Assembly: GCF_900115585.1 (NCBI RefSeq)
Contig: NZ_FOWZ01000001.1
Coordinates: 889,461-953,460, forward strand
Length of the DNA stretch: 64,000 bases
Origin: Qipengyuania nanhaisediminis
GTDB taxonomy: Bacteria; Pseudomonadota; Alphaproteobacteria; Sphingomonadales; Sphingomonadaceae
Direction of reading: 5' to 3'
The notes under the pieces were generated by a model. That model made no database searches. It saw only the letters and a program-made list of their open reading frames with translations, and was not told the DNA's origin. Every line of letters starts with the position of its first letter. Positions within the stretch are counted from its first letter, which is position 1. Of the stretch, positions 1 to 64,000 are shown piece by piece. Position numbers and translations under genes: made by a program.

Positions 1-257
1 GCATCGATTCCGAAGGCTACGTCTATATCGACGATACGCAGATTGCTGTCGGCGGCCTCCCTGCCGCGCTGGAAAACATCCCGCGCCAGGGAGAAGGACC
101 CGACATCACGCTGCGAGCCGACAGGTCGCTCGATTACGGGCGGGTAATGGCCGTCATGGGCGAGTTGAACCGCGCAGGCCTCAATCGTATCTCGCTGGTC
201 ACGAATGGCGGCCAGGCCAGTGCGCCGGTCAATTCCGGTTCATCCGGCGAGGAATAG
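1..257 (+). CDS. tolR: TolR/ExbD-family protein, C-terminal part (truncated by window start)
   Basis: The open frame begins at base 3 and ends at TAG 255-257, giving 84 residues of a C-terminus. The residues match the periplasmic domain of ExbD/TolR: an acidic 'YVYIDDTQI' strand, a helix, then 'ITLRADRSLDYGRVMAVM' and 'LNRAGLNRISLVT', the usual ending of this family. TolR is an inner-membrane stator of the Tol-Pal system, which uses the proton gradient with TolQ to energise TolA and keep the outer membrane invaginating at division. The assignment rests on this pattern plus tolA, tolB and pal following immediately. The N-terminal membrane segment and tolQ lie outside the window. Confidence 0.9.
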   Translation, partial: IDSEGYVYIDDTQIAVGGLPAALENIPRQGEGPDITLRADRSLDYGRVMAVMGELNRAGLNRISLVTNGGQASAPVNSGSSGEE

Positions 258-266
258 CCAGCGCTT

Positions 267-1067
267 ATGGAGAGGACAGGCATCAGGACTGAGGAGCGCA
301 CCGGGCTGCTGATTGCGATCGGATTGCACCTTGCCCTGCTGGCCGCGCTGCTCGTGCAGGCTTTGATGCCCGCCGCCGAAATCCCTCAAACGGAACGCAT
401 GACGGTAAGCCTTGCGGAAGATGTCGGCCTCGAAGCTACGGCACCCGAACCCGTGCCCGAAAGCCGTGCCGCTATCGCGCCGGAGCTGTCGGACAGCCCC
501 GCTCCTGCGCCCGAAATGCTGGAGGCACCGGACACGCCGCAAGTCGACAGACCAACGCCGCAGGTTCAGCCAAATCCGGCTCCGGCTCGCGAAACGCGTC
601 CGCAGCCACGCCGCGAGCAGCCGCGCGAACAGGCTCAGCCGCGCCGTACCGAACGTTCCGGTGGATCGCGGGTGGGTGACAATTTCCTCGCAGGCGCGGG
701 CGACAGCACTACGACCAACGAGACGCGCGTTCCGGCTTCGCAGATCGGCGCCAGCGCGAAGGCGTCGCTGGTCCAGCGCATCTCGCGCGAGATCAAGCCG
801 CACTGGCAGCCACCCAGCGGCCCGGAAGTCGAACAGATCACGACCTTCCTGAGGTTTCAGCTGAACCCCGACGGCAGCCTTGCCGGCAGGCCCACCGTCG
901 TCCGCCAGACCGGGGTCAACGATACCAATCGCGCGCAGGCCGGTCGCCATGGCGAGCAAGCCATTCGCGCCGTACAACTGGCCGCGCCGTTCGAATTGCC
1001 CGAAGAATACTATGAGGCCTGGAAGGTGGTTGGACCCTTCGGCTTCGACTGGAGACTTGCCCAATGA
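267..1067 (+). CDS. tolA: TolA-like cell-envelope energy transducer
   Basis: 266 residues. One transmembrane helix lies at about residues 14-35 ('LLIAIGLHLALLAALLVQAL'). A long Pro/Glu/Arg-rich periplasmic linker covers about 55-130, and a compact C-terminal domain (about 165-266) has the TolA/TonB-C feel ('VQRISREIKPHWQPP', 'FRFQLNPDGSLAGRPTV'-like strands). TolA spans the periplasm, linking TolQR energy to TolB-Pal. It starts 9 bp after tolR and its stop overlaps the tolB start by 4 bp, so translation is probably coupled. It is shorter than enteric TolA (about 420 aa), as is usual in alphaproteobacteria. Its sequence is poorly conserved, so the name relies partly on context. Confidence 0.88.
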   Translation: MERTGIRTEERTGLLIAIGLHLALLAALLVQALMPAAEIPQTERMTVSLAEDVGLEATAPEPVPESRAAIAPELSDSPAPAPEMLEAPDTPQVDRPTPQVQPNPAPARETRPQPRREQPREQAQPRRTERSGGSRVGDNFLAGAGDSTTTNETRVPASQIGASAKASLVQRISREIKPHWQPPSGPEVEQITTFLRFQLNPDGSLAGRPTVVRQTGVNDTNRAQAGRHGEQAIRAVQLAAPFELPEEYYEAWKVVGPFGFDWRLAQ

Positions 1068-2449
1068 AATATCTAGCCCTCATCCCGCTCGCACTCTTCG
1101 CTGCTCCGCTCGCGGCGCAGAACCAGGACCTTGGCGAACCGATGCAGGAAGGCCAGGCGGTCGAAACAATCGAGGAAGAAGGCGGCCTTACAGGCTCAGT
1201 CAGCTTCGAGGGTAATCTCGATGATCTCGGTATCGCCATTCCCGCTTTCGCCACCGACCGGGATGTCGCGACACCGGCCAATGCAAACGGTACGGCGGCG
1301 CTCGGTGTGGAGCTTGCACGGGTCATCACTTCCAACCTGCGCAACAACGGTCTGTTCAAGCCGACTGGTCCGGACTCGCTTCCGACGCCAGCATTCGCGA
1401 ACATCACCTCGCCGAACTGGGCGACCTGGTCGACCCGCGGCGCGGAAATGCTGGTCCATGGGTATGTCCGTGCGCGCAGCGACAATCGCCTCACGGTGGG
1501 CTGCTATCTCTACGACATGGCCCTGCAGGACCGGCTGGTGGCTGAAGGCTGGGTGGTCGCGCCTGCAGACTGGCGCCGTGCAGCGCACAAATGCGCCGAT
1601 CTCGTCTATTCGCGCCTGACTGGCGAAAGTCCCTTCTTCGACAGCCGTATCGCCTATATCGCGGAGACGGGCCCCAAGGATAATCGTACGAAGCGTCTCG
1701 CCATCATGGACAGCGACGGGGCCAACCACCGGTTCGTTACGACGGGCCGTTCGACAGCGCTGACGCCGCGCTATTCGCCGGATTATCGCCAGCTGGTCTA
1801 TCTCAGCTATGTCGACGGCAATCCGCGTATCTACGTCTATGACATCGGCACCGGCCGGCAGACGCTCGTCACGCAGAGCGACAATCCGACCTTCGCCCCG
1901 CGATGGAGCCCGGATGGACGCTATATCCTCTATTCCATGGCGGTCGGGGGCAATACCGACATCTATCGTGTGTCGGCCAATGGCGGCCGCAGTGAACGGC
2001 TGACCGATGCGCCCGGCATCGATATCGGCGGATCGTTTTCGCCCGACGGCAGCAAGATCGTTTTCGAAAGCGATCGTTCGGGCAGCCAGCAGATCTACGT
2101 GATGGATGCTGACGGCTCCAACCAGCGCCGCCTGTCCTTCTTCGGCGGGCGCTCGGCAACGCCGGAATGGAGCCCGCGCGGAGACCAGATCGCCTTCACC
2201 CACATTGCCGGTGACTTCAACGTGGCGGTCATGAACCCGAGCGGGCGCGGCTTCCGCAAGCTGACCCGCGGCTGGCAGGACGAAGCGCCGACCTGGGCAC
2301 CCAATGGCCGCATCATCCAGTTCTTCCGGACGGAGCGCAACAGCGGGCGAACCTCGCTGTGGCAGGTGGACCTTACGGGAGAAAACGAACGCAAGTTGCC
2401 GACGCCGGTGGATGCTTCCGATCCGGCTTGGGGACCGATCCTTCCTTAA
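1064..2449 (+). CDS. tolB: Tol-Pal system beta-propeller protein TolB
   Basis: 461 residues, a full-length TolB. A signal peptide (residues 1-18, cleavage after Leu-Ala-Ala) directs it to the periplasm. The N-terminal domain (about 40-190) precedes a six-bladed WD40-like propeller with repeated 'SPDGRYI', 'SFSPDGSKIVF', 'WSPRGDQIAF' and 'WAPNGRIIQF' motifs, the PD40 signature. TolB binds Pal and the TolA C-terminal domain. The start overlaps tolA (ATGA), and the Ala-rich leader supports this ATG. An extra acidic stretch after the signal peptide (residues 20-45) is unremarkable. Confidence 0.97.
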   Translation: MKYLALIPLALFAAPLAAQNQDLGEPMQEGQAVETIEEEGGLTGSVSFEGNLDDLGIAIPAFATDRDVATPANANGTAALGVELARVITSNLRNNGLFKPTGPDSLPTPAFANITSPNWATWSTRGAEMLVHGYVRARSDNRLTVGCYLYDMALQDRLVAEGWVVAPADWRRAAHKCADLVYSRLTGESPFFDSRIAYIAETGPKDNRTKRLAIMDSDGANHRFVTTGRSTALTPRYSPDYRQLVYLSYVDGNPRIYVYDIGTGRQTLVTQSDNPTFAPRWSPDGRYILYSMAVGGNTDIYRVSANGGRSERLTDAPGIDIGGSFSPDGSKIVFESDRSGSQQIYVMDADGSNQRRLSFFGGRSATPEWSPRGDQIAFTHIAGDFNVAVMNPSGRGFRKLTRGWQDEAPTWAPNGRIIQFFRTERNSGRTSLWQVDLTGENERKLPTPVDASDPAWGPILP

Positions 2450-2530
2450 GTGCATTTGAGTAAGCGTGGGGGCGCCATTCAATCGGGGGCAAACCGATTG
2501 CAACAAGCTGTTTTATAAAGGGGACAGCCA

Positions 2531-3046
2531 ATGAATACACGTATTGCCACTGCCGCCGTGTTGAGTTCTGCACTGGCCCTCGCTGCCTGCCAGAAGAAAG
2601 CACCCGAAGAGCTGCCGCCGCCGCCGGAAGATGTGACGACGACGACGCCTACGACCACTACGCCCGCCGGCCCGACTGTCGGCAGCATGGAGCATTTCCT
2701 TGCTGCGGTCGGACAGATGAATACGGTCGTCTATTTCGACACCGACCGCTACAACATCGACGCGGAAGATTCTGCCAAGTTGCAGCGCCAGGCGCAGTAT
2801 TTCAGCCAGTATCCGAGCGTCACCTTCACCATCGAGGGGCACACCGACGAACGCGGTACGCGTGAATACAACCTCGCCCTGGGCGAGCGGCGCGCTAATG
2901 CGGCGAAGAACTATCTCGTCAGCGTCGGCATTCCTGCCAGCCGTATCCGTACGGTAAGCTACGGCAAGGAGCGTCCGGTTGCGCTTGGCTCGAATGAATC
3001 TGCATGGGCCCAGAACCGCCGTGCAGCGACTGTGACGATCAACTGA
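2531..3046 (+). CDS. pal: Peptidoglycan-associated lipoprotein Pal
   Basis: 171 residues. The signal sequence ends in a lipobox (LALAAC) with the lipidated Cys at residue 20, so the protein should be anchored in the outer membrane. A Pro/Thr linker (about 26-50) leads to an OmpA-type peptidoglycan-binding domain (about 65-171) with 'VYFDTDRYNI', 'IEGHTDERGTREYNLALGERRA' (split here as the conserved HTDERG and LGERRA boxes) and 'RIRTVSYGKERP'. Pal completes the Tol-Pal bridge. It follows tolB by 81 bp with an AAGGGGAC ribosome-binding site just upstream. Confidence 0.97.
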   Translation: MNTRIATAAVLSSALALAACQKKAPEELPPPPEDVTTTTPTTTTPAGPTVGSMEHFLAAVGQMNTVVYFDTDRYNIDAEDSAKLQRQAQYFSQYPSVTFTIEGHTDERGTREYNLALGERRANAAKNYLVSVGIPASRIRTVSYGKERPVALGSNESAWAQNRRAATVTIN

Positions 3047-3109
3047 TACCTTGGTAACGGCGGTCTAGGAGGGGATTCTTCCCGGCCCGCCGATGCCTTG
3101 CAGAAAAGA

Positions 3110-3158
3110 CCGGTTTCGAGATGGATTTCCTGTGAGCCGTTGCGAAACCGGCCATCTC
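3110..3158. repeat. Interleaved inverted repeats downstream of pal
   Basis: CCGGTTTCG (3110-3118) is complementary to CGAAACCGG (3143-3151), and GAGATGG (3118-3124) is complementary to CCATCTC (3152-3158). The order A-B-A'-B' means the two helices are interleaved. On RNA they would form an H-type pseudoknot or two competing hairpins. There is no T-run after the repeats, so this is not an ordinary terminator. Function unknown; it lies in the pal 3' region, 54 bp before the next gene. Confidence 0.5.
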
Positions 3159-3211
3159 ACCTAGATTGACCTACATGACTTTCCCCTCACCTTCACTTGC
3201 GCCCGTCGTCG

Positions 3212-3745
3212 ATGCCTAAGGCACGGCGATCCAACGACTGGGGATTCCCCAGATGGCGCGGCTATGAGGCCAGCCGTGAAGCCGCGACCGTGCGTCTATG
3301 CGATCGCCATGGCTGCGAAGAGGTAGGCGATTGCCCCGCACCAAAGGCACCGAACAGCCCGGAACGCTGGATGTTCTGCCAGGCTCACGCTGCCGAATAC
3401 AACCGCAAGTGGGACTATTTCGAAGGTCTCGACAAGGCGGAAAAAGAAGCCCGCGCCAAGGCTGAGCAATCCGAAAATGCAGGCTACGCAGAAGCGCAGC
3501 ACTATGGCTGGAGCGGGAGCGGCGACGGGTCGAGATCGGCCGATGAAATGCGTGCGCTTGAAATACTCGAGCTAGAGGCCGATGCAGATTTTGCAGCCGT
3601 GAAAAAAGCTTTCAGGGCCAAGGCCAAGGAAGTTCATCCCGACGTAAAGCCCGGCGACGAGGATGCCGCGGCGGAATTCCAGAAATACTCCCTTGCCTAT
3701 GAGGTTTTGAAATCCGCTGAAGATAGGCGAGAGTGGAAGGGCTGA
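3212..3745 (+). CDS. J-domain (DnaJ-like) protein
   Basis: About 177 residues. The N-terminal part holds two Cys pairs ('CDRHGCEE', 'FCQAHA') that may bind metal, followed by a charged helix. The C-terminal 60 residues are a J-domain ending the protein: 'ALEILELEADADFAAVKKAFRAKA' (in pieces) with the catalytic HPD tripeptide in 'EVHPDVKPGD'. J-domains stimulate Hsp70 ATPase, so this is probably a specialised DnaK co-chaperone. I chose the ATG at 3212 over the in-frame TTG at 3197. The C-terminal position of the J-domain is typical of the alphaproteobacterial 'DnaJ domain-containing' family; the client is unknown. Confidence 0.85.
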   Translation: MPKARRSNDWGFPRWRGYEASREAATVRLCDRHGCEEVGDCPAPKAPNSPERWMFCQAHAAEYNRKWDYFEGLDKAEKEARAKAEQSENAGYAEAQHYGWSGSGDGSRSADEMRALEILELEADADFAAVKKAFRAKAKEVHPDVKPGDEDAAAEFQKYSLAYEVLKSAEDRREWKG

Positions 3746-3840
3746 CCGTCGGGTAAACCTTTGTATTTGCGGCTTTCGATGGTGAAGCCCGCGTTTACCC
3801 TTTATTGCTCTTTGTTAAATATAAGGTCGTGGGACCAGCC

Positions 3841-4122
3841 ATGACCATGCAACAACGCATCTTCGACCGGACGACGAGCAATCTCGTCATCGACTGCATC
3901 GTGCAACGCCAGCGCGAGCGGGCGATCCTATGCGATATTTCAGCCAGCGGATGCCGGATGGAATTGTTCGATGGTGTCGTTCAGATAGGTTCTACAATCA
4001 TCTTCGAAGTGGACGATCGCCTGGCCTTTGCGGGGGAGGTCGTCTGGACGCGTGGCGGGGAAGCGGGCGTGCAATTTACCCGGTCTCTCCCGGCAAGGGT
4101 CATGACAGCACTCGAAATGTAG
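3841..4122 (+). CDS. PilZ-domain protein
   Basis: 93 residues from ATG 3841 (GGGA 8-12 bp upstream). Apart from a short N-terminus this is a single PilZ-like beta-barrel: 'ERAILCDISASGCRME' matches the D-x-S-xx-G element and 'FAGEVVWTRGGEAGVQF' the G-x-V-x-W…G-v-x-F strand. PilZ domains often bind cyclic di-GMP, but the upstream RxxxR motif is only loosely present ('RQRERAILC'), so binding is uncertain. Monocistronic, with a GC-rich convergent neighbour 8 bp downstream. Confidence 0.8.
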   Translation: MTMQQRIFDRTTSNLVIDCIVQRQRERAILCDISASGCRMELFDGVVQIGSTIIFEVDDRLAFAGEVVWTRGGEAGVQFTRSLPARVMTALEM

Positions 4123-4130
4123 GATTGGCT

Positions 4131-5021
4131 TCAAGCCAAGCGGACACGGATAGCTGCCGCCATGCGTGGGCCGAGCTCTGGACCCTGTTCAGGATAGTAA
4201 TAAGGCTCGATCATCTCCGCCTCCATCACCGCAAGATGGCCGTCAGGAAGGCGTGCCATGTCGATCCGGCAGTACAGCGGGCGCGCGAATGGCAGAGCTT
4301 CGACGACATCGCTCGCTGTTGCCAAATCCGCAGGGGATGGAGTGTAATCGCACTCGTACCCACCGTAGAGCGACTGGATCCGGTATTCTCCCTCAGCTGC
4401 GCGCTTGAGAACGCCGTGCGAGAAGTCGCCATCGATGAAGAAAAAAGTGTATTCTCCCTCTTCGACCACACTCGGCAGGAACGGTTGCACCATGCAAGGC
4501 CGTCCCATCGTCCAGTCGGGGTCGGGAGGATTGCTACGCGAAAAGCTGAACTGCCCCAGTCCTCCGGCCCCGACCTGGCGCTTCACCACGACCCGGTCGA
4601 CGGCGAAATGATCCATCGCGTCGCTCACTCCCGCCGCGTCGATCCCCTCCAGCCACCGGGTTGGCACGGTGGCCGCACCCATGGCGGCCAGGTGCTTCAG
4701 ATACCTCTTGTCGGCATTCCACCGCACGATCGCAGGGGGATTGTGGACCGCGATGCCGCCTGCATCCAGCTGCTCGAGCTTGGCAAGGAACTCGTCCGGA
4801 TGATCCTGGTAATCCCATGCCGTCCCGAGCAGGACGAGCGGGATGTTGGCGAAATCTTCCAGCGGTGCCCGCCAGTCGATTTCAACCAACTCCAGCCCGG
4901 CCTCTTCGAATGCCGGACGCAGCGCAGCCGTTACGAGATCGTGCTCGAATGCATCGCCGCGACGTTCGCCCGCGCCCGGAAGCGTGTCCGCACAGGCCAG
5001 GAAGCCGATGCGTGTCGCCAT
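4131..5021 (-). CDS. ATP-grasp family protein (RimK/glutathione synthetase-like)
   Basis: 296 residues from the ATG at 5021. The pattern is ATP-grasp: an N-terminal preATP-grasp domain, 'VHNPPAIVRWNADKRYLKHLAAMG', 'VVVKRQVGAGGLGQF' (nucleotide-binding Lys and Gly-rich loop), 'MVQPFLPSVVEEGEYTFFFIDG', and the metal-binding end 'YCRIDMARLPDGHLAVMEAEMIEP' (D, E and E/P). These enzymes ligate a carboxylate to an amine using ATP; the substrate cannot be read from sequence. The start is 1 bp after the stop of the upstream PLP-enzyme gene, so the two are probably cotranscribed, hinting at sulfur amino-acid or thiol metabolism. That functional link is inference only. Confidence 0.8.
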   Translation of the reverse strand: MATRIGFLACADTLPGAGERRGDAFEHDLVTAALRPAFEEAGLELVEIDWRAPLEDFANIPLVLLGTAWDYQDHPDEFLAKLEQLDAGGIAVHNPPAIVRWNADKRYLKHLAAMGAATVPTRWLEGIDAAGVSDAMDHFAVDRVVVKRQVGAGGLGQFSFSRSNPPDPDWTMGRPCMVQPFLPSVVEEGEYTFFFIDGDFSHGVLKRAAEGEYRIQSLYGGYECDYTPSPADLATASDVVEALPFARPLYCRIDMARLPDGHLAVMEAEMIEPYYYPEQGPELGPRMAAAIRVRLA

Positions 5022-5022
5022 A

Positions 5023-6336
5023 CTAGACCGCTTCCAGTGCCTGTTCGAAGTCGGCAATCAGGTCGTCCGCATCCTCGATACCGATGGAAATGCGCACGAG
5101 ATTGTCCGAAATGCCCAGTTCGGCACGGCGGCCCTCGGCAACCGAAAGATGCGTCATCGATGCCGGGTGGCTAGCCAAGGTCTCGGTTCCGCCGAGGCTA
5201 ACCGCGAGCTTGGCGATCTTGAGTGCATCGAGGAAACGGAAACACTCGGCTTCGCCGCCCTTGAGCAGCAATGAGAAGGTGCTGCCTGCGCCCATGCAGT
5301 GACGATCGTAAATGTCCTGCTGGCGTGCATCCTTGATCATGCCGAGATAACCCAGGCCTTCGACCTTCGGGTGCTTGGCAAGGAAATCGCAGACCTTCTC
5401 CGCATTCTCGCCCGCACGCTGCATGCGCAATTCGACGGTTTCGAGGCTGCGGCACAGCATCCAGGCCGTGTTCGGATCGCAGATGCCGCCCATGGTGTTG
5501 CGCAGCATGCGGATTGCGTCGATGAAACGCTTCTTGCCCGAGACGCTGCCGGCGACCAGATCGGAGTGGCCGCCGACATATTTGGTCAGCGAATAGACCA
5601 CGAGGTCGGCACCGTGATCCAGCGGGCGCTGCCATAGCGGCCCGAGGAAGGTGTTATCGATTGCGATCGAGCACTGGTCCGGATCGAAATGCGCATCGCG
5701 CGCTTCCTTGACCGCTTCGATGTCGACCAGTGCATTGGTCGGGTTGCCCGGGCTTTCGAGGTAGATCATCGGCACTTCGCCGCCCTGTTCCTCGGCCATG
5801 GCTTTCGCGCGGACCATCACCTCGTCGAGCTGCTCGCGGCTCGCACCGGCGGGAAAGTCGATAAATGTCACGCCGTACTTCGCCAGCGTCTTGGCAATGA
5901 AACCTTCCGATGCGGCATACAGGGGGCCCGAGTGAACGATCACGTCGCCCGCCTTGCACGCGGCCAATAGCAGCACGGCGATTGCGGTCATCCCGCTGGA
6001 GAAGCTGAGCGCCTCTTCCGCTCCGTCCCACACGGCGAGGCGATCTTCGAGGATTTCCTGGTTGGGAGCGTTGAAGCGCGAGTAGACAAGCCCGTCCGCA
6101 CCACCCGGGCGTTTGCCGGTGATGCCTTCGAAATGTCGCTTGCCATCCGCTGCGCTCGGGAACGCGAAGGTCGAGGTAAGGAAGATGGGAGCCTTGAGGC
6201 TGCCTTCCGAAAGAGTGGGGTCAAAGCCATGACCCATCATCAGAGTGCTGGGCTTGAGGGGGCGTCCGCCCACTTCGGGGATCTTGCGCTTGGGCGCCAT
6301 GCGGGGGCTGACGGGATCGATATCGTTGTCGCTCAT
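5023..6336 (-). CDS. Cystathionine gamma-synthase/methionine gamma-lyase family PLP enzyme
   Basis: 437 residues from ATG 6336. Cys/Met metabolism PLP-family features are clear: 'YSRFNAPNQEILEDRLA', 'SFSSGMTAI' (phosphate-binding), 'HSGPLYAAS', 'DNTFLGPLWQRPL', and the PLP lysine in 'SLTKYVGGHSD'. The C-terminus has 'SLGGTETLASHPASMTH', also canonical. Members catalyse cystathionine synthesis, O-acylhomoserine sulfhydrylation or methionine gamma-elimination; sequence alone does not separate them. Longer in-frame starts exist up to 6438, but the ATG at 6336 has AGGAAGG ten bases upstream. That Shine-Dalgarno lies in a strong potential pseudoknot (next entry). Followed 1 bp later by the ATP-grasp gene. 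Confidence 0.93.
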   Translation of the reverse strand: MSDNDIDPVSPRMAPKRKIPEVGGRPLKPSTLMMGHGFDPTLSEGSLKAPIFLTSTFAFPSAADGKRHFEGITGKRPGGADGLVYSRFNAPNQEILEDRLAVWDGAEEALSFSSGMTAIAVLLLAACKAGDVIVHSGPLYAASEGFIAKTLAKYGVTFIDFPAGASREQLDEVMVRAKAMAEEQGGEVPMIYLESPGNPTNALVDIEAVKEARDAHFDPDQCSIAIDNTFLGPLWQRPLDHGADLVVYSLTKYVGGHSDLVAGSVSGKKRFIDAIRMLRNTMGGICDPNTAWMLCRSLETVELRMQRAGENAEKVCDFLAKHPKVEGLGYLGMIKDARQQDIYDRHCMGAGSTFSLLLKGGEAECFRFLDALKIAKLAVSLGGTETLASHPASMTHLSVAEGRRAELGISDNLVRISIGIEDADDLIADFEQALEAV

Positions 6337-6381
6337 GGGGGAGCATCCTTCCTGCAACGTCGCTCCCAGGAAGGCGGGAGC
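6337..6381 (-). promoter_or_regulatory. Candidate SD-sequestering pseudoknot (riboswitch-like leader)
   Basis: Read on the minus strand, GCTCCC (6381-6376) can pair with GGGAGC (6367-6362) as a 6-bp stem. Its loop CCTTCCT (6374-6368) is perfectly complementary to the Shine-Dalgarno AGGAAGG (6353-6347). The loops are 1 nt (6375) and 8 nt (6361-6354), sterically reasonable for an H-type pseudoknot. A second GCTCCC (6344-6339), just before the start codon, can compete for the same GGGAGC strand and would free the SD, so two exclusive folds exist. The layout resembles the compact SAM-II and SAM/SAH riboswitches, but I do not see their conserved bases. Regulation by a methionine-cycle metabolite is inference from the downstream gene. 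Confidence 0.45.
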
Positions 6382-6481
6382 TGAACTTTGGGCCATGCGG
6401 CACCCGCTCCTAACCTCCGCAGGAACGCTTCTCCGCATGCCGTGGCAATGCGGCGTGGATTACGGAGCGTCAGGCGCCTTT

Positions 6482-7891
6482 TCAAGCGGCAAGCGACGCC
6501 ATTCCCCAAACGACGAAGACGATCAGGAAAATGCCCACGAGGTCGAGCAGGATTCCGGCCTTCACCATGCGCTCGATCCTTATCCGGCCGGTGGCCCAGG
6601 CGATCGCATTGGGCCCGGTCCCGGCAGGCAGCATGAAACCCCAGCTTGCGGCGAGCGCCGCCGGCATCGCGAGCAGGACCGGGTCGGCGCCCAGCGCCAC
6701 CACAAGGCTCGCCACGACAGGAATGATCCCGCTAGCCGTCGCCACGTTGCTTGCGAATTCAGTAATGAGGACAACCATCGCAACGATCGCCAGCGCCACC
6801 AGGACCAGAGGCCAGCTTTCCAGTGGCAGAAGCGCATTGCCGAGCCAGTCGGCAAGTCCGCTGGCCGACATTCCTGCCGCGAGGGCGAGGCCACCCCCGA
6901 ACATCATGATGACACCCCACGGAGCCCTGTCGGCTTCCTCCCATTTCAGCATGGGGCGGCCTGTCCCGTCGGGAAGCAGGAACAGGGGCAGGCTCATGCC
7001 GATAGCGATCGTGCCGTCGGTCAGCGATCCTGCCGGCAGGTACGGTGCAATCCAGCGCTGCCCCATCCACAGCAGGAACGTCACGATGATCAGGGGGACA
7101 AGCCGCCGCTCCGCGCTGGACCATGCAGTGTGCGTGTCGATGGCCGCCCTGGCGGCGTTCGTATCGAAGGGATGTTCGGCTACGCGCTGCACGCGGGCGA
7201 TCAACCATGCGGCAATCGGGATACCGGCTGCAACCACGGGTAGGCCGTAGAACGCCCAGTCTGCAAAGGTGATGCGAGTGCCGGTAAGCGTATCGAGCAG
7301 CCCCACCGCAATGGCGTTCGTGGGCGATCCGACCAGCGTACCGAGCCCGCCGATGCTGGCGGCGAATGCGATACCCATGGGGAGGGCACCGGCGAGCCCC
7401 TCCTGTTCGCTGTCGGCGAGGCCTCCGCCCGCCAGCACCGCGACTGCCATCGGCATCATGATGAGCGCCGTTGAGGTGTTGGAGATCAACATGGAAAGGA
7501 TCGCTGCCGTGATCATGAAGGCAAGCAGCACGCCGGTCTGGCTGCCGGATCCGACTGCTTTGAGCAAAGCCAGTGCGAGGCGGCGATGAAGGCCGGTCCG
7601 TTCGATCGCCAGGGCGATGAATGCTCCACCCAGAATCAGGAACAGGATTGGAGAGTAATAGGCACCGGCCGTTGCCTTCGCATCCATCACTCCGGCAAAA
7701 GGCAGCACCAGGAAGGGCATCAGCGCGGTTGCCGTGAGCGGCATCGCTTCCGTCATCCACCATGCTGCCATCAGCACGACCAGCCCCGCGAGGACACCGG
7801 CTTCGCGCGACATTCCGGCGGGCAACGGCGCAAAAATGCCCGCCAGAAGGCCTAGCGCCCCGACGATCAGTCCTATGTGTTTTGCGTTCAA
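6482..7891 (-). CDS. SLC13/DASS-family anion transporter
   Basis: 469 residues, almost entirely hydrophobic with about a dozen membrane segments. Family landmarks are visible: 'MAAWWMTEAMPLTATALMPF' near the N-terminus, the first substrate/Na+ motif 'LISNTSTALIMMPMAVAV', and the second-half equivalent 'TEFASNVATASGIIPV'. The C-terminal helix-loop 'AASWGFMLPAGTGPNAIAW' is typical. Relatives are Na+-coupled transporters of dicarboxylates, citrate or sulfate; the S-N-T and S-N-x-A motifs resemble the carboxylate transporters more than sulfate ones, but substrate is not certain. The gene lies 45 bp upstream of the furthest in-frame start of the PLP-enzyme gene on the same strand, so partial cotranscription is possible. 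Confidence 0.9.
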   Translation of the reverse strand: MNAKHIGLIVGALGLLAGIFAPLPAGMSREAGVLAGLVVLMAAWWMTEAMPLTATALMPFLVLPFAGVMDAKATAGAYYSPILFLILGGAFIALAIERTGLHRRLALALLKAVGSGSQTGVLLAFMITAAILSMLISNTSTALIMMPMAVAVLAGGGLADSEQEGLAGALPMGIAFAASIGGLGTLVGSPTNAIAVGLLDTLTGTRITFADWAFYGLPVVAAGIPIAAWLIARVQRVAEHPFDTNAARAAIDTHTAWSSAERRLVPLIIVTFLLWMGQRWIAPYLPAGSLTDGTIAIGMSLPLFLLPDGTGRPMLKWEEADRAPWGVIMMFGGGLALAAGMSASGLADWLGNALLPLESWPLVLVALAIVAMVVLITEFASNVATASGIIPVVASLVVALGADPVLLAMPAALAASWGFMLPAGTGPNAIAWATGRIRIERMVKAGILLDLVGIFLIVFVVWGMASLAA

Positions 7892-7961
7892 ATCATCCCT
7901 CCACCCTCCGTGCTAACGGGGGCGGGGCATCGGGCCAAGAGATTTGATTTGCAGGCTCGCG

Positions 7962-9158
7962 TCAGCCGGCAGAGGGGCTTTCGACCGTTTCGGTCACGGT
8001 CTGCTCGTCCTGCTGCTCTTCCTCTTCGGCACCGATCAGGTCGCTGCCGTCGCCAGGCATGATGAAGACACGGCCGGTGCGGCCTTCCTTGCGGAGCTTT
8101 TCGTACTTCTGGGAGCGTTCAGCCAGGTAGCGCGCGACCGAGGAAGGAATGCGGAAACTGTTGGCCTGTCCATCGCTGTATACCGTGTTGTATGTCGGTT
8201 CGCGCTGGCCGCCCGCGAGATCGGCGACGGTCTCTTCGTACTGGTTGACCTTCACTTCCGACTTGGAGGCGAGCAGTTCCTTCACCTCCTCTTCCGCGTA
8301 ACGCGAGAGATGCTCTTTCAGGTCTGCACCCATCTGGGGGAAGTAAAAGGGCGCTGCCTCTTCGTAGATCGCGGAAACAAGCAGGTTCTTGCCATATCCT
8401 TCGACGCCGCGGAGCGAGTTCACGAATTCATTCGCTCCTTCGAGAAGGAGACGGTCGATGTTTTCTCCGGTGTGCGCTTCGCGCTGGATTGAAGGGCTGC
8501 CCACATCGCCGCGGAAGAAGCCGTAAATGACCTTGGGATCCTTCCAGTTCGGATAGACGATCCGCGTGCGGATGTCCTTGGGGCTCATCGACACGCCGGC
8601 CACGGTGATGAACGGTGTGACATCCAGCGGACTCTTGTTCTCACCGAGCAGCAGGCGCGACGGCGCCTTGACCGGGTAATTGAGCGCGATCTGTTCGATC
8701 ATCGCGACATTGTGCAGGTTGATCCAGTAAGCGAGCTGTTCGTCGCGGGGCAGGCTGGCGATGTCCAGCTGCGTCCCGATCTGCTCCAGATCCTGGCGGT
8801 ATTCGGTGAAAGTCGCGATCGCAGCTTCGTCCATGAGCGAGAAGGGAATGCGGTTGCCTTCCATCCTGACACGGGAATCATGACCCCAGACACGCCGGCT
8901 GCCGAGGGTCGGGTCCGGACGGGTCGCGCCATCACGGGTCGACAGGCCCATGCGCAGCACCATGTATTGCAACGCGTCCTGCCATATCGCGTAGTCGAGC
9001 GCGGTCTGTTTCGACGGGCGAGGGACGAACTTGTCGAAATCACCAGCGGTCGCTGCCGCACTTGACGCCACGTAAGGGGTTTCCCCCTGAGCGAGTGCTG
9101 GGGCGGAAGTCGCGCAAGCTGCGAGCAGGACTGCGGAACAAATAAAGCGGTTTTTCAC
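7962..9158 (-). CDS. DUF547-domain secreted protein
   Basis: About 398 residues from GTG 9158, chosen because a cleavable signal peptide follows directly (hydrophobic core 'FICSAVLLAACATSAPALAQ') and AGGGA lies 8-12 bp upstream; the TTG at 9191 would bury it. The DUF547 core is seen in 'LPRDEQLAYWINLHNVAMIEQI' (in parts: AYWINLHN is the hallmark), 'PFITVAGVSMSPKDI', and 'VIYGFFRGDVGSPSI'. The family is of unknown function. The acidic C-terminal tail (EEEEQQDEQTVTETVE) is low complexity. Probably periplasmic; a lipobox reading of 'LLAAC' is possible, so it could instead be a lipoprotein. Confidence 0.85.
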   Translation of the reverse strand: MKNRFICSAVLLAACATSAPALAQGETPYVASSAAATAGDFDKFVPRPSKQTALDYAIWQDALQYMVLRMGLSTRDGATRPDPTLGSRRVWGHDSRVRMEGNRIPFSLMDEAAIATFTEYRQDLEQIGTQLDIASLPRDEQLAYWINLHNVAMIEQIALNYPVKAPSRLLLGENKSPLDVTPFITVAGVSMSPKDIRTRIVYPNWKDPKVIYGFFRGDVGSPSIQREAHTGENIDRLLLEGANEFVNSLRGVEGYGKNLLVSAIYEEAAPFYFPQMGADLKEHLSRYAEEEVKELLASKSEVKVNQYEETVADLAGGQREPTYNTVYSDGQANSFRIPSSVARYLAERSQKYEKLRKEGRTGRVFIMPGDGSDLIGAEEEEQQDEQTVTETVESPSAG

Positions 9159-9328
9159 GGTCAATCCCTGTCGAAATAGCAATGGCTGCAATTAATACGT
9201 GGTAATGCGTTCAACGTGCCGGTGACATTACAAGCTTCTTCAATAACAAAGCCATGTGGATTGCCGATGAACCCATACCTTTCGTCGATGCAAAAAGTGC
9301 GTTCGTGGTCGACGGGCCCGCCTGAAGC

Positions 9329-9364
9329 AAAAAGGCGGGGCAGTCACCAAGTGACGCCCCGCCT
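9329..9364 (-). terminator. Rho-independent terminator of infC
   Basis: On the minus strand GGCGGGGC-GTCAC, loop TTG, GTGAC-T-GCCCCGCC is followed by TTTTTG. The 13-bp stem with a single bulge and a T-run starts 25 bp after the infC stop codon. infC therefore ends its transcript here, rather than continuing into rpmI-rplT as in many bacteria. Confidence 0.92.
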
Positions 9365-9388
9365 CATAAATCCGTAAACCAAACTCGC

Positions 9389-9931
9389 TTACTTCGGAGC
9401 CAGCACCATCAGCATCTGGCGTCCTTCGAGGCGCGGGAAGCTTTCCACCTTGGCGATCTCTTCCACGTCGTCGCGCACGCGGTTGAGCAGGTCCATACCC
9501 AGCTGCTGGTGCGCCATTTCGCGGCCACGGAAGCGCAGCGTGCACTTCACCTTGTCGCCGTTTTCGATGAACTTCACGACATTACGCATCTTCACGTCAT
9601 AGTCGTGCGTGTCGATGTTCGGGCGCATCTTGACCTCTTTGATATCCTGGGTCTTCTGCGTCTTGCGTGCGAGGTTCGCCTTTTTCTGCGCCTCGTAGCG
9701 ATATTTGCCGACATCGAGGAACTTGCACACCGGCGGGTCTGCGTTGGGCGAGACTTCGACGAGATTTAGGCCCAGTTCGTTGGCCTGCTCGGTCGCTTCG
9801 CGGGTGTACATCACCCCCAGGTTTTCACCTTCGTGATCGATCACGCGGACCTTGGGGACATTGATCATGTTATCGTAGCGCGGGCCGCTTTTCACGGGCA
9901 TTTGCATGCTGCGCCGGGGTGGACGGGCTAT
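9389..9931 (-). CDS. infC: Translation initiation factor IF-3, apparent ATA start
   Basis: IF-3 binds the 30S subunit, prevents 50S joining and proofreads start codons. The N-domain ('[23 protein letters not shown]', seen in parts), linker and C-domain ('[20 protein letters not shown]', '[15 protein letters not shown]', '[14 protein letters not shown]') are complete. The first ATG (9907) has no Shine-Dalgarno. Eight codons upstream in frame an ATA (9931-9929) lies 8 bases after a perfect AGGAG (9944-9940), giving an I/M-ARPPRRS N-terminus of 180 residues. AUU or AUA starts are a known signature of infC autoregulation, because IF-3 discriminates against them. An out-of-frame ATG sits only 1 base from the AGGAG and gives a short unrelated frame. 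Confidence 0.93.
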
Positions 9932-10007
9932 GGGGCATTCTCCTGATTCTGCCGTTTTGTGTGGTGGCTATGTAGGGAGAAACACCGCAAACCGCTAGTG
10001 GTGATAG

Positions 10008-10709
10008 CTATGCGGCCTTCCATAGCGGGAAACGGGCCAGTTTGCCCTTCGCCGGAACCACGGCATCGATGCGTTCGGCAGGTTGCAGCGCCTTCAGGAT
10101 TGCCGGGTCTGCCGCGTTCATGCCGCCGGTGTAGGCGCCGAATGCCGGGAGTATCATTCTCCCGCTGGGTTTTCCGTCGGCGCCTTCATTCGCGCTGACG
10201 ACGGCGCAGGGACGGCGGATCATCCGCTGGCGGATCTTGAGTTGGAGGCGAGGGTGGTAGTGACCCGACAGCTCCGGACGGGACTCGCCCTTCTTGGCGC
10301 GGTGGCGCAGGATTGTGCCGTTGATCTCGATCTCTTCGACTAGCGTGCCGCCGCAACGCGCCTCCATGTCGGGATCGTGGTTTCCCGTGATCCAGACCCA
10401 GTCGACGGCCTTGGTAAGAGCTTCCAGCATGCCGCAGGCGTGCGGTTCGAGCCGGGCGGAGCCTTGCGAATCGTGAAAGTTGTCGCCCAGCGTGATGACC
10501 CGCCGCGCACCGGTCTCGCGGATGGCCAGCGCCACCCGCTCCAGCGTTTCGCGGCTATCATAGGGCGGTATCATCTGGCCGTGCCCGGCGAAAAAACTGC
10601 CCTTTTCGAGGTGAAGGTCGGCGACCAGCAGCGCACGCTCGCGCGGCCAATAGAGCGCACGACCCTCCGTGAGGAGCCATTCCTCGCCAGCGAACGAAAG
10701 GGGAACCAT
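10008..10709 (-). CDS. pdeM: PdeM-type metallophosphoesterase (ligase-associated DNA repair endonuclease)
   Basis: 233 residues of a calcineurin-like phosphoesterase: 'LLVADLHLEKGSFFAGHG' (D-x-H), 'VITLGDNFHDS' (GD), 'WVWITGNHDP' (GNHD), and 'ELSGHYHPR' (GHxH). The 'LHLEKGSFF' box and the C-terminal 'PAFGAYTGGMNAADP' are characteristic of the ligase-associated PdeM family. This family belongs to the bacterial lhr-ligase-exonuclease cluster for DNA damage responses. No ligase, exonuclease or Lhr helicase is adjacent here, so it stands alone. It is divergent from hemF with only 45 bp between the starts. Confidence 0.88.
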   Translation of the reverse strand: MVPLSFAGEEWLLTEGRALYWPRERALLVADLHLEKGSFFAGHGQMIPPYDSRETLERVALAIRETGARRVITLGDNFHDSQGSARLEPHACGMLEALTKAVDWVWITGNHDPDMEARCGGTLVEEIEINGTILRHRAKKGESRPELSGHYHPRLQLKIRQRMIRRPCAVVSANEGADGKPSGRMILPAFGAYTGGMNAADPAILKALQPAERIDAVVPAKGKLARFPLWKAA

Positions 10710-10754
10710 GGCTCGCTATTGCCGTAGCTGCCTGCGAATGGCAAGGCCTCTCGC

Positions 10755-11612
10755 ATGACCGACTGGACCGAGAACACCCAAGCAGCACGCAGCTGGTTCG
10801 AGACCCTGCGCGACCGCATCTGCGCCGAGTTCGAAGCGATCGAACGAGAAGCCGGATCGGATGCGCAGTTCCAGTACGATAGCTGGCAGCGTGAAGAAAA
10901 GGGCAACGCCGATCCCGGTGGCGGCACGCGCGGGTTGATGAAGGGCAAGGTCTTCGAGAAAGTCGGCGTCAACGTCTCCACCGTCCGGGGCAATTTCGCG
11001 CCCGAATTCGCCGGTTCGATCAATGGCGCGACGGCCGAAAATCCCGGCTTCTCCGCGACCGGCATCAGCCTCGTCGCACATATGGCCAATCCCCATGTGC
11101 CAGCGGTCCACATGAACACCCGCTTCCTGACGACCAGCAAAGCCTGGTTCGGCGGCGGTGCGGACCTCAATCCTCCACTGCCGTATGAAGAGGACACCGA
11201 GGACTTTCACGCCCGCTTCCGCGCTGCATGTGCGGCCCATAACCCGACCTATTACGACCGGTTCAAGAAATGGGCGGACGACTATTTCTACATTCCCCAC
11301 CGCGGTGTGCATCGCGGGGTAGGGGGCATCTTCTACGATCACCTGGAATGCGAAGACGACGCCGCGTTCGAGCGCAATCTGGCTTTCACCAAGGATGTCG
11401 GTGAAGCTTTCCTCGACATTTTCCCGCAGCTGGTGCGCCGGCGCATGGGCAGCGAATTCGATGATGCGGACAGGCGCCAACAACTCGAATGGCGCGGCCG
11501 CTATGCCGAATTCAATCTCGTCTACGACAGGGGCACACTCTTTGGTCTCAAGACGGGCGGCAATATCGATGCCATACTGATGAGCCTGCCGCCCGAGGCG
11601 ACGTGGAGCTGA
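10755..11612 (+). CDS. hemF: Oxygen-dependent coproporphyrinogen III oxidase
   Basis: 285 residues, full length for aerobic HemF, which decarboxylates two propionates of coproporphyrinogen III in haem synthesis in the cytosol. Family blocks are intact: 'GGGTRGLMKGKVFEKVGVN' (in parts), 'HMNTRFLTTSKAWFGGGADLNP', 'KKWADDYFYIPHRGVHRGVGGIF' (with the catalytic-region His and Arg), and 'RRQQLEWRGRYAEFNLVYDRGT' near the end. Position and context show a monocistronic gene, convergent with the glucanase gene with no intervening bases. Confidence 0.97.
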   Translation: MTDWTENTQAARSWFETLRDRICAEFEAIEREAGSDAQFQYDSWQREEKGNADPGGGTRGLMKGKVFEKVGVNVSTVRGNFAPEFAGSINGATAENPGFSATGISLVAHMANPHVPAVHMNTRFLTTSKAWFGGGADLNPPLPYEEDTEDFHARFRAACAAHNPTYYDRFKKWADDYFYIPHRGVHRGVGGIFYDHLECEDDAAFERNLAFTKDVGEAFLDIFPQLVRRRMGSEFDDADRRQQLEWRGRYAEFNLVYDRGTLFGLKTGGNIDAILMSLPPEATWS

Positions 11613-12512
11613 CTACTCGGCCGGTGAGTAAACGCGTACCCAGTCGACGAGCATTTCAACCTCGCCGCGCTTCACGGCTTCTACCGTTGCGGCGGGAATG
11701 CCCGGATAAGGTTTCTCGATACGGTTCGTCTTGAACGGATAGGCGCCGCCCATGGCGAAATTCAGGATCAGGTACTTTTCGTTGTCGAAGCGCCAGTCGC
11801 CATAGTTTTCGACCATCGGCTTGGTGACGCGGTAGAGGACGTGATCGTCGATCAGGAAATCGATCTGCGTGTCGGTCCACTCGACGGCGTAGGTATGCCA
11901 TTGGGTGACATCGACGCCTTCGGGAAAGAAGAACTTGTTCACGATGGGCGTTTCGCCCGAGTAACCGGGGCCGTGAAGGGCGACGCCGATCCAGTCCTTC
12001 TCTCCGACGTACTCCATGATGTCGATCTCGCCGGTGCCAGGCCACTTGTCGTTGCCCAGAAGCCAGAATGCTGGCCAAACGCCGACATTGTCGGGCAGCT
12101 TGATGCGCGCTTCTGCCCGGCCATGCATGAAGTCGAACTTGCCCTGGCTCTCGATCCGGCCCGAAACGAAAGGCGCATTGCGATCCGCTTTCGTGTCGGC
12201 GCCGGGCTTGAAAACCGGGCGCAGGATCAGCGCGCCGCCTTCGGCACCTGCTGCATCATCCGTGAAGGCGATGACCGAAGGATCGTCGATGTAGGCCTGC
12301 TGCTCATTATTCACCCAGAAATCGGGGCCGATGACGATCCACTTGTCCCGGTCGAGCGTGCCATCGTTGAATTCGTCCGCGAAGATCAGCTCGCGCTCCG
12401 GCGCAAGTGCCTGAGCCAGCGCCTCGCCCGCGTCATGATTGTGCGCGTATGCCGCCGGCGCGGTGCCGAGCGTAAGGGCGGATGCGAGTGCTAAGGTCCA
12501 GTGGCGGGTCAT
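11613..12512 (-). CDS. GH16-family beta-glucanase, secreted
   Basis: 299 residues from ATG 12512, followed by a signal peptide (to about residue 23, 'APAAYA'). The GH16 fold is evident: 'ELIFADEFNDGTLDRDKW' at the start, 'VSGRIESQGKFDFMHGRAEARIKLP', and the active site 'GEIDIMEYVGE', where the first Glu is the nucleophile, Asp assists and the last Glu is acid/base (ExDxxE). 'PAFWLLG' and 'HTYAVEWTD' are also typical. The closest well-known members are laminarinases (beta-1,3-glucanases), so algal laminarin is a plausible substrate, by inference. An imperfect palindrome TGATAACGTTCACA (12533-12546) lies 21 bp upstream of the start and could be an operator. Confidence 0.9.
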   Translation of the reverse strand: MTRHWTLALASALTLGTAPAAYAHNHDAGEALAQALAPERELIFADEFNDGTLDRDKWIVIGPDFWVNNEQQAYIDDPSVIAFTDDAAGAEGGALILRPVFKPGADTKADRNAPFVSGRIESQGKFDFMHGRAEARIKLPDNVGVWPAFWLLGNDKWPGTGEIDIMEYVGEKDWIGVALHGPGYSGETPIVNKFFFPEGVDVTQWHTYAVEWTDTQIDFLIDDHVLYRVTKPMVENYGDWRFDNEKYLILNFAMGGAYPFKTNRIEKPYPGIPAATVEAVKRGEVEMLVDWVRVYSPAE

Positions 12513-12689
12513 AATTGCCTCTCCGAGAGTTCTGATAACGTTCACAATACGCGATCGAGTGCCTTTTGCGAGCCCCGTGGTTACGAATTCAATCCGCGGG
12601 GTGGAAAGCTGTGCCGGGATCGTGGATAGGGCGCAAGGATTTGAAATACGCGTCCAAACCGAAGGGGCGCATCCTGTTCGGAGAGTTCT

Positions 12690-14588
12690 ATGTACCGCCT
12701 CGCATCCGGCATCGCCATCCTCCTCGCAACTGCGGCCTGCACCACGATGGAAGATCGTGACGGCATGCCTATCGTGTCAGAACCGATGGTGGCACCCATC
12801 CTCACCACGCCGGAGGCGCAGGACAATCTCACCTATGCCGAGCCCGAAAAGGCTCGCGTCACGCATGTTGCGCTCGACCTCGCGCTCGATTTCGCGGCGA
12901 AGCGCGTCGGTGGGACCGCGGAACTTCGCGTGCTTGCCGATCCCGGTGATGAAAGGCTGGTGCTCGACACCAATGGCCTTGAAATCTCGCGCGTTACGGA
13001 TCACGTTGGCCGCGATCTGACATTCGAAATCGGTGAGCAGGTCGAAGAGGGAGGCAAGGGCGCTCCGCTGACCGTGATGCTCAATGGCGTACGTAACGTT
13101 CGCATCCATTACATGGCGCCTGCGGATGCCGAGGCGCTGCAATGGCTTACGCCCGAACAAACCGCCGGCGGTGAATATCCTTTCCTCTTCAGCCAAGGCC
13201 AGGCGATCCTCAATCGCACATGGATCCCGACGCAAGACAGCCCCGGTATCCGCCAGACATGGGAAGCCCGGATCACCGCGCCCAAGCCGCTCGACGTGGT
13301 GATGAGCGGGGTAGCGCAGGGCGAACCGGAAGATCTCGGTGATGGCCGCCGTGCCTTCCGCTTCGTGATGGACAAGCCGGTGCCGCCCTACCTGATCGCG
13401 ATTGCAGCAGGCGACATCGATTTTCGGGCGATCGGTCCGCGCACAGGCGTCTGGGCAGAGCCCTCGGTCCTCCCGCGCGCTTATGCAGAAGTCGGCGATA
13501 CCGAGGAAATGGTCGTCGCTGCCGAAGAGCTTTACGGAGAGTATCGCTGGGGCCGCTACGACATGATCGTCCTGCCGCCTGCATTCCCTTACGGGGGCAT
13601 GGAAAACCCGGTCATGACCTTTCTCACCCCGACTTTCATCGCGGGTGACCGCTCGAACAACGGCCTCGTCGCACATGAACTGGCGCATAGCTGGTCGGGC
13701 AATCTCGTGACCAATGCGGTCTGGGGCGACAGCTGGCTCAACGAAGGTGTCACCACCTATTTCGAGAACCGTATCGTCGAGGCGGTGTATGGAAAAAAGC
13801 GGGCCGAGCAGGAGGCCGCGCTGATGTACGCAAATATCCAGGAAGTGTTGTCCGAGGTCGGCAATGACGCTCCGGGCACGGCTCTCAGCACCGATGGCGG
13901 ATACGAGCTGGGCAGCGCAATCGCCTATGACAAGGGCGCTTTCTTCCTGCGAACGGTCGAACGCATCGTCGGGCGCGAGCGCTTCGATGCGTGGCTGCAG
14001 CAATGGTTCGACAACCACGCCTTCCAGCCCGCCACCAGCGAGATGTTCTATAACGATATGATGCAGAACCTCGTCGCTTCCGAGCAGGAGGCGAAGGCCC
14101 TGATGCTGCGCGACTGGATTTTCGCGCCGGGCTTGCCGTCCAACGTGGCCAAGCCCGATCCCGCAGCCTTCGCCGCGGTCGATGCGGCCGTAGAAGCCTA
14201 TGCCGCGAGCCGGGTTATCCCAGCCGCCTACTCCGATTGGACGGCCGCCGAGCAAATGCGCTTTCTCGACAATTTGCCTGCTACTCTCTCGGCAGGGGAG
14301 CTGGCTCAACTGGATGCCAGCCTCGGTCTTTCGGGCACGGGCAATAACGAGATCCTGTTCCTCTGGCTCGAGATGGCGCTGGAAAATCGTTATGCGCCCG
14401 CCGTGCCCCTGGCCGAAGAGTTCCTTGCCCGGGTCGGACGCGCCAAGTTCGTTCGCCCGCTGTTCGGTGTTCTCTGGGACCAGGGCGATTGGGGGCGGCC
14501 TATCGCGCAGCGCATCTATGCAAAGACCCGCGACAGCTATCACGCGGTGACACGTGCGGGAGTGGACCGGGTAATGGCAGCGGACTGA
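12690..14588 (+). CDS. M1-family zinc aminopeptidase, probable lipoprotein
   Basis: 632 residues. A lipobox (ATAAC) places a lipidated Cys at residue 17, so it is probably exported and anchored. The M1 peptidase core contains the exopeptidase motif 'GGMENPV', the zinc site HELAH (329-333) and the third ligand Glu352 in 'WLNEGVTTYFENR', 19 residues later, exactly as in the family. The C-terminal half has a leukotriene-A4-hydrolase-type helical domain. The enzyme trims N-terminal residues from peptides in the envelope. Preceded by about 140 bp of non-coding DNA after the divergent GH16 gene. Both a signal lipobox and a complete active site make an active enzyme likely. Confidence 0.94.
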   Translation: MYRLASGIAILLATAACTTMEDRDGMPIVSEPMVAPILTTPEAQDNLTYAEPEKARVTHVALDLALDFAAKRVGGTAELRVLADPGDERLVLDTNGLEISRVTDHVGRDLTFEIGEQVEEGGKGAPLTVMLNGVRNVRIHYMAPADAEALQWLTPEQTAGGEYPFLFSQGQAILNRTWIPTQDSPGIRQTWEARITAPKPLDVVMSGVAQGEPEDLGDGRRAFRFVMDKPVPPYLIAIAAGDIDFRAIGPRTGVWAEPSVLPRAYAEVGDTEEMVVAAEELYGEYRWGRYDMIVLPPAFPYGGMENPVMTFLTPTFIAGDRSNNGLVAHELAHSWSGNLVTNAVWGDSWLNEGVTTYFENRIVEAVYGKKRAEQEAALMYANIQEVLSEVGNDAPGTALSTDGGYELGSAIAYDKGAFFLRTVERIVGRERFDAWLQQWFDNHAFQPATSEMFYNDMMQNLVASEQEAKALMLRDWIFAPGLPSNVAKPDPAAFAAVDAAVEAYAASRVIPAAYSDWTAAEQMRFLDNLPATLSAGELAQLDASLGLSGTGNNEILFLWLEMALENRYAPAVPLAEEFLARVGRAKFVRPLFGVLWDQGDWGRPIAQRIYAKTRDSYHAVTRAGVDRVMAAD

Positions 14589-14675
14589 TTGCATCCGCTG
14601 CACGCGACGGTGCAGCCAACGCCATTGAGCGGTCCATGAACAACGATTAGGCAGCAGGTAACAGGGAGAAGCGCA

Positions 14676-15659
14676 ATGCCCTCAAGCCTTTCCGCCCGCC
14701 TTGCCCCGATCGCGATATTACTCGCTCCGCTGGTGGCCATTCTCGCTGCTCGCCTAGCTACCCACAGCGATCTTGCCGCGCGCCATCCGCGCACCTCAGC
14801 GCTGTTGTTTCTCTGGATTGCCGCCGATGCGCTGACCCTGGCCGCGATTGCCAGGGCCCCCAAGAACCGTCCCGGGCTGAGGGCCCTCTTGGGCACGATC
14901 GCAGCAGGCTGCATTGTCGCGACAGTGGCTGGCGCAGGAACGGTGCGCGAGGCCTTGCTCGACATGCAGGCGGTCGTGCTCGCGATGGCGCTGACGGTGA
15001 TCGCTTACCTCGGGTGGAGCGCTGCCGATGCGCTGCGCACTTATCGTCGCACCGGATCCGCCGAATTGGCGGCGTGCGAGGTATTGCCAGCCAATCTCGT
15101 CCGCTTCGCAATGTTCGAAAGCAGCATGATGCGCTTGGCACTCTTCAAGTGGGGCGCGCCGCCGCATGTGCCCGAAGGCGCGCAAGGCTTTGCCTATCAC
15201 CGCGTGATCAACCCGATGATCGCGGCTTTCCTCGTCCTGCAACTGATCGAGATCGTCGTCGTAGATCTTCTCGTCAGCCACTGGAGCCGTCTGGCGGCGC
15301 TCGTGCTGCTGGCGCTTGGCATCTGGGGCGCGCTGTTCCTCATCGCGCTGATGAAGGGATTCCGGCTCTATCCGATCCTGCTGGACGGGGATTGCGTGCA
15401 CGTGCGCGCCGGATTGCTGATCGACCTGCGTGTCCCGATCGATACAATCAAAGAGTTGGAAGCTTCGATTACCAAGGCCGAGGCAGATCGTGCGGATGTC
15501 CTCAACGCTGCGCTGTTCTCGCATCCCAATATCATCATGCGCCTGCGAACGCCCATCCGGCATGCCGGTCTGTTCGGGAAATCGCGCGAAGTACGAAGGA
15601 TCGCTTTCCGGCTCGATCAGCCCGCCGCCTTCATCGAGGCACTCGAACCCCATTTGTAA
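14676..15659 (+). CDS. Uncharacterised multi-spanning membrane protein
   Basis: 327 residues. Hydrophobic segments appear at about 10-30, 42-60, 68-88, 95-115, 185-205 and 210-232, followed by a cytosolic C-terminal domain of about 95 residues ('RLYPILLDGDCVHVRAGLLIDLRVP', shown in pieces, resembles a bacterial PH-like beta domain). No catalytic motif is recognisable and I do not know the family. An in-frame ATG at 14676 with AGGGAGAAG just upstream supports the start. It is 50 bp upstream of rsh on the same strand and may share its transcript, with no functional implication visible. Confidence 0.75.
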   Translation: MPSSLSARLAPIAILLAPLVAILAARLATHSDLAARHPRTSALLFLWIAADALTLAAIARAPKNRPGLRALLGTIAAGCIVATVAGAGTVREALLDMQAVVLAMALTVIAYLGWSAADALRTYRRTGSAELAACEVLPANLVRFAMFESSMMRLALFKWGAPPHVPEGAQGFAYHRVINPMIAAFLVLQLIEIVVVDLLVSHWSRLAALVLLALGIWGALFLIALMKGFRLYPILLDGDCVHVRAGLLIDLRVPIDTIKELEASITKAEADRADVLNAALFSHPNIIMRLRTPIRHAGLFGKSREVRRIAFRLDQPAAFIEALEPHL

Positions 15660-15709
15660 GATTTTTACGTTGCATTGCAGCACGCTTTGGCCACATCGTG
15701 TGAGCCGAG

Positions 15710-17803
15710 ATGCTGCGACAGTACGAACTTGTTGAACGGGTCAAGGAATACGACCCCGACGCCGACGAGGCGATGCTCAACCGCGCCTATGTCTACACCG
15801 TGCAGAAGCACGGCACACAGACGCGGGCCAGCGGCGATCCGTACTTCAGCCATCCGGTCGAAGTCGCAGGGCTGATGACCGATTTGCAGCTCGACCAGGA
15901 AACGATCGCAACCGCTCTCCTGCACGATACCGTCGAGGACACGCTCGCCACGATCGACGATATCGAGGCGAATTTCGGCGGCGACGTTGCGCGGCTGGTC
16001 GATGGCGTGACCAAGCTTTCCAAGATCGAACAGATGCCCGAGAACGAACGGGCTGCCGAAAACCTGCGCAAGTTCCTGCTCGCAATGAGCGAGGATATCC
16101 GCGTGCTGCTCGTCAAGCTGGGCGACCGGCTGCACAACATGCGTACGCTGCACTTCATCAAGAAGCCGGAAAAGCGCCAGCGCATCGCACGCGAAACGAT
16201 GGATATCTATGCGCCGCTGGCGGAGCGCGTGGGCATGTACGAATACATGCGCGAAATGCAGATGCTGGCGTTCGAACAGCTCGAGCCGGAAGCCTACGAG
16301 ACGATTACTCAGCGGCTCGACCAGATCAGGCAGGAAGACGGCGGACAGGTCGATGCCATCGCACTCGACATGAAGCACGCGCTGGCGGAAGCGGGGCTGA
16401 CGGTGGAGGTTTCGGGCCGCGAGAAGCATCCCTATTCGATCTGGCGCAAGATGGCCGAACGCCACGTGTCCTTCGAACAGGTCACCGACATCATGGCCTT
16501 CCGCATCATCACGGATAACGTGGCCGACTGCTACCGGGCGATGGGGGTGTTGCACACGACGTGGCAGTTCCTGCCGGGGCGTTTCAAGGACTACATTTCT
16601 ACGCCGAAAACCAACGGTTATCGCAGTCTCCATACCTCGCTGATCTACGGCAAGTCGATGCGCGTCGAAGTGCAAATCCGCACGCGAGAGATGCACCAGA
16701 CGAACGAATTCGGCCTCGCTGCGCACTGGGCCTACAAGCAGGGCGACAAGCCGGACGGCCAGGTCGGCTGGCTGCGCGACCTGATCGAGATCGTCGATGC
16801 CAGCCACGATCCCGAAGAGTTGCTCGAGCATACGCGCATGGCGATCTACCAGGATCGCATTTTCGCCTTCACCCCGAAGGGCGCGCTGTTCCAGCTGCCC
16901 AAGGGGTCGACGGCGGTCGATTTCGCCTTTGCAGTACACACCGATCTGGGCGCGCAGACGGTGGGTGCGAAGATCAACGGCCGTCACATGCCGCTGCGCA
17001 CACAGCTCAACAATGGCGACGTGGTCGAAATCCTGAAGGGCAAGAACGCAGAGCCGCAGATGAGCTGGCTCGGCTTCGTCGTGACGGGCAAGGCCCGTGC
17101 GGCGATCCGCCGCGCCGTTCGCCTGAAGGAACGGGCCGAAGTCGCCGAGATCGGACAGAAACTCTACGACGAGATCGCCTCGCGGGTCCCGGCCAAGATC
17201 GGCAAAAAGGCCCTTCGCGCGGCGATCGCACGGCTCGAGATGGAAGATGAGGACGACCTCTATTATGCCATCGGATCGGCAAAGATCGCCGATCGCGAAG
17301 TCATGGAGGCGCTCGTCCCCGGCTGCACCGAAGGTCTAGCCGATGACGATGCCGAATGGCTGCGCAGCGGAAAGTCGCTGTCCATCCGGGGCCTGACTCC
17401 CGGGGTCGGATACAAGCTGGCGGAATGCTGTCACCCAGTCCCCGGCGATCGCATTGTCGGTATTCGCAAACCCAATGAAGGGGTGGAGGTTCATGCCATC
17501 GATTGCCACGAACTTGCCAGCGGGATCGACACCGATTGGCTCGACCTGTCCTGGGGCAAGCGTTCGCGTGGGGCAGTCGGTCGCCTCAGGGTTACATTGT
17601 ACGACCGTCCGGGTACATTGGCCGAGATGGCGGGGATTTTTGCCAAGAATGTCGTGAACGTGAAAAGCCTTGAGCAGGTGCAGCTCGACCATCCGTTCAC
17701 GACTTACGAAGTCGATCTGGAGGTGCAGGATCTCGCCCACCTCACCCGTATCCTGAGCGCACTGCGCGCCAGTGACTCCGTCGCGCAGGCAGAGCGCGCA
17801 TGA
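15710..17803 (+). CDS. rsh: Bifunctional (p)ppGpp synthetase/hydrolase (Rsh)
   Basis: 697 residues. The N-terminal HD hydrolase domain has 'YFSHPVEVAGLM' and 'ALLHDTVEDT' (HDxxED). The synthetase domain follows ('GREKHPYSIWRKM', 'TDIMAFRII', 'TPKTNGYRSLHTS' with the catalytic region, 'EVQIRTREMH'). Next are a TGS domain ('IFAFTPKGALFQLPKGSTAVDF') and a C-terminal ACT domain ('VTLYDRPGTLAEMAGIFAKN'). All HD residues look intact, so this is a bifunctional alphaproteobacterial SpoT/Rel that sets alarmone levels during starvation. The start ATG follows a GAGCCGAG-type weak RBS. It overlaps the following glyoxalase gene by 4 bp. Confidence 0.97.
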   Translation: MLRQYELVERVKEYDPDADEAMLNRAYVYTVQKHGTQTRASGDPYFSHPVEVAGLMTDLQLDQETIATALLHDTVEDTLATIDDIEANFGGDVARLVDGVTKLSKIEQMPENERAAENLRKFLLAMSEDIRVLLVKLGDRLHNMRTLHFIKKPEKRQRIARETMDIYAPLAERVGMYEYMREMQMLAFEQLEPEAYETITQRLDQIRQEDGGQVDAIALDMKHALAEAGLTVEVSGREKHPYSIWRKMAERHVSFEQVTDIMAFRIITDNVADCYRAMGVLHTTWQFLPGRFKDYISTPKTNGYRSLHTSLIYGKSMRVEVQIRTREMHQTNEFGLAAHWAYKQGDKPDGQVGWLRDLIEIVDASHDPEELLEHTRMAIYQDRIFAFTPKGALFQLPKGSTAVDFAFAVHTDLGAQTVGAKINGRHMPLRTQLNNGDVVEILKGKNAEPQMSWLGFVVTGKARAAIRRAVRLKERAEVAEIGQKLYDEIASRVPAKIGKKALRAAIARLEMEDEDDLYYAIGSAKIADREVMEALVPGCTEGLADDDAEWLRSGKSLSIRGLTPGVGYKLAECCHPVPGDRIVGIRKPNEGVEVHAIDCHELASGIDTDWLDLSWGKRSRGAVGRLRVTLYDRPGTLAEMAGIFAKNVVNVKSLEQVQLDHPFTTYEVDLEVQDLAHLTRILSALRASDSVAQAERA

Positions 17804-18165
17804 GTTTGCTAACCGGTATCGATCACGTCCAGCTCGCCATGCCCCATGGCGGCGAAGTTCACGCCCGCAAATTCTGGGGCGATCTGATGGGCCTGGAAGA
17901 AGTGGCAAAACCCGGCCACCTGGCCGTAAACGGTGGCTGCTGGTTCGAGGGCGAGGGCATCTCGATCCATTGCGGTGTGGAAGACGCCTTCCTTCCGGCG
18001 CGGCGTGCGCATCCTGCACTGCTGGTTGAAAATCTCGGAGCCCTTGTTGCGAAGCTCCAAGCCGCAGGGATCAAGTTCAAGCCAGGCAAGGAACTGGAAG
18101 GATATCGCCGCGGAGACGTGGACGACCCCTTCGGCAACCGCATCGAATTGATGGAAAAGCTCTAG
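17800..18165 (+). CDS. VOC/glyoxalase-superfamily protein
   Basis: 121 residues forming one vicinal-oxygen-chelate domain: the opening 'GIDHVQLAMPHGGEVHARKFWGDLMGLEEV' (seen in parts; His in DHVQL is a usual metal ligand) and the closing 'DDPFGNRIELME', whose Glu is the second ligand. 'ISIHCGVEDAF' supplies another ligand strand. Such small VOC proteins may act as glyoxalases, fosfomycin-type transferases or binding proteins; the reaction cannot be assigned. It overlaps rsh by 4 bp (ATGA), suggesting coupled translation, and converges on the next gene by 4 bp. Confidence 0.85.
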   Translation: MSLLTGIDHVQLAMPHGGEVHARKFWGDLMGLEEVAKPGHLAVNGGCWFEGEGISIHCGVEDAFLPARRAHPALLVENLGALVAKLQAAGIKFKPGKELEGYRRGDVDDPFGNRIELMEKL

Positions 18166-18614
18166 CGCGCGGGCGGGCGGACCAGCACGGCGCGATGGCC
18201 GGGCTGGCTCAGGATCAGGCGATCGTTTTCGACCCGCATTTGCGGCGTTCCAAAAGCAAAGCGCGCGAACAATACGTCGTTCGGTTTTTCCTCACACGCC
18301 TGCAGTGTGCAGATCATGCTCCGATCCAGGGCGCCGCGCGGTTGATCCAGATCTTCGAAGCCGCACGAATTGCACCCGTCGTGAAATCCGGAAATCTCGC
18401 CCCAGCGGACGCCCAGAGAATACCCCCCATCGCTCACGTCCACTCCGTCGATCTCGACGAATTTCCACCCTCCGTCTTCTTCGGGCGCGGCCACCATGTG
18501 CCACAGGGTCTCGCCCGGCGGCAGCGTAACGTCCACGATCACCGCGACAAGCGCGATGCCGAGCCCGCCCGCGGTGAACCAAGCGAGGCGTTTGTGATGC
18601 TGGCTCCGGCTCAC
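18162..18614 (-). CDS. META/HslJ-like membrane-anchored protein
   Basis: 150 residues. An N-terminal hydrophobic helix (about 10-29, 'LAWFTAGGLGIALVAVIV') is a likely membrane anchor or signal. The rest resembles a META domain (HslJ-like): 'WKFVEIDGVDVSDGGYSL', then 'GEISGFHDGCNSCGF' with the G-x-GCN signature, and 'CEEKPNDVLFARF'. META proteins are poorly understood and linked to stress or antibiotic tolerance. It overlaps the upstream DUF1905 gene by 4 bp on the same strand, and its end overlaps the VOC gene tail-to-tail. Confidence 0.7.
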   Translation of the reverse strand: MSRSQHHKRLAWFTAGGLGIALVAVIVDVTLPPGETLWHMVAAPEEDGGWKFVEIDGVDVSDGGYSLGVRWGEISGFHDGCNSCGFEDLDQPRGALDRSMICTLQACEEKPNDVLFARFAFGTPQMRVENDRLILSQPGHRAVLVRPPAR

Positions 18615-18928
18615 AGGAGCTCGAGTTCCACAGTGAGCTCATCGCCCTCGATAAGGTCTTCCCGTTTCATCACCTTCTTCGACACAAGCAGCACCCATTC
18701 CGAATCCCGGTTCTGGGGAAACACCGAAGTCTTCCAATGGGTTCCGCCGATCCGGGCGATGACCTTTACCGACCCGAAACCCCGGCGGCTGCCGAATTCA
18801 AGGCGCGAGAGGGTCTCGTGCATGGCGAAGGCCTCGGCCTCTTCGCCGGTGATCGTCACGAGGTGGTAGGTGCCCCGCTCCCCGCGCCATTGGCGCAAGG
18901 GGAGGGTGCAGGTCAGGGTTTCGCTCAC
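18611..18928 (-). CDS. DUF1905-domain protein
   Basis: 105 residues forming a single DUF1905 beta-rich domain: 'GTYHLVTITGEEAEAF', 'GFGSVKVIARIGGTHWKTSVFP', 'WVLLVSKKVMKREDLIEGD', and 'TVELEL' at the end. The family is common, small and without an established biochemical role. It sits between the cyclophilin-like gene (4-bp overlap at 18925-18928) and the META gene (4-bp overlap), so the three are a translationally coupled operon led by the cyclophilin. Confidence 0.85.
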   Translation of the reverse strand: MSETLTCTLPLRQWRGERGTYHLVTITGEEAEAFAMHETLSRLEFGSRRGFGSVKVIARIGGTHWKTSVFPQNRDSEWVLLVSKKVMKREDLIEGDELTVELELL

Positions 18929-19992
18929 TCGCCCGCGCGGCGGATGGGCACGGGGATATTGCAGATGTCCGCGCCGCCTGCCGGGACGATGAAGAACGGA
19001 TCGCGGCGATTGGCGCGCGCTGCGACGTACTTGGCGAAGGTCTCTCCCTCGGTCGACAGGTACTCGAAAGTCGGGCGCTCTGCAGCAGGCAGGTCGCTTG
19101 CCACCCGGACGGTCACGATGGGCGTGCGCTTGCCGGCTTCCTCCTCGGTATAGAAACCGAGCGCTCCCGATCCGCGCGGCAGCGATGAGAGATGCTCCAT
19201 CCCTTCGATGATCCGTCCGACGAGCGCGATGTTGCGGTCGAGATGACGCGGAGCGTGGCCGATCACGGTATATAGTTCCGCCCCTGATCCCGTGTCAGGC
19301 GAATAGTTGCGACCGACGCCGACCATGCCGTAGCAATGGACTGGCCAGATGCGGTCGGGACGTGAATTATTATAGGCATTTTCTCTGGCGTTACGCTTCT
19401 TCGCGGGCACGGCGGAGTTATTCCCCGCCACAGGCCAGCCCTGCGAAAAGCCGTCATAGCCTGCATAGCGGCCGAACAGGTTGACCATTTTGAGCGGCGG
19501 AGTGGAGCGGCTCTCGTGAACCTTCCCGCCGGGCTTGCCGTAGAAGCGGTAATGGCTGGCGGGTACGGTGTAGGCGCTCTCGTCCATCACCTTAAGGCCT
19601 TCCGGCAAGAGCTTGGGCTCGCCATCGGCTTCGGGATTGTCGTAATTGAGGTCGCCCCATTGGACGACGTAATTGTCCTGCACGCGGTTCACAGTGATGT
19701 CGTCGTACCAGCCTGTGCGGGCGAGAGTGCGAATGTTCTCGACCCAGCCTTGGCTGAACGGAGCCGGCATGAACTGGATTACAACCTCTCGTTCCGTCCC
19801 GTCGGACGCCGGCGCCAGGGTCATCACCAGAAGGTCTTCAGCGGGTATGGAAACCCATTCCTCGGCCTCGGCGCCCTCGACGATCTCGTTCGGCGAAGGC
19901 GCTCCGGCAGGCTCGTCCTGCGCTGCGAGCGGAGAGGTCCATGAAGCGGAAAGAGCGAACGCTGCGGCAAGCGAAATCAAAGGTTTGTTCAT
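18925..19992 (-). CDS. Cyclophilin-type peptidyl-prolyl isomerase, periplasmic
   Basis: 355 residues from ATG 19992, chosen because a clear signal peptide begins there (cleavage near 'PLAAQ'); an in-frame frame continues upstream to 20172 but crosses a terminator-like hairpin. The cyclophilin-like core includes 'TGWYDDITVNRVQDNYVVQWGD' (substrate pocket), then a long insertion about 60-100 residues beyond typical PpiA length ('SRSTPPLKMVNLFGRYAGYDGF'), then 'LYTVIGHAPRHLDRNIALVGRIIEGM'. It isomerises prolyl bonds to help envelope proteins fold. The insertion is a known feature of the longer sphingomonad type. First gene of the three-gene operon with DUF1905 and META proteins. Confidence 0.85.
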   Translation of the reverse strand: MNKPLISLAAAFALSASWTSPLAAQDEPAGAPSPNEIVEGAEAEEWVSIPAEDLLVMTLAPASDGTEREVVIQFMPAPFSQGWVENIRTLARTGWYDDITVNRVQDNYVVQWGDLNYDNPEADGEPKLLPEGLKVMDESAYTVPASHYRFYGKPGGKVHESRSTPPLKMVNLFGRYAGYDGFSQGWPVAGNNSAVPAKKRNARENAYNNSRPDRIWPVHCYGMVGVGRNYSPDTGSGAELYTVIGHAPRHLDRNIALVGRIIEGMEHLSSLPRGSGALGFYTEEEAGKRTPIVTVRVASDLPAAERPTFEYLSTEGETFAKYVAARANRRDPFFIVPAGGADICNIPVPIRRAGE

Positions 19993-20024
19993 GGGCTCGA
20001 AGCCTGCCACGCAATCGGGCAAAC

Positions 20025-20066
20025 AAAAAGCCCCTTTTCGCACGTTTTGAGGGGCGAAAAGGGGCT
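20025..20066 (-). terminator. Terminator-like hairpin between tRNA-Ser(GGA) and the cyclophilin gene
   Basis: On the minus strand AGCCCCTTTTCG (20066-20055) pairs perfectly with CGAAAAGGGGCT (20040-20029), a 12-bp stem followed by TTTTGTTTG. It ends about 33 bases before the cyclophilin ATG. It probably terminates the tRNA-Ser transcript. Because so little DNA remains for a separate promoter, it could also act as an attenuator for the cyclophilin operon. Confidence 0.8.
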
Positions 20067-20192
20067 CTGAAGCGATGGTCGCAGGGAATGCAATTCCGCG
20101 CACCATCGCGACTTGGGGGGTGGTGAAGTTGCAACGAGCGCCCCGCGCTCGGGTTCCAACGGTTCGTCGCAAATTTTCACGGCTGGAGAAAA

Positions 20193-20283
20193 TGGCGGAG
20201 CAGGAGGGATTCGAACCCTCGATACGGGGTTACCGTATACACACTTTCCAGGCGTGCGCCTTCGACCACTCGGCCACTGCTCC
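20193..20283 (-). tRNA. tRNA-Ser (anticodon GGA)
   Basis: The 91-nt minus-strand sequence folds as a class II tRNA: acceptor GGAGCAG/CTGCTCC, a D-arm, anticodon loop CTGGAAA on a CACGC/GTGTG-type stem giving anticodon GGA, a long variable arm (ATACGG…CCGTAT), T-arm with GGTTCGAATCC, and an encoded CCA end. The long variable arm and the anticodon identify serine (reads UCC/UCU). Confidence 0.97.
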
Positions 20284-20407
20284 GCGCTCTCGAACGGGCT
20301 TCCCTAAAGCGCGTATGGCAAGGGAGCGGCGTCAAGAAGGCGCGCCTCTAGCGGTCTTGGCAGCGTGGTGCAAGCAGGCAAACGCCCATGCTTCACGCAG
20401 GCGCTCG

Positions 20408-20788
20408 TCAGTGGGTGAGTTTGCGACGCATGCGGTAACGCCCGTTTTCGAATTGCTCGAAATACTGGTGCACGTCCGGGTGCGAGACCGGACCGGTGAG
20501 TGCATCGTTCACCAGGTTCTGTTGGCTCACGTAAGCGACGTAATCGCTCTCGTCGCTCTCTGCCAGCAGGTGGTAAAAGGGCTGGTTGCGGTCCGGACGA
20601 ATTTCCTCGGGGATCGACGAATACCATTCCTCGCTATTGGCGAAGACGGGATCGATGTCGAAAATGACGCCGCGGAAATCGAAGGTCTTGTGTTTGACGA
20701 CATCGCCGATGGCGAAGCGTGTCTTGATTCGGCGTGGCGCCTCGAGAGTGCGACCTGCCTGGGCGGAGAAAAACAAAGTCCTGTCCAT
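20408..20788 (-). CDS. hspQ: Heat shock protein HspQ
   Basis: 126 residues from ATG 20788. HspQ-like features: 'RFAIGDVVKHKTFDFRGVIFDIDP' (the YccV/HspQ SH3-like barrel start), 'PFYHLLAESDE', 'VAYVSQQNLV', and 'HPDVHQYFEQFENGRY' near the end. HspQ binds DnaA mutant proteins and is a Lon protease specificity enhancer in enterobacteria. Longer in-frame starts to 21148 run through the tRNA-Ser(CGA) gene and are spurious. Isolated between two tRNA genes, with about 120 bp of featureless DNA before tRNA-Ser(GGA). Confidence 0.92.
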   Translation of the reverse strand: MDRTLFFSAQAGRTLEAPRRIKTRFAIGDVVKHKTFDFRGVIFDIDPVFANSEEWYSSIPEEIRPDRNQPFYHLLAESDESDYVAYVSQQNLVNDALTGPVSHPDVHQYFEQFENGRYRMRRKLTH

Positions 20789-20949
20789 GTCACGAGAGGA
20801 TATGGGAAGTTCCCGCCGACGAACAAGCCTCGCCCCGCGTCCGTCCCCCGTTTTCTGGTCCGAAAGGACTTGGCAAGCCTGACGCACACGGCTAATGGCC
20901 CCCTCGCTTCGACCGAGGCCCGAGGGCCCATCAGGCACACCCGACATGC

Positions 20950-21039
20950 GGAGAGGTGGCAGAGAGGTCGAATGCGCCGCACTCGAAATGCGGTATACGG
21001 GCAACCGTATCGTGGGTTCGAATCCCACCCTCTCCGCCA
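20950..21039 (+). tRNA. tRNA-Ser (anticodon CGA), integration target
   Basis: The 90-nt sequence has acceptor GGAGAGG/CCTCTCC, anticodon loop CTCGAAA in a CCGCA/TGCGG stem (anticodon CGA, reading UCG), a long variable arm (TATACGG…CCGTAT), T-loop GGTTCGAATCC and an encoded CCA. Its last 17 bases (21023-21039) are repeated at 36899-36915, so the island integrated into this gene's 3' end and left it intact. Confidence 0.97.
21023..21039 (+). repeat. attL (17-bp tRNA 3'-end direct repeat)
   Basis: TCCCACCCTCTCCGCCA, the T-arm and acceptor end of tRNA-Ser(CGA), identical to 36899-36915. The sequences on either side diverge immediately (CGAA versus AGTT upstream; CGTC versus GTCA downstream). Confidence 0.92.
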
Positions 21040-21064
21040 CGTCGCCCCCAACCCCTTGAATTCG

Positions 21065-21078
21065 TGAAACGCGTTGCA
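21065..21078. repeat. Palindrome copy 1 (TGAAACGCGTTGCA)
   Basis: It matches TGCAACGCGTTGCA at 13 of 14 positions. It lies between attL and the integrase gene. Perfect copies flank the serine recombinase gene at 25027-25040 and 25860-25873. Possibly a binding site for a recombinase or island regulator. Confidence 0.6.
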
Positions 21079-21134
21079 AATCAGCGGATTTGATGCATAA
21101 ATCTGCTACAGATCTTGCTACAAAGTGATGCGGA

Positions 21135-22727
21135 ATGTCGACGGCCAAAAGAGTGGATGGACACCGCTATTTTTACTCGCGGGGCGGCAGGTTTATTTTC
21201 CGGAGAAGCGTACCTAAGGACGCCACTGATGCCTTCGGCAAGACCGAGGTCGTCACTACGCTGAAGGCGCAAACTAAATCGGCGGCACTGATCGAGTTGG
21301 CCGAACATGTCGCTGAATTTGAGAGAACGCTAATCCGAGCGAGAACGCAGCAGGCTCATGCCGAACTCTCTGCTGATATCGGCAGGGAGGTTTTGGAGCG
21401 AGCGGTGCGTAGTTGGTTTGCAGAGAGACAAGGTCGTTTCCAAGAAGAGTTGCTGCGCGCGCGCTCTAACGAGGACCGAAAGGCTCGCTTGCTTGAGCTT
21501 GATGCCTATGAAGGGACCGCTCGGGAGGTAGTGCGGGGGGAGCAAGGCAACAACTTGATAGCGAGGTGGATTTCCCAAGCGATTTGCGAGCGTGAAGGAT
21601 GGGAATTTGAGCCTGGCTCGTTCCAGTCCCGGCAGTTGATGCAAATTGTCGCGCGAGGACAACTTGAAGCGTCACGACGAGAACGCGAAGATCTTGAGGG
21701 GCTGCCCCGAAGCTCCGGTGACATCACCTTCTCACCCGAGGCATACGATCATGATAACACAATTCGAAGGTCAAATGATCGCGAGACCCGATTAACTCTG
21801 TTGTTTGAGGCCTACGTCGCCGAGCGGCGCCCAGCGGCCTCTACCGTCAAATCATTTAGGCAAAAGATCGCGTCTTTCGTGGCATTTCTGGGTCACGATA
21901 ATGCGGAAAACGTCACTCCAGCCGACATAGTCGCATGGAAGAATGAGTTGTTGGGCCGAGGCAACGGAAAGGGTTCAACCCTCTCGGCGAAAACCGTCAA
22001 CGATACGTATCTTTCAATCATAAGAACTGTCTTCAACTGGGGTTATGAAAACGAGAAGGTTGGAGCCAATCCGGCTAGTCGCGTGAAGGTGCGAGCCCCT
22101 CGAAAAATCAGCACACGATCAAAGGCGCTCAACGATCACGAGGCAAAATCTATCCTCCGAGCCTCGCTACGTTCTCCGGCAAGGAAGTTGTCTACCGAGA
22201 GGGCCTTCGCCCAACGCTGGGTGCCATGGCTCTGCGCTTACACTGGCGCACGTGTGAACGAGATAACGCAACTGCGTGCGGAAGATTTCACTGAGATTGA
22301 TGGGGTCAAAGTTCTCGAAATTACCCCGGAAGCCGGCAGCGTAAAGAACTATGAAGCTCGCGTCGTTCCCATCCATCCTCATCTGATTGAGCAAGGATTG
22401 TGGGACGAGGTCCGAAGAAAGACTGGCCCCCTCTTCTATGACCCTTCGAGGCATCGCGGAGGCTCAGAGGGTAATCCGCAATCGAAGAAGGTCGGGGAAC
22501 ATCTCGCAAGATGGGTGCGTGGCCTCGGGGTTGATCATCCAGAAGTTCAGCCGAACCACGGCTGGAGACATAGGTTCAAGTCCGTGGCACGGAATGTCGC
22601 AATGTCGCCGGAAATTCGGGATGCCATTCAAGGTCACGCACCGAGAACGGAGGGCGAGGCTTACGGTGATATTTCACCCCAGGCCATGTTCAGAGAGATC
22701 AGCAAATTGCCCAGATACGACGTGTAG
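21135..22727 (+). CDS. Tyrosine recombinase (island integrase)
   Basis: 530 residues. The N-terminus ('YFYSRGGRFIFRRSVPKDATDAFG') resembles the DUF6538-type arm-binding region of long alphaproteobacterial integrases, followed by a core-binding SAM-like domain (about 210-300, 'AASTVKSFRQKIASFVAFLG'). The catalytic domain has Arg373 in 'YTGARVNEITQLRAEDF', His475 and Arg478 in 'HGWRHRF', 'IQGHAPR', and the nucleophile Tyr510 in 'GEAYGD'. It would integrate and excise the island at the tRNA. Transcribed away from attL. About 60 bp downstream a short perfect hairpin (GCCCTT/AAGGGC, 22791-22806) and a (CG)-rich palindrome (22753-22766) lie in the 204-bp gap to the next gene. Confidence 0.95.
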   Translation: MSTAKRVDGHRYFYSRGGRFIFRRSVPKDATDAFGKTEVVTTLKAQTKSAALIELAEHVAEFERTLIRARTQQAHAELSADIGREVLERAVRSWFAERQGRFQEELLRARSNEDRKARLLELDAYEGTAREVVRGEQGNNLIARWISQAICEREGWEFEPGSFQSRQLMQIVARGQLEASRREREDLEGLPRSSGDITFSPEAYDHDNTIRRSNDRETRLTLLFEAYVAERRPAASTVKSFRQKIASFVAFLGHDNAENVTPADIVAWKNELLGRGNGKGSTLSAKTVNDTYLSIIRTVFNWGYENEKVGANPASRVKVRAPRKISTRSKALNDHEAKSILRASLRSPARKLSTERAFAQRWVPWLCAYTGARVNEITQLRAEDFTEIDGVKVLEITPEAGSVKNYEARVVPIHPHLIEQGLWDEVRRKTGPLFYDPSRHRGGSEGNPQSKKVGEHLARWVRGLGVDHPEVQPNHGWRHRFKSVARNVAMSPEIRDAIQGHAPRTEGEAYGDISPQAMFREISKLPRYDV

Positions 22728-22931
22728 GGTGCTTTCCCTCATCGGTCTCGCGCACGCGCGCGCGTGAGGGTTCAGAATTGGCACGAAACGGCCCTTTTCT
22801 AAGGGCTCACTGCAGTTGAGCTGGTAGCAGAAGGGGTAAAATGCGCGGAAGCGAAGGTGTTACGGCAGGTAAATATTTATGACATAACATAATGTTTTTG
22901 CTAATATATTTCCAGACCTTGAGGCGGAAAT

Positions 22932-23549
22932 ATGAACGAATATCGCAAGCGCGTAAAAAAGTTGGAAGAGATCGGGCGCATCAGGCTGTCGCGAAATTTC
23001 TGGTTGCGGGAATTCCTGCATTCCGAGATCGCAGCGGTGCACGGCATCACTAACAAACCCGATGACCTCGAACTTGCGGTCGCGGCAGGTAGTCGGCTGT
23101 GTAAAGAGCTATTGGAGCCGTTGCATCAAACATTTGGCTCGGTGCGCATTCGGTCCGGATACCGTTCGTGGGAATTGAACGCGCTAGGTCACCGTCTGGG
23201 TCTTGGATGTGCCAGCAACGAGAAAAACCGTGCTGCGCACATTTGGGACCGGAGAGATGTGGAGGGTCGCATGGGAGCGACCGCCTGCATAGTCATCCCG
23301 TGGTTTGCTGATTATCTAGAAGGCGGCGGTGACTGGCGCGCGATGGCGTCATGGCTCTACGACCACATTCCGTTCGCGTCCGTCACATTCTTCCAACGGC
23401 TTGGTGCATTCAACCTTCAATGGCGGGAAGAGCCTGAACGGACAGTTCGAAGCTGGAGGCAGCCGAAGGGCAAACTGGTCTTAGGAGACAGCCTTTACCC
23501 TTCATCGGTCAGGAAGGCCTACTCGCAGTTTCCACCCTTCTGCGGTTAG
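22932..23549 (+). CDS. Peptidase M15A-like protein
   Basis: 205 residues. 'NFWLREFLHSEIAAVHGITNKP' (here in parts) and 'IRSGYRSWELN' (75-83) match the start and core of M15A zinc D-Ala-D-Ala carboxypeptidase-like domains. Candidate zinc ligands are His103 and Asp106 or Asp109 in 'AAHIWDRRD', and His145 in 'YDHIP'. The usual S-x-H-x(6)-D spacing is one residue short and its Ser is Ala, so activity is uncertain. No signal peptide, so it is probably cytosolic unless released by lysis. The start ATG follows GGCGGAAAT. It converges on the RT gene with a 4-bp overlap of stops, implying a conserved unit; role unknown. Confidence 0.7.
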   Translation: MNEYRKRVKKLEEIGRIRLSRNFWLREFLHSEIAAVHGITNKPDDLELAVAAGSRLCKELLEPLHQTFGSVRIRSGYRSWELNALGHRLGLGCASNEKNRAAHIWDRRDVEGRMGATACIVIPWFADYLEGGGDWRAMASWLYDHIPFASVTFFQRLGAFNLQWREEPERTVRSWRQPKGKLVLGDSLYPSSVRKAYSQFPPFCG

Positions 23550-24790
23550 CGCCCAAAGGAAGGCCGGTGGAACGTGGGGAGGCCCATCCGTCTTATGAGA
23601 TCGAAATCAATTAAGCGGGCGTAGTCCACGCCCTCAACTTCGTCTGCAGCTTTATGGAGGCGCAGCTCCAGTTGCGTGTGCCAGTCATCAATCTCGCGGA
23701 AACCAGAAAAGCGATCGCGAATGACCGCCTCTGCGTCGCGCAAGCATTCATAGCCCTTTGCGATGTCGTCTTGCACAGCGGTGTCGATCGCGTCTTCCAT
23801 ATCCGACCAAGCCCGATGGCTCATCTGAACCGAGATGTTCTGGCTCTGCGTGCTGATGAAATAAGAGAGGAAATCAAATCCTTCTTCTGGCTCTACGCAT
23901 CCAGGATGATCGCGCAGATCGAATGGACCTGCAGGGTGCTCCGCGAAATAGTCGCGGCATAAGGCGATAATTGCCGAGAGCGTCTGACCATCCTGCGCCG
24001 CTAGAAACAGGTTGTCCCCGTAAAGAGCTGCGTGGCAATCGTGGGGCGCGATATGCGCGGCCAAGCTGTTAAACAGTGTAGCCAGAATGATGCTGGACGA
24101 AGGCAAACCTTGCAGCAGTCCCTGAGGTCCATTCCACCTGCGTGCTTCCGGTCCATGAGAGTATACACAAGAGTGCGATACTCCCTGTTCCCGGAACGTG
24201 AGATTGCGATAGTCGAGACAGTTCCCGATTACCAACCTCGGCAAGGGAAGCAGGTCGTATAGGCTGTTGATCGAAACGGACTGATAGCAGTCTCGAACGT
24301 CCCCAATGAAACAGTGGCTATAGCCCGCTTCCAGTGCTTCTTTGATGGCGATAATCGCGTAATCGCGACCACGCCCCCTAATATCATAAATGTGATGTCC
24401 TGGCTGAAGCCGCGCTTCCAAAACATCCTTGATCAGATAAGAACAGGCGGCGAGAGATGGCGGTGGCGAACATATGGGGCGACGCCCCCAACCAGAGCTT
24501 TTCGCCCGCCATTCAAACCGAACCTCACCGGCATTGACTTCGAAGGGATTGGTCTGTGCAGTGAGGAGTGTCACCGCCTCATCACTGGCTTGAGCAGGAA
24601 GGGCGCGCATTGCTGCCCAAGCGCGCAGATCGTCTTTGTTCAGGTATGCAATCGTTCTGCGGTAAAGACGAGAAAGCCGACCTGCGTCCGTCAGGCTTCG
24701 AAGCTCTTGCTGGAGCAATTTTGCTTTACGCGAGAGACGGCTGATCTCGCGGCGGCGTGCCAAGGTGTGAGGGTCAGGAGGAAGTACCAC
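23546..24790 (-). CDS. Reverse transcriptase with YGDN active-site box
   Basis: 414 residues from GTG 24790. RT motifs are in order: 'RRPICSPPPSLAACSYLIKDVLEARL' (motifs 1-2), 'FIGDVRDCYQSV' with catalytic Asp164 (motif A), 'GPQGLLQGLPSSSII' with Gln227-Gly228 (motif B), 'ALYGDNLFL' at 257-260 (motif C), and 'GFDFLSYFIS' (motif D region). Motif C is YGDN rather than YADD, so the second catalytic Asp is Asn. No maturase, endonuclease or nitrilase domain is fused; the C-terminal 100 residues are helical and unassigned. The family could be a defence-type (UG/DRT-like) or retron-like RT, not resolvable by eye. GTG is forced by an in-frame TGA directly before it. Lower GC and accessory context indicate transfer. 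Confidence 0.85.
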   Translation of the reverse strand: MVLPPDPHTLARRREISRLSRKAKLLQQELRSLTDAGRLSRLYRRTIAYLNKDDLRAWAAMRALPAQASDEAVTLLTAQTNPFEVNAGEVRFEWRAKSSGWGRRPICSPPPSLAACSYLIKDVLEARLQPGHHIYDIRGRGRDYAIIAIKEALEAGYSHCFIGDVRDCYQSVSINSLYDLLPLPRLVIGNCLDYRNLTFREQGVSHSCVYSHGPEARRWNGPQGLLQGLPSSSIILATLFNSLAAHIAPHDCHAALYGDNLFLAAQDGQTLSAIIALCRDYFAEHPAGPFDLRDHPGCVEPEEGFDFLSYFISTQSQNISVQMSHRAWSDMEDAIDTAVQDDIAKGYECLRDAEAVIRDRFSGFREIDDWHTQLELRLHKAADEVEGVDYARLIDFDLIRRMGLPTFHRPSFGR

Positions 24791-24817
24791 TCACTGAAAA
24801 TTGGGGGTCGCAAATGA

Positions 24818-24887
24818 TTCGTCAATAAAAACATTTTGCAACTGGTGCAACTGAATGAAATACGAGAAAACATTCTTAATTGACGAA
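24818..24887 (-). ncRNA. Candidate structured RNA in the RT leader
   Basis: TTCGTCAAT (minus 24887-24879) and ATTGACGAA (24826-24818) form a perfect 9-bp stem closing a 52-base interior. That interior holds nested repeats CATT/AATG and TTGCA/TGCAA (24836-24850). It ends 28 bases before the RT start codon on the RT strand. Another hairpin (GAAGGC/GCCTTC) lies further up at 24985-25007. The whole 24.80-25.21 kb gap is AT-rich and lacks a credible protein gene. Retrons and several DRT systems need a neighbouring non-coding RNA, so this is a reasonable candidate, not a demonstrated one. Confidence 0.4.
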
Positions 24888-25026
24888 GCTTTTGATTTAT
24901 CACACTCCAATTTTTCATTCATAGAGAGGCGATTTTTCAGATTATTTCCCGGCAGGCGGCGCCCCATCGCGCAGTTGAAATATGGAAGGCGGCGATGAGC
25001 GGCCTTCACCGGGGTTCTAGGATTTA

Positions 25027-25040
25027 TGCAACGCGTTGCA
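25027..25040. repeat. Palindrome copy 2 (TGCAACGCGTTGCA)
   Basis: Perfect 14-bp palindrome 177 bp before the serine recombinase start, followed after 5 bases by CGACGTGGC (25046-25054). The mirrored arrangement occurs downstream of the gene. Confidence 0.65.
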
Positions 25041-25124
25041 CTTATCGACGTGGCGCCAGGCGGAAGTTTACCGTGATCATGGCGGCGGCATCGGTATCAT
25101 AAGTTGTAAGTTTTGAAGGGCGTA

Positions 25125-25170
25125 GCAATTCATGCCTGGCCTGCATCAAAAGATATAAATTGCCTTTTTT
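25125..25170 (+). terminator. Terminator-like hairpin upstream of the serine recombinase
   Basis: GCAATT (25125-25130) pairs with AATTGC (25158-25163), enclosing an inner ATGC/GCAT stem (25132-25146), and is followed by CTTTTTT. On the plus strand no annotated gene ends here, so it may end a small RNA from the RT leader region or insulate the recombinase. TTTTGAAG recurs at 25111, 25167 and 25197 around it. Confidence 0.5.
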
Positions 25171-25217
25171 GAAGATGCCTCTAAAATAGTGGTATGTTTT
25201 GAAGCGGAGCAGTCGGA

Positions 25218-25811
25218 ATGAGCCGCATTGCGTATTTTCGAGTTTCTACAGGCGGGCAGAGCATCGAAGGGCAGCGCGAAGCGCTGACTGGGCCGTTCGA
25301 CCGCGAGTTTGTTGACGAAGGGGTTGGTGGTGGGACTCTGGCTGCTTCCCGACCTGGGTTCTCACAATTGCTGTCTTACATCCGCGAGGGAGATACTCTT
25401 TGTGTGTTTGCTCTTGATAGGCTGGGGCGAGATGCGCTCGATGTACAGACGACGGTTCGAGAGTTACTCCAGCAAGGCGTTACGATTGAAGTGAGAGGGC
25501 TGGGTCAAATCGGCAAAGGAGTGGGAGAACTAATTGTCGCGGTGCTCGCGCAAATTGCCGACATGGAGCGTGAACGAATTCGAGAGCGCTGTGAGGCCGG
25601 CCGTGCTGCTGCGCGGAAGTCCATCCGTGAAACAGGCAAGACGCACAGAGGTAAGTCTAGTCTAGGGCGACCCCTCGCAGGCAACCCAGCCGAAGTTAGG
25701 CAATGGCGGATAGATACTGGCGCTTCCATTCGGCAAACAATGGAAAAATTTAGCCTCTCCAAGTCAACGGTTGAGCGGTATTGTTCGTCCGGGAGCACCA
25801 AAAGACCTTAG
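25218..25811 (+). CDS. Serine recombinase (resolvase/invertase family)
   Basis: 197 residues. The catalytic domain opens 'RIAYFRVSTGGQSIEGQREAL', with the nucleophile Ser in RVST, then 'FALDRLGRDALDVQ' (the LDRLGR signature) and 'IADMERERIRERCEAGRAAA' (dimer helix E). A short C-terminal helix-turn-helix (about 160-190, 'SIRQTMEKFSLSKSTVERY') completes a DNA-invertase-like protein. Such enzymes resolve or invert DNA between paired sites. The gene is flanked by symmetrical palindrome-plus-CGACGTGGC modules, plausible sites of action. Start supported by GAAGCGGAG upstream. Confidence 0.93.
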   Translation: MSRIAYFRVSTGGQSIEGQREALTGPFDREFVDEGVGGGTLAASRPGFSQLLSYIREGDTLCVFALDRLGRDALDVQTTVRELLQQGVTIEVRGLGQIGKGVGELIVAVLAQIADMERERIRERCEAGRAAARKSIRETGKTHRGKSSLGRPLAGNPAEVRQWRIDTGASIRQTMEKFSLSKSTVERYCSSGSTKRP

Positions 25812-25859
25812 GTGCGGAGCTTGCTTCGCTGCTCTCTGCGTATAACGACGTGGCAATGC

Positions 25860-25873
25860 TGCAACGCGTTGCA
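25860..25873. repeat. Palindrome copy 3 (TGCAACGCGTTGCA)
   Basis: Perfect copy 48 bp after the serine recombinase stop, preceded after 5 bases by CGACGTGGC (25846-25854). With copy 2 it brackets the recombinase in mirror order. The gap from here to hsdM (25874-26014) shows no gene. Confidence 0.65.
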
Positions 25874-26014
25874 CCGAGGTCGGACTTTCACACCCCCGCT
25901 CTTGCGTAGGCCGTATCCCTCTCCTTGGGTTACGCACAAATTCAGATTACCAAATCAGTGACATAGCCAGAGATCAGCGTCACTAGGTCGTCCGATTGCG
26001 GATTGGGGAAGCTT

Positions 26015-28264
26015 GTGCTTACAGAACGACACAAAGAAATTGCGGGGACAATCTGGGAAATCGCCAATCGGTTGCGCGGGCCCTATCGTCCCCCTCAATA
26101 CCGCTTGGTCATGCTGCCAATGGTTGTGCTCCGGCGCTTCGATTGCGTTCTTGAGCCAACCAAAGACGCCGTTGTCGCCGAGTACAAGCGATTGCTCGCG
26201 GCAAACACGCCCGAGCGCGCCATCCCCCGGCTGCTTACCAAGATCGTCGACCCCAACCGCACGCAACCGCTCTACAACACGAGCGCCTTCACCTTTGAAA
26301 AGCTGTTGGGCGACAGCGAGAACATCGCGCCCAACCTCGTTTCCTACATCAACGGCTTTTCGCCCACTGCCCAGCGCATCTTCGAGAAGTTCAAGTTCAG
26401 CGAGCAGATTGAGAAGCTCGACGCGAGCAACCGCCTTTACAACATCGTCAAGGCAATGGCCGATCCCAAAGTCGATCTACATCCTGACCGGATCAGCAAC
26501 ATCGAAATGGGCTACATCTTTGAGCACCTTGTCATGCGCTTCAATGAACAGGCGAATGAGGAGGCCGGGGATCACTTCACGCCGCGCGAGGTAATCCGCC
26601 TGATGACCAGCCTCGTCTACACCGGCGAGAAGGATGTCTACAAACCGGGCGTTTATCGGGAAATTTATGATCCTGCCTGCGGGACGGGCGGGATGCTCTC
26701 AATTTCTGAGGAAATGATCCTAGCGGGCAACGAGCGCGCAAAGCTGGGCCTCTTCGGTCAGGAATATAACGATGAAAGTTGGGCAATATGCTGCTCGGAT
26801 ATGCTCATCAAGGACGAGGAGACCGACAACATCAAGCTCGGCGATACGCTGGGTGACGGGAAGACGTTCGACGGATTTCCGGAAAAGAAGTTCCATTACA
26901 TGCTCGCCAACCCGCCTTTCGGCGTGGAGTGGAAAGATCAGAAGGATGTGGTTGAGAAGGAGCACAAGGATTGGGGCTTTTCGGGACGGTTCGGAGCGGG
27001 TCTTCCCGCGATCAATGACGGGTCGTTCCTGTTCCTCCAGCACATGATTTCCAAGATGCACCCCCATGCTGGGGGGGATGACAACCAGCCGGGATCGAAG
27101 ATCGCCGTAATTTTCAACGGCTCGCCACTATTCAGCGGCGATGCTGGCTCCGGCCCGTCGAATATCCGGCGCTGGATCATCGAAAACGACTGGCTCGATG
27201 CGATTGTCGCGCTGCCCGATCAGCTTTTCTACAACACCGGCATTTTTACCTACATTTGGCTCGTCACGAACCGGAAAGCGCTAGAGCGGCGCGGCAAGGT
27301 GCAGTTGATCGATGGCACCCGTTTCTTCGACAAGATGAAGAAGAGCCTCAACAACAAGCGCAACGAATTGAGCGAAGAGCACATCCGCCACCTGACCGAA
27401 ATCTACGGCAGGTTTGAGGATGGCGAGGAAGCCAAGGTCTGCATCGATGAAAAGAAGGACGTTTGGGAAAAGCGCGTAGTCAGCCGCATCTTCGACAATC
27501 ACGAGTTCGGCTTCCTCAAGGTCGTGGTTGAGCGACCGCTTCGGCTCAATCTGGAAGCCTCGCCAGAGCGGATCGCCCGGCTGGATGAGCAGACAGCCTT
27601 CGCCAATCTCTCGGTATCCAAGAAGCGCAAGGATGCCGCCCTGATCGAAAAGGAAGAGGCGGCTGGCCGGGAGCAACAGGAGGCCGTTCGTGCCGTCCTG
27701 AAAGCGCTCGAAGGCAAAGGGCGCTACATGGACCGCGCGGATTTCGATGCCGATCTGGCGGTGGCTGCCAAGCGGGCCGGTGTGAAATTGTCCGCACCCA
27801 TCAAGAAAGCGATCATCGCTGCGCTGGGCGAACGCGATCCGAAGGCGGAGATTTGTCGGGACAGCAAGGGAAGGCCAGAGCCAGACAGCGAACTCAGGGA
27901 TACAGAGAATATCCCGCTGCCCGCCTATGCGCGTCTTCCTGACGCCTTCGCTGAGAAGGTCGCACAATCCGCCAATGCCGCGCATAGCGGGGTGAAGCTG
28001 CCGATCTTCTTCGGCCCAGACCGCCCCAATGAAGACCTGGTCAAAGCCATGCGCGGCACCATCGATGCCTATATGGCTGTGGAGGTCTTGCCGCATGTGG
28101 ACGATGCTTGGGTGGACTACACTAAGACCAAGGTCGGTTACGAAATTCCCATCAACCGGCACTTTTACGTCTACCAGCCGCCGCGCCCGATAGATGATAT
28201 TGAGCGAGAAATTTCGGATTTAGAGGGTGAAATCGCGTCGCTGCTCAAAGGGTTGGTGGCGTGA
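26015..28264 (+). CDS. hsdM: Type I restriction-modification DNA methyltransferase subunit
   Basis: 749 residues from GTG 26015, with GGGGA 6-10 bp upstream; the TTG at 26005 region is an unlikely start. An N-terminal helical HsdM_N region ('IAGTIWEIANRLRGPYRPPQYR', in parts) leads to the N6-adenine methylase domain with motif I 'DPACGTGGM' (D219) and motif IV 'NPPFG' (N299). A long C-terminal extension (about 480-749) includes a coiled, charged segment. It transfers methyl groups from SAM to adenine at the site chosen by HsdS and is required for restriction. It overlaps hsdS by 4 bp. The operon contains two extra genes before hsdR. Confidence 0.97.
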   Translation: MLTERHKEIAGTIWEIANRLRGPYRPPQYRLVMLPMVVLRRFDCVLEPTKDAVVAEYKRLLAANTPERAIPRLLTKIVDPNRTQPLYNTSAFTFEKLLGDSENIAPNLVSYINGFSPTAQRIFEKFKFSEQIEKLDASNRLYNIVKAMADPKVDLHPDRISNIEMGYIFEHLVMRFNEQANEEAGDHFTPREVIRLMTSLVYTGEKDVYKPGVYREIYDPACGTGGMLSISEEMILAGNERAKLGLFGQEYNDESWAICCSDMLIKDEETDNIKLGDTLGDGKTFDGFPEKKFHYMLANPPFGVEWKDQKDVVEKEHKDWGFSGRFGAGLPAINDGSFLFLQHMISKMHPHAGGDDNQPGSKIAVIFNGSPLFSGDAGSGPSNIRRWIIENDWLDAIVALPDQLFYNTGIFTYIWLVTNRKALERRGKVQLIDGTRFFDKMKKSLNNKRNELSEEHIRHLTEIYGRFEDGEEAKVCIDEKKDVWEKRVVSRIFDNHEFGFLKVVVERPLRLNLEASPERIARLDEQTAFANLSVSKKRKDAALIEKEEAAGREQQEAVRAVLKALEGKGRYMDRADFDADLAVAAKRAGVKLSAPIKKAIIAALGERDPKAEICRDSKGRPEPDSELRDTENIPLPAYARLPDAFAEKVAQSANAAHSGVKLPIFFGPDRPNEDLVKAMRGTIDAYMAVEVLPHVDDAWVDYTKTKVGYEIPINRHFYVYQPPRPIDDIEREISDLEGEIASLLKGLVA

Positions 28265-29511
28265 GCTATTTCCAGAGAAGCGAAGAACTGCCGGAATGGG
28301 TTGGTTCTCCGCCTAGAGATTGGAAGACCGACTGGCTCAAGTGGAACGTCCAGCGGTTAGCGCTGCGGCCTACTGAAGATGAAGTCGAAACACTGCCCTA
28401 TATTTCAAATGAGGATATTTCCTCATGGACCGGCAAGCTCTTGGTGGACGATCCTCAACCCACGGAGGCGGACAGCCGCAAGTTTTGGAATGACGATGTC
28501 TTGTTCAACAAACTTCGGCCCTACCTCGCCAAGGTCTATCTTGCCGATTTTGATGGCCTCAGTTCAGGTGAATTGCTTTGCCTTCGAGGCGGTTCTTCCG
28601 TTGATCCCAAATTCTTGTTCTATGTGCTTAGCTCAAAAGCATTTGTCGATGCTGTGAACGCTGAGACGTTTGGATCGAAGATGCCCCGCGCAGATTGGGA
28701 AATTGTTGGGCACCAGCCGCTACCACTCCCGCCGCTCGATACTCAGAAGCGCATTACCAAGTTCCTCGATCAAAAGACCGCTCAAATCGATGCTCTGATC
28801 GAGAAGAAGCAGGCTCTATTGGAGCGGCTCGCCGAGAAGCGTCAGGCGGTAATCACGCAGGCCGTCACCAAGGGCTTGAACCCTGATGCGCCAATGAAAG
28901 ACAGCGGCATCAAATGGTTCGGCCAAATCCCCGCACATTGGGAGGTTAAACGGCTCAATGGCTTTTGCGACTTTCAATCCGGCAAGGCTCATGAGCCGTT
29001 CATCGATCCAGATGGGGCCTTTGTTTGTGTGAATGCCCGCTTTATCTCTACCGATGGACAAGCGGTTAAGATGTGCTCTGAAAACCTCTGTCCGGCCAAG
29101 CTCGGCGACATTTTAATGGTCATGAGCGATCTTCCAAACGGACGTGCATTGGCCCGCTCATTTCTCGTCGACGAGAAAGCAGAGTATGCTGTTAATCAAC
29201 GAGTTTGCCGCATCCGCCCACACACTGGAAACTCCACTTACCTCTCGCATCAACTGAACAGGAATTTGCAGCTTCTCGCGCACAATGACGGTAAAGAGCA
29301 GACGCACTTATCCAATTCGGCATTTCTTCACCTGAAGTTGCTTTTCCCTCCACCAGACGAGCAAGCCGAGATAGCGGAAGCGGTTACCAACTTTGAAGCT
29401 AGTGCTCGAGTTTCTGAGCAAGCTATCGAACGATCGGGAACGCTCCTTCAAGAATATAGGGCAACCCTGATCACAGCAGCAGTCACTGGGCAAATTGAGG
29501 GGCTTCAGTGA
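28261..29511 (+). CDS. hsdS: Type I restriction-modification specificity subunit
   Basis: 416 residues with the classic two-part layout. The first target-recognition domain covers about 10-165, and a conserved helical spacer ('LDQKTAQIDALIEKKQALLERLAEKRQAVITQAVTKGL', seen in pieces) about 165-205. The second TRD is about 215-375, with a second helix at the end ('EQAIERSGTLLQEYRATLITAAVTGQI'). The S subunit dictates the bipartite DNA target of the M2S and R2M2S complexes. It starts with GTG overlapping hsdM and ends overlapping the next gene by 4 bp, showing tight coupling. The recognition sequence cannot be predicted here. Confidence 0.96.
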   Translation: MSYFQRSEELPEWVGSPPRDWKTDWLKWNVQRLALRPTEDEVETLPYISNEDISSWTGKLLVDDPQPTEADSRKFWNDDVLFNKLRPYLAKVYLADFDGLSSGELLCLRGGSSVDPKFLFYVLSSKAFVDAVNAETFGSKMPRADWEIVGHQPLPLPPLDTQKRITKFLDQKTAQIDALIEKKQALLERLAEKRQAVITQAVTKGLNPDAPMKDSGIKWFGQIPAHWEVKRLNGFCDFQSGKAHEPFIDPDGAFVCVNARFISTDGQAVKMCSENLCPAKLGDILMVMSDLPNGRALARSFLVDEKAEYAVNQRVCRIRPHTGNSTYLSHQLNRNLQLLAHNDGKEQTHLSNSAFLHLKLLFPPPDEQAEIAEAVTNFEASARVSEQAIERSGTLLQEYRATLITAAVTGQIEGLQ

Positions 29512-30122
29512 CAATATCGGCGAGCGCCTACTTCAATCACCTCCTGGCCTACCTCAACGACGAGTATGTCGTCTCTGATGGGTCAGAGGGGAAAGTCGTT
29601 CTGGAGGAGGAATATTTCGCTCCGGAAGGCACAAAGCCTCTGACAAGGGTTGTTGAGTTGGCCCTCCCATCGCAGGGCATCGGCTTCAAACTGGATCAAA
29701 GCGACTTCGAAGCATCCACCAAGAAGCGGGCTAAACCGGCCCTTTTCCATTTCCTCGATGACAACGCCAAGCCATGGTCGAGGCGCTGCGATTTCGTGGT
29801 GTTTTGGCGGAATGGCAACGCGCTTCGTGCCGACCTGATCGAGTTCAAATCCAAGGGTATCCAGCACGACAAGATCGTTCCCCAGTTGAACGCTGGTTTG
29901 TGCTGGTGCCGCAGCCTCAAGCATACAATCGAGCATTACACCGGCTACAAGAAGAAGATCGTGGCTCGGAAATTTGTCTTTAGCTCCAATCAGGAACCGG
30001 AAGCCTTCCTCGATGCGAACCGGCAATTGAACGCCGATGTCTCGGTGCGCTTCTACCATTATGACGAACTGGCGAGCATGCAGATCGGTGATCTGCAAAA
30101 CCAATCGGAGGTTGTGGTCTAG
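29508..30122 (+). CDS. Uncharacterised protein within the type I R-M operon, possible PD-(D/E)XK fold
   Basis: 204 residues, start GTG overlapping hsdS by 4 bp. I do not recognise a named family. A pattern compatible with a PD-(D/E)XK nuclease core is visible: Asp95 in 'RRCDFVVFW', then after 16 residues Glu112-x-Lys114 in 'DLIEFKSKG', on alternating hydrophobic strands. Later parts ('CWCRSLKHTIEHY', 'KKIVARKFVFSSNQEPEAF') look like a continuation of an alpha/beta fold. If real, it would be a nuclease or nuclease-like sensor. Insertion of such a gene between hsdS and hsdR is not part of standard type I systems. It precedes the next gene by 3 bp. Confidence 0.6.
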   Translation: MTISASAYFNHLLAYLNDEYVVSDGSEGKVVLEEEYFAPEGTKPLTRVVELALPSQGIGFKLDQSDFEASTKKRAKPALFHFLDDNAKPWSRRCDFVVFWRNGNALRADLIEFKSKGIQHDKIVPQLNAGLCWCRSLKHTIEHYTGYKKKIVARKFVFSSNQEPEAFLDANRQLNADVSVRFYHYDELASMQIGDLQNQSEVVV

Positions 30123-30125
30123 GCT

Positions 30126-30977
30126 ATGAGTTCGCGCGCCGATCCGTTCACCCTGCCCGAGTGGCATGCGCTCCGGCGCGAAGCTTCACTCGTCAGCCAA
30201 GTCATTGGGGCCGGGGCGACGGCACTCGGTAGGGCGAGCTACGGAAAGAGCTTCGGTGAATATTATACCGCCTTCTTCGGCCTATCGATCGGCATCGAGC
30301 GGCTGGCAAAGCTCATTCTGGTCGCCGACCACATCATCGAACACCAAGGTGCTCTACCTGATGCGCAGACGGTGAAAGCCTTCGGTCACCGCTTGGAACA
30401 CCTAATCAAGAAGTCGGGAGACATCGCTGAGAAGCGTGGGATTGCCAATCCACACCTCTCTCCTTCCGATCCAATCTGTGCCGCCGTAATCGATTGCCTG
30501 GACAGCTTCGCAGCGGCATCGAAGGGACGCTATGCGAACTTCGAGACGATCGGAAATCCGAACTTTGATCCGTCAAACGAACCAGTCAACAAATGGTGGG
30601 AGAAGGTGGTCGAGCCGATCCTCGACAAGCATTATCGTGGAAGACAGGCGGAGCACCGTGTTCGGCATCGCGCGAGGGTCGTCGGTAAATTGTTGTCCGA
30701 CGTATCGACAATTCTGTTCTTTGATGAGAACGGCAATCAGATGACCGATCTGCAAGTGGCCTCAGAACGCTCGGGTCAAACCAAATGGGCGCAGGAATAC
30801 GGTCGCTTTTATGCTCTCGCAGTTGTCCGCTGGTTGTCGCACATCTTCATCGAATTGGTGCATTCGGCTGGATATGGCGATGAAACGCCTTGCCTTTTTG
30901 GCCACCACGAATTTTTCTATAGTTACAAAGTAGATGACAAGACTTTGCGCACGCGTAAGGTTTGGCCGCTAAGTTAG
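30126..30977 (+). CDS. Uncharacterised helical protein within the type I R-M operon, possibly HEPN-like
   Basis: 283 residues, ATG 3 bp after the previous stop, and 8 bp before hsdR. Mostly helical by composition. Residues about 45-105 ('YYTAFFGLSIGIERLAKLIL' then 'VKAFGHRLEHLIKKS') show the Glu58…Lys62 and His88/His92 spacing reminiscent of HEPN four-helix proteins such as AbiV. I do not see a convincing RX4-6H catalytic motif, so this is a loose resemblance. HEPN proteins are often RNases or partner subunits in defence systems. With the preceding gene it forms a two-gene insert in an R-M operon. Confidence 0.55.
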   Translation: MSSRADPFTLPEWHALRREASLVSQVIGAGATALGRASYGKSFGEYYTAFFGLSIGIERLAKLILVADHIIEHQGALPDAQTVKAFGHRLEHLIKKSGDIAEKRGIANPHLSPSDPICAAVIDCLDSFAAASKGRYANFETIGNPNFDPSNEPVNKWWEKVVEPILDKHYRGRQAEHRVRHRARVVGKLLSDVSTILFFDENGNQMTDLQVASERSGQTKWAQEYGRFYALAVVRWLSHIFIELVHSAGYGDETPCLFGHHEFFYSYKVDDKTLRTRKVWPLS

Positions 30978-30985
30978 GGGGCGTC

Positions 30986-33900
30986 GTGGCGGGGCATACC
31001 GAATATCACTACGAAACCGCGATTGAGGAGAGCCTCGTCCCCAAACGCGGCTACAAAAAGCTTGCCCCCTCGGAATTTGATCCGGCAACCGCGTTGTTCC
31101 CGAGTGAGGTAATTGCCTTCATCCAAGAGAGCCAACCCACCCGCTGGGAACAGCTTGAGGCGATGCTTAAAGATCGCACCGAAGCGACCGTCATCGACAG
31201 CCTGACCAAGGAGCTTGCCAGCAAGGGCGCGCTCGGTGTGCTGCGCCACGGCTTCAAATGCTACGGCAAGGAATTGCGCCTCGCCTACTTCCAGCCGAAC
31301 AGCGGCATGAACCCCGAAGCGGCCAAGCGATACGACGCCAACCGCCTGCGGATCATCCGGCAGGTCGAGTTTGTCTCGGACGTTTTGAAGCACCCCGATG
31401 GCAAGAAGCGCAAATGCATCCTCGATGTGGTCATCGCGCTCAACGGGCTTCCGGTGGCAACCGCTGAACTGAAGAACCAACTGACCGGCCAACGTGCCGA
31501 GGATGCGTGTAAGCAATACATGCGGGATCGCGATGGCCGCGACCCGATCTTCCGCTTCAAGGAACGGTCACTCGTCCATTTCGCGGTCGATCCGGACGAA
31601 GTCTGGATGACCACCAAACTGCAAGGCTCGGAGACTTTCTTCCTTCCCTTCAACAAGGGCCACGATTTCGGCGCAGGCAATCCGCCCGTCGCCGGACAAT
31701 GGAAGACCCACTATTTGTGGGACGAAGTGCTTGAGCGCGATAGCCTGTTGGACATCCTCCAGCGGTTCATTCACTTGGAAGTGAGCGAGCGGCGGGTTCC
31801 GACACCGACGGGCCAGAAGGTCGTGCGCAAGGAGACAATGATCTTCCCGCGCTACCACCAGCTAGACGCAGTGAGGAAGCTCATCTCCCACGCGAAGGCG
31901 AAGGGCTCGGGCCACAACTACCTTGTGCAGCACTCTGCCGGTTCGGGGAAATCAAACAGCATTGCCTGGCTGGCCCACCGGCTTGCAAGCCTCCACGATG
32001 CGAAGGACGAAAAGGTATTTCATTCGGTGGTGGTCATCACCGACCGGCGCGTTCTCGATCAGCAGCTTCAGGACACGATCTACCAATTCGAGCACAAGAC
32101 TGGCGTGGTCGAGAAGATCGACGAGAACACCCAGCAGCTTGCCAAAGCCTTGGCCAATGGCACACCGATCATCATTTCGACGATCCAGAAATTTCCGTTC
32201 ATCTCGCAGGCGATAAGAACGCTGGAGAAGAAGGGCGAGGGCGTCTCGATTGAGACCAAGGATCGCCGGTTTGCGGTGATCGTCGATGAGGCTCACAGTT
32301 CCCAGTCGGGTGAAACCATCGCTGCGCTCAAGGGCATTCTCAACAAGGATGGCATTGCCGACGCAATCGCTGGTCAGGTGGGGGATGAAGAGGACGATGA
32401 CCTGACCGAGGATGCGAAGAAGCGCATCAAGCAGGAAATGATGCAGAGGGCCAAACAGCCCAATCTCAGCTTTTTTGCCTTTACCGCCACTCCGAAGTTT
32501 AAAACCAAGGCCGTCTTTGATGAGCCGGGTCCGTCCGGCGCTTCACCGTTCCACGAGTATTCGATGCGGCAGGCAATCGAGGAGGGCTTCATCCTCGATG
32601 TCCTGAAGAACTACACGACCTACAAGCGCTTCTTCGGACTGGTGAAACAGATCGAGGATGACCCTGAGGTTCCCAAGAAAGCCGCGGCAAAGGCTCTTGG
32701 ACAATTCCTAGAACTGCATCCCGTCAATGTTGAGCAGGTCGTCACGGTAATCATCGAGCACTTCCGGCTAAAGGTCATGCATGAGCTTGGGGGACGCGCC
32801 AAAGCCATGGTTGTGACAGGCTCTCGGCTGGCTGCCGTGCGCTACAAGCTCGCCTTCGACAAATACATCAAAGAGAAGGGATATGAGGGCATCCGGGCAC
32901 TGGTAGCTTTCTCCGGTTCCGTCGAAGATGAGGAATTGCCCGGTGGTTCGTTCACCGAAGTCGGAATGAATGATGGCCTGCCAGAGCGCGAGTTGCCGGA
33001 GAAATTCTCAGGCGACGAATACCGCGTGCTCATTGTTGCTGACAAATACCAGACAGGTTTCGACCAGCCGCTCTTGCAGACCATGTATGTGGTCAAGAAG
33101 CTCGCGGGCGTGCAGGCGGTTCAAACCCTTTCGCGCCTGAACAGGATCGCTCCCGCTGTGGGCAAGACGAGGGTCTTTGTGCTCGACTTCCGGAACGAGG
33201 AAGAAGAGATTTTTGACGCTTTCAAACCTTACTACGAAGCAACTCCCGTCGCCGAAGAAGTCGATCCGCAGAAGCTCAATGAGCTACATCATCGCTTGCT
33301 CGAAAAGGCCATCTTCACGAGCGCCGATGTCAGCGAGTTTGCTGCCGTATGGTTCAAGTCGCGCAGGCAACATGGGGGGCAAGATCACAAGATCATGAAC
33401 TCCGTTCTCGACCGAGTGGTGGAGCGGTTCAAGGAAAAGGAAGAACCGGAACAGGAAGAATTCCGAGGCCACTTGTCTGCCTTCAAGAACCTCTACGCCT
33501 TCCTGTCCCAAATCATGCCCTATCACGATGCTGAGTTGGAGCAGCTTTACGCATTCACGCGCAACTTGGCCCTCAAGCTGCCTCGCGTCGGTGATGGCAC
33601 CAAGTACACGCTCGACGATGATGTCGCGCTCAAGTTCTTCCGGCTTCAGCAAATGAGCGAAGGGTCAATCGACCTCCAAGACGGAGAGGCCCAGCCGCTC
33701 AAAGGCCCTTCGGATATTGGGACGGCGGGGGCCAAAGACACAGATGTTGCGTTGTCGTCGCTCGTGGAAAGATTGAACGAACGCTTCGGAACGGATTTCA
33801 ATGAGGCAGATCAGTTGTTCTTCGATCAGGTGAGGGCAACAGCCGAGCTAGACGAGAATGTCGTTGAAGCCGCCCGTGCCAACAGTCTGCCCAATTTTTC

Positions 33901-34075
33901 AAACTACTTCGGCAAGGTGATCGACGATCTCTTCATTCAAAGAATGGATGGCAACGACGAAATTTTTCACCGTGTCATGAGCGACAAGCAGTTCCGGAAG
34001 GCAGCCCAAGAGCACCTGGCCAAAGAGATATTTGACCGCATTAACGGACAGGATGGCAATCCCCGTCCTGATTGA
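30986..34075 (+). CDS. hsdR: Type I restriction endonuclease subunit R
   Basis: 1029 residues from GTG 30986 (GGGGG 4-8 bp before); the TTG at 30962 would overlap the preceding gene. The N-terminal nuclease domain contains 'KCILDVVIALNGLPVATAELKNQLTG' with the ExK-type 'ELKNQ'. The SF2 motor has Walker A 'HSAGSGKS' (316-323), DEAH box 'VDEAHSSQ' (434-437), 'FTATP', and motif VI region 'QTLSRLNRIAP'. The subunit translocates DNA with ATP and cuts unmethylated DNA away from the site. All catalytic motifs appear intact, so restriction is likely active. It ends 52 bp before the DUF4268 gene. Confidence 0.97.
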   Translation: MAGHTEYHYETAIEESLVPKRGYKKLAPSEFDPATALFPSEVIAFIQESQPTRWEQLEAMLKDRTEATVIDSLTKELASKGALGVLRHGFKCYGKELRLAYFQPNSGMNPEAAKRYDANRLRIIRQVEFVSDVLKHPDGKKRKCILDVVIALNGLPVATAELKNQLTGQRAEDACKQYMRDRDGRDPIFRFKERSLVHFAVDPDEVWMTTKLQGSETFFLPFNKGHDFGAGNPPVAGQWKTHYLWDEVLERDSLLDILQRFIHLEVSERRVPTPTGQKVVRKETMIFPRYHQLDAVRKLISHAKAKGSGHNYLVQHSAGSGKSNSIAWLAHRLASLHDAKDEKVFHSVVVITDRRVLDQQLQDTIYQFEHKTGVVEKIDENTQQLAKALANGTPIIISTIQKFPFISQAIRTLEKKGEGVSIETKDRRFAVIVDEAHSSQSGETIAALKGILNKDGIADAIAGQVGDEEDDDLTEDAKKRIKQEMMQRAKQPNLSFFAFTATPKFKTKAVFDEPGPSGASPFHEYSMRQAIEEGFILDVLKNYTTYKRFFGLVKQIEDDPEVPKKAAAKALGQFLELHPVNVEQVVTVIIEHFRLKVMHELGGRAKAMVVTGSRLAAVRYKLAFDKYIKEKGYEGIRALVAFSGSVEDEELPGGSFTEVGMNDGLPERELPEKFSGDEYRVLIVADKYQTGFDQPLLQTMYVVKKLAGVQAVQTLSRLNRIAPAVGKTRVFVLDFRNEEEEIFDAFKPYYEATPVAEEVDPQKLNELHHRLLEKAIFTSADVSEFAAVWFKSRRQHGGQDHKIMNSVLDRVVERFKEKEEPEQEEFRGHLSAFKNLYAFLSQIMPYHDAELEQLYAFTRNLALKLPRVGDGTKYTLDDDVALKFFRLQQMSEGSIDLQDGEAQPLKGPSDIGTAGAKDTDVALSSLVERLNERFGTDFNEADQLFFDQVRATAELDENVVEAARANSLPNFSNYFGKVIDDLFIQRMDGNDEIFHRVMSDKQFRKAAQEHLAKEIFDRINGQDGNPRPD

Positions 34076-34127
34076 ACGGCACTTGGTTCGGACTGCGCAG
34101 AGCGAAGGTTGATTGGAGTAATACAGA

Positions 34128-35264
34128 ATGTTTCAGGTTGATCGCTCCCAAAACCGGCTCAAGCAACTGGGCCGCACGACATTCACAGAAGCAGGGCTGA
34201 GGGAGCGGGAGCACCTGCAAGAATGGTTGGCGACGACACCGGGCGCGCTCGGAGAGGCAATCGGCGAAGAACTTCTCATAATCCAGAAGGAGTTCGATGG
34301 GTTTGATGGCACTCGCGAGCGTTTGGATTTGCTCGCATTGGATCGCAGTGGGCAATTAGTTGTCATTGAAAATAAGCTAGATGACTCAGGCCGCGATGTC
34401 GTCTGGCAAGCACTGAAATATGCTGCCTATTGCTCCAGTCTCAAGAAGGCCGAGATCATCACGATCTTCCAGCAATATCTCGACCGGGGAGAAGGTGGGG
34501 ATGCTGCCTCCAGCATATGCGAGTTCCTGCAAGAGGACGCGCTTGACGAGGTTGTTCTCAACGAAGGGAACGACCAACGAATTGTCTTCATCTCGGCCAA
34601 TTTCCGTCGTGAGGTCACCGCAACGGTCTTATGGCTGCGAGAGCACCAGATTGACGCCCGTTGCGTGAAGGTGCTGCCATACCTCTTCGGTGAAGACCTC
34701 TTTATCGACTTACAGCAGGTCATCCCTACGCCTGAGGCAGCGGATTACATGATCCGCATGGCGGAGAAGGACACCGAGGAAAAGTCCGCGAAGGGCGCGC
34801 AGCGGTGGAGCCACCAGATGCGCTATGCCTTCTGGGAAGAAGTCCTCGAAGCTTTTCGCGAGGCGGGGCTTGAGCGGTGGCAAAACATTTCGCCCTCGCG
34901 TGACCACTGGCTGACTTCGAGCATTGGCGTGTCAGGTTGCATCTTGGTATTGATCTTCCTTCGGCAGGAAATTCGGGTTGAATTGCAACTCAACCGATCC
35001 GAAGCCAGCGAGAACAAGTGGCTGTTCGATCAACTCGCCAAGGACAGCGAGGAGTTGGCCGGAAAAGTTGGGGCAGAACTTGAGTGGCGGAGGCTGGACG
35101 ACAAGAAGGTGAGCATCATCCAGTGCAAGCTGCCGGTCCAAGGCTACAGCAAGGAGAATTGGCCTGAGATGATCGAATGGCTGAAGCAGCACTACAAGCG
35201 AATGGATGCTGCATTCTCTGAGCGCGTTGCTTCGCTGGCCGGTCAGATGAAATCGGGTGGTTAG
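34128..35264 (+). CDS. DUF4268-domain protein with PD-(D/E)XK-like N-terminus
   Basis: 378 residues. The N-terminal half has a clear nuclease-type core: 'RERLDLLALDRSGQLVVIENKLDD' gives Asp67, Glu81 and Lys83 (D-x13-E-x-K), as in RecB/NucS-like proteins. The C-terminal half (about 235-365, 'FWEEVLEAFREAG', 'WLKQHYKRMDAAF') matches DUF4268, a domain repeatedly found beside restriction genes. Function unknown; a DNA-end or modified-DNA-related role is plausible. Good GGAG Shine-Dalgarno 11 bases before ATG. Follows hsdR by 52 bp on the same strand and precedes the broken HNH gene by 6 bp, so likely part of one defence operon. Confidence 0.8.
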   Translation: MFQVDRSQNRLKQLGRTTFTEAGLREREHLQEWLATTPGALGEAIGEELLIIQKEFDGFDGTRERLDLLALDRSGQLVVIENKLDDSGRDVVWQALKYAAYCSSLKKAEIITIFQQYLDRGEGGDAASSICEFLQEDALDEVVLNEGNDQRIVFISANFRREVTATVLWLREHQIDARCVKVLPYLFGEDLFIDLQQVIPTPEAADYMIRMAEKDTEEKSAKGAQRWSHQMRYAFWEEVLEAFREAGLERWQNISPSRDHWLTSSIGVSGCILVLIFLRQEIRVELQLNRSEASENKWLFDQLAKDSEELAGKVGAELEWRRLDDKKVSIIQCKLPVQGYSKENWPEMIEWLKQHYKRMDAAFSERVASLAGQMKSGG

Positions 35265-35270
35265 GATCGC

Positions 35271-36131
35271 ATGAAGGTTCTCGACGAGATAAAGCCGTCC
35301 AAGAAGCACCTCGTTTATGATCTGGTCGAGAGCGCCGGTTTGGATATGGCAGACTGGATTGCGAGTTCGAATGATCGTCGTGGCCCGAAGGCCAACCCAA
35401 AATATTGCTACGATTGGTGATTCGTGCAGCCGAAGCAGGTTGTGATCCTAAACCTATGGCATCCAGCGATGGTTGTCGAAGACGGGCAGATTGTCGAGCG
35501 AGGCAATTTCCGCGCGGATGCGGAGAGCCACCGAGGGCCGGGCGGTAAAGCCAAATGGTATGAGCGCGCAAAGAAGCTTGATGATGCGCTTCAAGAAGCC
35601 CTTAGAGACAATCTACCGGTCCGCGTAATCATCAATGACGGAAATCGGCGAAAACCTGGCGACCCAAAAGCCAAGGCTTCGGTAGTGCTCAAACGGGAGC
35701 TTGATCCTGAGCCCTGGACCATTGCCGAATATGACTGGAACACTGGAGCGCATGTTCTCAAGCGTGGCATCTTGCCTACACGTTTTGTCGATCAGTTCGA
35801 CATTGAGCAATCAGAAAAGGCCGATCCGAAGAAGCGCGATCAGCGCGGTAGCGTGTTTGTTCGAGACCCACGAGTACGGAGTATCGTTAAAGAGCGCTCA
35901 CAGGGCAGGTGTGAGTATTGTGGCGAACTAGGCTTCAAAATGGTTAGCGGAGCAACCTATCTTGAAACACATCACGTTGTTCCGCTTTCTGAGGGTGGGG
36001 CGGACACTGTCTTCAACGTGGTTGCGCTATGCCCAGTGGATCATCGTAAGGCGCACTATAGCCACGACCACATTAAGCTCCGTGAAGAATTGTTAAAAGT
36101 GTTAGAACAACTAGAGCCTAGCCAACCATAG
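35271..36131 (+). pseudogene. HNH endonuclease gene interrupted by an in-frame TGA
   Basis: ATG 35271 opens a 49-codon frame ending 'NPKYCYDW' at TGA 35418-35420. The same frame then continues without loss for 236 codons ('FVQPKQVVILNLWHPAMV…') to TAG/TAA at 36131. The join matches the family pattern in which 'CY-x-W' runs directly into 'F-V', so one codon (probably Ser, Ala or Trp) has become TGA. The C-terminus has an HNH domain: 'CEYCGELGFK' (zinc pair), 'ETHHVVPLSEGG' (HH catalytic) and 'NVVALCPVDHRKAHYSH'. A GTG at 35424 could allow re-initiation of the C-terminal part. So it is either a pseudogene, a readthrough case or a sequencing error. Confidence 0.75.
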
Positions 36132-36147
36132 CGACGGGAGGAGTTGG

Positions 36148-36762
36148 ATGCCAACTTGCGACCAATGCGGCGAGAAGATCGAGTTTCGCTACATGGATGG
36201 GCGACCGACACCCATCCATCAAAATGGAGGTTGGTGCTCCGGCACAAAGCCAAATAAGGCACCTCGCAATAGAGGATGGTTCCGCACCCCTGAAGCGTTC
36301 ACTGACCCAAACGCTTTATGCCCAGTCTGCGGCGCAAGCGTTTTCTATTATCAGAATTCATTCGGTAGCCGGGTTTTCTTCGATGACCTAGGATGGCCGT
36401 GGCCAAAACATCCTTGCACTGACAATCCTATTGCTCAATCCGCGAAAGTGAAACGACTAAAGAAGAGGAAAGCGAGGAAGGGAGCGAGTGCTTTCGCCGC
36501 CAATATTTATGAGCTCGCGAACGCGAACGAATGTGACGGCTTTATCGAAGCCAAGTTCCGAAGTTTAACCAACATGCTGATAGTCAGGACCTTTCACTTC
36601 CCTGTTGCGAATTTGGAAGCGGCAGGCTGGACGTTGGACGACTTGAGGGCCGCACCGTCTTTCGTCATTCGAAAGGGTATTGGGCAAACAGTCTTGGAGT
36701 TCATCTCAGTCCGCACAAAGCAGGTGGGCAGACTAGTAGTGTCGCACACCGCTAACCCATGA
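36148..36762 (+). CDS. Two-zinc-ribbon protein of unknown function
   Basis: 204 residues. Two Cys clusters are seen: 'CDQCGEKIEFRYMDGRPTPIH' with 'WCSG' downstream, and 'CPVCGASVFYYQNSFGSRVFFDD' with 'WPKHPC', each a plausible zinc ribbon. A basic stretch (about 100-112, 'KVKRLKKRKARKG') suggests nucleic-acid contact. The C-terminal domain shows no known motif. Start ATG has GGGAGGAG 8-15 bases upstream. It follows the HNH gene by 16 bp. Often found in plasmids and islands; no role is established. Confidence 0.7.
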   Translation: MPTCDQCGEKIEFRYMDGRPTPIHQNGGWCSGTKPNKAPRNRGWFRTPEAFTDPNALCPVCGASVFYYQNSFGSRVFFDDLGWPWPKHPCTDNPIAQSAKVKRLKKRKARKGASAFAANIYELANANECDGFIEAKFRSLTNMLIVRTFHFPVANLEAAGWTLDDLRAAPSFVIRKGIGQTVLEFISVRTKQVGRLVVSHTANP

Positions 36763-36896
36763 TGAATTGCTCAGTGGAGTTCGGGAATCGAGATGCAGGC
36801 GATGGCATTACATTAAATGCTACAAAACCCACCATGGAGAATTTTAGTTTTACAAATAAAATACTGAATTGTAACATTAAATTTGGATTGGGGTAG
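36762..36896 (+). CDS. Possible 44-residue ORF at the island's right end
   Basis: ATG 36762 overlaps the TGA of the zinc-ribbon gene by one base (TGATG), and the frame runs 44 codons to TAG 36894-36896, just before attR. The product (MNCSVEFGNR…) is unlike anything I recognise, and the DNA is AT-rich. The coupling-type overlap is the only support. Confidence 0.25.
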   Translation: MNCSVEFGNRDAGDGITLNATKPTMENFSFTNKILNCNIKFGLG

Positions 36897-36898
36897 TT

Positions 36899-36915
36899 TC
36901 CCACCCTCTCCGCCA
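36899..36915 (+). repeat. attR (17-bp direct repeat)
   Basis: Identical to the 3' end of tRNA-Ser(CGA) at 21023-21039. The chromosome resumes immediately afterwards, and the first chromosomal gene is the AraC regulator 94 bp on. Confidence 0.92.
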
Positions 36916-37008
36916 GTCACCCCCAGAGATTTCGGCTCCGGAACCTTCTGCGCTCACAGGGGAATAGGGCTGCGTGTAAAAAACGCCGCGAGGTGTTAGG
37001 ATTGCTGG

Positions 37009-38022
37009 ATGCCGCAATCCTCCTCCATCTACTCTCTGAAGGCCATTGCGCAGGCTCCGGACCATCTCGACCGGGAAGAACTCTACGCCCTTTGCAAACT
37101 TGACCCGGATTCGTCGCCCGACCTCGCCAAAATGGTAAGCGAAGAGGATTACGTCGCCCTGTTGGCGCGGATCGCCGAGGCCGAAAGCGGACTTCCCAGG
37201 GCCCACATCAAGCTGGGCACTTCCCTGCGCTGCGAGGATCTTGGCGCCGTGGGTCTCGCCTGGAAGAGTTCCCCGACCCTTGGCCACGGGTGGGACCGTG
37301 CGCTGCGCTATGTGAGCGTTGTCGCGGGAGTGCGGGCTCTGGAGATTACACGAGGGAAGGAAACGACCGAGATACGCTTCCTGCGACTTACCGACGAAAG
37401 CCCCAAGGGGGCCAGGCTTTCGAACGAGGCAACTTTCGCCTCGTTCACCGCCATCAGCCGGGAAGCGTCGGGCAGGCATTTCACCCCGGTACAGGCTATC
37501 TGTGGCCACGATTTCATCGGCGACAGGGCTTTCCTCGAAGAGTACCTCGGGTGCCCGGTGGAAGATCGCGCTGGCATCAACGCGATGATCGTTTCGAACG
37601 CCGAAATGGCGCTACCCAATGCAGTCGGGGATGACGCGATATCGCGCTTCTTCGATCAGCGGGTCGAGGAAATGATGGCCGAGGCCCGGTCCGAATTGCC
37701 GCTGTCGCTCAAGGTAAAATCCGAAATCGGCAAGAAGCTCAGCGGAGGCGTTCCAAAGCTGTCGGACATCGCACTCGCTCTGGGCATGAGCGGTCGCACG
37801 CTCCAGCGCAAGCTAGGAGAGCAGGACGCCGTATTCCAGGATCTGGTCGACCAGGCGAGGCGGGAGTTGTCCGAACGCCTCCTGCGTACGACCGATTACC
37901 CGCTCGTGGAAATCGCGTTCCTGACAGGCTTCGCGGAGCAGAGCGGCTTTACGCGTGCCTTCAAGCGCTGGGCAGGCGAGACCCCGCGGTCATATCGGCT
38001 GGGAGCGGTGGAGGGGCGGTGA
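37009..38022 (+). CDS. AraC-family transcriptional regulator
   Basis: 337 residues. The N-terminal region (about 20-190) resembles the arabinose-binding-type domain of OruR/ArgR-like AraC proteins ('LKLGTSLRCEDLGAVGLAWKSSPTLG' in parts, 'FTPVQAICGHDF'). The C-terminal DNA-binding domain has two HTHs: 'PKLSDIALALGMSGRTLQRKL' and 'ERLLRTTDYPLVEIAFLTGFAEQSGFTRAFKRWAG', the latter being the AraC signature. It lies 92 bp upstream of the NmrA-like gene on the same strand, so probably controls the three-gene cluster with the DUF1772 protein. First intact chromosomal gene after attR. Confidence 0.93.
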   Translation: MPQSSSIYSLKAIAQAPDHLDREELYALCKLDPDSSPDLAKMVSEEDYVALLARIAEAESGLPRAHIKLGTSLRCEDLGAVGLAWKSSPTLGHGWDRALRYVSVVAGVRALEITRGKETTEIRFLRLTDESPKGARLSNEATFASFTAISREASGRHFTPVQAICGHDFIGDRAFLEEYLGCPVEDRAGINAMIVSNAEMALPNAVGDDAISRFFDQRVEEMMAEARSELPLSLKVKSEIGKKLSGGVPKLSDIALALGMSGRTLQRKLGEQDAVFQDLVDQARRELSERLLRTTDYPLVEIAFLTGFAEQSGFTRAFKRWAGETPRSYRLGAVEGR

Positions 38023-38114
38023 CGCCATCTGCATAAAGGCTGTCGCGCTGAGGCAAGAAGCCGCTGCCCGGATTTCCTAATCCATGCTCGTCTCCAACAA
38101 GAGGGAACGAGCAA

Positions 38115-38960
38115 ATGACCTATCAATCCAACGCTGAGCAATTGACGCTGGTGATCGGCGGAACTGGAAAGACCGGCGCCCGCGTTGCCGAGCGCTTAAC
38201 CGCCATGGGACGCAAGGTGAGGATCGGCTCCCGGTCTTCGGCACCTGCCTTCGACTGGGATCGCGAGGCCACCTGGGAAGCGGCGCTAGAAGGCGTTTCG
38301 AGTATCTATATAACCTATTCGCCGGACCTCGCGATGCCCGGGGCCACCGACGCTATCAAGGCGCTTGTATGGCGCGCAAGGCTTGAGGGCGTGACCCGGC
38401 TTGTCTTGTTGTCGGGGCGCGGCGAGACGGAGGCGCAGGCCTGCGAGGAAGTGGTTCAGGAAAGTGGCCTCGAATGGACCATCGTGCGTGCCAGCTGGTT
38501 CAACCAGAACTTTTCCGAAGGGGCATTCATCGAAATGGTCCGTAGCGGCACGATCACGCTGCCGGCGGGCGATACTCCCGAACCCTTCGTCGATACGGAT
38601 GACATCGCGGATGTGGCGGTGGCGGCGCTGACCGAGGATCGCCATATCGGTGAGGTTTACGAGGTGACGGGCCCCCGGCTCATGACTCTTGCCGACGTGG
38701 CGGCCGATCTTTCGGCCGCGACAGGGCGTAGCATCGACTTCGTCGACGTACCGCACGAAGCATTCGTCGACAGCCTGGCCGGTTCCGGAGCTCCAGACGA
38801 TGTGGTGTGGATGCTCGACTACCTGTTCTCGACCGTCCTCGATGGCCGCAACGCTTACCTCACGGACGGGGTCGAACGGGCGCTCGGCCGCAAGCCCCGG
38901 GACTTTGCCGATTACGCCCGCCAATTAGCGGCGAACGGCGCATGGAGGGCAGCGGCATGA
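38115..38960 (+). CDS. NmrA-like NAD(P)-binding reductase
   Basis: 281 residues. The Rossmann motif 'VIGGTGKTGARVAERL' is near the N-terminus, then 'KVRIGSRSS' (the Arg/Ser typical of NADP choice) and 'LVLLSGRGE'. The rest is an NmrA-type fold ('ASWFNQNFSEGAF', 'DDIADVAVAALTEDRH'). These proteins act as quinone reductases or redox-sensing regulators. The start ATG follows AAGAGGGAACGAGCAA. It overlaps the DUF1772 gene by 4 bp and follows the AraC regulator, suggesting a small oxidative or aromatic-compound stress operon; the substrate is not evident. Confidence 0.88.
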   Translation: MTYQSNAEQLTLVIGGTGKTGARVAERLTAMGRKVRIGSRSSAPAFDWDREATWEAALEGVSSIYITYSPDLAMPGATDAIKALVWRARLEGVTRLVLLSGRGETEAQACEEVVQESGLEWTIVRASWFNQNFSEGAFIEMVRSGTITLPAGDTPEPFVDTDDIADVAVAALTEDRHIGEVYEVTGPRLMTLADVAADLSAATGRSIDFVDVPHEAFVDSLAGSGAPDDVVWMLDYLFSTVLDGRNAYLTDGVERALGRKPRDFADYARQLAANGAWRAAA

Positions 38961-39466
38961 CCTACGATTGGGCTCTCTACGCCTGCCTGTTCCTAGCGCT
39001 CTGGAGCGCGATGGTCGCAGGTGTTTTCTCCGCATTTTCTGAATTCATCATGTCGGCTTTGAGCAAAGCTGAACCGGCGAGCGGGATCGAAGCGATGCAG
39101 CACATAAATCGCGACGTGATCCGGACCAGCTTTGTCGCCGGTATCCTGGCCATCCCGTTTCTCTCAGTTGCTTTGGCGATCTATGCCGTGACGGTCTACG
39201 AGGGAACGGGACGGGTGATCCTCGTCATGGGAGCCGCAACATATGTGGTCTCGGTTTTCGGCACGACCATCTTCGCCAACGTTCCGATGAACAACCGGCT
39301 TGACGCACTCGACGGCAAAAGGGCCGAGGCACGCGACTACTGGTCTGAAAACGTCCGCAACTGGACGCGCTTCAACCATGTCCGTGCGCTTGGCAGCGTG
39401 CTGACTGCCGGTCTCTATCTGGCCGCCGCGATCACGCTCGTCTCGAGTGGGCAAGTGTGGCGGTAG
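38957..39466 (+). CDS. DUF1772 (anthrone oxygenase-like) membrane protein
   Basis: 169 residues from ATG 38957 (4-bp overlap with the reductase gene). Four hydrophobic helices are visible (about 5-27, 55-75, 85-105 and 140-160). The conserved 'NVPMNNRLDALD' (N-x-P-x-N) motif is the mark of DUF1772, whose fungal relatives are anthrone oxygenases. In bacteria the substrate is unknown. The longer frame upstream (to 38807) is the shadow of the reductase gene and is not used. Confidence 0.85.
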   Translation: MTYDWALYACLFLALWSAMVAGVFSAFSEFIMSALSKAEPASGIEAMQHINRDVIRTSFVAGILAIPFLSVALAIYAVTVYEGTGRVILVMGAATYVVSVFGTTIFANVPMNNRLDALDGKRAEARDYWSENVRNWTRFNHVRALGSVLTAGLYLAAAITLVSSGQVWR

Positions 39467-39657
39467 CGAAAGTAGAATACCTTTCGTCCGGTGCGCGATC
39501 GAGAACCAAACTGTGGCGCCCGCGCGTCCCGGCTAGTCGTCCTCAGCGGGGATCTTGCAGGCGCGGATCGAGCCAATGCAGCCATTCGTCGGTCCACGCT
39601 TCAGCACTGGAGCCGGCTCCGCCAAGGCCAAAGGAACTGGTTTGGAGTAACAGGGTA

Positions 39658-40362
39658 ATGACTTCCGAAGAAGAGAAAGCGCCTTCATCGCCAAAGGCAA
39701 GATGGTCCGCCCTTCGGGATCTCCTGCTGGTGGTCGCAACGCTTGTAATCGTGAAGCAGTCGCTGCTGCCAATGACGCAACTCTATGCCGGACCCGCTTC
39801 GACCTTCAGCGCGATGATCGTAGCCACCGTCCTGCTGAGGCGCAGGGGAATGGGGTGGCGAGATCTGGGGCTGCGCTGGCCGGACAACTGGCCCAAGACA
39901 TTTGGCCTTACCGTGTTCACGATGGTCTTCTTTCTCGTCTGCACGCAACTGATGGTGCCAGTAGCGGACCATTTCTTCGAGGACATCGGGACAAGCGACC
40001 GGTTCTCCCATGTCGAAGGCAATTGGGCGGCTTATCTGGTGATGCTCCTGCTCGTCTGGACCCATGCGTCCTTCTTCGAGGAACTCCTGTTCCGGGCCTT
40101 CATCATCCATCACACGAGCCGCGCGTTCGGCGGCGGGATGAAAGCCGATATCCTCGCCCTGCTGCTGTCATCCATATTCTTCGGATATCGCCATGCCTAT
40201 TACCAAGGCTGGCATGGGGCTCTCGTCACGGGGGCGGGCGGTTTCGCTTTCGGCGTATTCTATCTTTGGTTCGGTAAGCGAAACATCATGCCGCTGATCC
40301 TGGCGCATGGTGCTTTCAACACTTTGGGCCAGACGTTCCGCTTCCTGGGCATCAAGGACTAG
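39658..40362 (+). CDS. CPBP-family intramembrane metalloprotease
   Basis: 234 residues from ATG 39658 (CAGGG and GGAG upstream); upstream in-frame codons to 39457 lack hydrophobic or conserved sequence. About six membrane helices carry the CPBP/CAAX-protease motifs: 'FFEELLFRAFI' (EExxxR), 'FFGYRHAYYQG' (FxxxH) and 'LILAHGAFN' (HxxxN). All three catalytic elements are intact. Such Rce1-like proteases are linked to prenyl-protein processing, signalling or bacteriocin immunity; the substrate here is unknown. Divergence from its neighbours is not evident; it stands alone with about 190 bp upstream. Confidence 0.88.
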   Translation: MTSEEEKAPSSPKARWSALRDLLLVVATLVIVKQSLLPMTQLYAGPASTFSAMIVATVLLRRRGMGWRDLGLRWPDNWPKTFGLTVFTMVFFLVCTQLMVPVADHFFEDIGTSDRFSHVEGNWAAYLVMLLLVWTHASFFEELLFRAFIIHHTSRAFGGGMKADILALLLSSIFFGYRHAYYQGWHGALVTGAGGFAFGVFYLWFGKRNIMPLILAHGAFNTLGQTFRFLGIKD

Positions 40363-40494
40363 GCGGCCAATCGCGGTCTTCTGCAAGCTCAGCTTTGCCA
40401 TGCCCGCGCGGATTTTTGCGCTGGGGGCTTTCGGCAAGGCGCTGCGCATGGCAGGTAGCCATGCCTGAAATGAGCCCGTGTGGAGACTGGTCCG

Positions 40495-41691
40495 ATGAAT
40501 CTTGAGTTCACCGCCGATGAACTGGCGTTTCGTGATGAAGTGCGATCCTTCATCGAGGAAAACTATCCGAAGCATCTGGGCGATGCCGGGATGCGCGAGG
40601 ACATGTCGCCCGAAGACATGGTCGCGTGGCACAAAATCCTGGGCGAGAAGGGCTGGTCGGTTCCGTCCTGGCCCGAACAGTATGGCGGCACCGGCTGGAC
40701 GCCGACGCAGCGTTACATCTGGCTCGAAGAAAACGCGCGCGTGAATGCTTTCATGCCGCTTCCCTTCGGTGTCTCCATGGTCGGGCCGGTGATCTACACT
40801 TTCGGCAGCGAGGAACAGAAGGAACGCCACCTGCCCGGCATTCGCAGCGGGGATGTGTGGTGGTGCCAGGGTTACAGCGAACCGGGCGCCGGTTCCGACC
40901 TCGCCTCGCTCAAGACCACGGCCGTGCGTGACGGCGATCACTATGTCATCAACGGGCAGAAGACCTGGACCACGCTGGCGCAATATGCGGACTGGGGCTT
41001 CTTCCTCTGCCGCACCGATCCCGACGCTGCGAAGCCGCAGGAAGGCATCAGCTTCATCCTGATCGACATGAAGACGCCCGGCGTCGAAGTCCGTCCGATC
41101 AAGCTCATAGACGGCGGATACGAGGTCAACGAAACCTGGCTGACGGATGTCCGCGTCCCGGTCGAAAACCTGGTCGGCGAGGAGAACAAGGGCTGGACCT
41201 ATGCCAAGTTCCTGCTCGCCCACGAACGCAGCGGCATTGCTGGCGTGGCGCGCTCCAAGCGGGCCGTCGAAAAGCTTCGCGAAATCGCCGGCAAGGAACT
41301 GCTGGACGGCGAGCCGCTGATCGAAGACCTCGATTTTGCGCGCAAGGTCAGCCAGCTCGAAATCGACCTCGCCGCTCTCGAAATCACCGAACTGCGCACC
41401 CTTGCGGGCGAGCAGGCGGGCAAGGGGCCGGGACCGGAAAGCTCAATCCTCAAGATCAAGGGCACCGAAATCCAGCAGCGCCTGACCGAACTTACGCTGG
41501 AAGCGGTCGGCAATTACGGCGCGCCGATGTACGGCCAGATCGAGGATTCGGGCTCCAACCAGTATCCGATCGGTCCGGACTACGCGCAGCATTCTGCCGC
41601 GACTTATTTCAACATGCGCAAGACCTCGATCTATGGCGGATCGAACGAAATCCAGCGCAACATCATCACGAAAATGATCCTCGGCCTGTAA
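40495..41691 (+). CDS. Acyl-CoA dehydrogenase family protein
   Basis: 398 residues from ATG 40495 (GTGGAG upstream). FAD-dependent acyl-CoA dehydrogenase features: 'WCQGYSEPGAGSDLASLKTTA' (signature 1, in parts), 'DHYVINGQKTWTT', 'ERSGIAGVARSK', 'AVGNYGAPMYGQ', and 'SIYGGSNEIQRNIITK' (signature 2). It oxidises an acyl-CoA at C2-C3, passing electrons to ETF. Pairing with a second dehydrogenase 28 bp downstream suggests they form a hetero-oligomeric FadE pair, as in steroid or branched-chain degradation. That is inference from gene order. Confidence 0.94.
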   Translation: MNLEFTADELAFRDEVRSFIEENYPKHLGDAGMREDMSPEDMVAWHKILGEKGWSVPSWPEQYGGTGWTPTQRYIWLEENARVNAFMPLPFGVSMVGPVIYTFGSEEQKERHLPGIRSGDVWWCQGYSEPGAGSDLASLKTTAVRDGDHYVINGQKTWTTLAQYADWGFFLCRTDPDAAKPQEGISFILIDMKTPGVEVRPIKLIDGGYEVNETWLTDVRVPVENLVGEENKGWTYAKFLLAHERSGIAGVARSKRAVEKLREIAGKELLDGEPLIEDLDFARKVSQLEIDLAALEITELRTLAGEQAGKGPGPESSILKIKGTEIQQRLTELTLEAVGNYGAPMYGQIEDSGSNQYPIGPDYAQHSAATYFNMRKTSIYGGSNEIQRNIITKMILGL

Positions 41692-41719
41692 GGCTGGCGG
41701 CGTCACGCGGAGAGACACA

Positions 41720-42850
41720 GTGGACTTCAATTTCACCGAAGAACAGGAAATGGTGCGCGACGGGCTGTCGAGGCTGGTGCGCGAGCAATACGATTGGGAA
41801 ACGCGGCGCAGCGCCGTCGAAAGCGATGCCGGCTGGCGTCCCGAGATCTGGGCGCAGCTGGCCGAGCTGGGCATTTTGGGCATGCCGTTTTCCGAAGAGG
41901 ACGGCGGCTTTGGTGGCGGGGCCGTCGATGCGATGATCGTGATGGAAGAGTTCGGCAAAGGCCTGGTGGTCGAGCCGTTCCTGCCGACGGTCGTGTGCGC
42001 AGGCGGCTTCCTCAAGCATGCCGGCACGGATGCGCAAAGGGAAGAACATATCGGCGGCATCGTCGACGGCAGCCGCGTCTACGCATTCGCCTATGCCGAA
42101 CCTCGTGGCCGCTATGATCTTGCCGATCTGCAAACCACAGCGAAGAAGGACGGCGACGGCTATGTCCTGAACGGTCACAAGGCAGTCGTGGTCGGTGCCC
42201 CCTGGGCTTCGCATCTGGTGGTGACCGCACGCACATCCGGCGGCCAGCGCGAGCGTGACGGGGTGTCGGTATTCGTCGTCGCCAATGATGCGGAGGGCGT
42301 CGTCCGGCGCGATTATCCTACCGTGGACGGCCGACGCGCCTCCGAAGTCTATTTCGAAAACGTCTCGGTCCCTGCGGACGCACTGATCGGTGAGGAGGGC
42401 GGTGCACTGCCGCTGGTGGAACAGGTCGCAGACGAAGCGGTCGCAGCCCTTTGCGCGGAAGCGTGCGGCGCGATGAAGGTCGCCCACGCCATGACCGTCG
42501 ATTATTCGCGCCAGCGCAAGCAGTTCGGCGTTCCGATCGGCAAGTTCCAGGTGCTGCAGCACCGCATGGTCGACATGTTCACCGAGTATGAGCAATCGGT
42601 TTCCATGACCTATCTGGCGACGCTCAAGCTCGACGCGCCGGAGAAAGAGCGTAAGCGCACGGCTTCCGCGGCGAAGGTTCGCATCGGCCAGGCAGCGCGG
42701 TTCGTCGGCCAGGAAGCGATCCAGATCCACGGCGGCATGGGCATGACCGACGAGCTGGCGATCGGCAGCTATTTCAAGCGGTTGACCATCCTCAGTTCCG
42801 AATTCGGCGACGTCGATCACCATATGAAACGGCACATCGCACTCGCCTGA
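41720..42850 (+). CDS. Acyl-CoA dehydrogenase family protein, second of pair
   Basis: 376 residues, GTG start ('VDFNFTEEQEMVRDGLSRLV' in parts) with GGAGAG upstream. The fold is ACAD but signature 1 is degenerate ('AYAEPRGRYDLADLQTTA') and the catalytic-base region near the end reads 'QAIQIHGGMGMTDELAIGSYFKR', typical of the smaller partner of FadE pairs. 'AVVVGAPWASHLVVTA' and 'RQFGVPIGKFQVLQHRMVD' are conserved. Follows the first ACAD gene by 28 bp; a terminator follows 23 bp after the stop. Confidence 0.92.
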   Translation: MDFNFTEEQEMVRDGLSRLVREQYDWETRRSAVESDAGWRPEIWAQLAELGILGMPFSEEDGGFGGGAVDAMIVMEEFGKGLVVEPFLPTVVCAGGFLKHAGTDAQREEHIGGIVDGSRVYAFAYAEPRGRYDLADLQTTAKKDGDGYVLNGHKAVVVGAPWASHLVVTARTSGGQRERDGVSVFVVANDAEGVVRRDYPTVDGRRASEVYFENVSVPADALIGEEGGALPLVEQVADEAVAALCAEACGAMKVAHAMTVDYSRQRKQFGVPIGKFQVLQHRMVDMFTEYEQSVSMTYLATLKLDAPEKERKRTASAAKVRIGQAARFVGQEAIQIHGGMGMTDELAIGSYFKRLTILSSEFGDVDHHMKRHIALA

Positions 42851-42873
42851 CAAAGGCAGGAATGAATTCGATG

Positions 42874-42908
42874 CGGCGGCGGCACTTAACTGTGTCGCCG
42901 CCGTTTTT
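42874..42908 (+). terminator. Rho-independent terminator after the ACAD pair
   Basis: CGGCGGCGGCAC (42874-42885) pairs with GTGTCGCCGCCG (42892-42903) with one mismatch, and TTTTTCG follows. It lies 24 bp after the second dehydrogenase stop. Confidence 0.92.
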
Positions 42909-43056
42909 CGATTGAGCCGCTTGCGCGCTGGGTCTGGCGCAAATTTGCATTGTTGCGCTGGCTTCCTATGCTGCTGCCGGAATCGAGACGGCCCCGTTCG
43001 GGGTGAACAGACAGCAAAAGCGCCAAGCGCCAGTCAAGCGAGCCACCCTCAAGATC

Positions 43057-44742
43057 ATGGATCAACAAAGCGACGCACCCATCGCGCCCCCTATCGTCGA
43101 GCTGCCAATCAGGACTGCCGAAAGGGGATTTTACGACGGTTTCAGCCGCGCCGTGACCATTCCCTCCAAGATCATCGTCTCACTGCTGATCATGTGGGCG
43201 ATCTTCTTCCCCGTCAGTGCCAGCGAGACCCTGACGGCGGCGAACTCCACGATCATCGCGTCCTTTGCAGGGTGGTACGTCTATCTGGTTGCGGCGCTGA
43301 TCGCGGTGTGTTTCGTGGTGGCAGTGATACCGCAATCGGGACGCTTGCGTATCGGCGGGGCGGACGAAAAGCCGGAGTTCGGCAGGTTCTCCTGGTTCGC
43401 CATGCTCTTCGGCGCGGGGATCGGGATCGGCATGCTGACCTATTCCACCGGCGAGCCGATGGCGCATTTCTCGACCAATCCCGAGATCATTCGCGGGGCC
43501 GTGGCAGGAGAGACCGCCGAAGCGGTGCGTTCGGCCTATCTTTATACCTTCCTCCATTGGGGCTTCGCCGCATGGGGCTGCTACGCTCTGGTGGGTCTCG
43601 CGATAGCCTATGTTTCATATCGCCGGGGCCTGCCGCTGACGATACGGTCTGCACTGGTGCCGCTGTTCGGGCGCGTCCTGTCCGGGCCGGCGGGACACCT
43701 GGTAGATATCGTGGCCGTGGTTGCGACCATCCTCGGCGTGGCCGTCACAATGGGACTGGGCGTGGAGCAATTCGTCGCCGGTCTGGCGCGGCTGGGGCTG
43801 GGCGACTGGCTGCTCGATGCGGATGGCTCCTCCTCCGCGTCAGCGGTCATCGTGGCTTTGCTGGTGCTCGTCGGCGCGTCGACGATCAGTGCCTTGTCCG
43901 GCGTCGGGCGGGGCATCAAGTGGCTGTCTAACCTCAACATGGCGCTCTCCTTCATGCTGCTGGCGCTCTTTGTCGTCGTGGGATCGGGTCTGTTCGGCCT
44001 GGAGCTGCTCGGCGTCGGGATTTACGATTACCTGCGCACGCTCATTCCTGCATCGCTGACGCTTTATCCGGGCAGTGAAACCGAAGTCGGGCAGGCATTG
44101 GTGCAGTGGCAACTCGACTGGTCGGTGTTCTACTGGGCTTGGTGGATAGCGTTCGCGCCCTTCGTCGGCATGTTCATCGCGCGCATCTCGAGGGGGCGTA
44201 CGGTTCGCGAGTATGTATTCGGCGTGGTGCTGGTGCCATCGCTCATGTGCTTCGTCTGGATGACCCTAGTCGGCGGCACGGCGATCGACCTCGAATTGAG
44301 CGGGGAAGCAGGCGGCCGCATCCTGGAGACCGGCATGTCCGACCAGCTGTACGCAACGCTGGCAGTGCTCCTTGACCCGGTTGTCGCTGCCATCGTCTCG
44401 GGCCTCGTGGTCATCCTCCTGATGACTTATCTGGTGACTTCCGCCGATAGCGCGATCCTCATCGTCAATACGATCAACGGCGCTGGCGAAACCGAGGGCG
44501 AGCGACGTCACCATATTATCTTCTGGGGCGCGGCGCTGGCTTTCGTCGTTGGCAGCATGCTGATCCTTGGCGGAATCGATGCCATCCGGATAACCATGAT
44601 TATCGGTGCGCTACCGTTTTCATTCGTCGTGGCCTTGATGGCCATCGCCATTCTCAAGGCGATCCTCTTCGACCTCATCCGCAAACGTCACGGGGTGCCG
44701 ACAACAAGCGAGGGCTGCGCCGCCCTTCCGCCAGCCGAATAA
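43057..44742 (+). CDS. BCCT-family betaine/carnitine/choline transporter
   Basis: 561 residues from ATG 43057; an in-frame GTG at 43003 would add 18 basic residues, and no strong RBS decides between them. Twelve membrane segments with family landmarks: 'FGAGIGIGMLTYSTGEPMAH', 'HWGFAAWGCYALVGLAIAY', and the signature 'YWAWWIAFAPFVGMFIARISRGRTVREY' (in pieces), the W-A-W-W-I-A-x-x-P-F-V box. It takes up quaternary ammonium osmolytes with Na+ or H+. The ACAD terminator upstream separates it from fatty-acid genes. No obvious regulatory neighbour. Confidence 0.93.
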   Translation: MDQQSDAPIAPPIVELPIRTAERGFYDGFSRAVTIPSKIIVSLLIMWAIFFPVSASETLTAANSTIIASFAGWYVYLVAALIAVCFVVAVIPQSGRLRIGGADEKPEFGRFSWFAMLFGAGIGIGMLTYSTGEPMAHFSTNPEIIRGAVAGETAEAVRSAYLYTFLHWGFAAWGCYALVGLAIAYVSYRRGLPLTIRSALVPLFGRVLSGPAGHLVDIVAVVATILGVAVTMGLGVEQFVAGLARLGLGDWLLDADGSSSASAVIVALLVLVGASTISALSGVGRGIKWLSNLNMALSFMLLALFVVVGSGLFGLELLGVGIYDYLRTLIPASLTLYPGSETEVGQALVQWQLDWSVFYWAWWIAFAPFVGMFIARISRGRTVREYVFGVVLVPSLMCFVWMTLVGGTAIDLELSGEAGGRILETGMSDQLYATLAVLLDPVVAAIVSGLVVILLMTYLVTSADSAILIVNTINGAGETEGERRHHIIFWGAALAFVVGSMLILGGIDAIRITMIIGALPFSFVVALMAIAILKAILFDLIRKRHGVPTTSEGCAALPPAE

Positions 44743-45101
44743 ATCGAAGTAGTCGGCGGTTGATTTCGGACAGTCCTCCAGTCGAAAAATGAGTATATTT
44801 ATCCGTTCTTGACGAACGGCAATATCGCACAAGTTTAGAACGCAAGTCTATTTGTCGTATGAATCTCTACTTGAGATCGATTTATTGAGTATTTGGCGCA
44901 TTCTTGCGGGTGTGTGTTAATTGCAACACCCGCCTATTCAATGCGGAAAGACTCCCCGTTGCCGGTGGTCGCTCCAATTTTCGGTTGCTAACCGCAATCC
45001 GTTGCGAGGTTGATTTTTCGATCGCGCGAGAATTTCAGCGCGATCAGAATGTTCAATTGATCGTACTCCGGTTCGCATTGAAACTAAGGGGCAATTCCGA
45101 C
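44743..45101 (+). promoter_or_regulatory. 359-bp AT-rich leader of the TonB-dependent receptor gene, with inverted repeats
   Basis: No gene fits here. A small hairpin CCGTTC/GAACGG (44803-44819) and a stronger inverted repeat GCGGGTGT (44906-44913) with ACACCCGC (44926-44933) are present. Inside the second lies GTGTT-AATTGC-AACAC (44914-44929), an operator-like palindrome. These are candidate binding sites for a sugar-responsive regulator or leader-RNA structures. The open frame continuing upstream from the receptor to 44904 crosses this region and is not considered coding. Receptor RBS AAGGGG is at 45087-45092. Confidence 0.4.
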
Positions 45102-47750
45102 ATGAAGAAACTTGCTAGCGGCGTATCTGCCGGTGCGATGGCGATTGCCATGGCCACGCCGGCGGCAGCGCAGGACGCGCAGCCGGCCGCCCAGGCACGT
45201 ACGGGCGGCGTCGATGTCATCATCGTTACGGCCCAGAAGCGCAGTGAAGACCTGCAGGACGTGCCGGTCTCCGTTTCGGCCATCGGCGCGGAAGCGCTCG
45301 ATGAACTGAACATCGACACGTTCGAAGACTATCTGGAGCAGCTTCCGACCGTCACGGCAGGCGGCAGCGGCCCGGGCCAGAGCACGATCTATATCCGCGG
45401 TCTCGCGTCGACTACGCCGAACCTGACCACCGCCGGTGTTGCCGGTCTTGCTCCCAACGTGGCGCTCTACCTCGACGAACAGCCACTGGCCCAGCCTGGT
45501 CGTAACCTCGATGTCTATGCCGCCGACCTCGAGCGCATCGAAGTGCTTTCCGGTCCGCAGGGTTCGCTGTTCGGTGCAAGCTCGCAGGCAGGCGTTGTTC
45601 GCCTGATCACGGCCAAGCCCGACCTCGCCGGTTTCTCTGCACGTGCGGCGGGTGGCATCTCCTTCACCAAGGGTGGCGAGATGAGCCACAAGGGCGAAGT
45701 GATGCTGAATGTCCCGCTGACTGATACGATCGCGGTCCGCGGCGTGGCGTTCTATGACGACCAGGGCGGCTACATCGATAATGTGATTGGCATCCGCGAC
45801 CTTAGCGAGAGCGCTCGTTTCCGCGAGGCGGGCACTGTGCGGTCCAACGGCGTTCCGGTCAGCGATCTGCGCGAAGGCTTCCAGGCCGACGCCAATCTCG
45901 ACGATGTCACTTTCCTCAAGGCCGATAACGCGGCGCTGATCGAGGAAAACTTCAACGACACCACTTACTCCGGTTTCCGCGCCACCGCGCTTTGGGAAGT
46001 GACACCCGATTGGAAGCTGACTGTCGCGCACTCGCGCCAGAGCCTCGAGAGCGACGGCGTGTTTTTCGCCGACCCCGAACTTGACGGTCTCGACGATCTC
46101 GAAATCCAGCGTTTCGAAGAAGATCGCCTCGAAGACGATTTCTCGAATACCAGCTGGACTATCGAAGGCCGTCTCGCGACGCTCGATCTCGTCTACACCG
46201 GTGCCTATACGGACCGCTCGACAGACCAGCGCGTAGACTACACCGACTACCTCTTCGTCGGTCAGTACCTGCCCTACTATATCTGCGATGGCGCGGTGAC
46301 CTATCCGGGCGACAATGATCCGAGCGGTGTCTGCCAGCCGCCGAACCTCTACGTGAGCTCGGTCAGCAACACCAAGGTCTTCACCAACGAGTTCCGCTTC
46401 AGCACCGATCCGGACGTGCCTGTGCGCACTACAGGCGGCGTGTTCTTCTCGGATCTCGAACTGGAAGAGCGGAACGACTTCGCCTACCCCGGCAACGTCG
46501 CTGCGGCACCGTTCGGAGAGTTCAAGGCGAACTTCCCGTTCCCCGGTTTCAACACCGATCCCGGCCCGTTCCCCGCCGACACGATTTTCCGTAACGACAT
46601 CCGTCGCACGGACAAGCAGTTCGGCATCTTCGGTGAAACGACGGTCGATATCGTCCCGGACCTCGTCTCGGTCACTGGCGGCATTCGCTACTACAATGTG
46701 CGGGTGGATTTCGAAGGCAGCGCGAACGCGTCCTTCTGCAACAGCTTCAGCGCCGAAGACCAGAACGCATTCGGTACGAACATCTCGGACCTGTACGATG
46801 GCGATGGTAGCTTCACGTTCATCGGCTCGTGCAACCCCGACCTGCGACAGACCTTCACGCTGAGCGACAGCCTGGCAGACATTCAGGCAGCCGGCCTGAC
46901 AGCCTCGCAGGCCCAGCAAGTCTTCAATGCGGTCCGCGCACCGGACGAGGCGAAAGCTGAAGGGGTCATCTACAAGGGCACCGTCAACGTCACGCCGACG
47001 GAGGACCTGCTCTTCTATGCGACCTACTCCGAAGGTTTCCGCCCCGGCCTGCTCAACCGGCCCGGCGGTGCAACGAATGGCGCGGGCTTTACCGTGCCCT
47101 TCGAGCTTCAGACCGATGAAGTCGCCAACTACGAGCTTGGCTGGAAGATGGACCTGATGGACGGTGCGCTGCGCTTCAACGGCAGTGCGTTCTACGTCGA
47201 CATCAGCAACCTCCAAACGACGATCTTCGATCCTTCGATCACCAACCTGTTCTTCTCGGCCAATGCCGCCAATGCGGAGATCCGGGGTGTCGAAGCCGAT
47301 TTCACCCTGGCGCCTTACAGCGTCCCGGGCCTGACCGTCGCCGGTGCCTTCTCGATCCTCGATACGGAGATCACGGAAGTCCTGATCCCGACGAATGACG
47401 TGGTCGTGGGATCGGATCTCGCCTTCGCGCCGTCCTTCCAGGGCAATATGCGCGTTCGCTACGAGTGGGATCTGAACGACAACCTCGAAGCCTATGTACA
47501 GCCCCAGATCTCACATTCGGCGAACAAGTTCACCGATGTGATCGAGATCAACAAGCTGGTACTCGACAGCTACACCATTGTCGACCTTGCGGCGGGTGTA
47601 CGCACCCAGAGCGGCTGGAATTTCGAGGTTTTCGCAGACAATCTCAATGACGAGCGCGCCCAGATTTCGGGCAATTACGTCAACGACCGTCCGCGTATCT
47701 CGACCAACCGTCCGCGGACGATCGGACTGCGAGTGTCCTTCGACTACTGA
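45102..47750 (+). CDS. TonB-dependent outer-membrane receptor
   Basis: 882 residues from ATG 45102. Signal peptide to about residue 23 ('ATPAAAQ'). The plug domain starts with a TonB box-like 'DVIIVTAQKRSEDLQDVPVSV', then 'IYIRGLAS', 'VALYLDEQPL' and 'ERIEVLSGPQGSLFGASSQAG'. The C-terminal barrel has alternating aromatic strands and ends 'RPRTIGLRVSFDY', with a terminal aromatic residue as needed for outer-membrane insertion. These receptors actively import large ligands with TonB-ExbBD energy. The ligand is not deducible, but proximity to galactosidases and galT/galK makes oligo- or polygalactosides likely. Good terminator follows, so it is transcribed alone. Confidence 0.95.
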   Translation: MKKLASGVSAGAMAIAMATPAAAQDAQPAAQARTGGVDVIIVTAQKRSEDLQDVPVSVSAIGAEALDELNIDTFEDYLEQLPTVTAGGSGPGQSTIYIRGLASTTPNLTTAGVAGLAPNVALYLDEQPLAQPGRNLDVYAADLERIEVLSGPQGSLFGASSQAGVVRLITAKPDLAGFSARAAGGISFTKGGEMSHKGEVMLNVPLTDTIAVRGVAFYDDQGGYIDNVIGIRDLSESARFREAGTVRSNGVPVSDLREGFQADANLDDVTFLKADNAALIEENFNDTTYSGFRATALWEVTPDWKLTVAHSRQSLESDGVFFADPELDGLDDLEIQRFEEDRLEDDFSNTSWTIEGRLATLDLVYTGAYTDRSTDQRVDYTDYLFVGQYLPYYICDGAVTYPGDNDPSGVCQPPNLYVSSVSNTKVFTNEFRFSTDPDVPVRTTGGVFFSDLELEERNDFAYPGNVAAAPFGEFKANFPFPGFNTDPGPFPADTIFRNDIRRTDKQFGIFGETTVDIVPDLVSVTGGIRYYNVRVDFEGSANASFCNSFSAEDQNAFGTNISDLYDGDGSFTFIGSCNPDLRQTFTLSDSLADIQAAGLTASQAQQVFNAVRAPDEAKAEGVIYKGTVNVTPTEDLLFYATYSEGFRPGLLNRPGGATNGAGFTVPFELQTDEVANYELGWKMDLMDGALRFNGSAFYVDISNLQTTIFDPSITNLFFSANAANAEIRGVEADFTLAPYSVPGLTVAGAFSILDTEITEVLIPTNDVVVGSDLAFAPSFQGNMRVRYEWDLNDNLEAYVQPQISHSANKFTDVIEINKLVLDSYTIVDLAAGVRTQSGWNFEVFADNLNDERAQISGNYVNDRPRISTNRPRTIGLRVSFDY

Positions 47751-47773
47751 TCCCGACAGGATCTGACGGAATT

Positions 47774-47819
47774 GACGGCGGGGGTGAGCTTGGGTTCGCC
47801 TCCGCCGTCTTACTTTGTT
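47774..47819 (+). terminator. Terminator after the TonB-dependent receptor
   Basis: GACGGCGG (47774-47781) pairs with CCGCCGTC (47802-47809) with further inner pairing, followed by TTACTTTGTT. It ends just before the TPR-sulfotransferase start at 47831, so readthrough is possible. Confidence 0.85.
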
Positions 47820-47830
47820 AGGGGACCGGC

Positions 47831-49798
47831 ATGAGCTCTCGCGATGATAATCTGGCCCAAGCCCAGAAGGCTATGCAGGCAGGAGATTTCACCCGGGGAC
47901 TTGACCTTGCGGAGGCGTCCCTGGCGGCCAGGCCCGATGACGGCGACGCGCTCTATATGGCAGCAGTTGCATCGCGCTACCTCGGCCGTCCGGGCGATGC
48001 TGCCGATTATCTCGCGCGGTTGCATGAGGAGATGCCCGAATACGGACGGGCGTGGCAGGAGGCGGGGCATCTGGCCCGCAAGAGCGGTAATTCAGGCCAG
48101 GCGGTGTCAGCCTATCGCAAGGCGACGCGCTACAACCCTGCGCTTGAAGCCAGTTGGCGTGCGCTCGCCGATTTGCTGGCCGCAGAAGGGAATACCCAGG
48201 AAGCCCAGTCCGCCCTAATGCAGGCGCAAAGGATTTCGGACCTGCCCAGGGAATTGGTCGCCGTTAGCCATCACCTCCACGAAGGCCGACTACTTCGTGC
48301 CGAGGAAATCTGCCGCCATTACTTGAAGCGCAACCCGCGCGATGTCGAAGGGATGCGCTTGCTCGCCATGATCGGGATCAAGCTGGGGGTGCTGGATGAT
48401 GCGGAATTCCTGCTGGAAAGCGCAGTGGCGTTCGATCCCGACAGCGTACAGCTTCGCCTGGATCACATCGATGCGCTTCGCCGTCGCCAGAAGTTCGACC
48501 GGGCTCGCGAAGAAGCCGAGGCGCTTTACAAGCGCGATCCGGAAAACCCGCTTTTCCAGTCACACCTCGCCATCGAGAGCATGCAGACCGGCGACTATGA
48601 CCGCGCCTTCGAACTCTTCGAAGAAGTCTTGTCGAAACTGCCCCACGATGTCGCGACACTGACCAGTCGCGGGCATGCGCTCAAGACAACCGGCGCCCAA
48701 GATGAGGCGGTGGCAAGCTACCGCAAGGCAATCGCCGTGAAGCCCGACCACGGGGACGCATGGTACGCGCTCGCCAATTTGAAGACATATCGTTTCACCG
48801 ATGAAGAGATCAAAACGATGCGGTCGCTCGTGCAACAAGCTGACCTATCTTTCATGGATCGTGTGCATCTGTGCTTCTCGCTCGGAAAGGCACTCGAGGA
48901 CCGTAAGGAGTACGAAGGCTCCTTTGCCTTTTACGAGCAAGGCAACGACCTCAAGCGCGCCCAGACCCGCTACAGCGCCGCGGCGATGAGCGAAGAACTC
49001 GCCAAGCAGCGCGAATTCTGCACTGCCGAACTGTTCGCCAAGCACGAGGGGGCCGGTTTTCCCGCACCCGATCCGATCTTCATCCTCGGCCTGCCACGCG
49101 CAGGATCGACCTTGCTCGAGCAAATTCTGGCGAGCCATTCCCAGATCGATGGCACGCTGGAGTTGCCGAATGTCCTGTCGCTCGCCCATCGCTTGAGAGG
49201 ACGCAAAGCCGGCCAGTCGCTTTATCCGGCCATCCTGCATGACCTCAGTGCCGAACAATTGAGCGATTTCGGCGAAGCATTCATCGAGGATACGCGGGTT
49301 CATCGACAGGGCGCGCCCTTCTTTATCGACAAGATGCCGAATAACTTCCGCCACATCGGGCTCATCCACCTGATGCTGCCGAATGCAAAGATTTTCGATG
49401 CGCGAAGGGCGCCCATGGATTGCTGTTTTTCCGGCTTCAAGCAGCTGTTCGCGGAAGGTCAGGAGTTCACCTACGGTCTTGCTGAGATTGGCCGCTACTA
49501 CACCGACTACGTCGAACTGATGGACCATTGGGACAAGGTCCTGCCGGGCAAGGTCCTGAAAGTGCAGCACGAGGATGTGCTGGATGATCTGGAAGGCCAG
49601 GTTCGACGGATGCTGGAGTATCTCGGCCTGCCATTCGAAGAGGCCTGCCTCACCTTCCACAAGACCGACAGGGCCGTCCGTACCGCAAGCAGCGAGCAGG
49701 TGCGCCGACCCATCAACCGCAGCGGCCAAGACGCCTGGAAACCATTCGAGCCGTGGCTTGGTGATCTCAAGAGCGCGCTCGGGCCACTCGCCGGATAG
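47831..49798 (+). CDS. TPR-repeat sulfotransferase-family protein
   Basis: 655 residues. About ten TPR-like helical repeats occupy residues 1-330 ('AYRKATRYNPALEASWRALADL', 'VASYRKAIAVKPDHGDAWYALANL'). The C-terminal domain (about 410-650) is a PAPS-dependent sulfotransferase: 'FILGLPRAGSTLLEQILASH' is the 5'-phosphosulfate loop, with 'FIDKMPNNFRHIGLI' and 'PMDCCFSGFKQLF' as the 3'-phosphate region (shown in parts). Such fusions are frequent next to TonB-dependent receptors in sphingomonads; the acceptor is unknown. The ATG follows a GGGGACCGGC-type RBS 18 bases after the receptor terminator. Confidence 0.9.
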   Translation: MSSRDDNLAQAQKAMQAGDFTRGLDLAEASLAARPDDGDALYMAAVASRYLGRPGDAADYLARLHEEMPEYGRAWQEAGHLARKSGNSGQAVSAYRKATRYNPALEASWRALADLLAAEGNTQEAQSALMQAQRISDLPRELVAVSHHLHEGRLLRAEEICRHYLKRNPRDVEGMRLLAMIGIKLGVLDDAEFLLESAVAFDPDSVQLRLDHIDALRRRQKFDRAREEAEALYKRDPENPLFQSHLAIESMQTGDYDRAFELFEEVLSKLPHDVATLTSRGHALKTTGAQDEAVASYRKAIAVKPDHGDAWYALANLKTYRFTDEEIKTMRSLVQQADLSFMDRVHLCFSLGKALEDRKEYEGSFAFYEQGNDLKRAQTRYSAAAMSEELAKQREFCTAELFAKHEGAGFPAPDPIFILGLPRAGSTLLEQILASHSQIDGTLELPNVLSLAHRLRGRKAGQSLYPAILHDLSAEQLSDFGEAFIEDTRVHRQGAPFFIDKMPNNFRHIGLIHLMLPNAKIFDARRAPMDCCFSGFKQLFAEGQEFTYGLAEIGRYYTDYVELMDHWDKVLPGKVLKVQHEDVLDDLEGQVRRMLEYLGLPFEEACLTFHKTDRAVRTASSEQVRRPINRSGQDAWKPFEPWLGDLKSALGPLAG

Positions 49799-49807
49799 TC
49801 CTACGCC

Positions 49808-50674
49808 ATGTCCTCGATAGTTATCGAAGCGGACGATTACGCGCTCGCCATCAATCCCGAAATCGGAGGCAGTTTCTCGGCATTTCGGTGGCGTGGTTAC
49901 GATATCATGCGGTCCGCCGTGGGCGACGGGGTCCTCGATAGCTCGTGCTTCCCGCTCGTGCCCTTCAGTAACCGCATAGCGGGTTCGCGCTTCGAGTTCG
50001 GGGGGCGGACAGTACAACTTAGCCCGAACCATCCGACAGCTCCGCAAGAGCCGGTCTTGCATGGCTTTGGCTGGACCTCGCATTGGGATGTGGTCGAGAA
50101 ATCCGACCGGCATGCGATCATAGGTCTGGAATATCGGGAAGGCCCTTGGCCGTGGCAGTTCAGAGCGCGTGCAGGATATGCCCTCGATGCATCCGGCCTG
50201 CACGCTTCCTTGTCGCTCAGAAACCTGGCGGACGCTCCCATGCCGGCAGGCCTGGGCTTCCACCCCTATTTCCCGCGCACTTCGCAAACCGTCTACCGCG
50301 GGCTTCATCATGGCGAATGGCAGGTCGACGAAGCCTGCCTTCCTCTCGGATTGAAGCGCCATAGCCAATCGCGAGACTGGTGGGGCGGGCAGCCGGTCGA
50401 CACACGGATCGTCGATACCGTGTATGCGGGCCGTGAAGGACACCTGGATATCATTTGGCCCGAGCGGCAACTGATCGCGCGCATTTCGCCCGGCGACGAC
50501 CTCGATTGCACCGTCATCTACGTGCCGCAGGGTGAAGACTATTTCTGTGTAGAGCCGGTGAGCCACGCGACCGATGCAATCAACCGGATGCCGGACGAGG
50601 GCGGGATGCGCACGCTTGCCCCCGGAGAGGAATGGACGGTCTCGATGTCGATCGCGGTGCGCGGAATCTCTTAG
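49808..50674 (+). CDS. Aldose 1-epimerase (mutarotase) family protein
   Basis: 288 residues. Galactose-mutarotase fold: 'CFPLVPFSNRIAGSRF' (N-R-I motif), 'LHGFGWTSHWDVV' (His for ring opening), 'GLGFHPYFPRT' (second catalytic His) and 'YFCVEPVSHATDAIN' (Glu as base). It interconverts alpha- and beta-galactose so that GalK can use the alpha form. It ends overlapping the galK gene by 4 bp, tail to tail. Placed between the sulfotransferase gene (9 bp after) and the galKT operon, which fits a role in galactose catabolism. The mutarotase name galM is not given because homologues vary in sugar. Confidence 0.9.
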   Translation: MSSIVIEADDYALAINPEIGGSFSAFRWRGYDIMRSAVGDGVLDSSCFPLVPFSNRIAGSRFEFGGRTVQLSPNHPTAPQEPVLHGFGWTSHWDVVEKSDRHAIIGLEYREGPWPWQFRARAGYALDASGLHASLSLRNLADAPMPAGLGFHPYFPRTSQTVYRGLHHGEWQVDEACLPLGLKRHSQSRDWWGGQPVDTRIVDTVYAGREGHLDIIWPERQLIARISPGDDLDCTVIYVPQGEDYFCVEPVSHATDAINRMPDEGGMRTLAPGEEWTVSMSIAVRGIS

Positions 50675-51753
50675 AATACCGGCCTGACCGGACGATCAAG
50701 ATCTCGTTCCAAGTCCGGCAGCGCCGCGCGTTCCGCGATGACGACCACCGAGCCACCAAAGCCCGCGCCGGTCATCCTGGCTGCGCCACGCCCCTGAAGC
50801 ACATTGTCGATGCGTTCGGCGAGTTGGTCGACTGCCGGAATGCTCACTTCGAACAGATCACGCAGGGAGGCGTGCCCCTCTCGCAGGATCGACGCCATCG
50901 CCGAGAGGTCCGCTGCCATGATGGCTTGCGTAGCTTTTTCGACGCGGTCGATCTCTTCCACGACATGGAGAGCTCGCTTGAACTCCAGCTCATTCAATCC
51001 CGCGCTCTCCAACATGACCCTGTCTGCATCGCGGAGGCTCGCAACTCCGATCTTGCGCGCAGCGGCTTCGCACTGTTGGCGCCGCAGGTTGTATTCCCCG
51101 TCGACAAGCCCGCGCGTTACTCCGCTGTCGACAATCGCGACGGCCCAATCTGACGGCAGCTCAAACTGCTCGTAGTCGAGGGTGCGGCAGTCGAGGAGCA
51201 GCGCTTTGCCCGCTTCCCCTGCCGCTACTGCCATCTGGTCCATGATGCCGCAGGCAACGCCTGCCCAGTCGTGTTCGGTACTTTGGGCAGCTTTCGCAAG
51301 CGCGCGCGCGTCAAGGTCGAGACCCAAAGCAGCGCTAACCGCACGCCCAAGCGCGACACAAAATGACGCGGACGACGAAAGACCCGACCCACGGGGCAGG
51401 TCGCCGCGGACCAATAGGTCCAGGCCCGTGCCAGGCGGGAGATCGAGATGAGCGACCATCCCCCGCGCATAAGATCGCCAATCGGTTTCTGTCAGGCGGG
51501 AGGGCTCAAAGGCAGCAAACCGGTCGCTCGCATCCAGATTGGCAGCGCGAACGGCAATCTCGCCATGGTCGGCAGGCGACCATGCCACCGCGGTCCCTTC
51601 GCGGACGGGCATCGGCAGGACCAGGCCATAGTTGTAATCTACGTGTTCTCCGATGAGATTCACGCGCCCCGGCACGAAGGCTACGCCTTGTGCGGAACGG
51701 CCAAACGCCGCTGCGAAGTCATCTGCCGTATGCTTGATCAGCTTTGCGCTCAT
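50671..51753 (-). CDS. galK: Galactokinase
   Basis: 360 residues from ATG 51753 overlapping galT by 4 bp. GHMP-kinase motifs: 'VPGRVNLIGEHVDYNYG' (galactokinase signature with sugar-binding Glu, His, Asp), 'DLPRGSGLSSSASFCVALG' (phosphate loop), catalytic Asp in 'CGIMDQMAV', and C-terminal 'MTGAGFGGSVVVI'. It phosphorylates alpha-D-galactose at C1 in the Leloir pathway. Last gene of the minus-strand operon sglT-like, alpha-galactosidase, galT, galK. It is tail-to-tail with the mutarotase-like gene. Confidence 0.97.
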   Translation of the reverse strand: MSAKLIKHTADDFAAAFGRSAQGVAFVPGRVNLIGEHVDYNYGLVLPMPVREGTAVAWSPADHGEIAVRAANLDASDRFAAFEPSRLTETDWRSYARGMVAHLDLPPGTGLDLLVRGDLPRGSGLSSSASFCVALGRAVSAALGLDLDARALAKAAQSTEHDWAGVACGIMDQMAVAAGEAGKALLLDCRTLDYEQFELPSDWAVAIVDSGVTRGLVDGEYNLRRQQCEAAARKIGVASLRDADRVMLESAGLNELEFKRALHVVEEIDRVEKATQAIMAADLSAMASILREGHASLRDLFEVSIPAVDQLAERIDNVLQGRGAARMTGAGFGGSVVVIAERAALPDLERDLDRPVRPVF

Positions 51754-52757
51754 CGAAGTTCCGCCCTGATCCGCTCTGCCGCCGCTTCGGGGGTAAGGTC
51801 GCGCTGGGCTTCGCCCAACAGTTCGAAGCCTACCATGTGCTTGCGAATGTCCGGCGACCGCAAGAGCGGCGGGTAGAAATGAGCATGGAGACGCCAGTGC
51901 CCGGTATCGTCCCCCAGTTGATGCGGGGCTCCATGCCACCCCATCGAATAGGGAAAATCGGTATCGAACAGCCGGTCGTAGGCGGGAAGCAATTCGCCGA
52001 GAATGTCGACAAGCGCCTCACGACCCTCTTCGTCTAGATCCTCAAGCCGGCGGTCATCGGCCCGCACAATAAGCAGGGTCTCGAATGGCCAGGCGGCCCA
52101 ATGCGGCACGATCACGAGCCAGCGTTCATTCTGGGTAACGATGCGTTGCTGCGCTTCGGCCTCTCTTTTCGCCACTTCGGCCAGCAGGCTCGTCCCGGAT
52201 CTCTCGAAATATTCGCGTTGCCGGTCATCTTCGCGCCGGACTTCCGTCGGCACGAAATCGCTGGCCCAGAGCTGTCCATGGGGGTGGGGCGATGACGCGC
52301 CCATCATCGCGCCCTTGTTCTCGAAGATCTGGACATAGGCCCATCGGGACCCGACCTCGGCCGAGAGCGAACACCATGTGTCGACGACCGACCGCCTGTT
52401 AGTGGCGGACATGCGGGCGAGGGTCGCCGAATGGTCGGGGGAATAGCAGATGACCCGGGCTTCGCCGCGCGCCGGTTCTTCGATGAAAAGGTCGGCATCC
52501 GCGCGCTTTTCGCTTTCCTCCAGAAGAGCGGGAAAGTCGTTTTGAAAGACGAAGGTGCCTTCGTAGTCGGGGTTGGTGATCCCGCCGCTTCTTTCGTTGC
52601 CCGGACACAGATAGCAGGTCGGATCATGCCTGGTCCGCTTTTCGTCCTGCGCTTTCTTTCGCTCTCCCTGCCAGGGTCTTGCCATGCGTTGGGGGGAAAC
52701 GAGCACGTATTCCCCGGTCAGCAAGTTCTTGCGGCGATGGGGCGCGGTTTCGCTCAT
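51750..52757 (-). CDS. galT: Galactose-1-phosphate uridylyltransferase
   Basis: 335 residues, HIT superfamily. Zinc region 'CYLCPGNERSGG', 'VFQNDFPAL', and the active-site motif 'SSPHPHGQLWA', whose second His is uridylylated. C-terminal domain has 'VPHWAAWPFETLLI' and 'WHLHAHFYPPLLRS'-like residues ('WRLHAHFYPP'). It exchanges UMP between UDP-glucose and galactose-1-phosphate. Overlaps galK (51750-51753) and the alpha-galactosidase gene (52754-52757) by 4 bp each. Confidence 0.97.
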   Translation of the reverse strand: MSETAPHRRKNLLTGEYVLVSPQRMARPWQGERKKAQDEKRTRHDPTCYLCPGNERSGGITNPDYEGTFVFQNDFPALLEESEKRADADLFIEEPARGEARVICYSPDHSATLARMSATNRRSVVDTWCSLSAEVGSRWAYVQIFENKGAMMGASSPHPHGQLWASDFVPTEVRREDDRQREYFERSGTSLLAEVAKREAEAQQRIVTQNERWLVIVPHWAAWPFETLLIVRADDRRLEDLDEEGREALVDILGELLPAYDRLFDTDFPYSMGWHGAPHQLGDDTGHWRLHAHFYPPLLRSPDIRKHMVGFELLGEAQRDLTPEAAAERIRAELR

Positions 52758-54856
52758 GCTGCCTCGAGGTGGAATATGGCCGCACCTTCTGCGTTCAAGG
52801 CGGGAAGCGGAAGACCCGCATGCGCCAGCCAGTACCCGCCGAAGGTGAGCGGTGTTTCTCTCATTGCGTCAATTGCCTTGCCGCTGCGCGCCGCGAGGAC
52901 GTGGTCGCCTCCGACCAGGTCCAGCAGACGCACGTGCCAGTCCTGCCCTGCCGCGAAGGGAAGCGGGAGCTGCGCATCGCGCCGTTGGTGGGATACTTCT
53001 GTGCGCATGATCCAGACAATGTATTCACGTCCGTTACCTTGCGCCTGCCACGTCAGCCCATTGGGCCCCTCGCCAAGCAGGGTTTCCCCGCCATGCGCAA
53101 GACCGCGCCAGCGTTTGTAGAACTTTACCCATTGATCCAGGTCATCGCGTTCAGACGGATCGAGTTCAGTCGGATCGAGTTCGATGCCGAAGTGACCCTG
53201 GCAGGCAACTGCCGCCCGAAAGCCGAGCGATTGTGATCGGCCGGTCGCGTGGCTTGGCGAAGCCCCGACATGGGCGCCCATCATTTCCGGCGGGAAGAAC
53301 GCCAGGAAACCGCGCTGCATCGGGATGCGGGCGATCGCGTCGATATTGTCGCTCGTCCAGAAGCGGTGGACATAGCGGGCAATGCCCGCATCGATCCGTC
53401 CCCCGCCGGCCGCGCAGCTCTCGATTTCGACATCTGGATGCGCCTCGCGAATGCGTGCAAGCAGCGCGTAGGTGCCGCGAACCTGTGCCGATCCGCCCGA
53501 AGGGGCGTGCGCACGGTTGTGGTCCCACTTCAGGTAAGAGATCGGCGCCGAGCAAAGCAGGCTGTCGAGTTCTTCGAAGAGATAGTCGCGAACGGCGGAT
53601 TGCCGCATGTCGAGGACCAGCTGAGAGCGTGCGGTCGGTCCGGGAGTGTCGCGGTTGGCGAGTGCCCAGTCCGGGTGAGCCCGGTAGAGATCGCTGTCCG
53701 GATTGACCATTTCCGGCTCTACCCAGAGGCCGAACTCCATGCCCAGGCTCCGGACGTGCTCGACTATCGGTGCCAATCCCGCCGGGTATTTTCTTGGATC
53801 CGGTTTCCAGTCGCCTAGGCCGGCCCGGTCGTTGTCGCGGCCCTTGAACCAGCCATCGTCCAGAACGAACCGCTCGACCCCGATTGCGGCAGCAGCGCTC
53901 GCGAGCGCTTTCATGCGCGCCTCGTCATGCGCGAAATAGCACGCTTCCCAGCTGTTGAGATGGACCGGACGCGGTCGCATCTCACCTGCCGGATATTCGG
54001 CCATCGCGCGAACCATCGAATGTTGCTGCGCTGCGACGCCATTGCGCCCCGCTCCGGAAATGGCGACCAGCATCATCGGGGAATGGTAGCTTTCTCCAGG
54101 CTCCAGCCGGACCTCCCCGTTGGGAATGCTTGCTTCGGCGGTCAGCAACCACATTCCCTCGTCATGCTTTTCGATTGCCAGGCGGCTGTCGCCTGACCAC
54201 GCAAGCTGAGCAGAGAGCGCTAACCCCGAGTGCCACCCGCATTCACCGGCCAAGATCTGGCAAGCGGGTGGCCCGCCGTGTCCCGTCAGCCCCTCGCGGG
54301 TTGTGCGATGCCAGCCATGCGTCGGCATATTCTCGACACATTCCTCAAACTCGGCGGCATGACGGCCGCGCCAGGAAATGATCCGGTCGGCATTCGCGAA
54401 GACGGGAAGCAAGGCACTGGCGAGGCTGGAGACGACGACCTCTTCGCGCCCCTCGTTGCGGATTGCGGTTTCGACCGTTAGGCCGGATGCCAATTTCGAG
54501 AACCGAAGCGAGCAGGACAGCTTTTCCCGGTCGTCGCTAAAGCGGAGTTCGATGCGATCGCCGGATGACGTGGCCTCGAAACTGGTGAATTCCAGATCGA
54601 GCGCACGCGTGTCTTTCGCGAGCAATGAGAGGATCGAGGGGCCGAACCAGCCGGAACCGTGGAGCGGGAACACGGGTACCGGTTGCGGCTCGTCGATCGA
54701 GAAGGTCGTTGCACCAAGCAGATCTCTTGCTGCCGGCAGATTACCCGGCTCCAGCCTTTCCCCGAGGTGACGCCAGGCAAATCCACCCTCGGGCAGGCGT
54801 TCGATGACGAGGCTCCACTCGTCCCCGTGGAGTTCCAGAAGGTCTGCCTCGCTCAT
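52754..54856 (-). CDS. GH36 alpha-galactosidase
   Basis: 700 residues from ATG 54856. The N-terminal beta-supersandwich (about 1-290) is followed by the (beta/alpha)8 barrel: 'FVLDDGWFKGRDND', 'GLWVEPEMVNPDSDLY', the nucleophile Asp in 'YLKWDHNRAH', and the acid/base Asp in 'FWTSDNIDA'. Both catalytic residues are present. It hydrolyses alpha-1,6-linked galactose from melibiose, raffinose or galactomannan side chains. No signal peptide, so it likely acts inside the cell after uptake by the symporter encoded upstream (4-bp overlap). Confidence 0.95.
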   Translation of the reverse strand: MSEADLLELHGDEWSLVIERLPEGGFAWRHLGERLEPGNLPAARDLLGATTFSIDEPQPVPVFPLHGSGWFGPSILSLLAKDTRALDLEFTSFEATSSGDRIELRFSDDREKLSCSLRFSKLASGLTVETAIRNEGREEVVVSSLASALLPVFANADRIISWRGRHAAEFEECVENMPTHGWHRTTREGLTGHGGPPACQILAGECGWHSGLALSAQLAWSGDSRLAIEKHDEGMWLLTAEASIPNGEVRLEPGESYHSPMMLVAISGAGRNGVAAQQHSMVRAMAEYPAGEMRPRPVHLNSWEACYFAHDEARMKALASAAAAIGVERFVLDDGWFKGRDNDRAGLGDWKPDPRKYPAGLAPIVEHVRSLGMEFGLWVEPEMVNPDSDLYRAHPDWALANRDTPGPTARSQLVLDMRQSAVRDYLFEELDSLLCSAPISYLKWDHNRAHAPSGGSAQVRGTYALLARIREAHPDVEIESCAAGGGRIDAGIARYVHRFWTSDNIDAIARIPMQRGFLAFFPPEMMGAHVGASPSHATGRSQSLGFRAAVACQGHFGIELDPTELDPSERDDLDQWVKFYKRWRGLAHGGETLLGEGPNGLTWQAQGNGREYIVWIMRTEVSHQRRDAQLPLPFAAGQDWHVRLLDLVGGDHVLAARSGKAIDAMRETPLTFGGYWLAHAGLPLPALNAEGAAIFHLEAA

Positions 54857-56346
54857 GCCTGCGCGGAAACTTCGCCCTTGCCGCGGAACAGGGAAAGGCC
54901 AAGCCATTCCGCGCGCCGTCCCAGAACGAACCTGTTGAAACCGAGCGCGGCCAGAACCGACGTGAACAGGGTGACCACCATGAAGTCGATGTAGTGGATG
55001 CCGACCGCCTCGGAGAAACCGGCATTGAACGTGAACAGGCCATACAGCGAAATGCCCCAGACCACGCCTGCGATAGCCGAGCGGGCTGCAACGTTGCGGA
55101 ACAGCAGCCCGACGATGAAGGCCGACAGGATCGGCATGGAGGACAAGCCGTTGAGCTGCTGGAGCAGGTTGATGATGCTCTCGGCGTTCTGGAACAGCGG
55201 CACCATGATGATGGCGAGGATGGTCGCCACCACGCTCATTGCCGCGCCCAGCTTCCAGTGGTTCTTCACTTCGCCGACGAAACGCTCGTGGAAATCGACC
55301 GAGTAGAGCGCGACGGTGGAATTGAGCACCGCGCTGAAAGTCGTGATCACCGCGGCAGCGACCATGGCCGCGAAAGCGCCGGAGAGCCAGCTCGGCAGAA
55401 CCTCGGCGACAAGGCGGCCGTAAGCGGCATCGCCCACGTCACCGAACAGCTTGAAAGCGACGACGCCCGGGATCACTACGATCGGCGGGACCACGAGGAT
55501 ACGCACGGCTGCAGCTGCGAAGACGCCCTTCTGCGCTTCCTTAACGGTGGGCGCGGCCATCGCCTTTTGCGTGATGTTCTGGTTGGTCGACCAGTAGAAG
55601 ATCTGGATGAATGCCATGCCGGTGAAGAGCGTGTGGAACGGGATCGGGCTGTCGGCGCTGCCGATCATGCTCAACCTTTCCGGCGGCACGCCGGTAACGA
55701 TGTCGAAATCGACCGCCGCCAGCGCGAGGAATACGATGACCAAGGCGAGGAACAGGATTCCGATGCCGGAGAATGTGTCCATCACGGCCACAGCCCTCAA
55801 CCCGCCGAAAATCGTATAGGCCGCGCCAATCAGTGCCAGGCCGAGAGAGAAGGCCAGCAATGGCACATCCGCCCCGAACAGCGATTGCAGGAACAATCCT
55901 CCCGAATAAAGCGCCGCGGGTAGATAGATCAGCAAGTTACCGAATATGAAGATCGCCGAAATCAGCGTGCGGATCGAGCGTCCGTCATACCGCCTTTCGA
56001 GCAATTCCGTGACCGTGGTGCAGTTATACCGATAGTAAAGTGGCACGAAGACGAAGGCGAGTGTCATCAGGCCGACGAAGCCCGCGATCTCCCACCATGC
56101 CAGCAGCAACATCTGGTTGCCGTTCATCCCGACCAGCTGGTCGGTCGACAGGTTGGTGAGCGTAATCGCGCCGGCCACGAAGACCCAGCTCAGGCCCTTG
56201 CCGGCGAGGAAGACGTCCTTTTGAGATCCGTCGTGCTTTGCGCTTCTGACCTTCCACCAGGTCAGCAGCGCGACGAGAGCCGTCAGCCCGACAAAAACCG
56301 CGAGCTGCCCCGCATTCGCGAAATCCGCTGTATCGCCGAACACCAT
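54853..56346 (-). CDS. Sodium/sugar symporter (SSS family, SglT-like)
   Basis: 497 residues, about 14 membrane segments. SSS hallmarks include 'KDVFLAGKGLSWVFVAGAITLTNLSTDQLVGMNG' (in pieces; the Na+-site helix), 'YYRYNCTTVTELLERRY', 'GGLRAVAVMDTFSGIG' and 'WSTNQNITQKAMAA', close to Vibrio vSGLT. It brings in galactose or a galactoside with Na+. First gene of the four-gene gal operon, divergent from the beta-galactosidase gene with 67 bp between starts. The ATG at 56346 is only 2 bases after GGAGG, so the GTG at 56343 may be the true start. Confidence 0.93.
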   Translation of the reverse strand: MVFGDTADFANAGQLAVFVGLTALVALLTWWKVRSAKHDGSQKDVFLAGKGLSWVFVAGAITLTNLSTDQLVGMNGNQMLLLAWWEIAGFVGLMTLAFVFVPLYYRYNCTTVTELLERRYDGRSIRTLISAIFIFGNLLIYLPAALYSGGLFLQSLFGADVPLLAFSLGLALIGAAYTIFGGLRAVAVMDTFSGIGILFLALVIVFLALAAVDFDIVTGVPPERLSMIGSADSPIPFHTLFTGMAFIQIFYWSTNQNITQKAMAAPTVKEAQKGVFAAAAVRILVVPPIVVIPGVVAFKLFGDVGDAAYGRLVAEVLPSWLSGAFAAMVAAAVITTFSAVLNSTVALYSVDFHERFVGEVKNHWKLGAAMSVVATILAIIMVPLFQNAESIINLLQQLNGLSSMPILSAFIVGLLFRNVAARSAIAGVVWGISLYGLFTFNAGFSEAVGIHYIDFMVVTLFTSVLAALGFNRFVLGRRAEWLGLSLFRGKGEVSAQA

Positions 56347-56413
56347 TCCCTCCCGAATAGGCTGGCATCCATCGCATATTCGGCGATAGACGCAAGCACA
56401 TGGAGAGACAGTG

Positions 56414-58270
56414 ATGCACCTCGGCGTTTGCTATTATCCCGAACACTGGCCCGAGGAACGCTGGGCCGAGGATGCGCGCCAGATGCGCGAGATCGGGCTC
56501 GCCCGCGTCCGGATCGGCGAATTCGCGTGGAGCCGCATCGAGCCCGAGCCCGGACAATACGATTGGGACTGGCTCGACCGCGCGGTCGAGACGCTGCACT
56601 CGGCGGGGCTGGGAATCATCATGGGGACGCCGACCGCAACGCCGCCGAAGTGGCTCGTCGACAGCATGCCGGACATGCTGGCGGTAGACCGCGAGGGACA
56701 GCCGCGCGGGTTCGGCTCGAGGCGGCACTATTGTTTCAGCCACGAAGGTTATGGCGAAGAAGCGCGCCGGATCACGCGCGTCGTGGCGCAGCGATACGGA
56801 CAACATCCGGGCGTGGTCGGCTGGCAGACCGATAACGAGTACGGCTGCCATGACACGGTGCAGAGCTTCTCGCCTGCCGCACGCGATGCCTTCCGCCGCT
56901 GGCTTGCCGAACGTTATGGCTCTGTCGCGGCGCTCAATGAGGCGTGGGGGAATGTGTTCTGGTCGATGGAATACCGTTCCTTCGACGAAATCGAGCTACC
57001 CAATCGGACAGTGACGGAAGCCAATCCGGCGCACTGGCTGGCTTTCCGCCGGTTTTCTTCGGACCAGGTTATCCGGTTCAACAGGGCGCAGGTCGAGATC
57101 CTGCGCGAAGTATCGCCCGGCCGCGACATCATGCACAACGCGATGGGTTTCTACACCGGTTACGACCATCACGACCTTGCGCAGGACCTCGATGTTCTGG
57201 GCTGGGACAGCTACCCGCTCGGCTTCCTCGAGATGTTCCGCTTCACCGAGGAGGAAGAGCGTGACTTCGCACGTCAGGGTCATCCCGACATCGCGGCATT
57301 CCACCACGACCTTTATCGCGGGTGCGCGAAGGACGGGCGCTGGAACGTGCTCGAACAGCAGCCGGGGCCGGTGAATTGGGCGCGCTACAATCCCGCACCT
57401 CTGCCCGGCATGGTCCGGCTCTGGACCTTGGAAGCCTTCGCCCATGGGGCGGAAATGGTCAGCTATTTTCGCTGGCGGCAGTTTCCAAAGGCGCAGGAAC
57501 AGATGCACGCAGGCCTGCTGAGGCCGGACGGGGAGCCTGCACCCGCTTATGCCGAGGCAGCGTCGGCTGGACGAGATATCGCAGACCTCGGCGCGGTCGG
57601 CGAAGCACCCAAGCATGCCGCGCTCATTTTCTCGTACGACAGTGAATGGATCACCCAGATCCAGCCGCAGGGGGAAGGGCGCTCTGCCCTGTGGGCTGCA
57701 TTCTCCGCCTACTCCTCGCTCCGGCGGTTGGGCGTCAACGTCGATATCCTCCCTCCCGAAACCGAACTGGACGGGTATTCGCTGGTCGTGGTCCCCTGCC
57801 TGCCGGTGATGACAAGGGGGCTCGCCGACGCCTTGAAGAGATTCGATGGCGAGATCGTCGTCGGCCCGAGGACAGGCACCCGCGATACGGATTTCGCAAT
57901 TCCGAGTGGCTTGGTCGATCAGGAATTCGCTGATCTGATCGGCGGTAAGATCGTCAGGAGCGAAAGCCTGTCGGACAGGTTGCAGATCGCCGGAGACGGA
58001 TGGACTGCGAAGGGGTGGCTCGACCACTATGAAGGCGAGGCGGAACCGGAATTCGTGGCGGGATCGGGCGAGGTTTGCAGCTATCGCCATGGCAACCTCC
58101 GGCTATGCTGCACATGGCCGCAAGGGAGCATGTTCGAACGATTGGTCGAAAGGGCAGCAAGGGATGCGGGTTTGCCCCACGAAGCTTTACCGACGGGGAT
58201 AAGGCACCGCACTTGCGGGAGCACCCGATTCACCTTCGACTATCTGACCGCGCAGATATCCTTCGATTGA
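56414..58270 (+). CDS. GH42 beta-galactosidase
   Basis: 618 residues. The barrel begins 'HLGVCYYPEHWPEERWAEDARQM', with 'RIGEFAWSRIEPEPGQYDWDWLD' (here in parts), the acid/base Glu in 'WQTDNEYGCHD', and the nucleophile Glu in 'VLEQQPGPVNWA'. A trimerisation domain (about 380-560, 'RSALWAAFSAYSSLRRLGV') follows. It removes terminal beta-galactose, for instance from galactooligosaccharides or lactose. No signal peptide. The ATG at 56414 (not GTG 56411) has GGAGAGACA upstream. It is divergent from the symporter operon and shares a 67-bp control region with it. GH42 is slightly short at the C-terminus. Confidence 0.94.
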   Translation: MHLGVCYYPEHWPEERWAEDARQMREIGLARVRIGEFAWSRIEPEPGQYDWDWLDRAVETLHSAGLGIIMGTPTATPPKWLVDSMPDMLAVDREGQPRGFGSRRHYCFSHEGYGEEARRITRVVAQRYGQHPGVVGWQTDNEYGCHDTVQSFSPAARDAFRRWLAERYGSVAALNEAWGNVFWSMEYRSFDEIELPNRTVTEANPAHWLAFRRFSSDQVIRFNRAQVEILREVSPGRDIMHNAMGFYTGYDHHDLAQDLDVLGWDSYPLGFLEMFRFTEEEERDFARQGHPDIAAFHHDLYRGCAKDGRWNVLEQQPGPVNWARYNPAPLPGMVRLWTLEAFAHGAEMVSYFRWRQFPKAQEQMHAGLLRPDGEPAPAYAEAASAGRDIADLGAVGEAPKHAALIFSYDSEWITQIQPQGEGRSALWAAFSAYSSLRRLGVNVDILPPETELDGYSLVVVPCLPVMTRGLADALKRFDGEIVVGPRTGTRDTDFAIPSGLVDQEFADLIGGKIVRSESLSDRLQIAGDGWTAKGWLDHYEGEAEPEFVAGSGEVCSYRHGNLRLCCTWPQGSMFERLVERAARDAGLPHEALPTGIRHRTCGSTRFTFDYLTAQISFD

Positions 58271-58345
58271 GTCGGATTGTCGGGCGGGCGTTCGACCTAT
58301 AGGGTCTCGATAAGCAACCGATTCTTGCGTTTGAGGAGAGAGACG

Positions 58346-59770
58346 ATGACCAAAGCCTATGCCAATCTGATCGACGGAGAGATGGTCACCACCTCCGACA
58401 CCATCGAAGTCGTCAATCCCGCCAACGAACAGGTCATCGGGGTCGTGCCGTCGTGCACGAAGGACGAACTCGACCGGGCCGTCGATGCAGCCCGCCGGGC
58501 CTTCAAGACATGGAAGAAAACGAGCGCGGAAGAACGTCAGAAGGTGGTCCAGGGCATCGCGGCCGCGATCAAGGACAATGCAGAAGAACTGTACCGCCTC
58601 CTCACCAGCGAGCAGGGCAAGCCCCATGCGCAGGCGCAGCAGGAAATCTACGGCGCGGCAGGACTTGCCGCAGCGCAGTCGACCCTGACCCTCGATGATG
58701 TGATCAACCAGGACGACGACACGCGCCTGTCGCGCACGCGGCGTGTGCCGGTTGGCGTGGTCGGCGGTATCGTGCCGTGGAACTTCCCGATCATGATGGC
58801 GATCCAGAAGATCGTGCCTGCCTTGGTGGCAGGGTGCACGATCGTGCTCAAGCCGTCGCCGTTCACCCCGCTTACGACGCTGCGCATTGCGGAACTGCTC
58901 AAGGACGTCGTGCCCGCCGGTACGGTCAATATCATCACCGGCCCCGACGAACTGGGACCGATGATTACCGAGCATCCGGGCATCGACAAGATCACCTTCA
59001 CCGGCTCCACCGCCACCGGCAAGAAGATCATGGAAGGCGCATCACGCGACTTGAAGCGCATCACGCTGGAACTTGGCGGCAACGACGCCTCCATCGTCCT
59101 GCCCGATGCCGATGTCGAGAAGGTGGCCGAACAGCTGTTCTGGTCGAGCTTCTCCAACGCCGGCCAGGTCTGCATCGCGGCCAAGCGCATCTACATCCAT
59201 GAAGACATCTATGACGATCTCAGCAAGGCGATTGCCGAATATGCCAAGGGCGTCGTCGTCGGCGACGGTTCGCAGCAGGGCACCGGGGTCGGGCCGATCC
59301 AGAACAAGAAGCAGTTCGAGCGCGTTTGCGAGCTGATCCAGGACGCCAAGGACAATGGCTACCAGTTCCTGACTGGCGGAGATACCGATCCCTCGGGCAC
59401 CGGATATTACGTGCCGATCACCATCCTCGACAATCCGCCGGAAGATGCGCGCATCGTAGCGGAAGAGCAGTTCGGGCCGGTCATGCCGCTGATGAAGTTC
59501 TCGACCGTCGAAGAAGCGATCGAGCGCGCGAACAATTCCGAATACGGTCTCGCTGGCGCGGTCTGGACGAAGGACACGGAAAAGGGCGTCGAGATTGCGG
59601 AGCAGCTCGAAACCGGCACTGTCTGGGTCAATGAATTCATGCAGCTGTCGCCCTTCACGCCATTCGGCGGACACAAGCAATCGGGCATCGGTGCCGAATA
59701 CGGTCTCGATGGTTTGAAGGAATTCACCAACCCGCAGGTCATCACGGTAAAGCGCGACGCTGCGGTTTGA
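58346..59770 (+). CDS. NAD(P)-dependent aldehyde dehydrogenase
   Basis: 474 residues from ATG 58346 (GAGGAGAG upstream); in-frame codons to 58277 lack RBS. ALDH features: 'PWNFPIMMAIQKIVPALVAGC', 'KPSPFTPLTTL', cofactor 'FTGSTATGKKIM', catalytic Glu in 'LELGGNDASIV', catalytic Cys in 'NAGQVCIAAKR', and 'EEQFGPVMPLMKF'. Substrate cannot be assigned; its position in the sugar cluster suggests an aldehyde from galactose or lactaldehyde metabolism. It follows the beta-galactosidase gene by 75 bp on the same strand. Confidence 0.93.
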   Translation: MTKAYANLIDGEMVTTSDTIEVVNPANEQVIGVVPSCTKDELDRAVDAARRAFKTWKKTSAEERQKVVQGIAAAIKDNAEELYRLLTSEQGKPHAQAQQEIYGAAGLAAAQSTLTLDDVINQDDDTRLSRTRRVPVGVVGGIVPWNFPIMMAIQKIVPALVAGCTIVLKPSPFTPLTTLRIAELLKDVVPAGTVNIITGPDELGPMITEHPGIDKITFTGSTATGKKIMEGASRDLKRITLELGGNDASIVLPDADVEKVAEQLFWSSFSNAGQVCIAAKRIYIHEDIYDDLSKAIAEYAKGVVVGDGSQQGTGVGPIQNKKQFERVCELIQDAKDNGYQFLTGGDTDPSGTGYYVPITILDNPPEDARIVAEEQFGPVMPLMKFSTVEEAIERANNSEYGLAGAVWTKDTEKGVEIAEQLETGTVWVNEFMQLSPFTPFGGHKQSGIGAEYGLDGLKEFTNPQVITVKRDAAV

Positions 59771-59779
59771 TCAGGTATC

Positions 59780-59814
59780 GAGCCGAGGTGTCGCGACCGG
59801 CGGCATCTCGGCTC
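59780..59814. repeat. Inverted repeat between convergent ALDH and GH3 genes
   Basis: GAGCCGAG (59780-59787) pairs with CTCGGCTC (59807-59814). The right arm overlaps the GH3 stop codon. There is no T-run on either strand, so if it terminates transcription it does so weakly, or in concert with Rho. Confidence 0.55.
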
Positions 59815-61843
59815 ACGCTCTCCGCTGACCGATCTGGGGCGCGTATCCCGATCCGGCGAAAGGGTTGTTCATAGCTTTGGCGATGGCGTCCGGCAGTTCG
59901 ATTTCACCGCCGAGCACGCGCTTGGACGATAGGCCGATGCGCACGTCGTAGCGACCGCCCTCGGTGGAATAACGCCCGTCCTCACGATGTTGGCCGATCT
60001 GGTCTCGACCAATTTCGAACGTGACCGTCCTGCGCTCGCCAGGGGCCAGCTTGACCCGCTCGAACCCGCGCAGGTTCAGGCGGCTGGGTAGGTGGTTTCC
60101 GCGATAGCGGCGCAGGTAAAGCTGGACTGTCTCGATCCCGCCGACATCCGCCAAGTTCCGAACCTGGACGCTTGCCACCAATCGGTCGGCGGCCAGATCG
60201 AGGGTGAAATCGGTCAACGCGAAATCTGCATAGTGCAAGCCATGCCCGAAGGGCAGGCCGCGGTTTCCGTTGCCCTCTTTGATGGCGACAGGAAGCTTGC
60301 CGGACGGGGACGCTTCTCCGGTGAGCACCTCCGCGATTGCATGGCCGCTCATCGTGCCGAGTTGTCCGGCGTGGAGGACGCAGGCAAGCGGTTCGTTTCC
60401 TATGATGGGATCGAGTGCCGCTGCGCCGAGGGTCACAAGGACGATGCGATCCGTTACCGTACGCAGTGAGGAAAGAAGCTGTCGTTCGGCTTCGGCGAGA
60501 GCATTGCCTTCCCGGCCGCCGAGCACGACGATGACCGTGCGTGCCCGCTTTGCTGCTTCGCAAGCCATACCGATCGCCATGCTGTCCGCTTCGATCATCC
60601 GGCCGATGTTCCCCGCATCGTGACGAAGGGCGAGACCCGGCGCGAATTTGTGCGGGATACCAAGCTGTTCGAGCCCGTCGATCAGGCTGGCGGCAAGTCC
60701 CTTGCGCCCGGCAAGGGGAGCGCTGCGGTCTGTCGCGGCAGCACCGATTACGAGGAGATCACCGGAATCGAAGCCCAGCGGCAGCAAGGCCGGCTCGTTG
60801 CGCAGCAGGACGATCGAACGCGTCGCGAGATTGAGCGCCGTTTCCCGATTCTGGATCGGCGTCGGCAAGCTGCCCCTGCTGCGTATGGCCTCTTTCCCCA
60901 GCGGTAGGGTAAATAGTCCCAGCGCATATTTCGCGCGCAAAACCCTCGATACAGCGTCGTCGAGACGTGCGAGCGGTAGCTTTCCCTTCTCGATCGCCGC
61001 AACGAGTGCATCGACCGGCATGGAATCGCCGCTTTCGATCGGTTCGCTGTCACGCGCGGCGGCAGCCAGGGATTTCCATTCGGAAAGAATAATGCCGTCG
61101 AATGCGCCAGCCTCTTGCAAGAAGGAAAACGCCTTTCGGGCGGCACGACGCCTTTGGACGTTACCTCCGCCGACGGAAATCGACCCGAGATAGCCCTGCC
61201 TCACAACGCTCGCAGCGACGCGCATGGCTTCCGCGATATTCTTCTCCTCGGCGACCCCGGAAGCAGCCCGCCCGACTATCGAGGCGAGGTCCAGGCAAGC
61301 GAGCACGCCTTCGCGTCCGGCCTCCCCGTTGGCCTGCAATCCCCGGACGCGCGCGGCGGCGATAGCGGCGACGAGATCGACCTGGTCATCGCGGGACGTA
61401 TCGGGCTGGCTCGAAAGCGGCAGATATCCGGCATCGGGTGACAAGGCCCAGTTGCAGCCCAGGGCTTGGGCTTCCTCCGCGATGACGGCTTCGGCAGCAG
61501 CGATCGCTTCCATGTCCCAGCTTGCAGCTGCCGTCAGCGGGGTCGGGAAGATCGTTTCGATCCCCGTGCCGGTCTCCATCGGGAAGAGGAGGGGGATGCC
61601 AAGCCGGGATTCCTCTATCGCGATCTGCTGGAAAGCTTCCGCCTGGATCTTCGAGGAAATCCCCTCAACCGCCGTCACGCGGCCACTGCGCAGGGCCTGC
61701 GTGAACCGTTCGACCTCTGCACGGTCCTGAGGGTCTGGAGCAGACACGACGGCGAGCTGACCGGCTTTCTCTTCAATCGTCATGTAGGCGAGAAGGTCGG
61801 CGACAACCCGCTCGCCATCAGGATCCGGAAACGCGTGAATCAC
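59813..61843 (-). CDS. GH3-family protein with altered catalytic residue
   Basis: 676 residues. The C-terminal (about 330-676) GH3 sandwich and fibronectin III-like domains are typical ('SGKLPVAI', 'LPFGHGLHYADF', 'LKPGERRTVTF'-like 'LAPGERRTVTFEIG'). The N-terminal barrel keeps 'TIFPTPLTAAASWD' but lacks the KH motif and, where the nucleophile normally lies in S-D-W, it has 'IILSEW' with Glu255. Glu for Asp usually cripples GH3 enzymes, so it may be inactive, or have shifted function. No signal peptide seen. Convergent with the ALDH gene. Confidence 0.85.
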   Translation of the reverse strand: MIHAFPDPDGERVVADLLAYMTIEEKAGQLAVVSAPDPQDRAEVERFTQALRSGRVTAVEGISSKIQAEAFQQIAIEESRLGIPLLFPMETGTGIETIFPTPLTAAASWDMEAIAAAEAVIAEEAQALGCNWALSPDAGYLPLSSQPDTSRDDQVDLVAAIAAARVRGLQANGEAGREGVLACLDLASIVGRAASGVAEEKNIAEAMRVAASVVRQGYLGSISVGGGNVQRRRAARKAFSFLQEAGAFDGIILSEWKSLAAAARDSEPIESGDSMPVDALVAAIEKGKLPLARLDDAVSRVLRAKYALGLFTLPLGKEAIRSRGSLPTPIQNRETALNLATRSIVLLRNEPALLPLGFDSGDLLVIGAAATDRSAPLAGRKGLAASLIDGLEQLGIPHKFAPGLALRHDAGNIGRMIEADSMAIGMACEAAKRARTVIVVLGGREGNALAEAERQLLSSLRTVTDRIVLVTLGAAALDPIIGNEPLACVLHAGQLGTMSGHAIAEVLTGEASPSGKLPVAIKEGNGNRGLPFGHGLHYADFALTDFTLDLAADRLVASVQVRNLADVGGIETVQLYLRRYRGNHLPSRLNLRGFERVKLAPGERRTVTFEIGRDQIGQHREDGRYSTEGGRYDVRIGLSSKRVLGGEIELPDAIAKAMNNPFAGSGYAPQIGQRRA

Positions 61844-62070
61844 GAGCCAGCGCCTTCCATCCAGCCCGCGTGGAGCTGGTGCACCGGCCGTAGCCAGGGC
61901 TGAAAACGCTTGGACATCGATCCTCCCGAAAATGCGATCGCCGGCATCGGCGAGGCGCTGGAAATTCAGGGGTGGACTGTGCCAATCAGTGGTAAATTAA
62001 CGGTTATCACCCGACGCGGTTCGACCGCGCGAAACACTCGCTTCATCAATTTCCGGCGAGACGATTTACA

Positions 62071-62091
62071 GATATAAAAATATCTTTATAT
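62071..62091. promoter_or_regulatory. AT-rich palindromic operator upstream of the ArsR-methyltransferase gene
   Basis: ATATAAA (62072-62078) and TTTATAT (62085-62091) form an inverted repeat with a 6-bp centre, and GATAT-AAAA-ATATC (62071-62084) overlaps it. It ends 9 bases before the ATG at 62101, the place expected for autoregulation by an ArsR-type repressor. The rest of 61844-62070 shows no gene. Confidence 0.6.
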
Positions 62092-62100
62092 GTTCGGGAA

Positions 62101-63060
62101 ATGCGGACCGAAGCGATCTTCCGTGCCCTTTCCGATCCGACCCGGATGCGTATCCTGCGCCTCCTGGGGTCGATGGAACTCGCGGTGGGCGAAATCGCAC
62201 AAGTACTCGGACAGAGCCAGCCACGGGTGTCGCGCCACATCGGCATCCTGTGCGATGCCGGACTGGCCGAACGGCGCCGGGAAGGTAGCTGGATATTCCT
62301 TCGCGCACGCAGCGATACTCCGATGTGCGGCGATGTCCTGGACCTTCTCTGCCAGGCGGAAGAGGTGGACGAGGAACTCGGGGCCCTGTGCGAGGGCGAT
62401 CGACGCAAACTTTCCGAAATCCGTTCTGCAAGAGAGCATCAGGCCGAGCAGTATTTCGCAGATCATGCCCACGATTGGGACGAACTGCGCCGCCTCCATT
62501 CCTCGGACGACGAAGTGGAAAGCGCCCTGCGATCCGCCCTGGGCGAAGGAGGGCTTGGACGCCTGCTCGATATCGGCACGGGAACAGGCCGGATGGCGGA
62601 GCTGTTCGCCGAAAAAGCGGACCACATCGTCGCGCTGGACAAGAGCCTTGCCATGTTGCGCGTGGCCCGTGCCAAGCTCCAGCACCTGCCTACCGATCGT
62701 GTGGAGCTGATGCAGGGGGACTTCGCTTCTCTCCCGTTCCCGCAAGACAGTTTCGATACGGTCCTGTTTCACCAGGTGCTGCATTTCGCAACCGACCCAC
62801 GCCCGGTTCTGGCGGAAGCGGCACGAGTTACGCGGGAAGGCGGCCGGATCGCCATCGTGGACTTCGCTGCACACCACCGTGAAGACCTGCGCGAGCGCCA
62901 TGCCCACGCACGCCTGGGTTTTGCCGACGAGCACATGGCGGGATTGCTGTTCGAGGCAGGATACGATCCGGCCGACCCGATATCGCTCGAGGATGGCGAG
63001 CTGGCAGTTAAAATATGGGTCGCGCGCCGCGATGCGGCCCAAGCAAGGAAAGTAATGTGA
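62101..63060 (+). CDS. ArsR-family regulator fused to SAM-dependent methyltransferase
   Basis: 319 residues. The N-terminal winged helix (about 1-90) reads 'IFRALSDPTRMRILRLLGSM' and 'GQSQPRVSRHIGILCDAGL', ArsR-like but lacking the metal-binding Cys pair. The C-terminal class I methyltransferase (about 140-290) has 'RLLDIGTGTGRMAELFAE' (motif I), 'ALDKSLAMLRVARAKL' and 'HQVLHFATDPRPVLAEAARV'. Such fusions next to metF are thought to sense SAM or SAH and control the methionine cycle (SahR-like), by inference from gene order. Overlaps metF by 4 bp and is preceded by a palindromic operator. Confidence 0.88.
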   Translation: MRTEAIFRALSDPTRMRILRLLGSMELAVGEIAQVLGQSQPRVSRHIGILCDAGLAERRREGSWIFLRARSDTPMCGDVLDLLCQAEEVDEELGALCEGDRRKLSEIRSAREHQAEQYFADHAHDWDELRRLHSSDDEVESALRSALGEGGLGRLLDIGTGTGRMAELFAEKADHIVALDKSLAMLRVARAKLQHLPTDRVELMQGDFASLPFPQDSFDTVLFHQVLHFATDPRPVLAEAARVTREGGRIAIVDFAAHHREDLRERHAHARLGFADEHMAGLLFEAGYDPADPISLEDGELAVKIWVARRDAAQARKVM

Positions 63061-63977
63061 GTCCGACACTCGACCAGATGCGTGAAGCGCAGAGAGCCCT
63101 GGAAACCCCGCTGTTTTCGGGCCTTCCGGGCGATATCGACGTCAGTTTCGAATTCTTCCCGCCCAAGAGCGACAAGATGGCGCAGACGCTCTGGGAAAGC
63201 GTCGAAACCCTGGCGCCCCTGTCGCCGCGCTTTGTTTCCGTGACATACGGGGCGGGCGGTTCCACCCGGGAACGAACCCATGCGGCAGTCCGCCGGATCG
63301 TGAACGAAACCTCGATGCCCGCTGCGGCCCACCTGACGTGCGTCAACGCGACGCGCGAGGAAGTCGACGCCGTGGCCCGCGAATACTGGGACGAAGGTGT
63401 GCGGCATATCGTCGCGCTACGCGGGGATCCGCCGGAAGGCGGAACCGCCTACACGCCGCACCCCGGTGGTTATGCCAATGCGGTCGAATTGATTGCCGGC
63501 CTGAAGCGGATTGCCGATTTTGAAATCTCGGTCGCAGCCTACCCCGAAGTGCACCCGGATTCTCCCGATCGGCAGGCCGATCTCGACAATCTGAAGCGCA
63601 AGTTCGATGCCGGCGCGACCCGCGCGATCACCCAGTTCTTCTTCGAGCCGGAATGTTTCTTCGATTTCCGAGACAAGGCCGTCGCTGCCGGGATCGAGGG
63701 CGAGATCGTGCCCGGGATCATGCCGGTCCTGAGCTTCGGCGCCGTCCAGCGCATGAGCGGCCTGTGCGGCACCGGCATCCCCGAATGGATGGAAGGGCTG
63801 TTTGCAGGGCTCGATGAGAAGCCCGATGCCCGCCAGCTGGTTTCGGCCACCATCGCCGCCGAAATGTGTCGCCGCCTGTATGCCGGCGGCGTTCGCCAGT
63901 TCCATTTCTACACTCTCAACCGCGCCGAGCTGAGCTATGCGATTTGCCATATGCTCGGCCTGCGACCTAAGGCCTGA
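63057..63977 (+). CDS. metF: 5,10-methylenetetrahydrofolate reductase
   Basis: 306 residues from GTG 63057, overlapping the regulator stop (GTGA). MTHFR features: 'DVSFEFFPPKSDKM' (flavin-binding start and catalytic Glu), 'SVTYGAGGSTRERTH', 'AAHLTCVNATREEVD', 'IVALRGDPPEGG', 'VAAYPEVHPDSPD', and 'ITQFFFEPECFFDFRD'. The enzyme reduces 5,10-methylene-THF to 5-methyl-THF using FAD and supplies the methyl group for methionine synthase. Followed 2 bp later by the next gene start. Confidence 0.97.
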   Translation: MSPTLDQMREAQRALETPLFSGLPGDIDVSFEFFPPKSDKMAQTLWESVETLAPLSPRFVSVTYGAGGSTRERTHAAVRRIVNETSMPAAAHLTCVNATREEVDAVAREYWDEGVRHIVALRGDPPEGGTAYTPHPGGYANAVELIAGLKRIADFEISVAAYPEVHPDSPDRQADLDNLKRKFDAGATRAITQFFFEPECFFDFRDKAVAAGIEGEIVPGIMPVLSFGAVQRMSGLCGTGIPEWMEGLFAGLDEKPDARQLVSATIAAEMCRRLYAGGVRQFHFYTLNRAELSYAICHMLGLRPKA

Positions 63978-63979
63978 CA

Positions 63980-64000
63980 ATGTCCAAGAGAGACGAATTC
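63980..64000 (+). CDS. Start of a downstream gene, probably methionine synthase (truncated)
   Basis: Only seven codons (MSKRDEF) are visible, 2 bp after metF. Location after the ArsR-methyltransferase gene and metF suggests the homocysteine-methyltransferase subunit of cobalamin-dependent methionine synthase. The sequence alone proves nothing. Confidence 0.4.

Follow-up and report, generated by a model that had tools for sequence, protein, structure and literature searches.

A Reverse Transcriptase with YGDN in Motif C on a tRNA-Borne Island, and the Clade to Which It Belongs

Introduction

The aspartate at the second acidic place of motif C (YxDD) is called invariant among reverse transcriptases (RTs) in the passages cited here of PMC3394715. 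What, then, is to be made of a bacterial RT gene in which an asparagine stands there? The gene in question lies in Qipengyuania nanhaisediminis, in what is called the window below, that is, the whole stretch of 64,000 nucleotides that was analysed (contig NZ_FOWZ01000001.1, positions 889,461 to 953,460). A sequence-only reading had taken it for a possibly functional variant, had compared its motif to that of viral RNA polymerases and had placed it in a defence-gene island. Here we ask whether the asparagine is an accident of one gene, to which RT group the protein belongs, and what such an enzyme might do on its island.

The RT Gene and Its Active Site

The RT gene occupies 23546-24790 on the minus strand and encodes 414 amino acids, as supported by the open reading frame (ORF) list, by a match to Pfam RVT_1 and by a homologue in Croceicoccus ponticola (locus L001). 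Its start codon is GTG, with an in-frame TGA immediately upstream, and in the blastn alignment the Croceicoccus homologue has ATG at the matching position. Counted from the GTG at 24790, with position 257 taken from the alignment, motif C reads Tyr257-Gly258-Asp259-Asn260 (codons at 24011-24022, minus strand). In alignments with other RTs, Asp164 (codon at 24299-24301, minus strand; invariant there) falls in motif A, Gln227-Gly228 in motif B and Asp259 in motif C. The palm motifs are thus present with the catalytic aspartate of A and the first of C; the second aspartate of motif C is absent, and Asn260 is found instead. The motifs agree with the sequence-only reading, which had listed an RT at 23546-24790 with its motifs in order, Asp164, QG and a Tyr-Gly-Asp-Asn at 257-260 in which the first Asp is kept and the second is Asn. 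Its further remark that no accessory domain is fused holds at the sensitivity of a Pfam search at E 0.1, because RVT_1 is the sole match there (residues 149-285, E 2.5e-5, at 24.5 bits below the RVT_1 gathering score of 29.6 bits). Neither an endonuclease nor a maturase part was detected in the protein, and the AlphaFold model for the window and L001 (pLDDT 32.5, pTM 0.19) was not usable.

Conservation of the Asparagine

The RT of C. ponticola was the one relative returned by a contig pattern scan, which detects close relatives only. It is 73% identical to the window RT (295 of 405 aligned residues), has YGDN too and keeps an intact frame. With dN at 0.177 and dS at 0.789 (NG86), the comparison shows that the pair is under purifying selection, and conservation peaks at residues 181-300, motifs B to D, where 27-28 of the 30 residues in each block are the same. 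A profile built from four RTs was then run against 397 genomes of the window's family and matched in 28 of them; motif C ended in DN in at least 12 of the 397 (12 of the 28 matched, the genome of the window included), these RT counts being lower bounds since at most four candidates were scored per genome. YGDN was seen in the window and in G894 (taken as the Croceicoccus homologue again), YCDN in L044 and L045, YSDN in L047, L052 and L057, WSDN in L051, L055, L056 and L059, and YADN in L054; a phylum-wide search added HCDN in the RT of L109. The asparagine is common to the 73% homologue and 11 further RTs, one of which (L056) is a near copy of another. Both AAC and AAT are used as its codon among the 11 genes checked, and it is retained in relatives down to 25-29% identity. 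Relatives with YxDD occur inside the same clade.

Might the asparagine nonetheless be private to one gene that is decaying? By eye, three of the 12 DN genes do look broken: that of L052 ends prematurely beside an IS transposase-like gene, that of L057 is split across two frames and that of L059 is interrupted. Against decay stand the purifying selection, the frames intact in both the window and L001, and an asparagine shared down to that same distant level of identity; the Croceicoccus comparison had by itself contradicted such a reading, which we consider very improbable. The sequence-only reading had named YADD homologues of a decaying gene as the finding that would speak against it, and the outcome was the opposite, the nearest homologue found having YGDN. 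A conserved variant rather than a dying gene is supported by that homologue, the intact frames, the low dN/dS and the DN of distant relatives.

The Clade and the Known RT Groups

A tree of 41 RTs was built with the motif C columns removed. Eighteen of its rows, 11 with DN and 7 with DD, were set apart from the rest by a branch supported at 100/98, and the tree with known RT groups that the sequence-only reading had envisaged puts the window RT within these 18 rows and outside the group II rows. The RTs of the window, L001, L044, L045 and L047, all DN, join L053, which has YADD (support 99/97). A single Asn clade was rejected with all rows present (AU p 0.0096) and was not rejected once six rows, mostly long-branched, were dropped (AU p 0.11), the Asn group in both tests being defined by a motif whose columns are absent from the tree data. 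Every row of the clade (18 of 18) has Asp where the window RT has Asp164 and Asp259, and Tyr or Phe at the place of the steric gate (Asp164+5; Tyr169 in the window). The motif B Gln is kept in 13 of the rows and replaced in the other five, by Glu (three), Thr and Leu, and Asn is the only substitute of the second motif C Asp. Arg directly before motif C, present in 19 of the other 23 tree rows, is seen in none of the 18, and the residues that follow motif C in the clade are mostly AGPF or near it.

The clade probably represents a so far unnamed RT family. Scored with the group II, DRT, UG and retron models tried, it stayed below member level throughout. Group II RT/maturases are alike in that PDB 6me0 is the best-matching solved RT for the family profile (E 1.2e-35), with palm motifs that align in the same order; they differ in that the window RT reaches 10.9 bits with TIGR04416, whose cut-off is 300, has DN in motif C and falls outside their tree rows. 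An Rfam scan of 20900-37000 at E up to 0.5 gave no group II intron family, and no RT-associated RNA family, msr-msd included. Like the RTs of UG/DRT systems, the window RT is a lone RT in a defence island, and it weakly matches UG4 (20.5 bits) and UG26 (18.1 bits) in PADLOC; the better of these is its best UG/DRT score, whereas true members in the same search reached 436 (DRT2), 452 (UG17) and 517 bits (DRT9). Among 16 other tree rows scanned with PADLOC, NCBIfam or both (L109 left out) none exceeded 67 bits, and the PHROGs maximum was 74 bits, for L004 against a broad RT family. The DRT2, UG17 and DRT9 loci of this search also differ in having no serine recombinase in the stretch examined. 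A tyrosine recombinase adjoins two of three DRT10 (UG17) systems, and its deletion left immunity unaffected, according to the portion of PMC12632851 cited.

Retrons resemble the window RT as small island-borne RTs with a possible structured leader, but their VTG and NAxxH motifs, as defined in the cited part of PMC4244168, are both absent from its translation. This is weak evidence alone, because the same text gives VTG for just 47% and NAxxH for just 59% of retron RTs; no retron-type PADLOC model matched the window RT at E 0.1. The (I/V/L)GxxxSQ of diversity-generating retroelements (as excerpted from PMC4244168) differs from the QGLPSSS of the window RT. A CRISPR RT model was matched weakly (18.8 bits, E 3.6e-4), and Pfam and PADLOC found no cas genes among the eight RT neighbours scanned.

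A class-wide profile search found five genomes besides that of the window, two of which were L003 and L004 again. No relative was found in viral contigs with two alignments as query, in plasmids and phages with the window RT as query, or in plasmids with L044 and L055 as queries; with L003 as query, plasmids gave one match, of 22.7%, in Yersinia, annotated as ltrA.

The Home Island and Related Loci

The RT gene sits on an island of ~15.9 kb, ~21023-36915, which is bounded by the end of a tRNA-Ser(CGA) gene (20950-21039, plus strand), its insertion site, and a copy of that end. The 17-bp direct repeats are found at 21023-21039 and, as the copy of the tRNA-Ser 3' end, at 36899-36915 (both plus strand). 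Between them lie, all on the plus strand, a tyrosine integrase of 530 aa with a DUF6538 start (21135-22727, Pfam), an M15-like gene, a small serine recombinase (resolvase) of 197 aa that is divergent from the RT (25218-25811, PF00239 E 6.4e-28) and, as cargo recognized by Pfam and PADLOC, the type I methyltransferase HsdM (26003-28264), the specificity subunit HsdS (28261-29511) and an HsdR-like restriction subunit (30962-34075), besides the RT itself and other genes. With the tRNA-Ser, the 17-bp repeat and the type I restriction genes between, the earlier placement of the RT in a defence-gene island is borne out.

Cargo of this kind was also seen at other family loci. Known or candidate defence genes were found in 10 of 11 RT stretches, the window included, with PADLOC applied to some neighbours picked by eye: type I genes in the window, L083 and L094, Septu in L072, the Gabija gene GajA in L092, IetS in L077, and a cytosine methylase and/or Vsr in L073, L076, L080 and L147. 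In L079, with one protein scanned, no defence gene was found. The HCDN RT, in another bacterial family, has a similar setting in the stretch L147, accompanied by an integrase and, 4.6 kb off, a recombinase (both by eye), and by Vsr and a methylase. Genes for a Vsr-type nuclease and a cytosine methylase recur in L073, L080, L140 and L147, identified by PADLOC for both in L073 and L147 and for the methylase of L080, and by eye for the remainder.

A serine recombinase gene lay at most 2.6 kb from the RT gene at 14 of 19 family loci (13 of them with a small recombinase), as opposed to none of 12 loci with other RTs (Fisher p 8.8e-5; stretches up to 17 kb), a limit of distance that was chosen after the distances were known. 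Without the near copy L077, and with L072, whose recombinase is large, scored as a miss, the association stood at 12 of 18 (p 3.3e-4). Small serine recombinases also occur at ~5.1 kb in L072 and L073, and a large one at 5.1 kb in the control L095; the control L060, a 3-kb contig, was excluded from the comparison. None was present in the examined stretches of L078, L082, L093 and L105, where L093 is a 7.5-kb contig and the RT of L078 stands at a contig end. The control RTs are mostly group II and DRT and were not selected for integrase islands, so the association may be with the RT or with the type of island, which the comparison cannot tell apart.

The loci L076 and L077, from different genera, have in common a stretch of 4.24 kb that is 98.1% identical and runs through integrase, a 155-aa protein, HTH, RT and recombinase, after which the genes differ. 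The recombinase of the window shares 83% identity with its counterpart in L076 and 28% with the one in the Croceicoccus stretch L081, the locus that has the close RT.

The M15-Like Neighbour

Between the integrase and the RT lies a gene for an M15-peptidase/endolysin-like protein of 205 aa (22932-23549, plus strand; phrog_894 endolysin, E 4.1e-7), convergent with the RT gene and sharing 4 bp with it. The protein has no Pfam match at E 0.1. In L001 a partner 69% identical to it adjoins the RT, and two blastn alignments, at 1101-2429 and 2531-3130 in reverse-complement coordinates, define a stretch of ~2.0 kb common to the window and L001 (22871-24900). Both genes are included in it, along with ~110 nt upstream of the RT and ~60 nt upstream of the M15-like gene, the flanks being unaligned. 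The integrases of the two islands are 28% identical over 256 residues and their recombinases 28% over 134.

A short stretch carried by two islands with differing integrases and recombinases, and the match of one of its products to an endolysin family, would suit a defence unit of two genes, with the peptidase as its lytic effector. Yet the M15-like gene was found at none of the 15 other family RT loci compared (L109 not among them), and a family RT was near it at none of 29 Sphingomonadales loci (1.5-kb flanks; best of the matches in 76 of 396 genomes) and none of its seven plasmid loci; moreover, convergent genes are not an operon. Such a unit seems to us quite improbable. Further matches to the M15-like protein came up in more than 30 Sphingomonadales places, with ~47-57% identity, and in 11 plasmid records from Sinorhizobium, Rhizobium, Pseudomonas, Aeromonas, Nostoc and others, with 41-56%.

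A Repeated Palindrome

Exact copies of a palindrome, TGCAACGCGTTGCA, flank the recombinase gene of the window on both sides, at 25027-25040 between RT and recombinase and at 25860-25873 between recombinase and hsdM, and a third form with one mismatch, TGAAACGCGTTGCA, precedes the integrase at 21065-21078 (all given on the plus strand). With up to two mismatches allowed these three matches were found, a number equalled in one of 100 shuffles. The genome of the window has just two exact copies of TGCAACGCGTTGCA, both beside the recombinase gene; an operator of a host regulator, which was considered, is unlikely because of this.

The site of a small serine recombinase would be a palindrome with a free central pair. 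The pattern TGCAACNNGTTGCA, in which the two middle bases are left free, was adopted after other loci were known; it occurs 26 times, in 14 of the 19 family loci (288 kb), as against no copy in the 12 control loci (180 kb), and 0.02 copies were expected from simulated sequence. In 13 genomes with a family RT (that of the window and 12 chosen, with G633, G609, G845, G909, G358, G238 and G1328 left out) 40 copies were counted, and none of the pattern read backward as a control; by hand count, 28 lie in RT islands, 10 in stretches of L140, L142 and L143, and 2 elsewhere. No exact palindrome was found in the RT loci of G633, G609, G845, G909 and G358. Across 21 relatives, the own genome included, eight have one or two copies and three have the control pattern once each.

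At L146, TGCAACNNGTTGCA sites stand at both ends of the RT gene, and several copies overlap predicted start codons of RT or recombinase ORFs. Two of the 28 island copies fall within hsdR, at one shared relative position, and may be a coding coincidence. A recombination site is one possible role of TGCAACNNGTTGCA, which we regard as a candidate; an operator of an island regulator is another. The palindrome was noted at 21065, 25027 and 25860 of the window and in L072-L077, L079-L081, L084, L085, L094, L105, L140, L142, L143 and L147, often at gene or module borders of islands in which an integrase and a serine recombinase are present, some carrying the RT and some lacking it. L140, L142 and L143 are of the latter kind: by eye they have integrase, serine recombinase and palindromes, and no family RT. 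Beside or near their recombinase genes a protein of 446-456 aa is encoded (L140 4610-5980, L142 15614-16954, L143 3527-4879), which has no Pfam match at E 0.01.

Possible Function

The reading we favour, though at slightly under even confidence, is that of an active, DNA-making RT of an unnamed family, with an active site like the ADN and GDN of viral polymerases, which serves in defence on islands that target tRNA genes. Asp164 and Asp259 would hold the two catalytic metals, and Asn260 would replace the second motif C Asp in the manner of birnavirus ADN and Mononegavirales GDN polymerases, probably slowing the enzyme and permitting the use of Mn2+; catalysis and metal use are thus proposed by analogy. 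Mononegavirales and birnaviruses carry Asn at that place of motif C, manganese use thereby being possible (excerpts of PMC4634563 and PMC3394715). The parallel to mononegavirus GDN drawn in the sequence-only reading is apt as chemistry, and the likeness ends there, the viral enzymes being RNA-dependent RNA polymerases. Since an aromatic residue, Tyr169, stands at the place of the steric gate, the predicted product would be DNA, not RNA. This DNA would most likely be used against phages or rival elements, as with other lone RTs of defence islands, a role suggested by the neighbouring genes and by what other lone bacterial RTs do.

Several observations count against an active enzyme, namely the motif B Gln missing in five of 18 rows, the three broken DN genes, the effects of substitutions in viral polymerases and AbiA D240N. 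In the cited portions, the birnavirus enzyme is more efficient once Asp is restored and mutation of the Asn abolishes activity in some Mononegavirales (PMC4634563), substitutions at that place of viral polymerases usually cut activity strongly or abolish it (PMC3394715), and AbiA with the engineered change D240N, at a conserved active-site Asp that the excerpt leaves unspecified, loses activity and defence (PMC11077055). A catalytically dead RT kept as a scaffold that binds RNA or DNA, its Asn a mark of relaxed selection on catalysis, would account for the lost Gln and for the variation in the second motif C Asp among clade rows (11 N, 7 D). It is harder to reconcile with the retention in every row of the Asp of motif A, the first Asp of motif C and the aromatic steric gate, with Asn as the sole replacement, and with the window and L001 being most conserved from motif B to motif D; we think it rather unlikely. 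The RT might instead belong to the machinery of the island, working with the serine recombinase and TGCAACNNGTTGCA in movement or cargo exchange, for example through synthesis of a DNA copy for capture at a TGCAACNNGTTGCA site. The recombinase counts and the 26 palindromes in family loci as opposed to none in controls point that way, as do the sites at both ends of the L146 RT gene, the 4.2-kb integrase-to-recombinase stretch of L076 and L077 with differing genes beyond, and the re-pairing of RT and recombinase, the window recombinase resembling that of L076 and its RT that of L081. Re-pairing, however, fits a passenger equally, some sites, those within hsdR, may be a coding coincidence, the controls were not chosen to sit on such islands and four family loci show no serine recombinase in the stretch examined; and because L140, L142 and L143 have integrase, recombinase and sites without a family RT, the recombinase may go with islands of this type rather than with the RT. 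A part in island machinery accordingly seems unlikely to us.

More speculative still, and improbable, is a combination in which GDN-type DNA-making RTs, with Asn in several branches, work together with the serine recombinase at TGCAACNNGTTGCA in an RT-assisted capture or exchange of defence genes on tRNA-borne islands. Among the matches listed in open-licence literature, none described DN in bacterial RTs, the RT-recombinase pairing or the palindrome. In a natural clade where this residue is Asn in certain branches and Asp in the rest, enzymes are already at hand for probing what it does and for asking whether metal use can change in RTs, as it does in some RNA polymerases. Its loci further indicate a class of integrative island that has its own repeated palindrome and trades known anti-phage systems.

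The RT Leader and Internal Repeats

An inverted repeat lies in the leader of the RT gene (24811-24894, minus strand), with arms at 24811-24829 and 24876-24894; its 9-bp core is also found in L001, where one base pair differs by a compensating change (L081 9050-9129). It is a putative structured leader or operator. A non-coding RNA leader was considered and set aside, because one compensating change between two sequences and folding z-scores of -1.2 and -0.8, which are not significant, do not suffice for it. A promoter scan gave one weak match, on the opposite strand. Within the RT coding sequence, an inverted repeat of 17-18 nt, conserved between the window and Croceicoccus, surrounds motif C (window 23913-24142, L081 8150-8379). 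Synonymous changes are fewer in RT codons 216-292 (14 of 72) than elsewhere (88 of 223; p 0.002), the region having been picked after the repeat was known.
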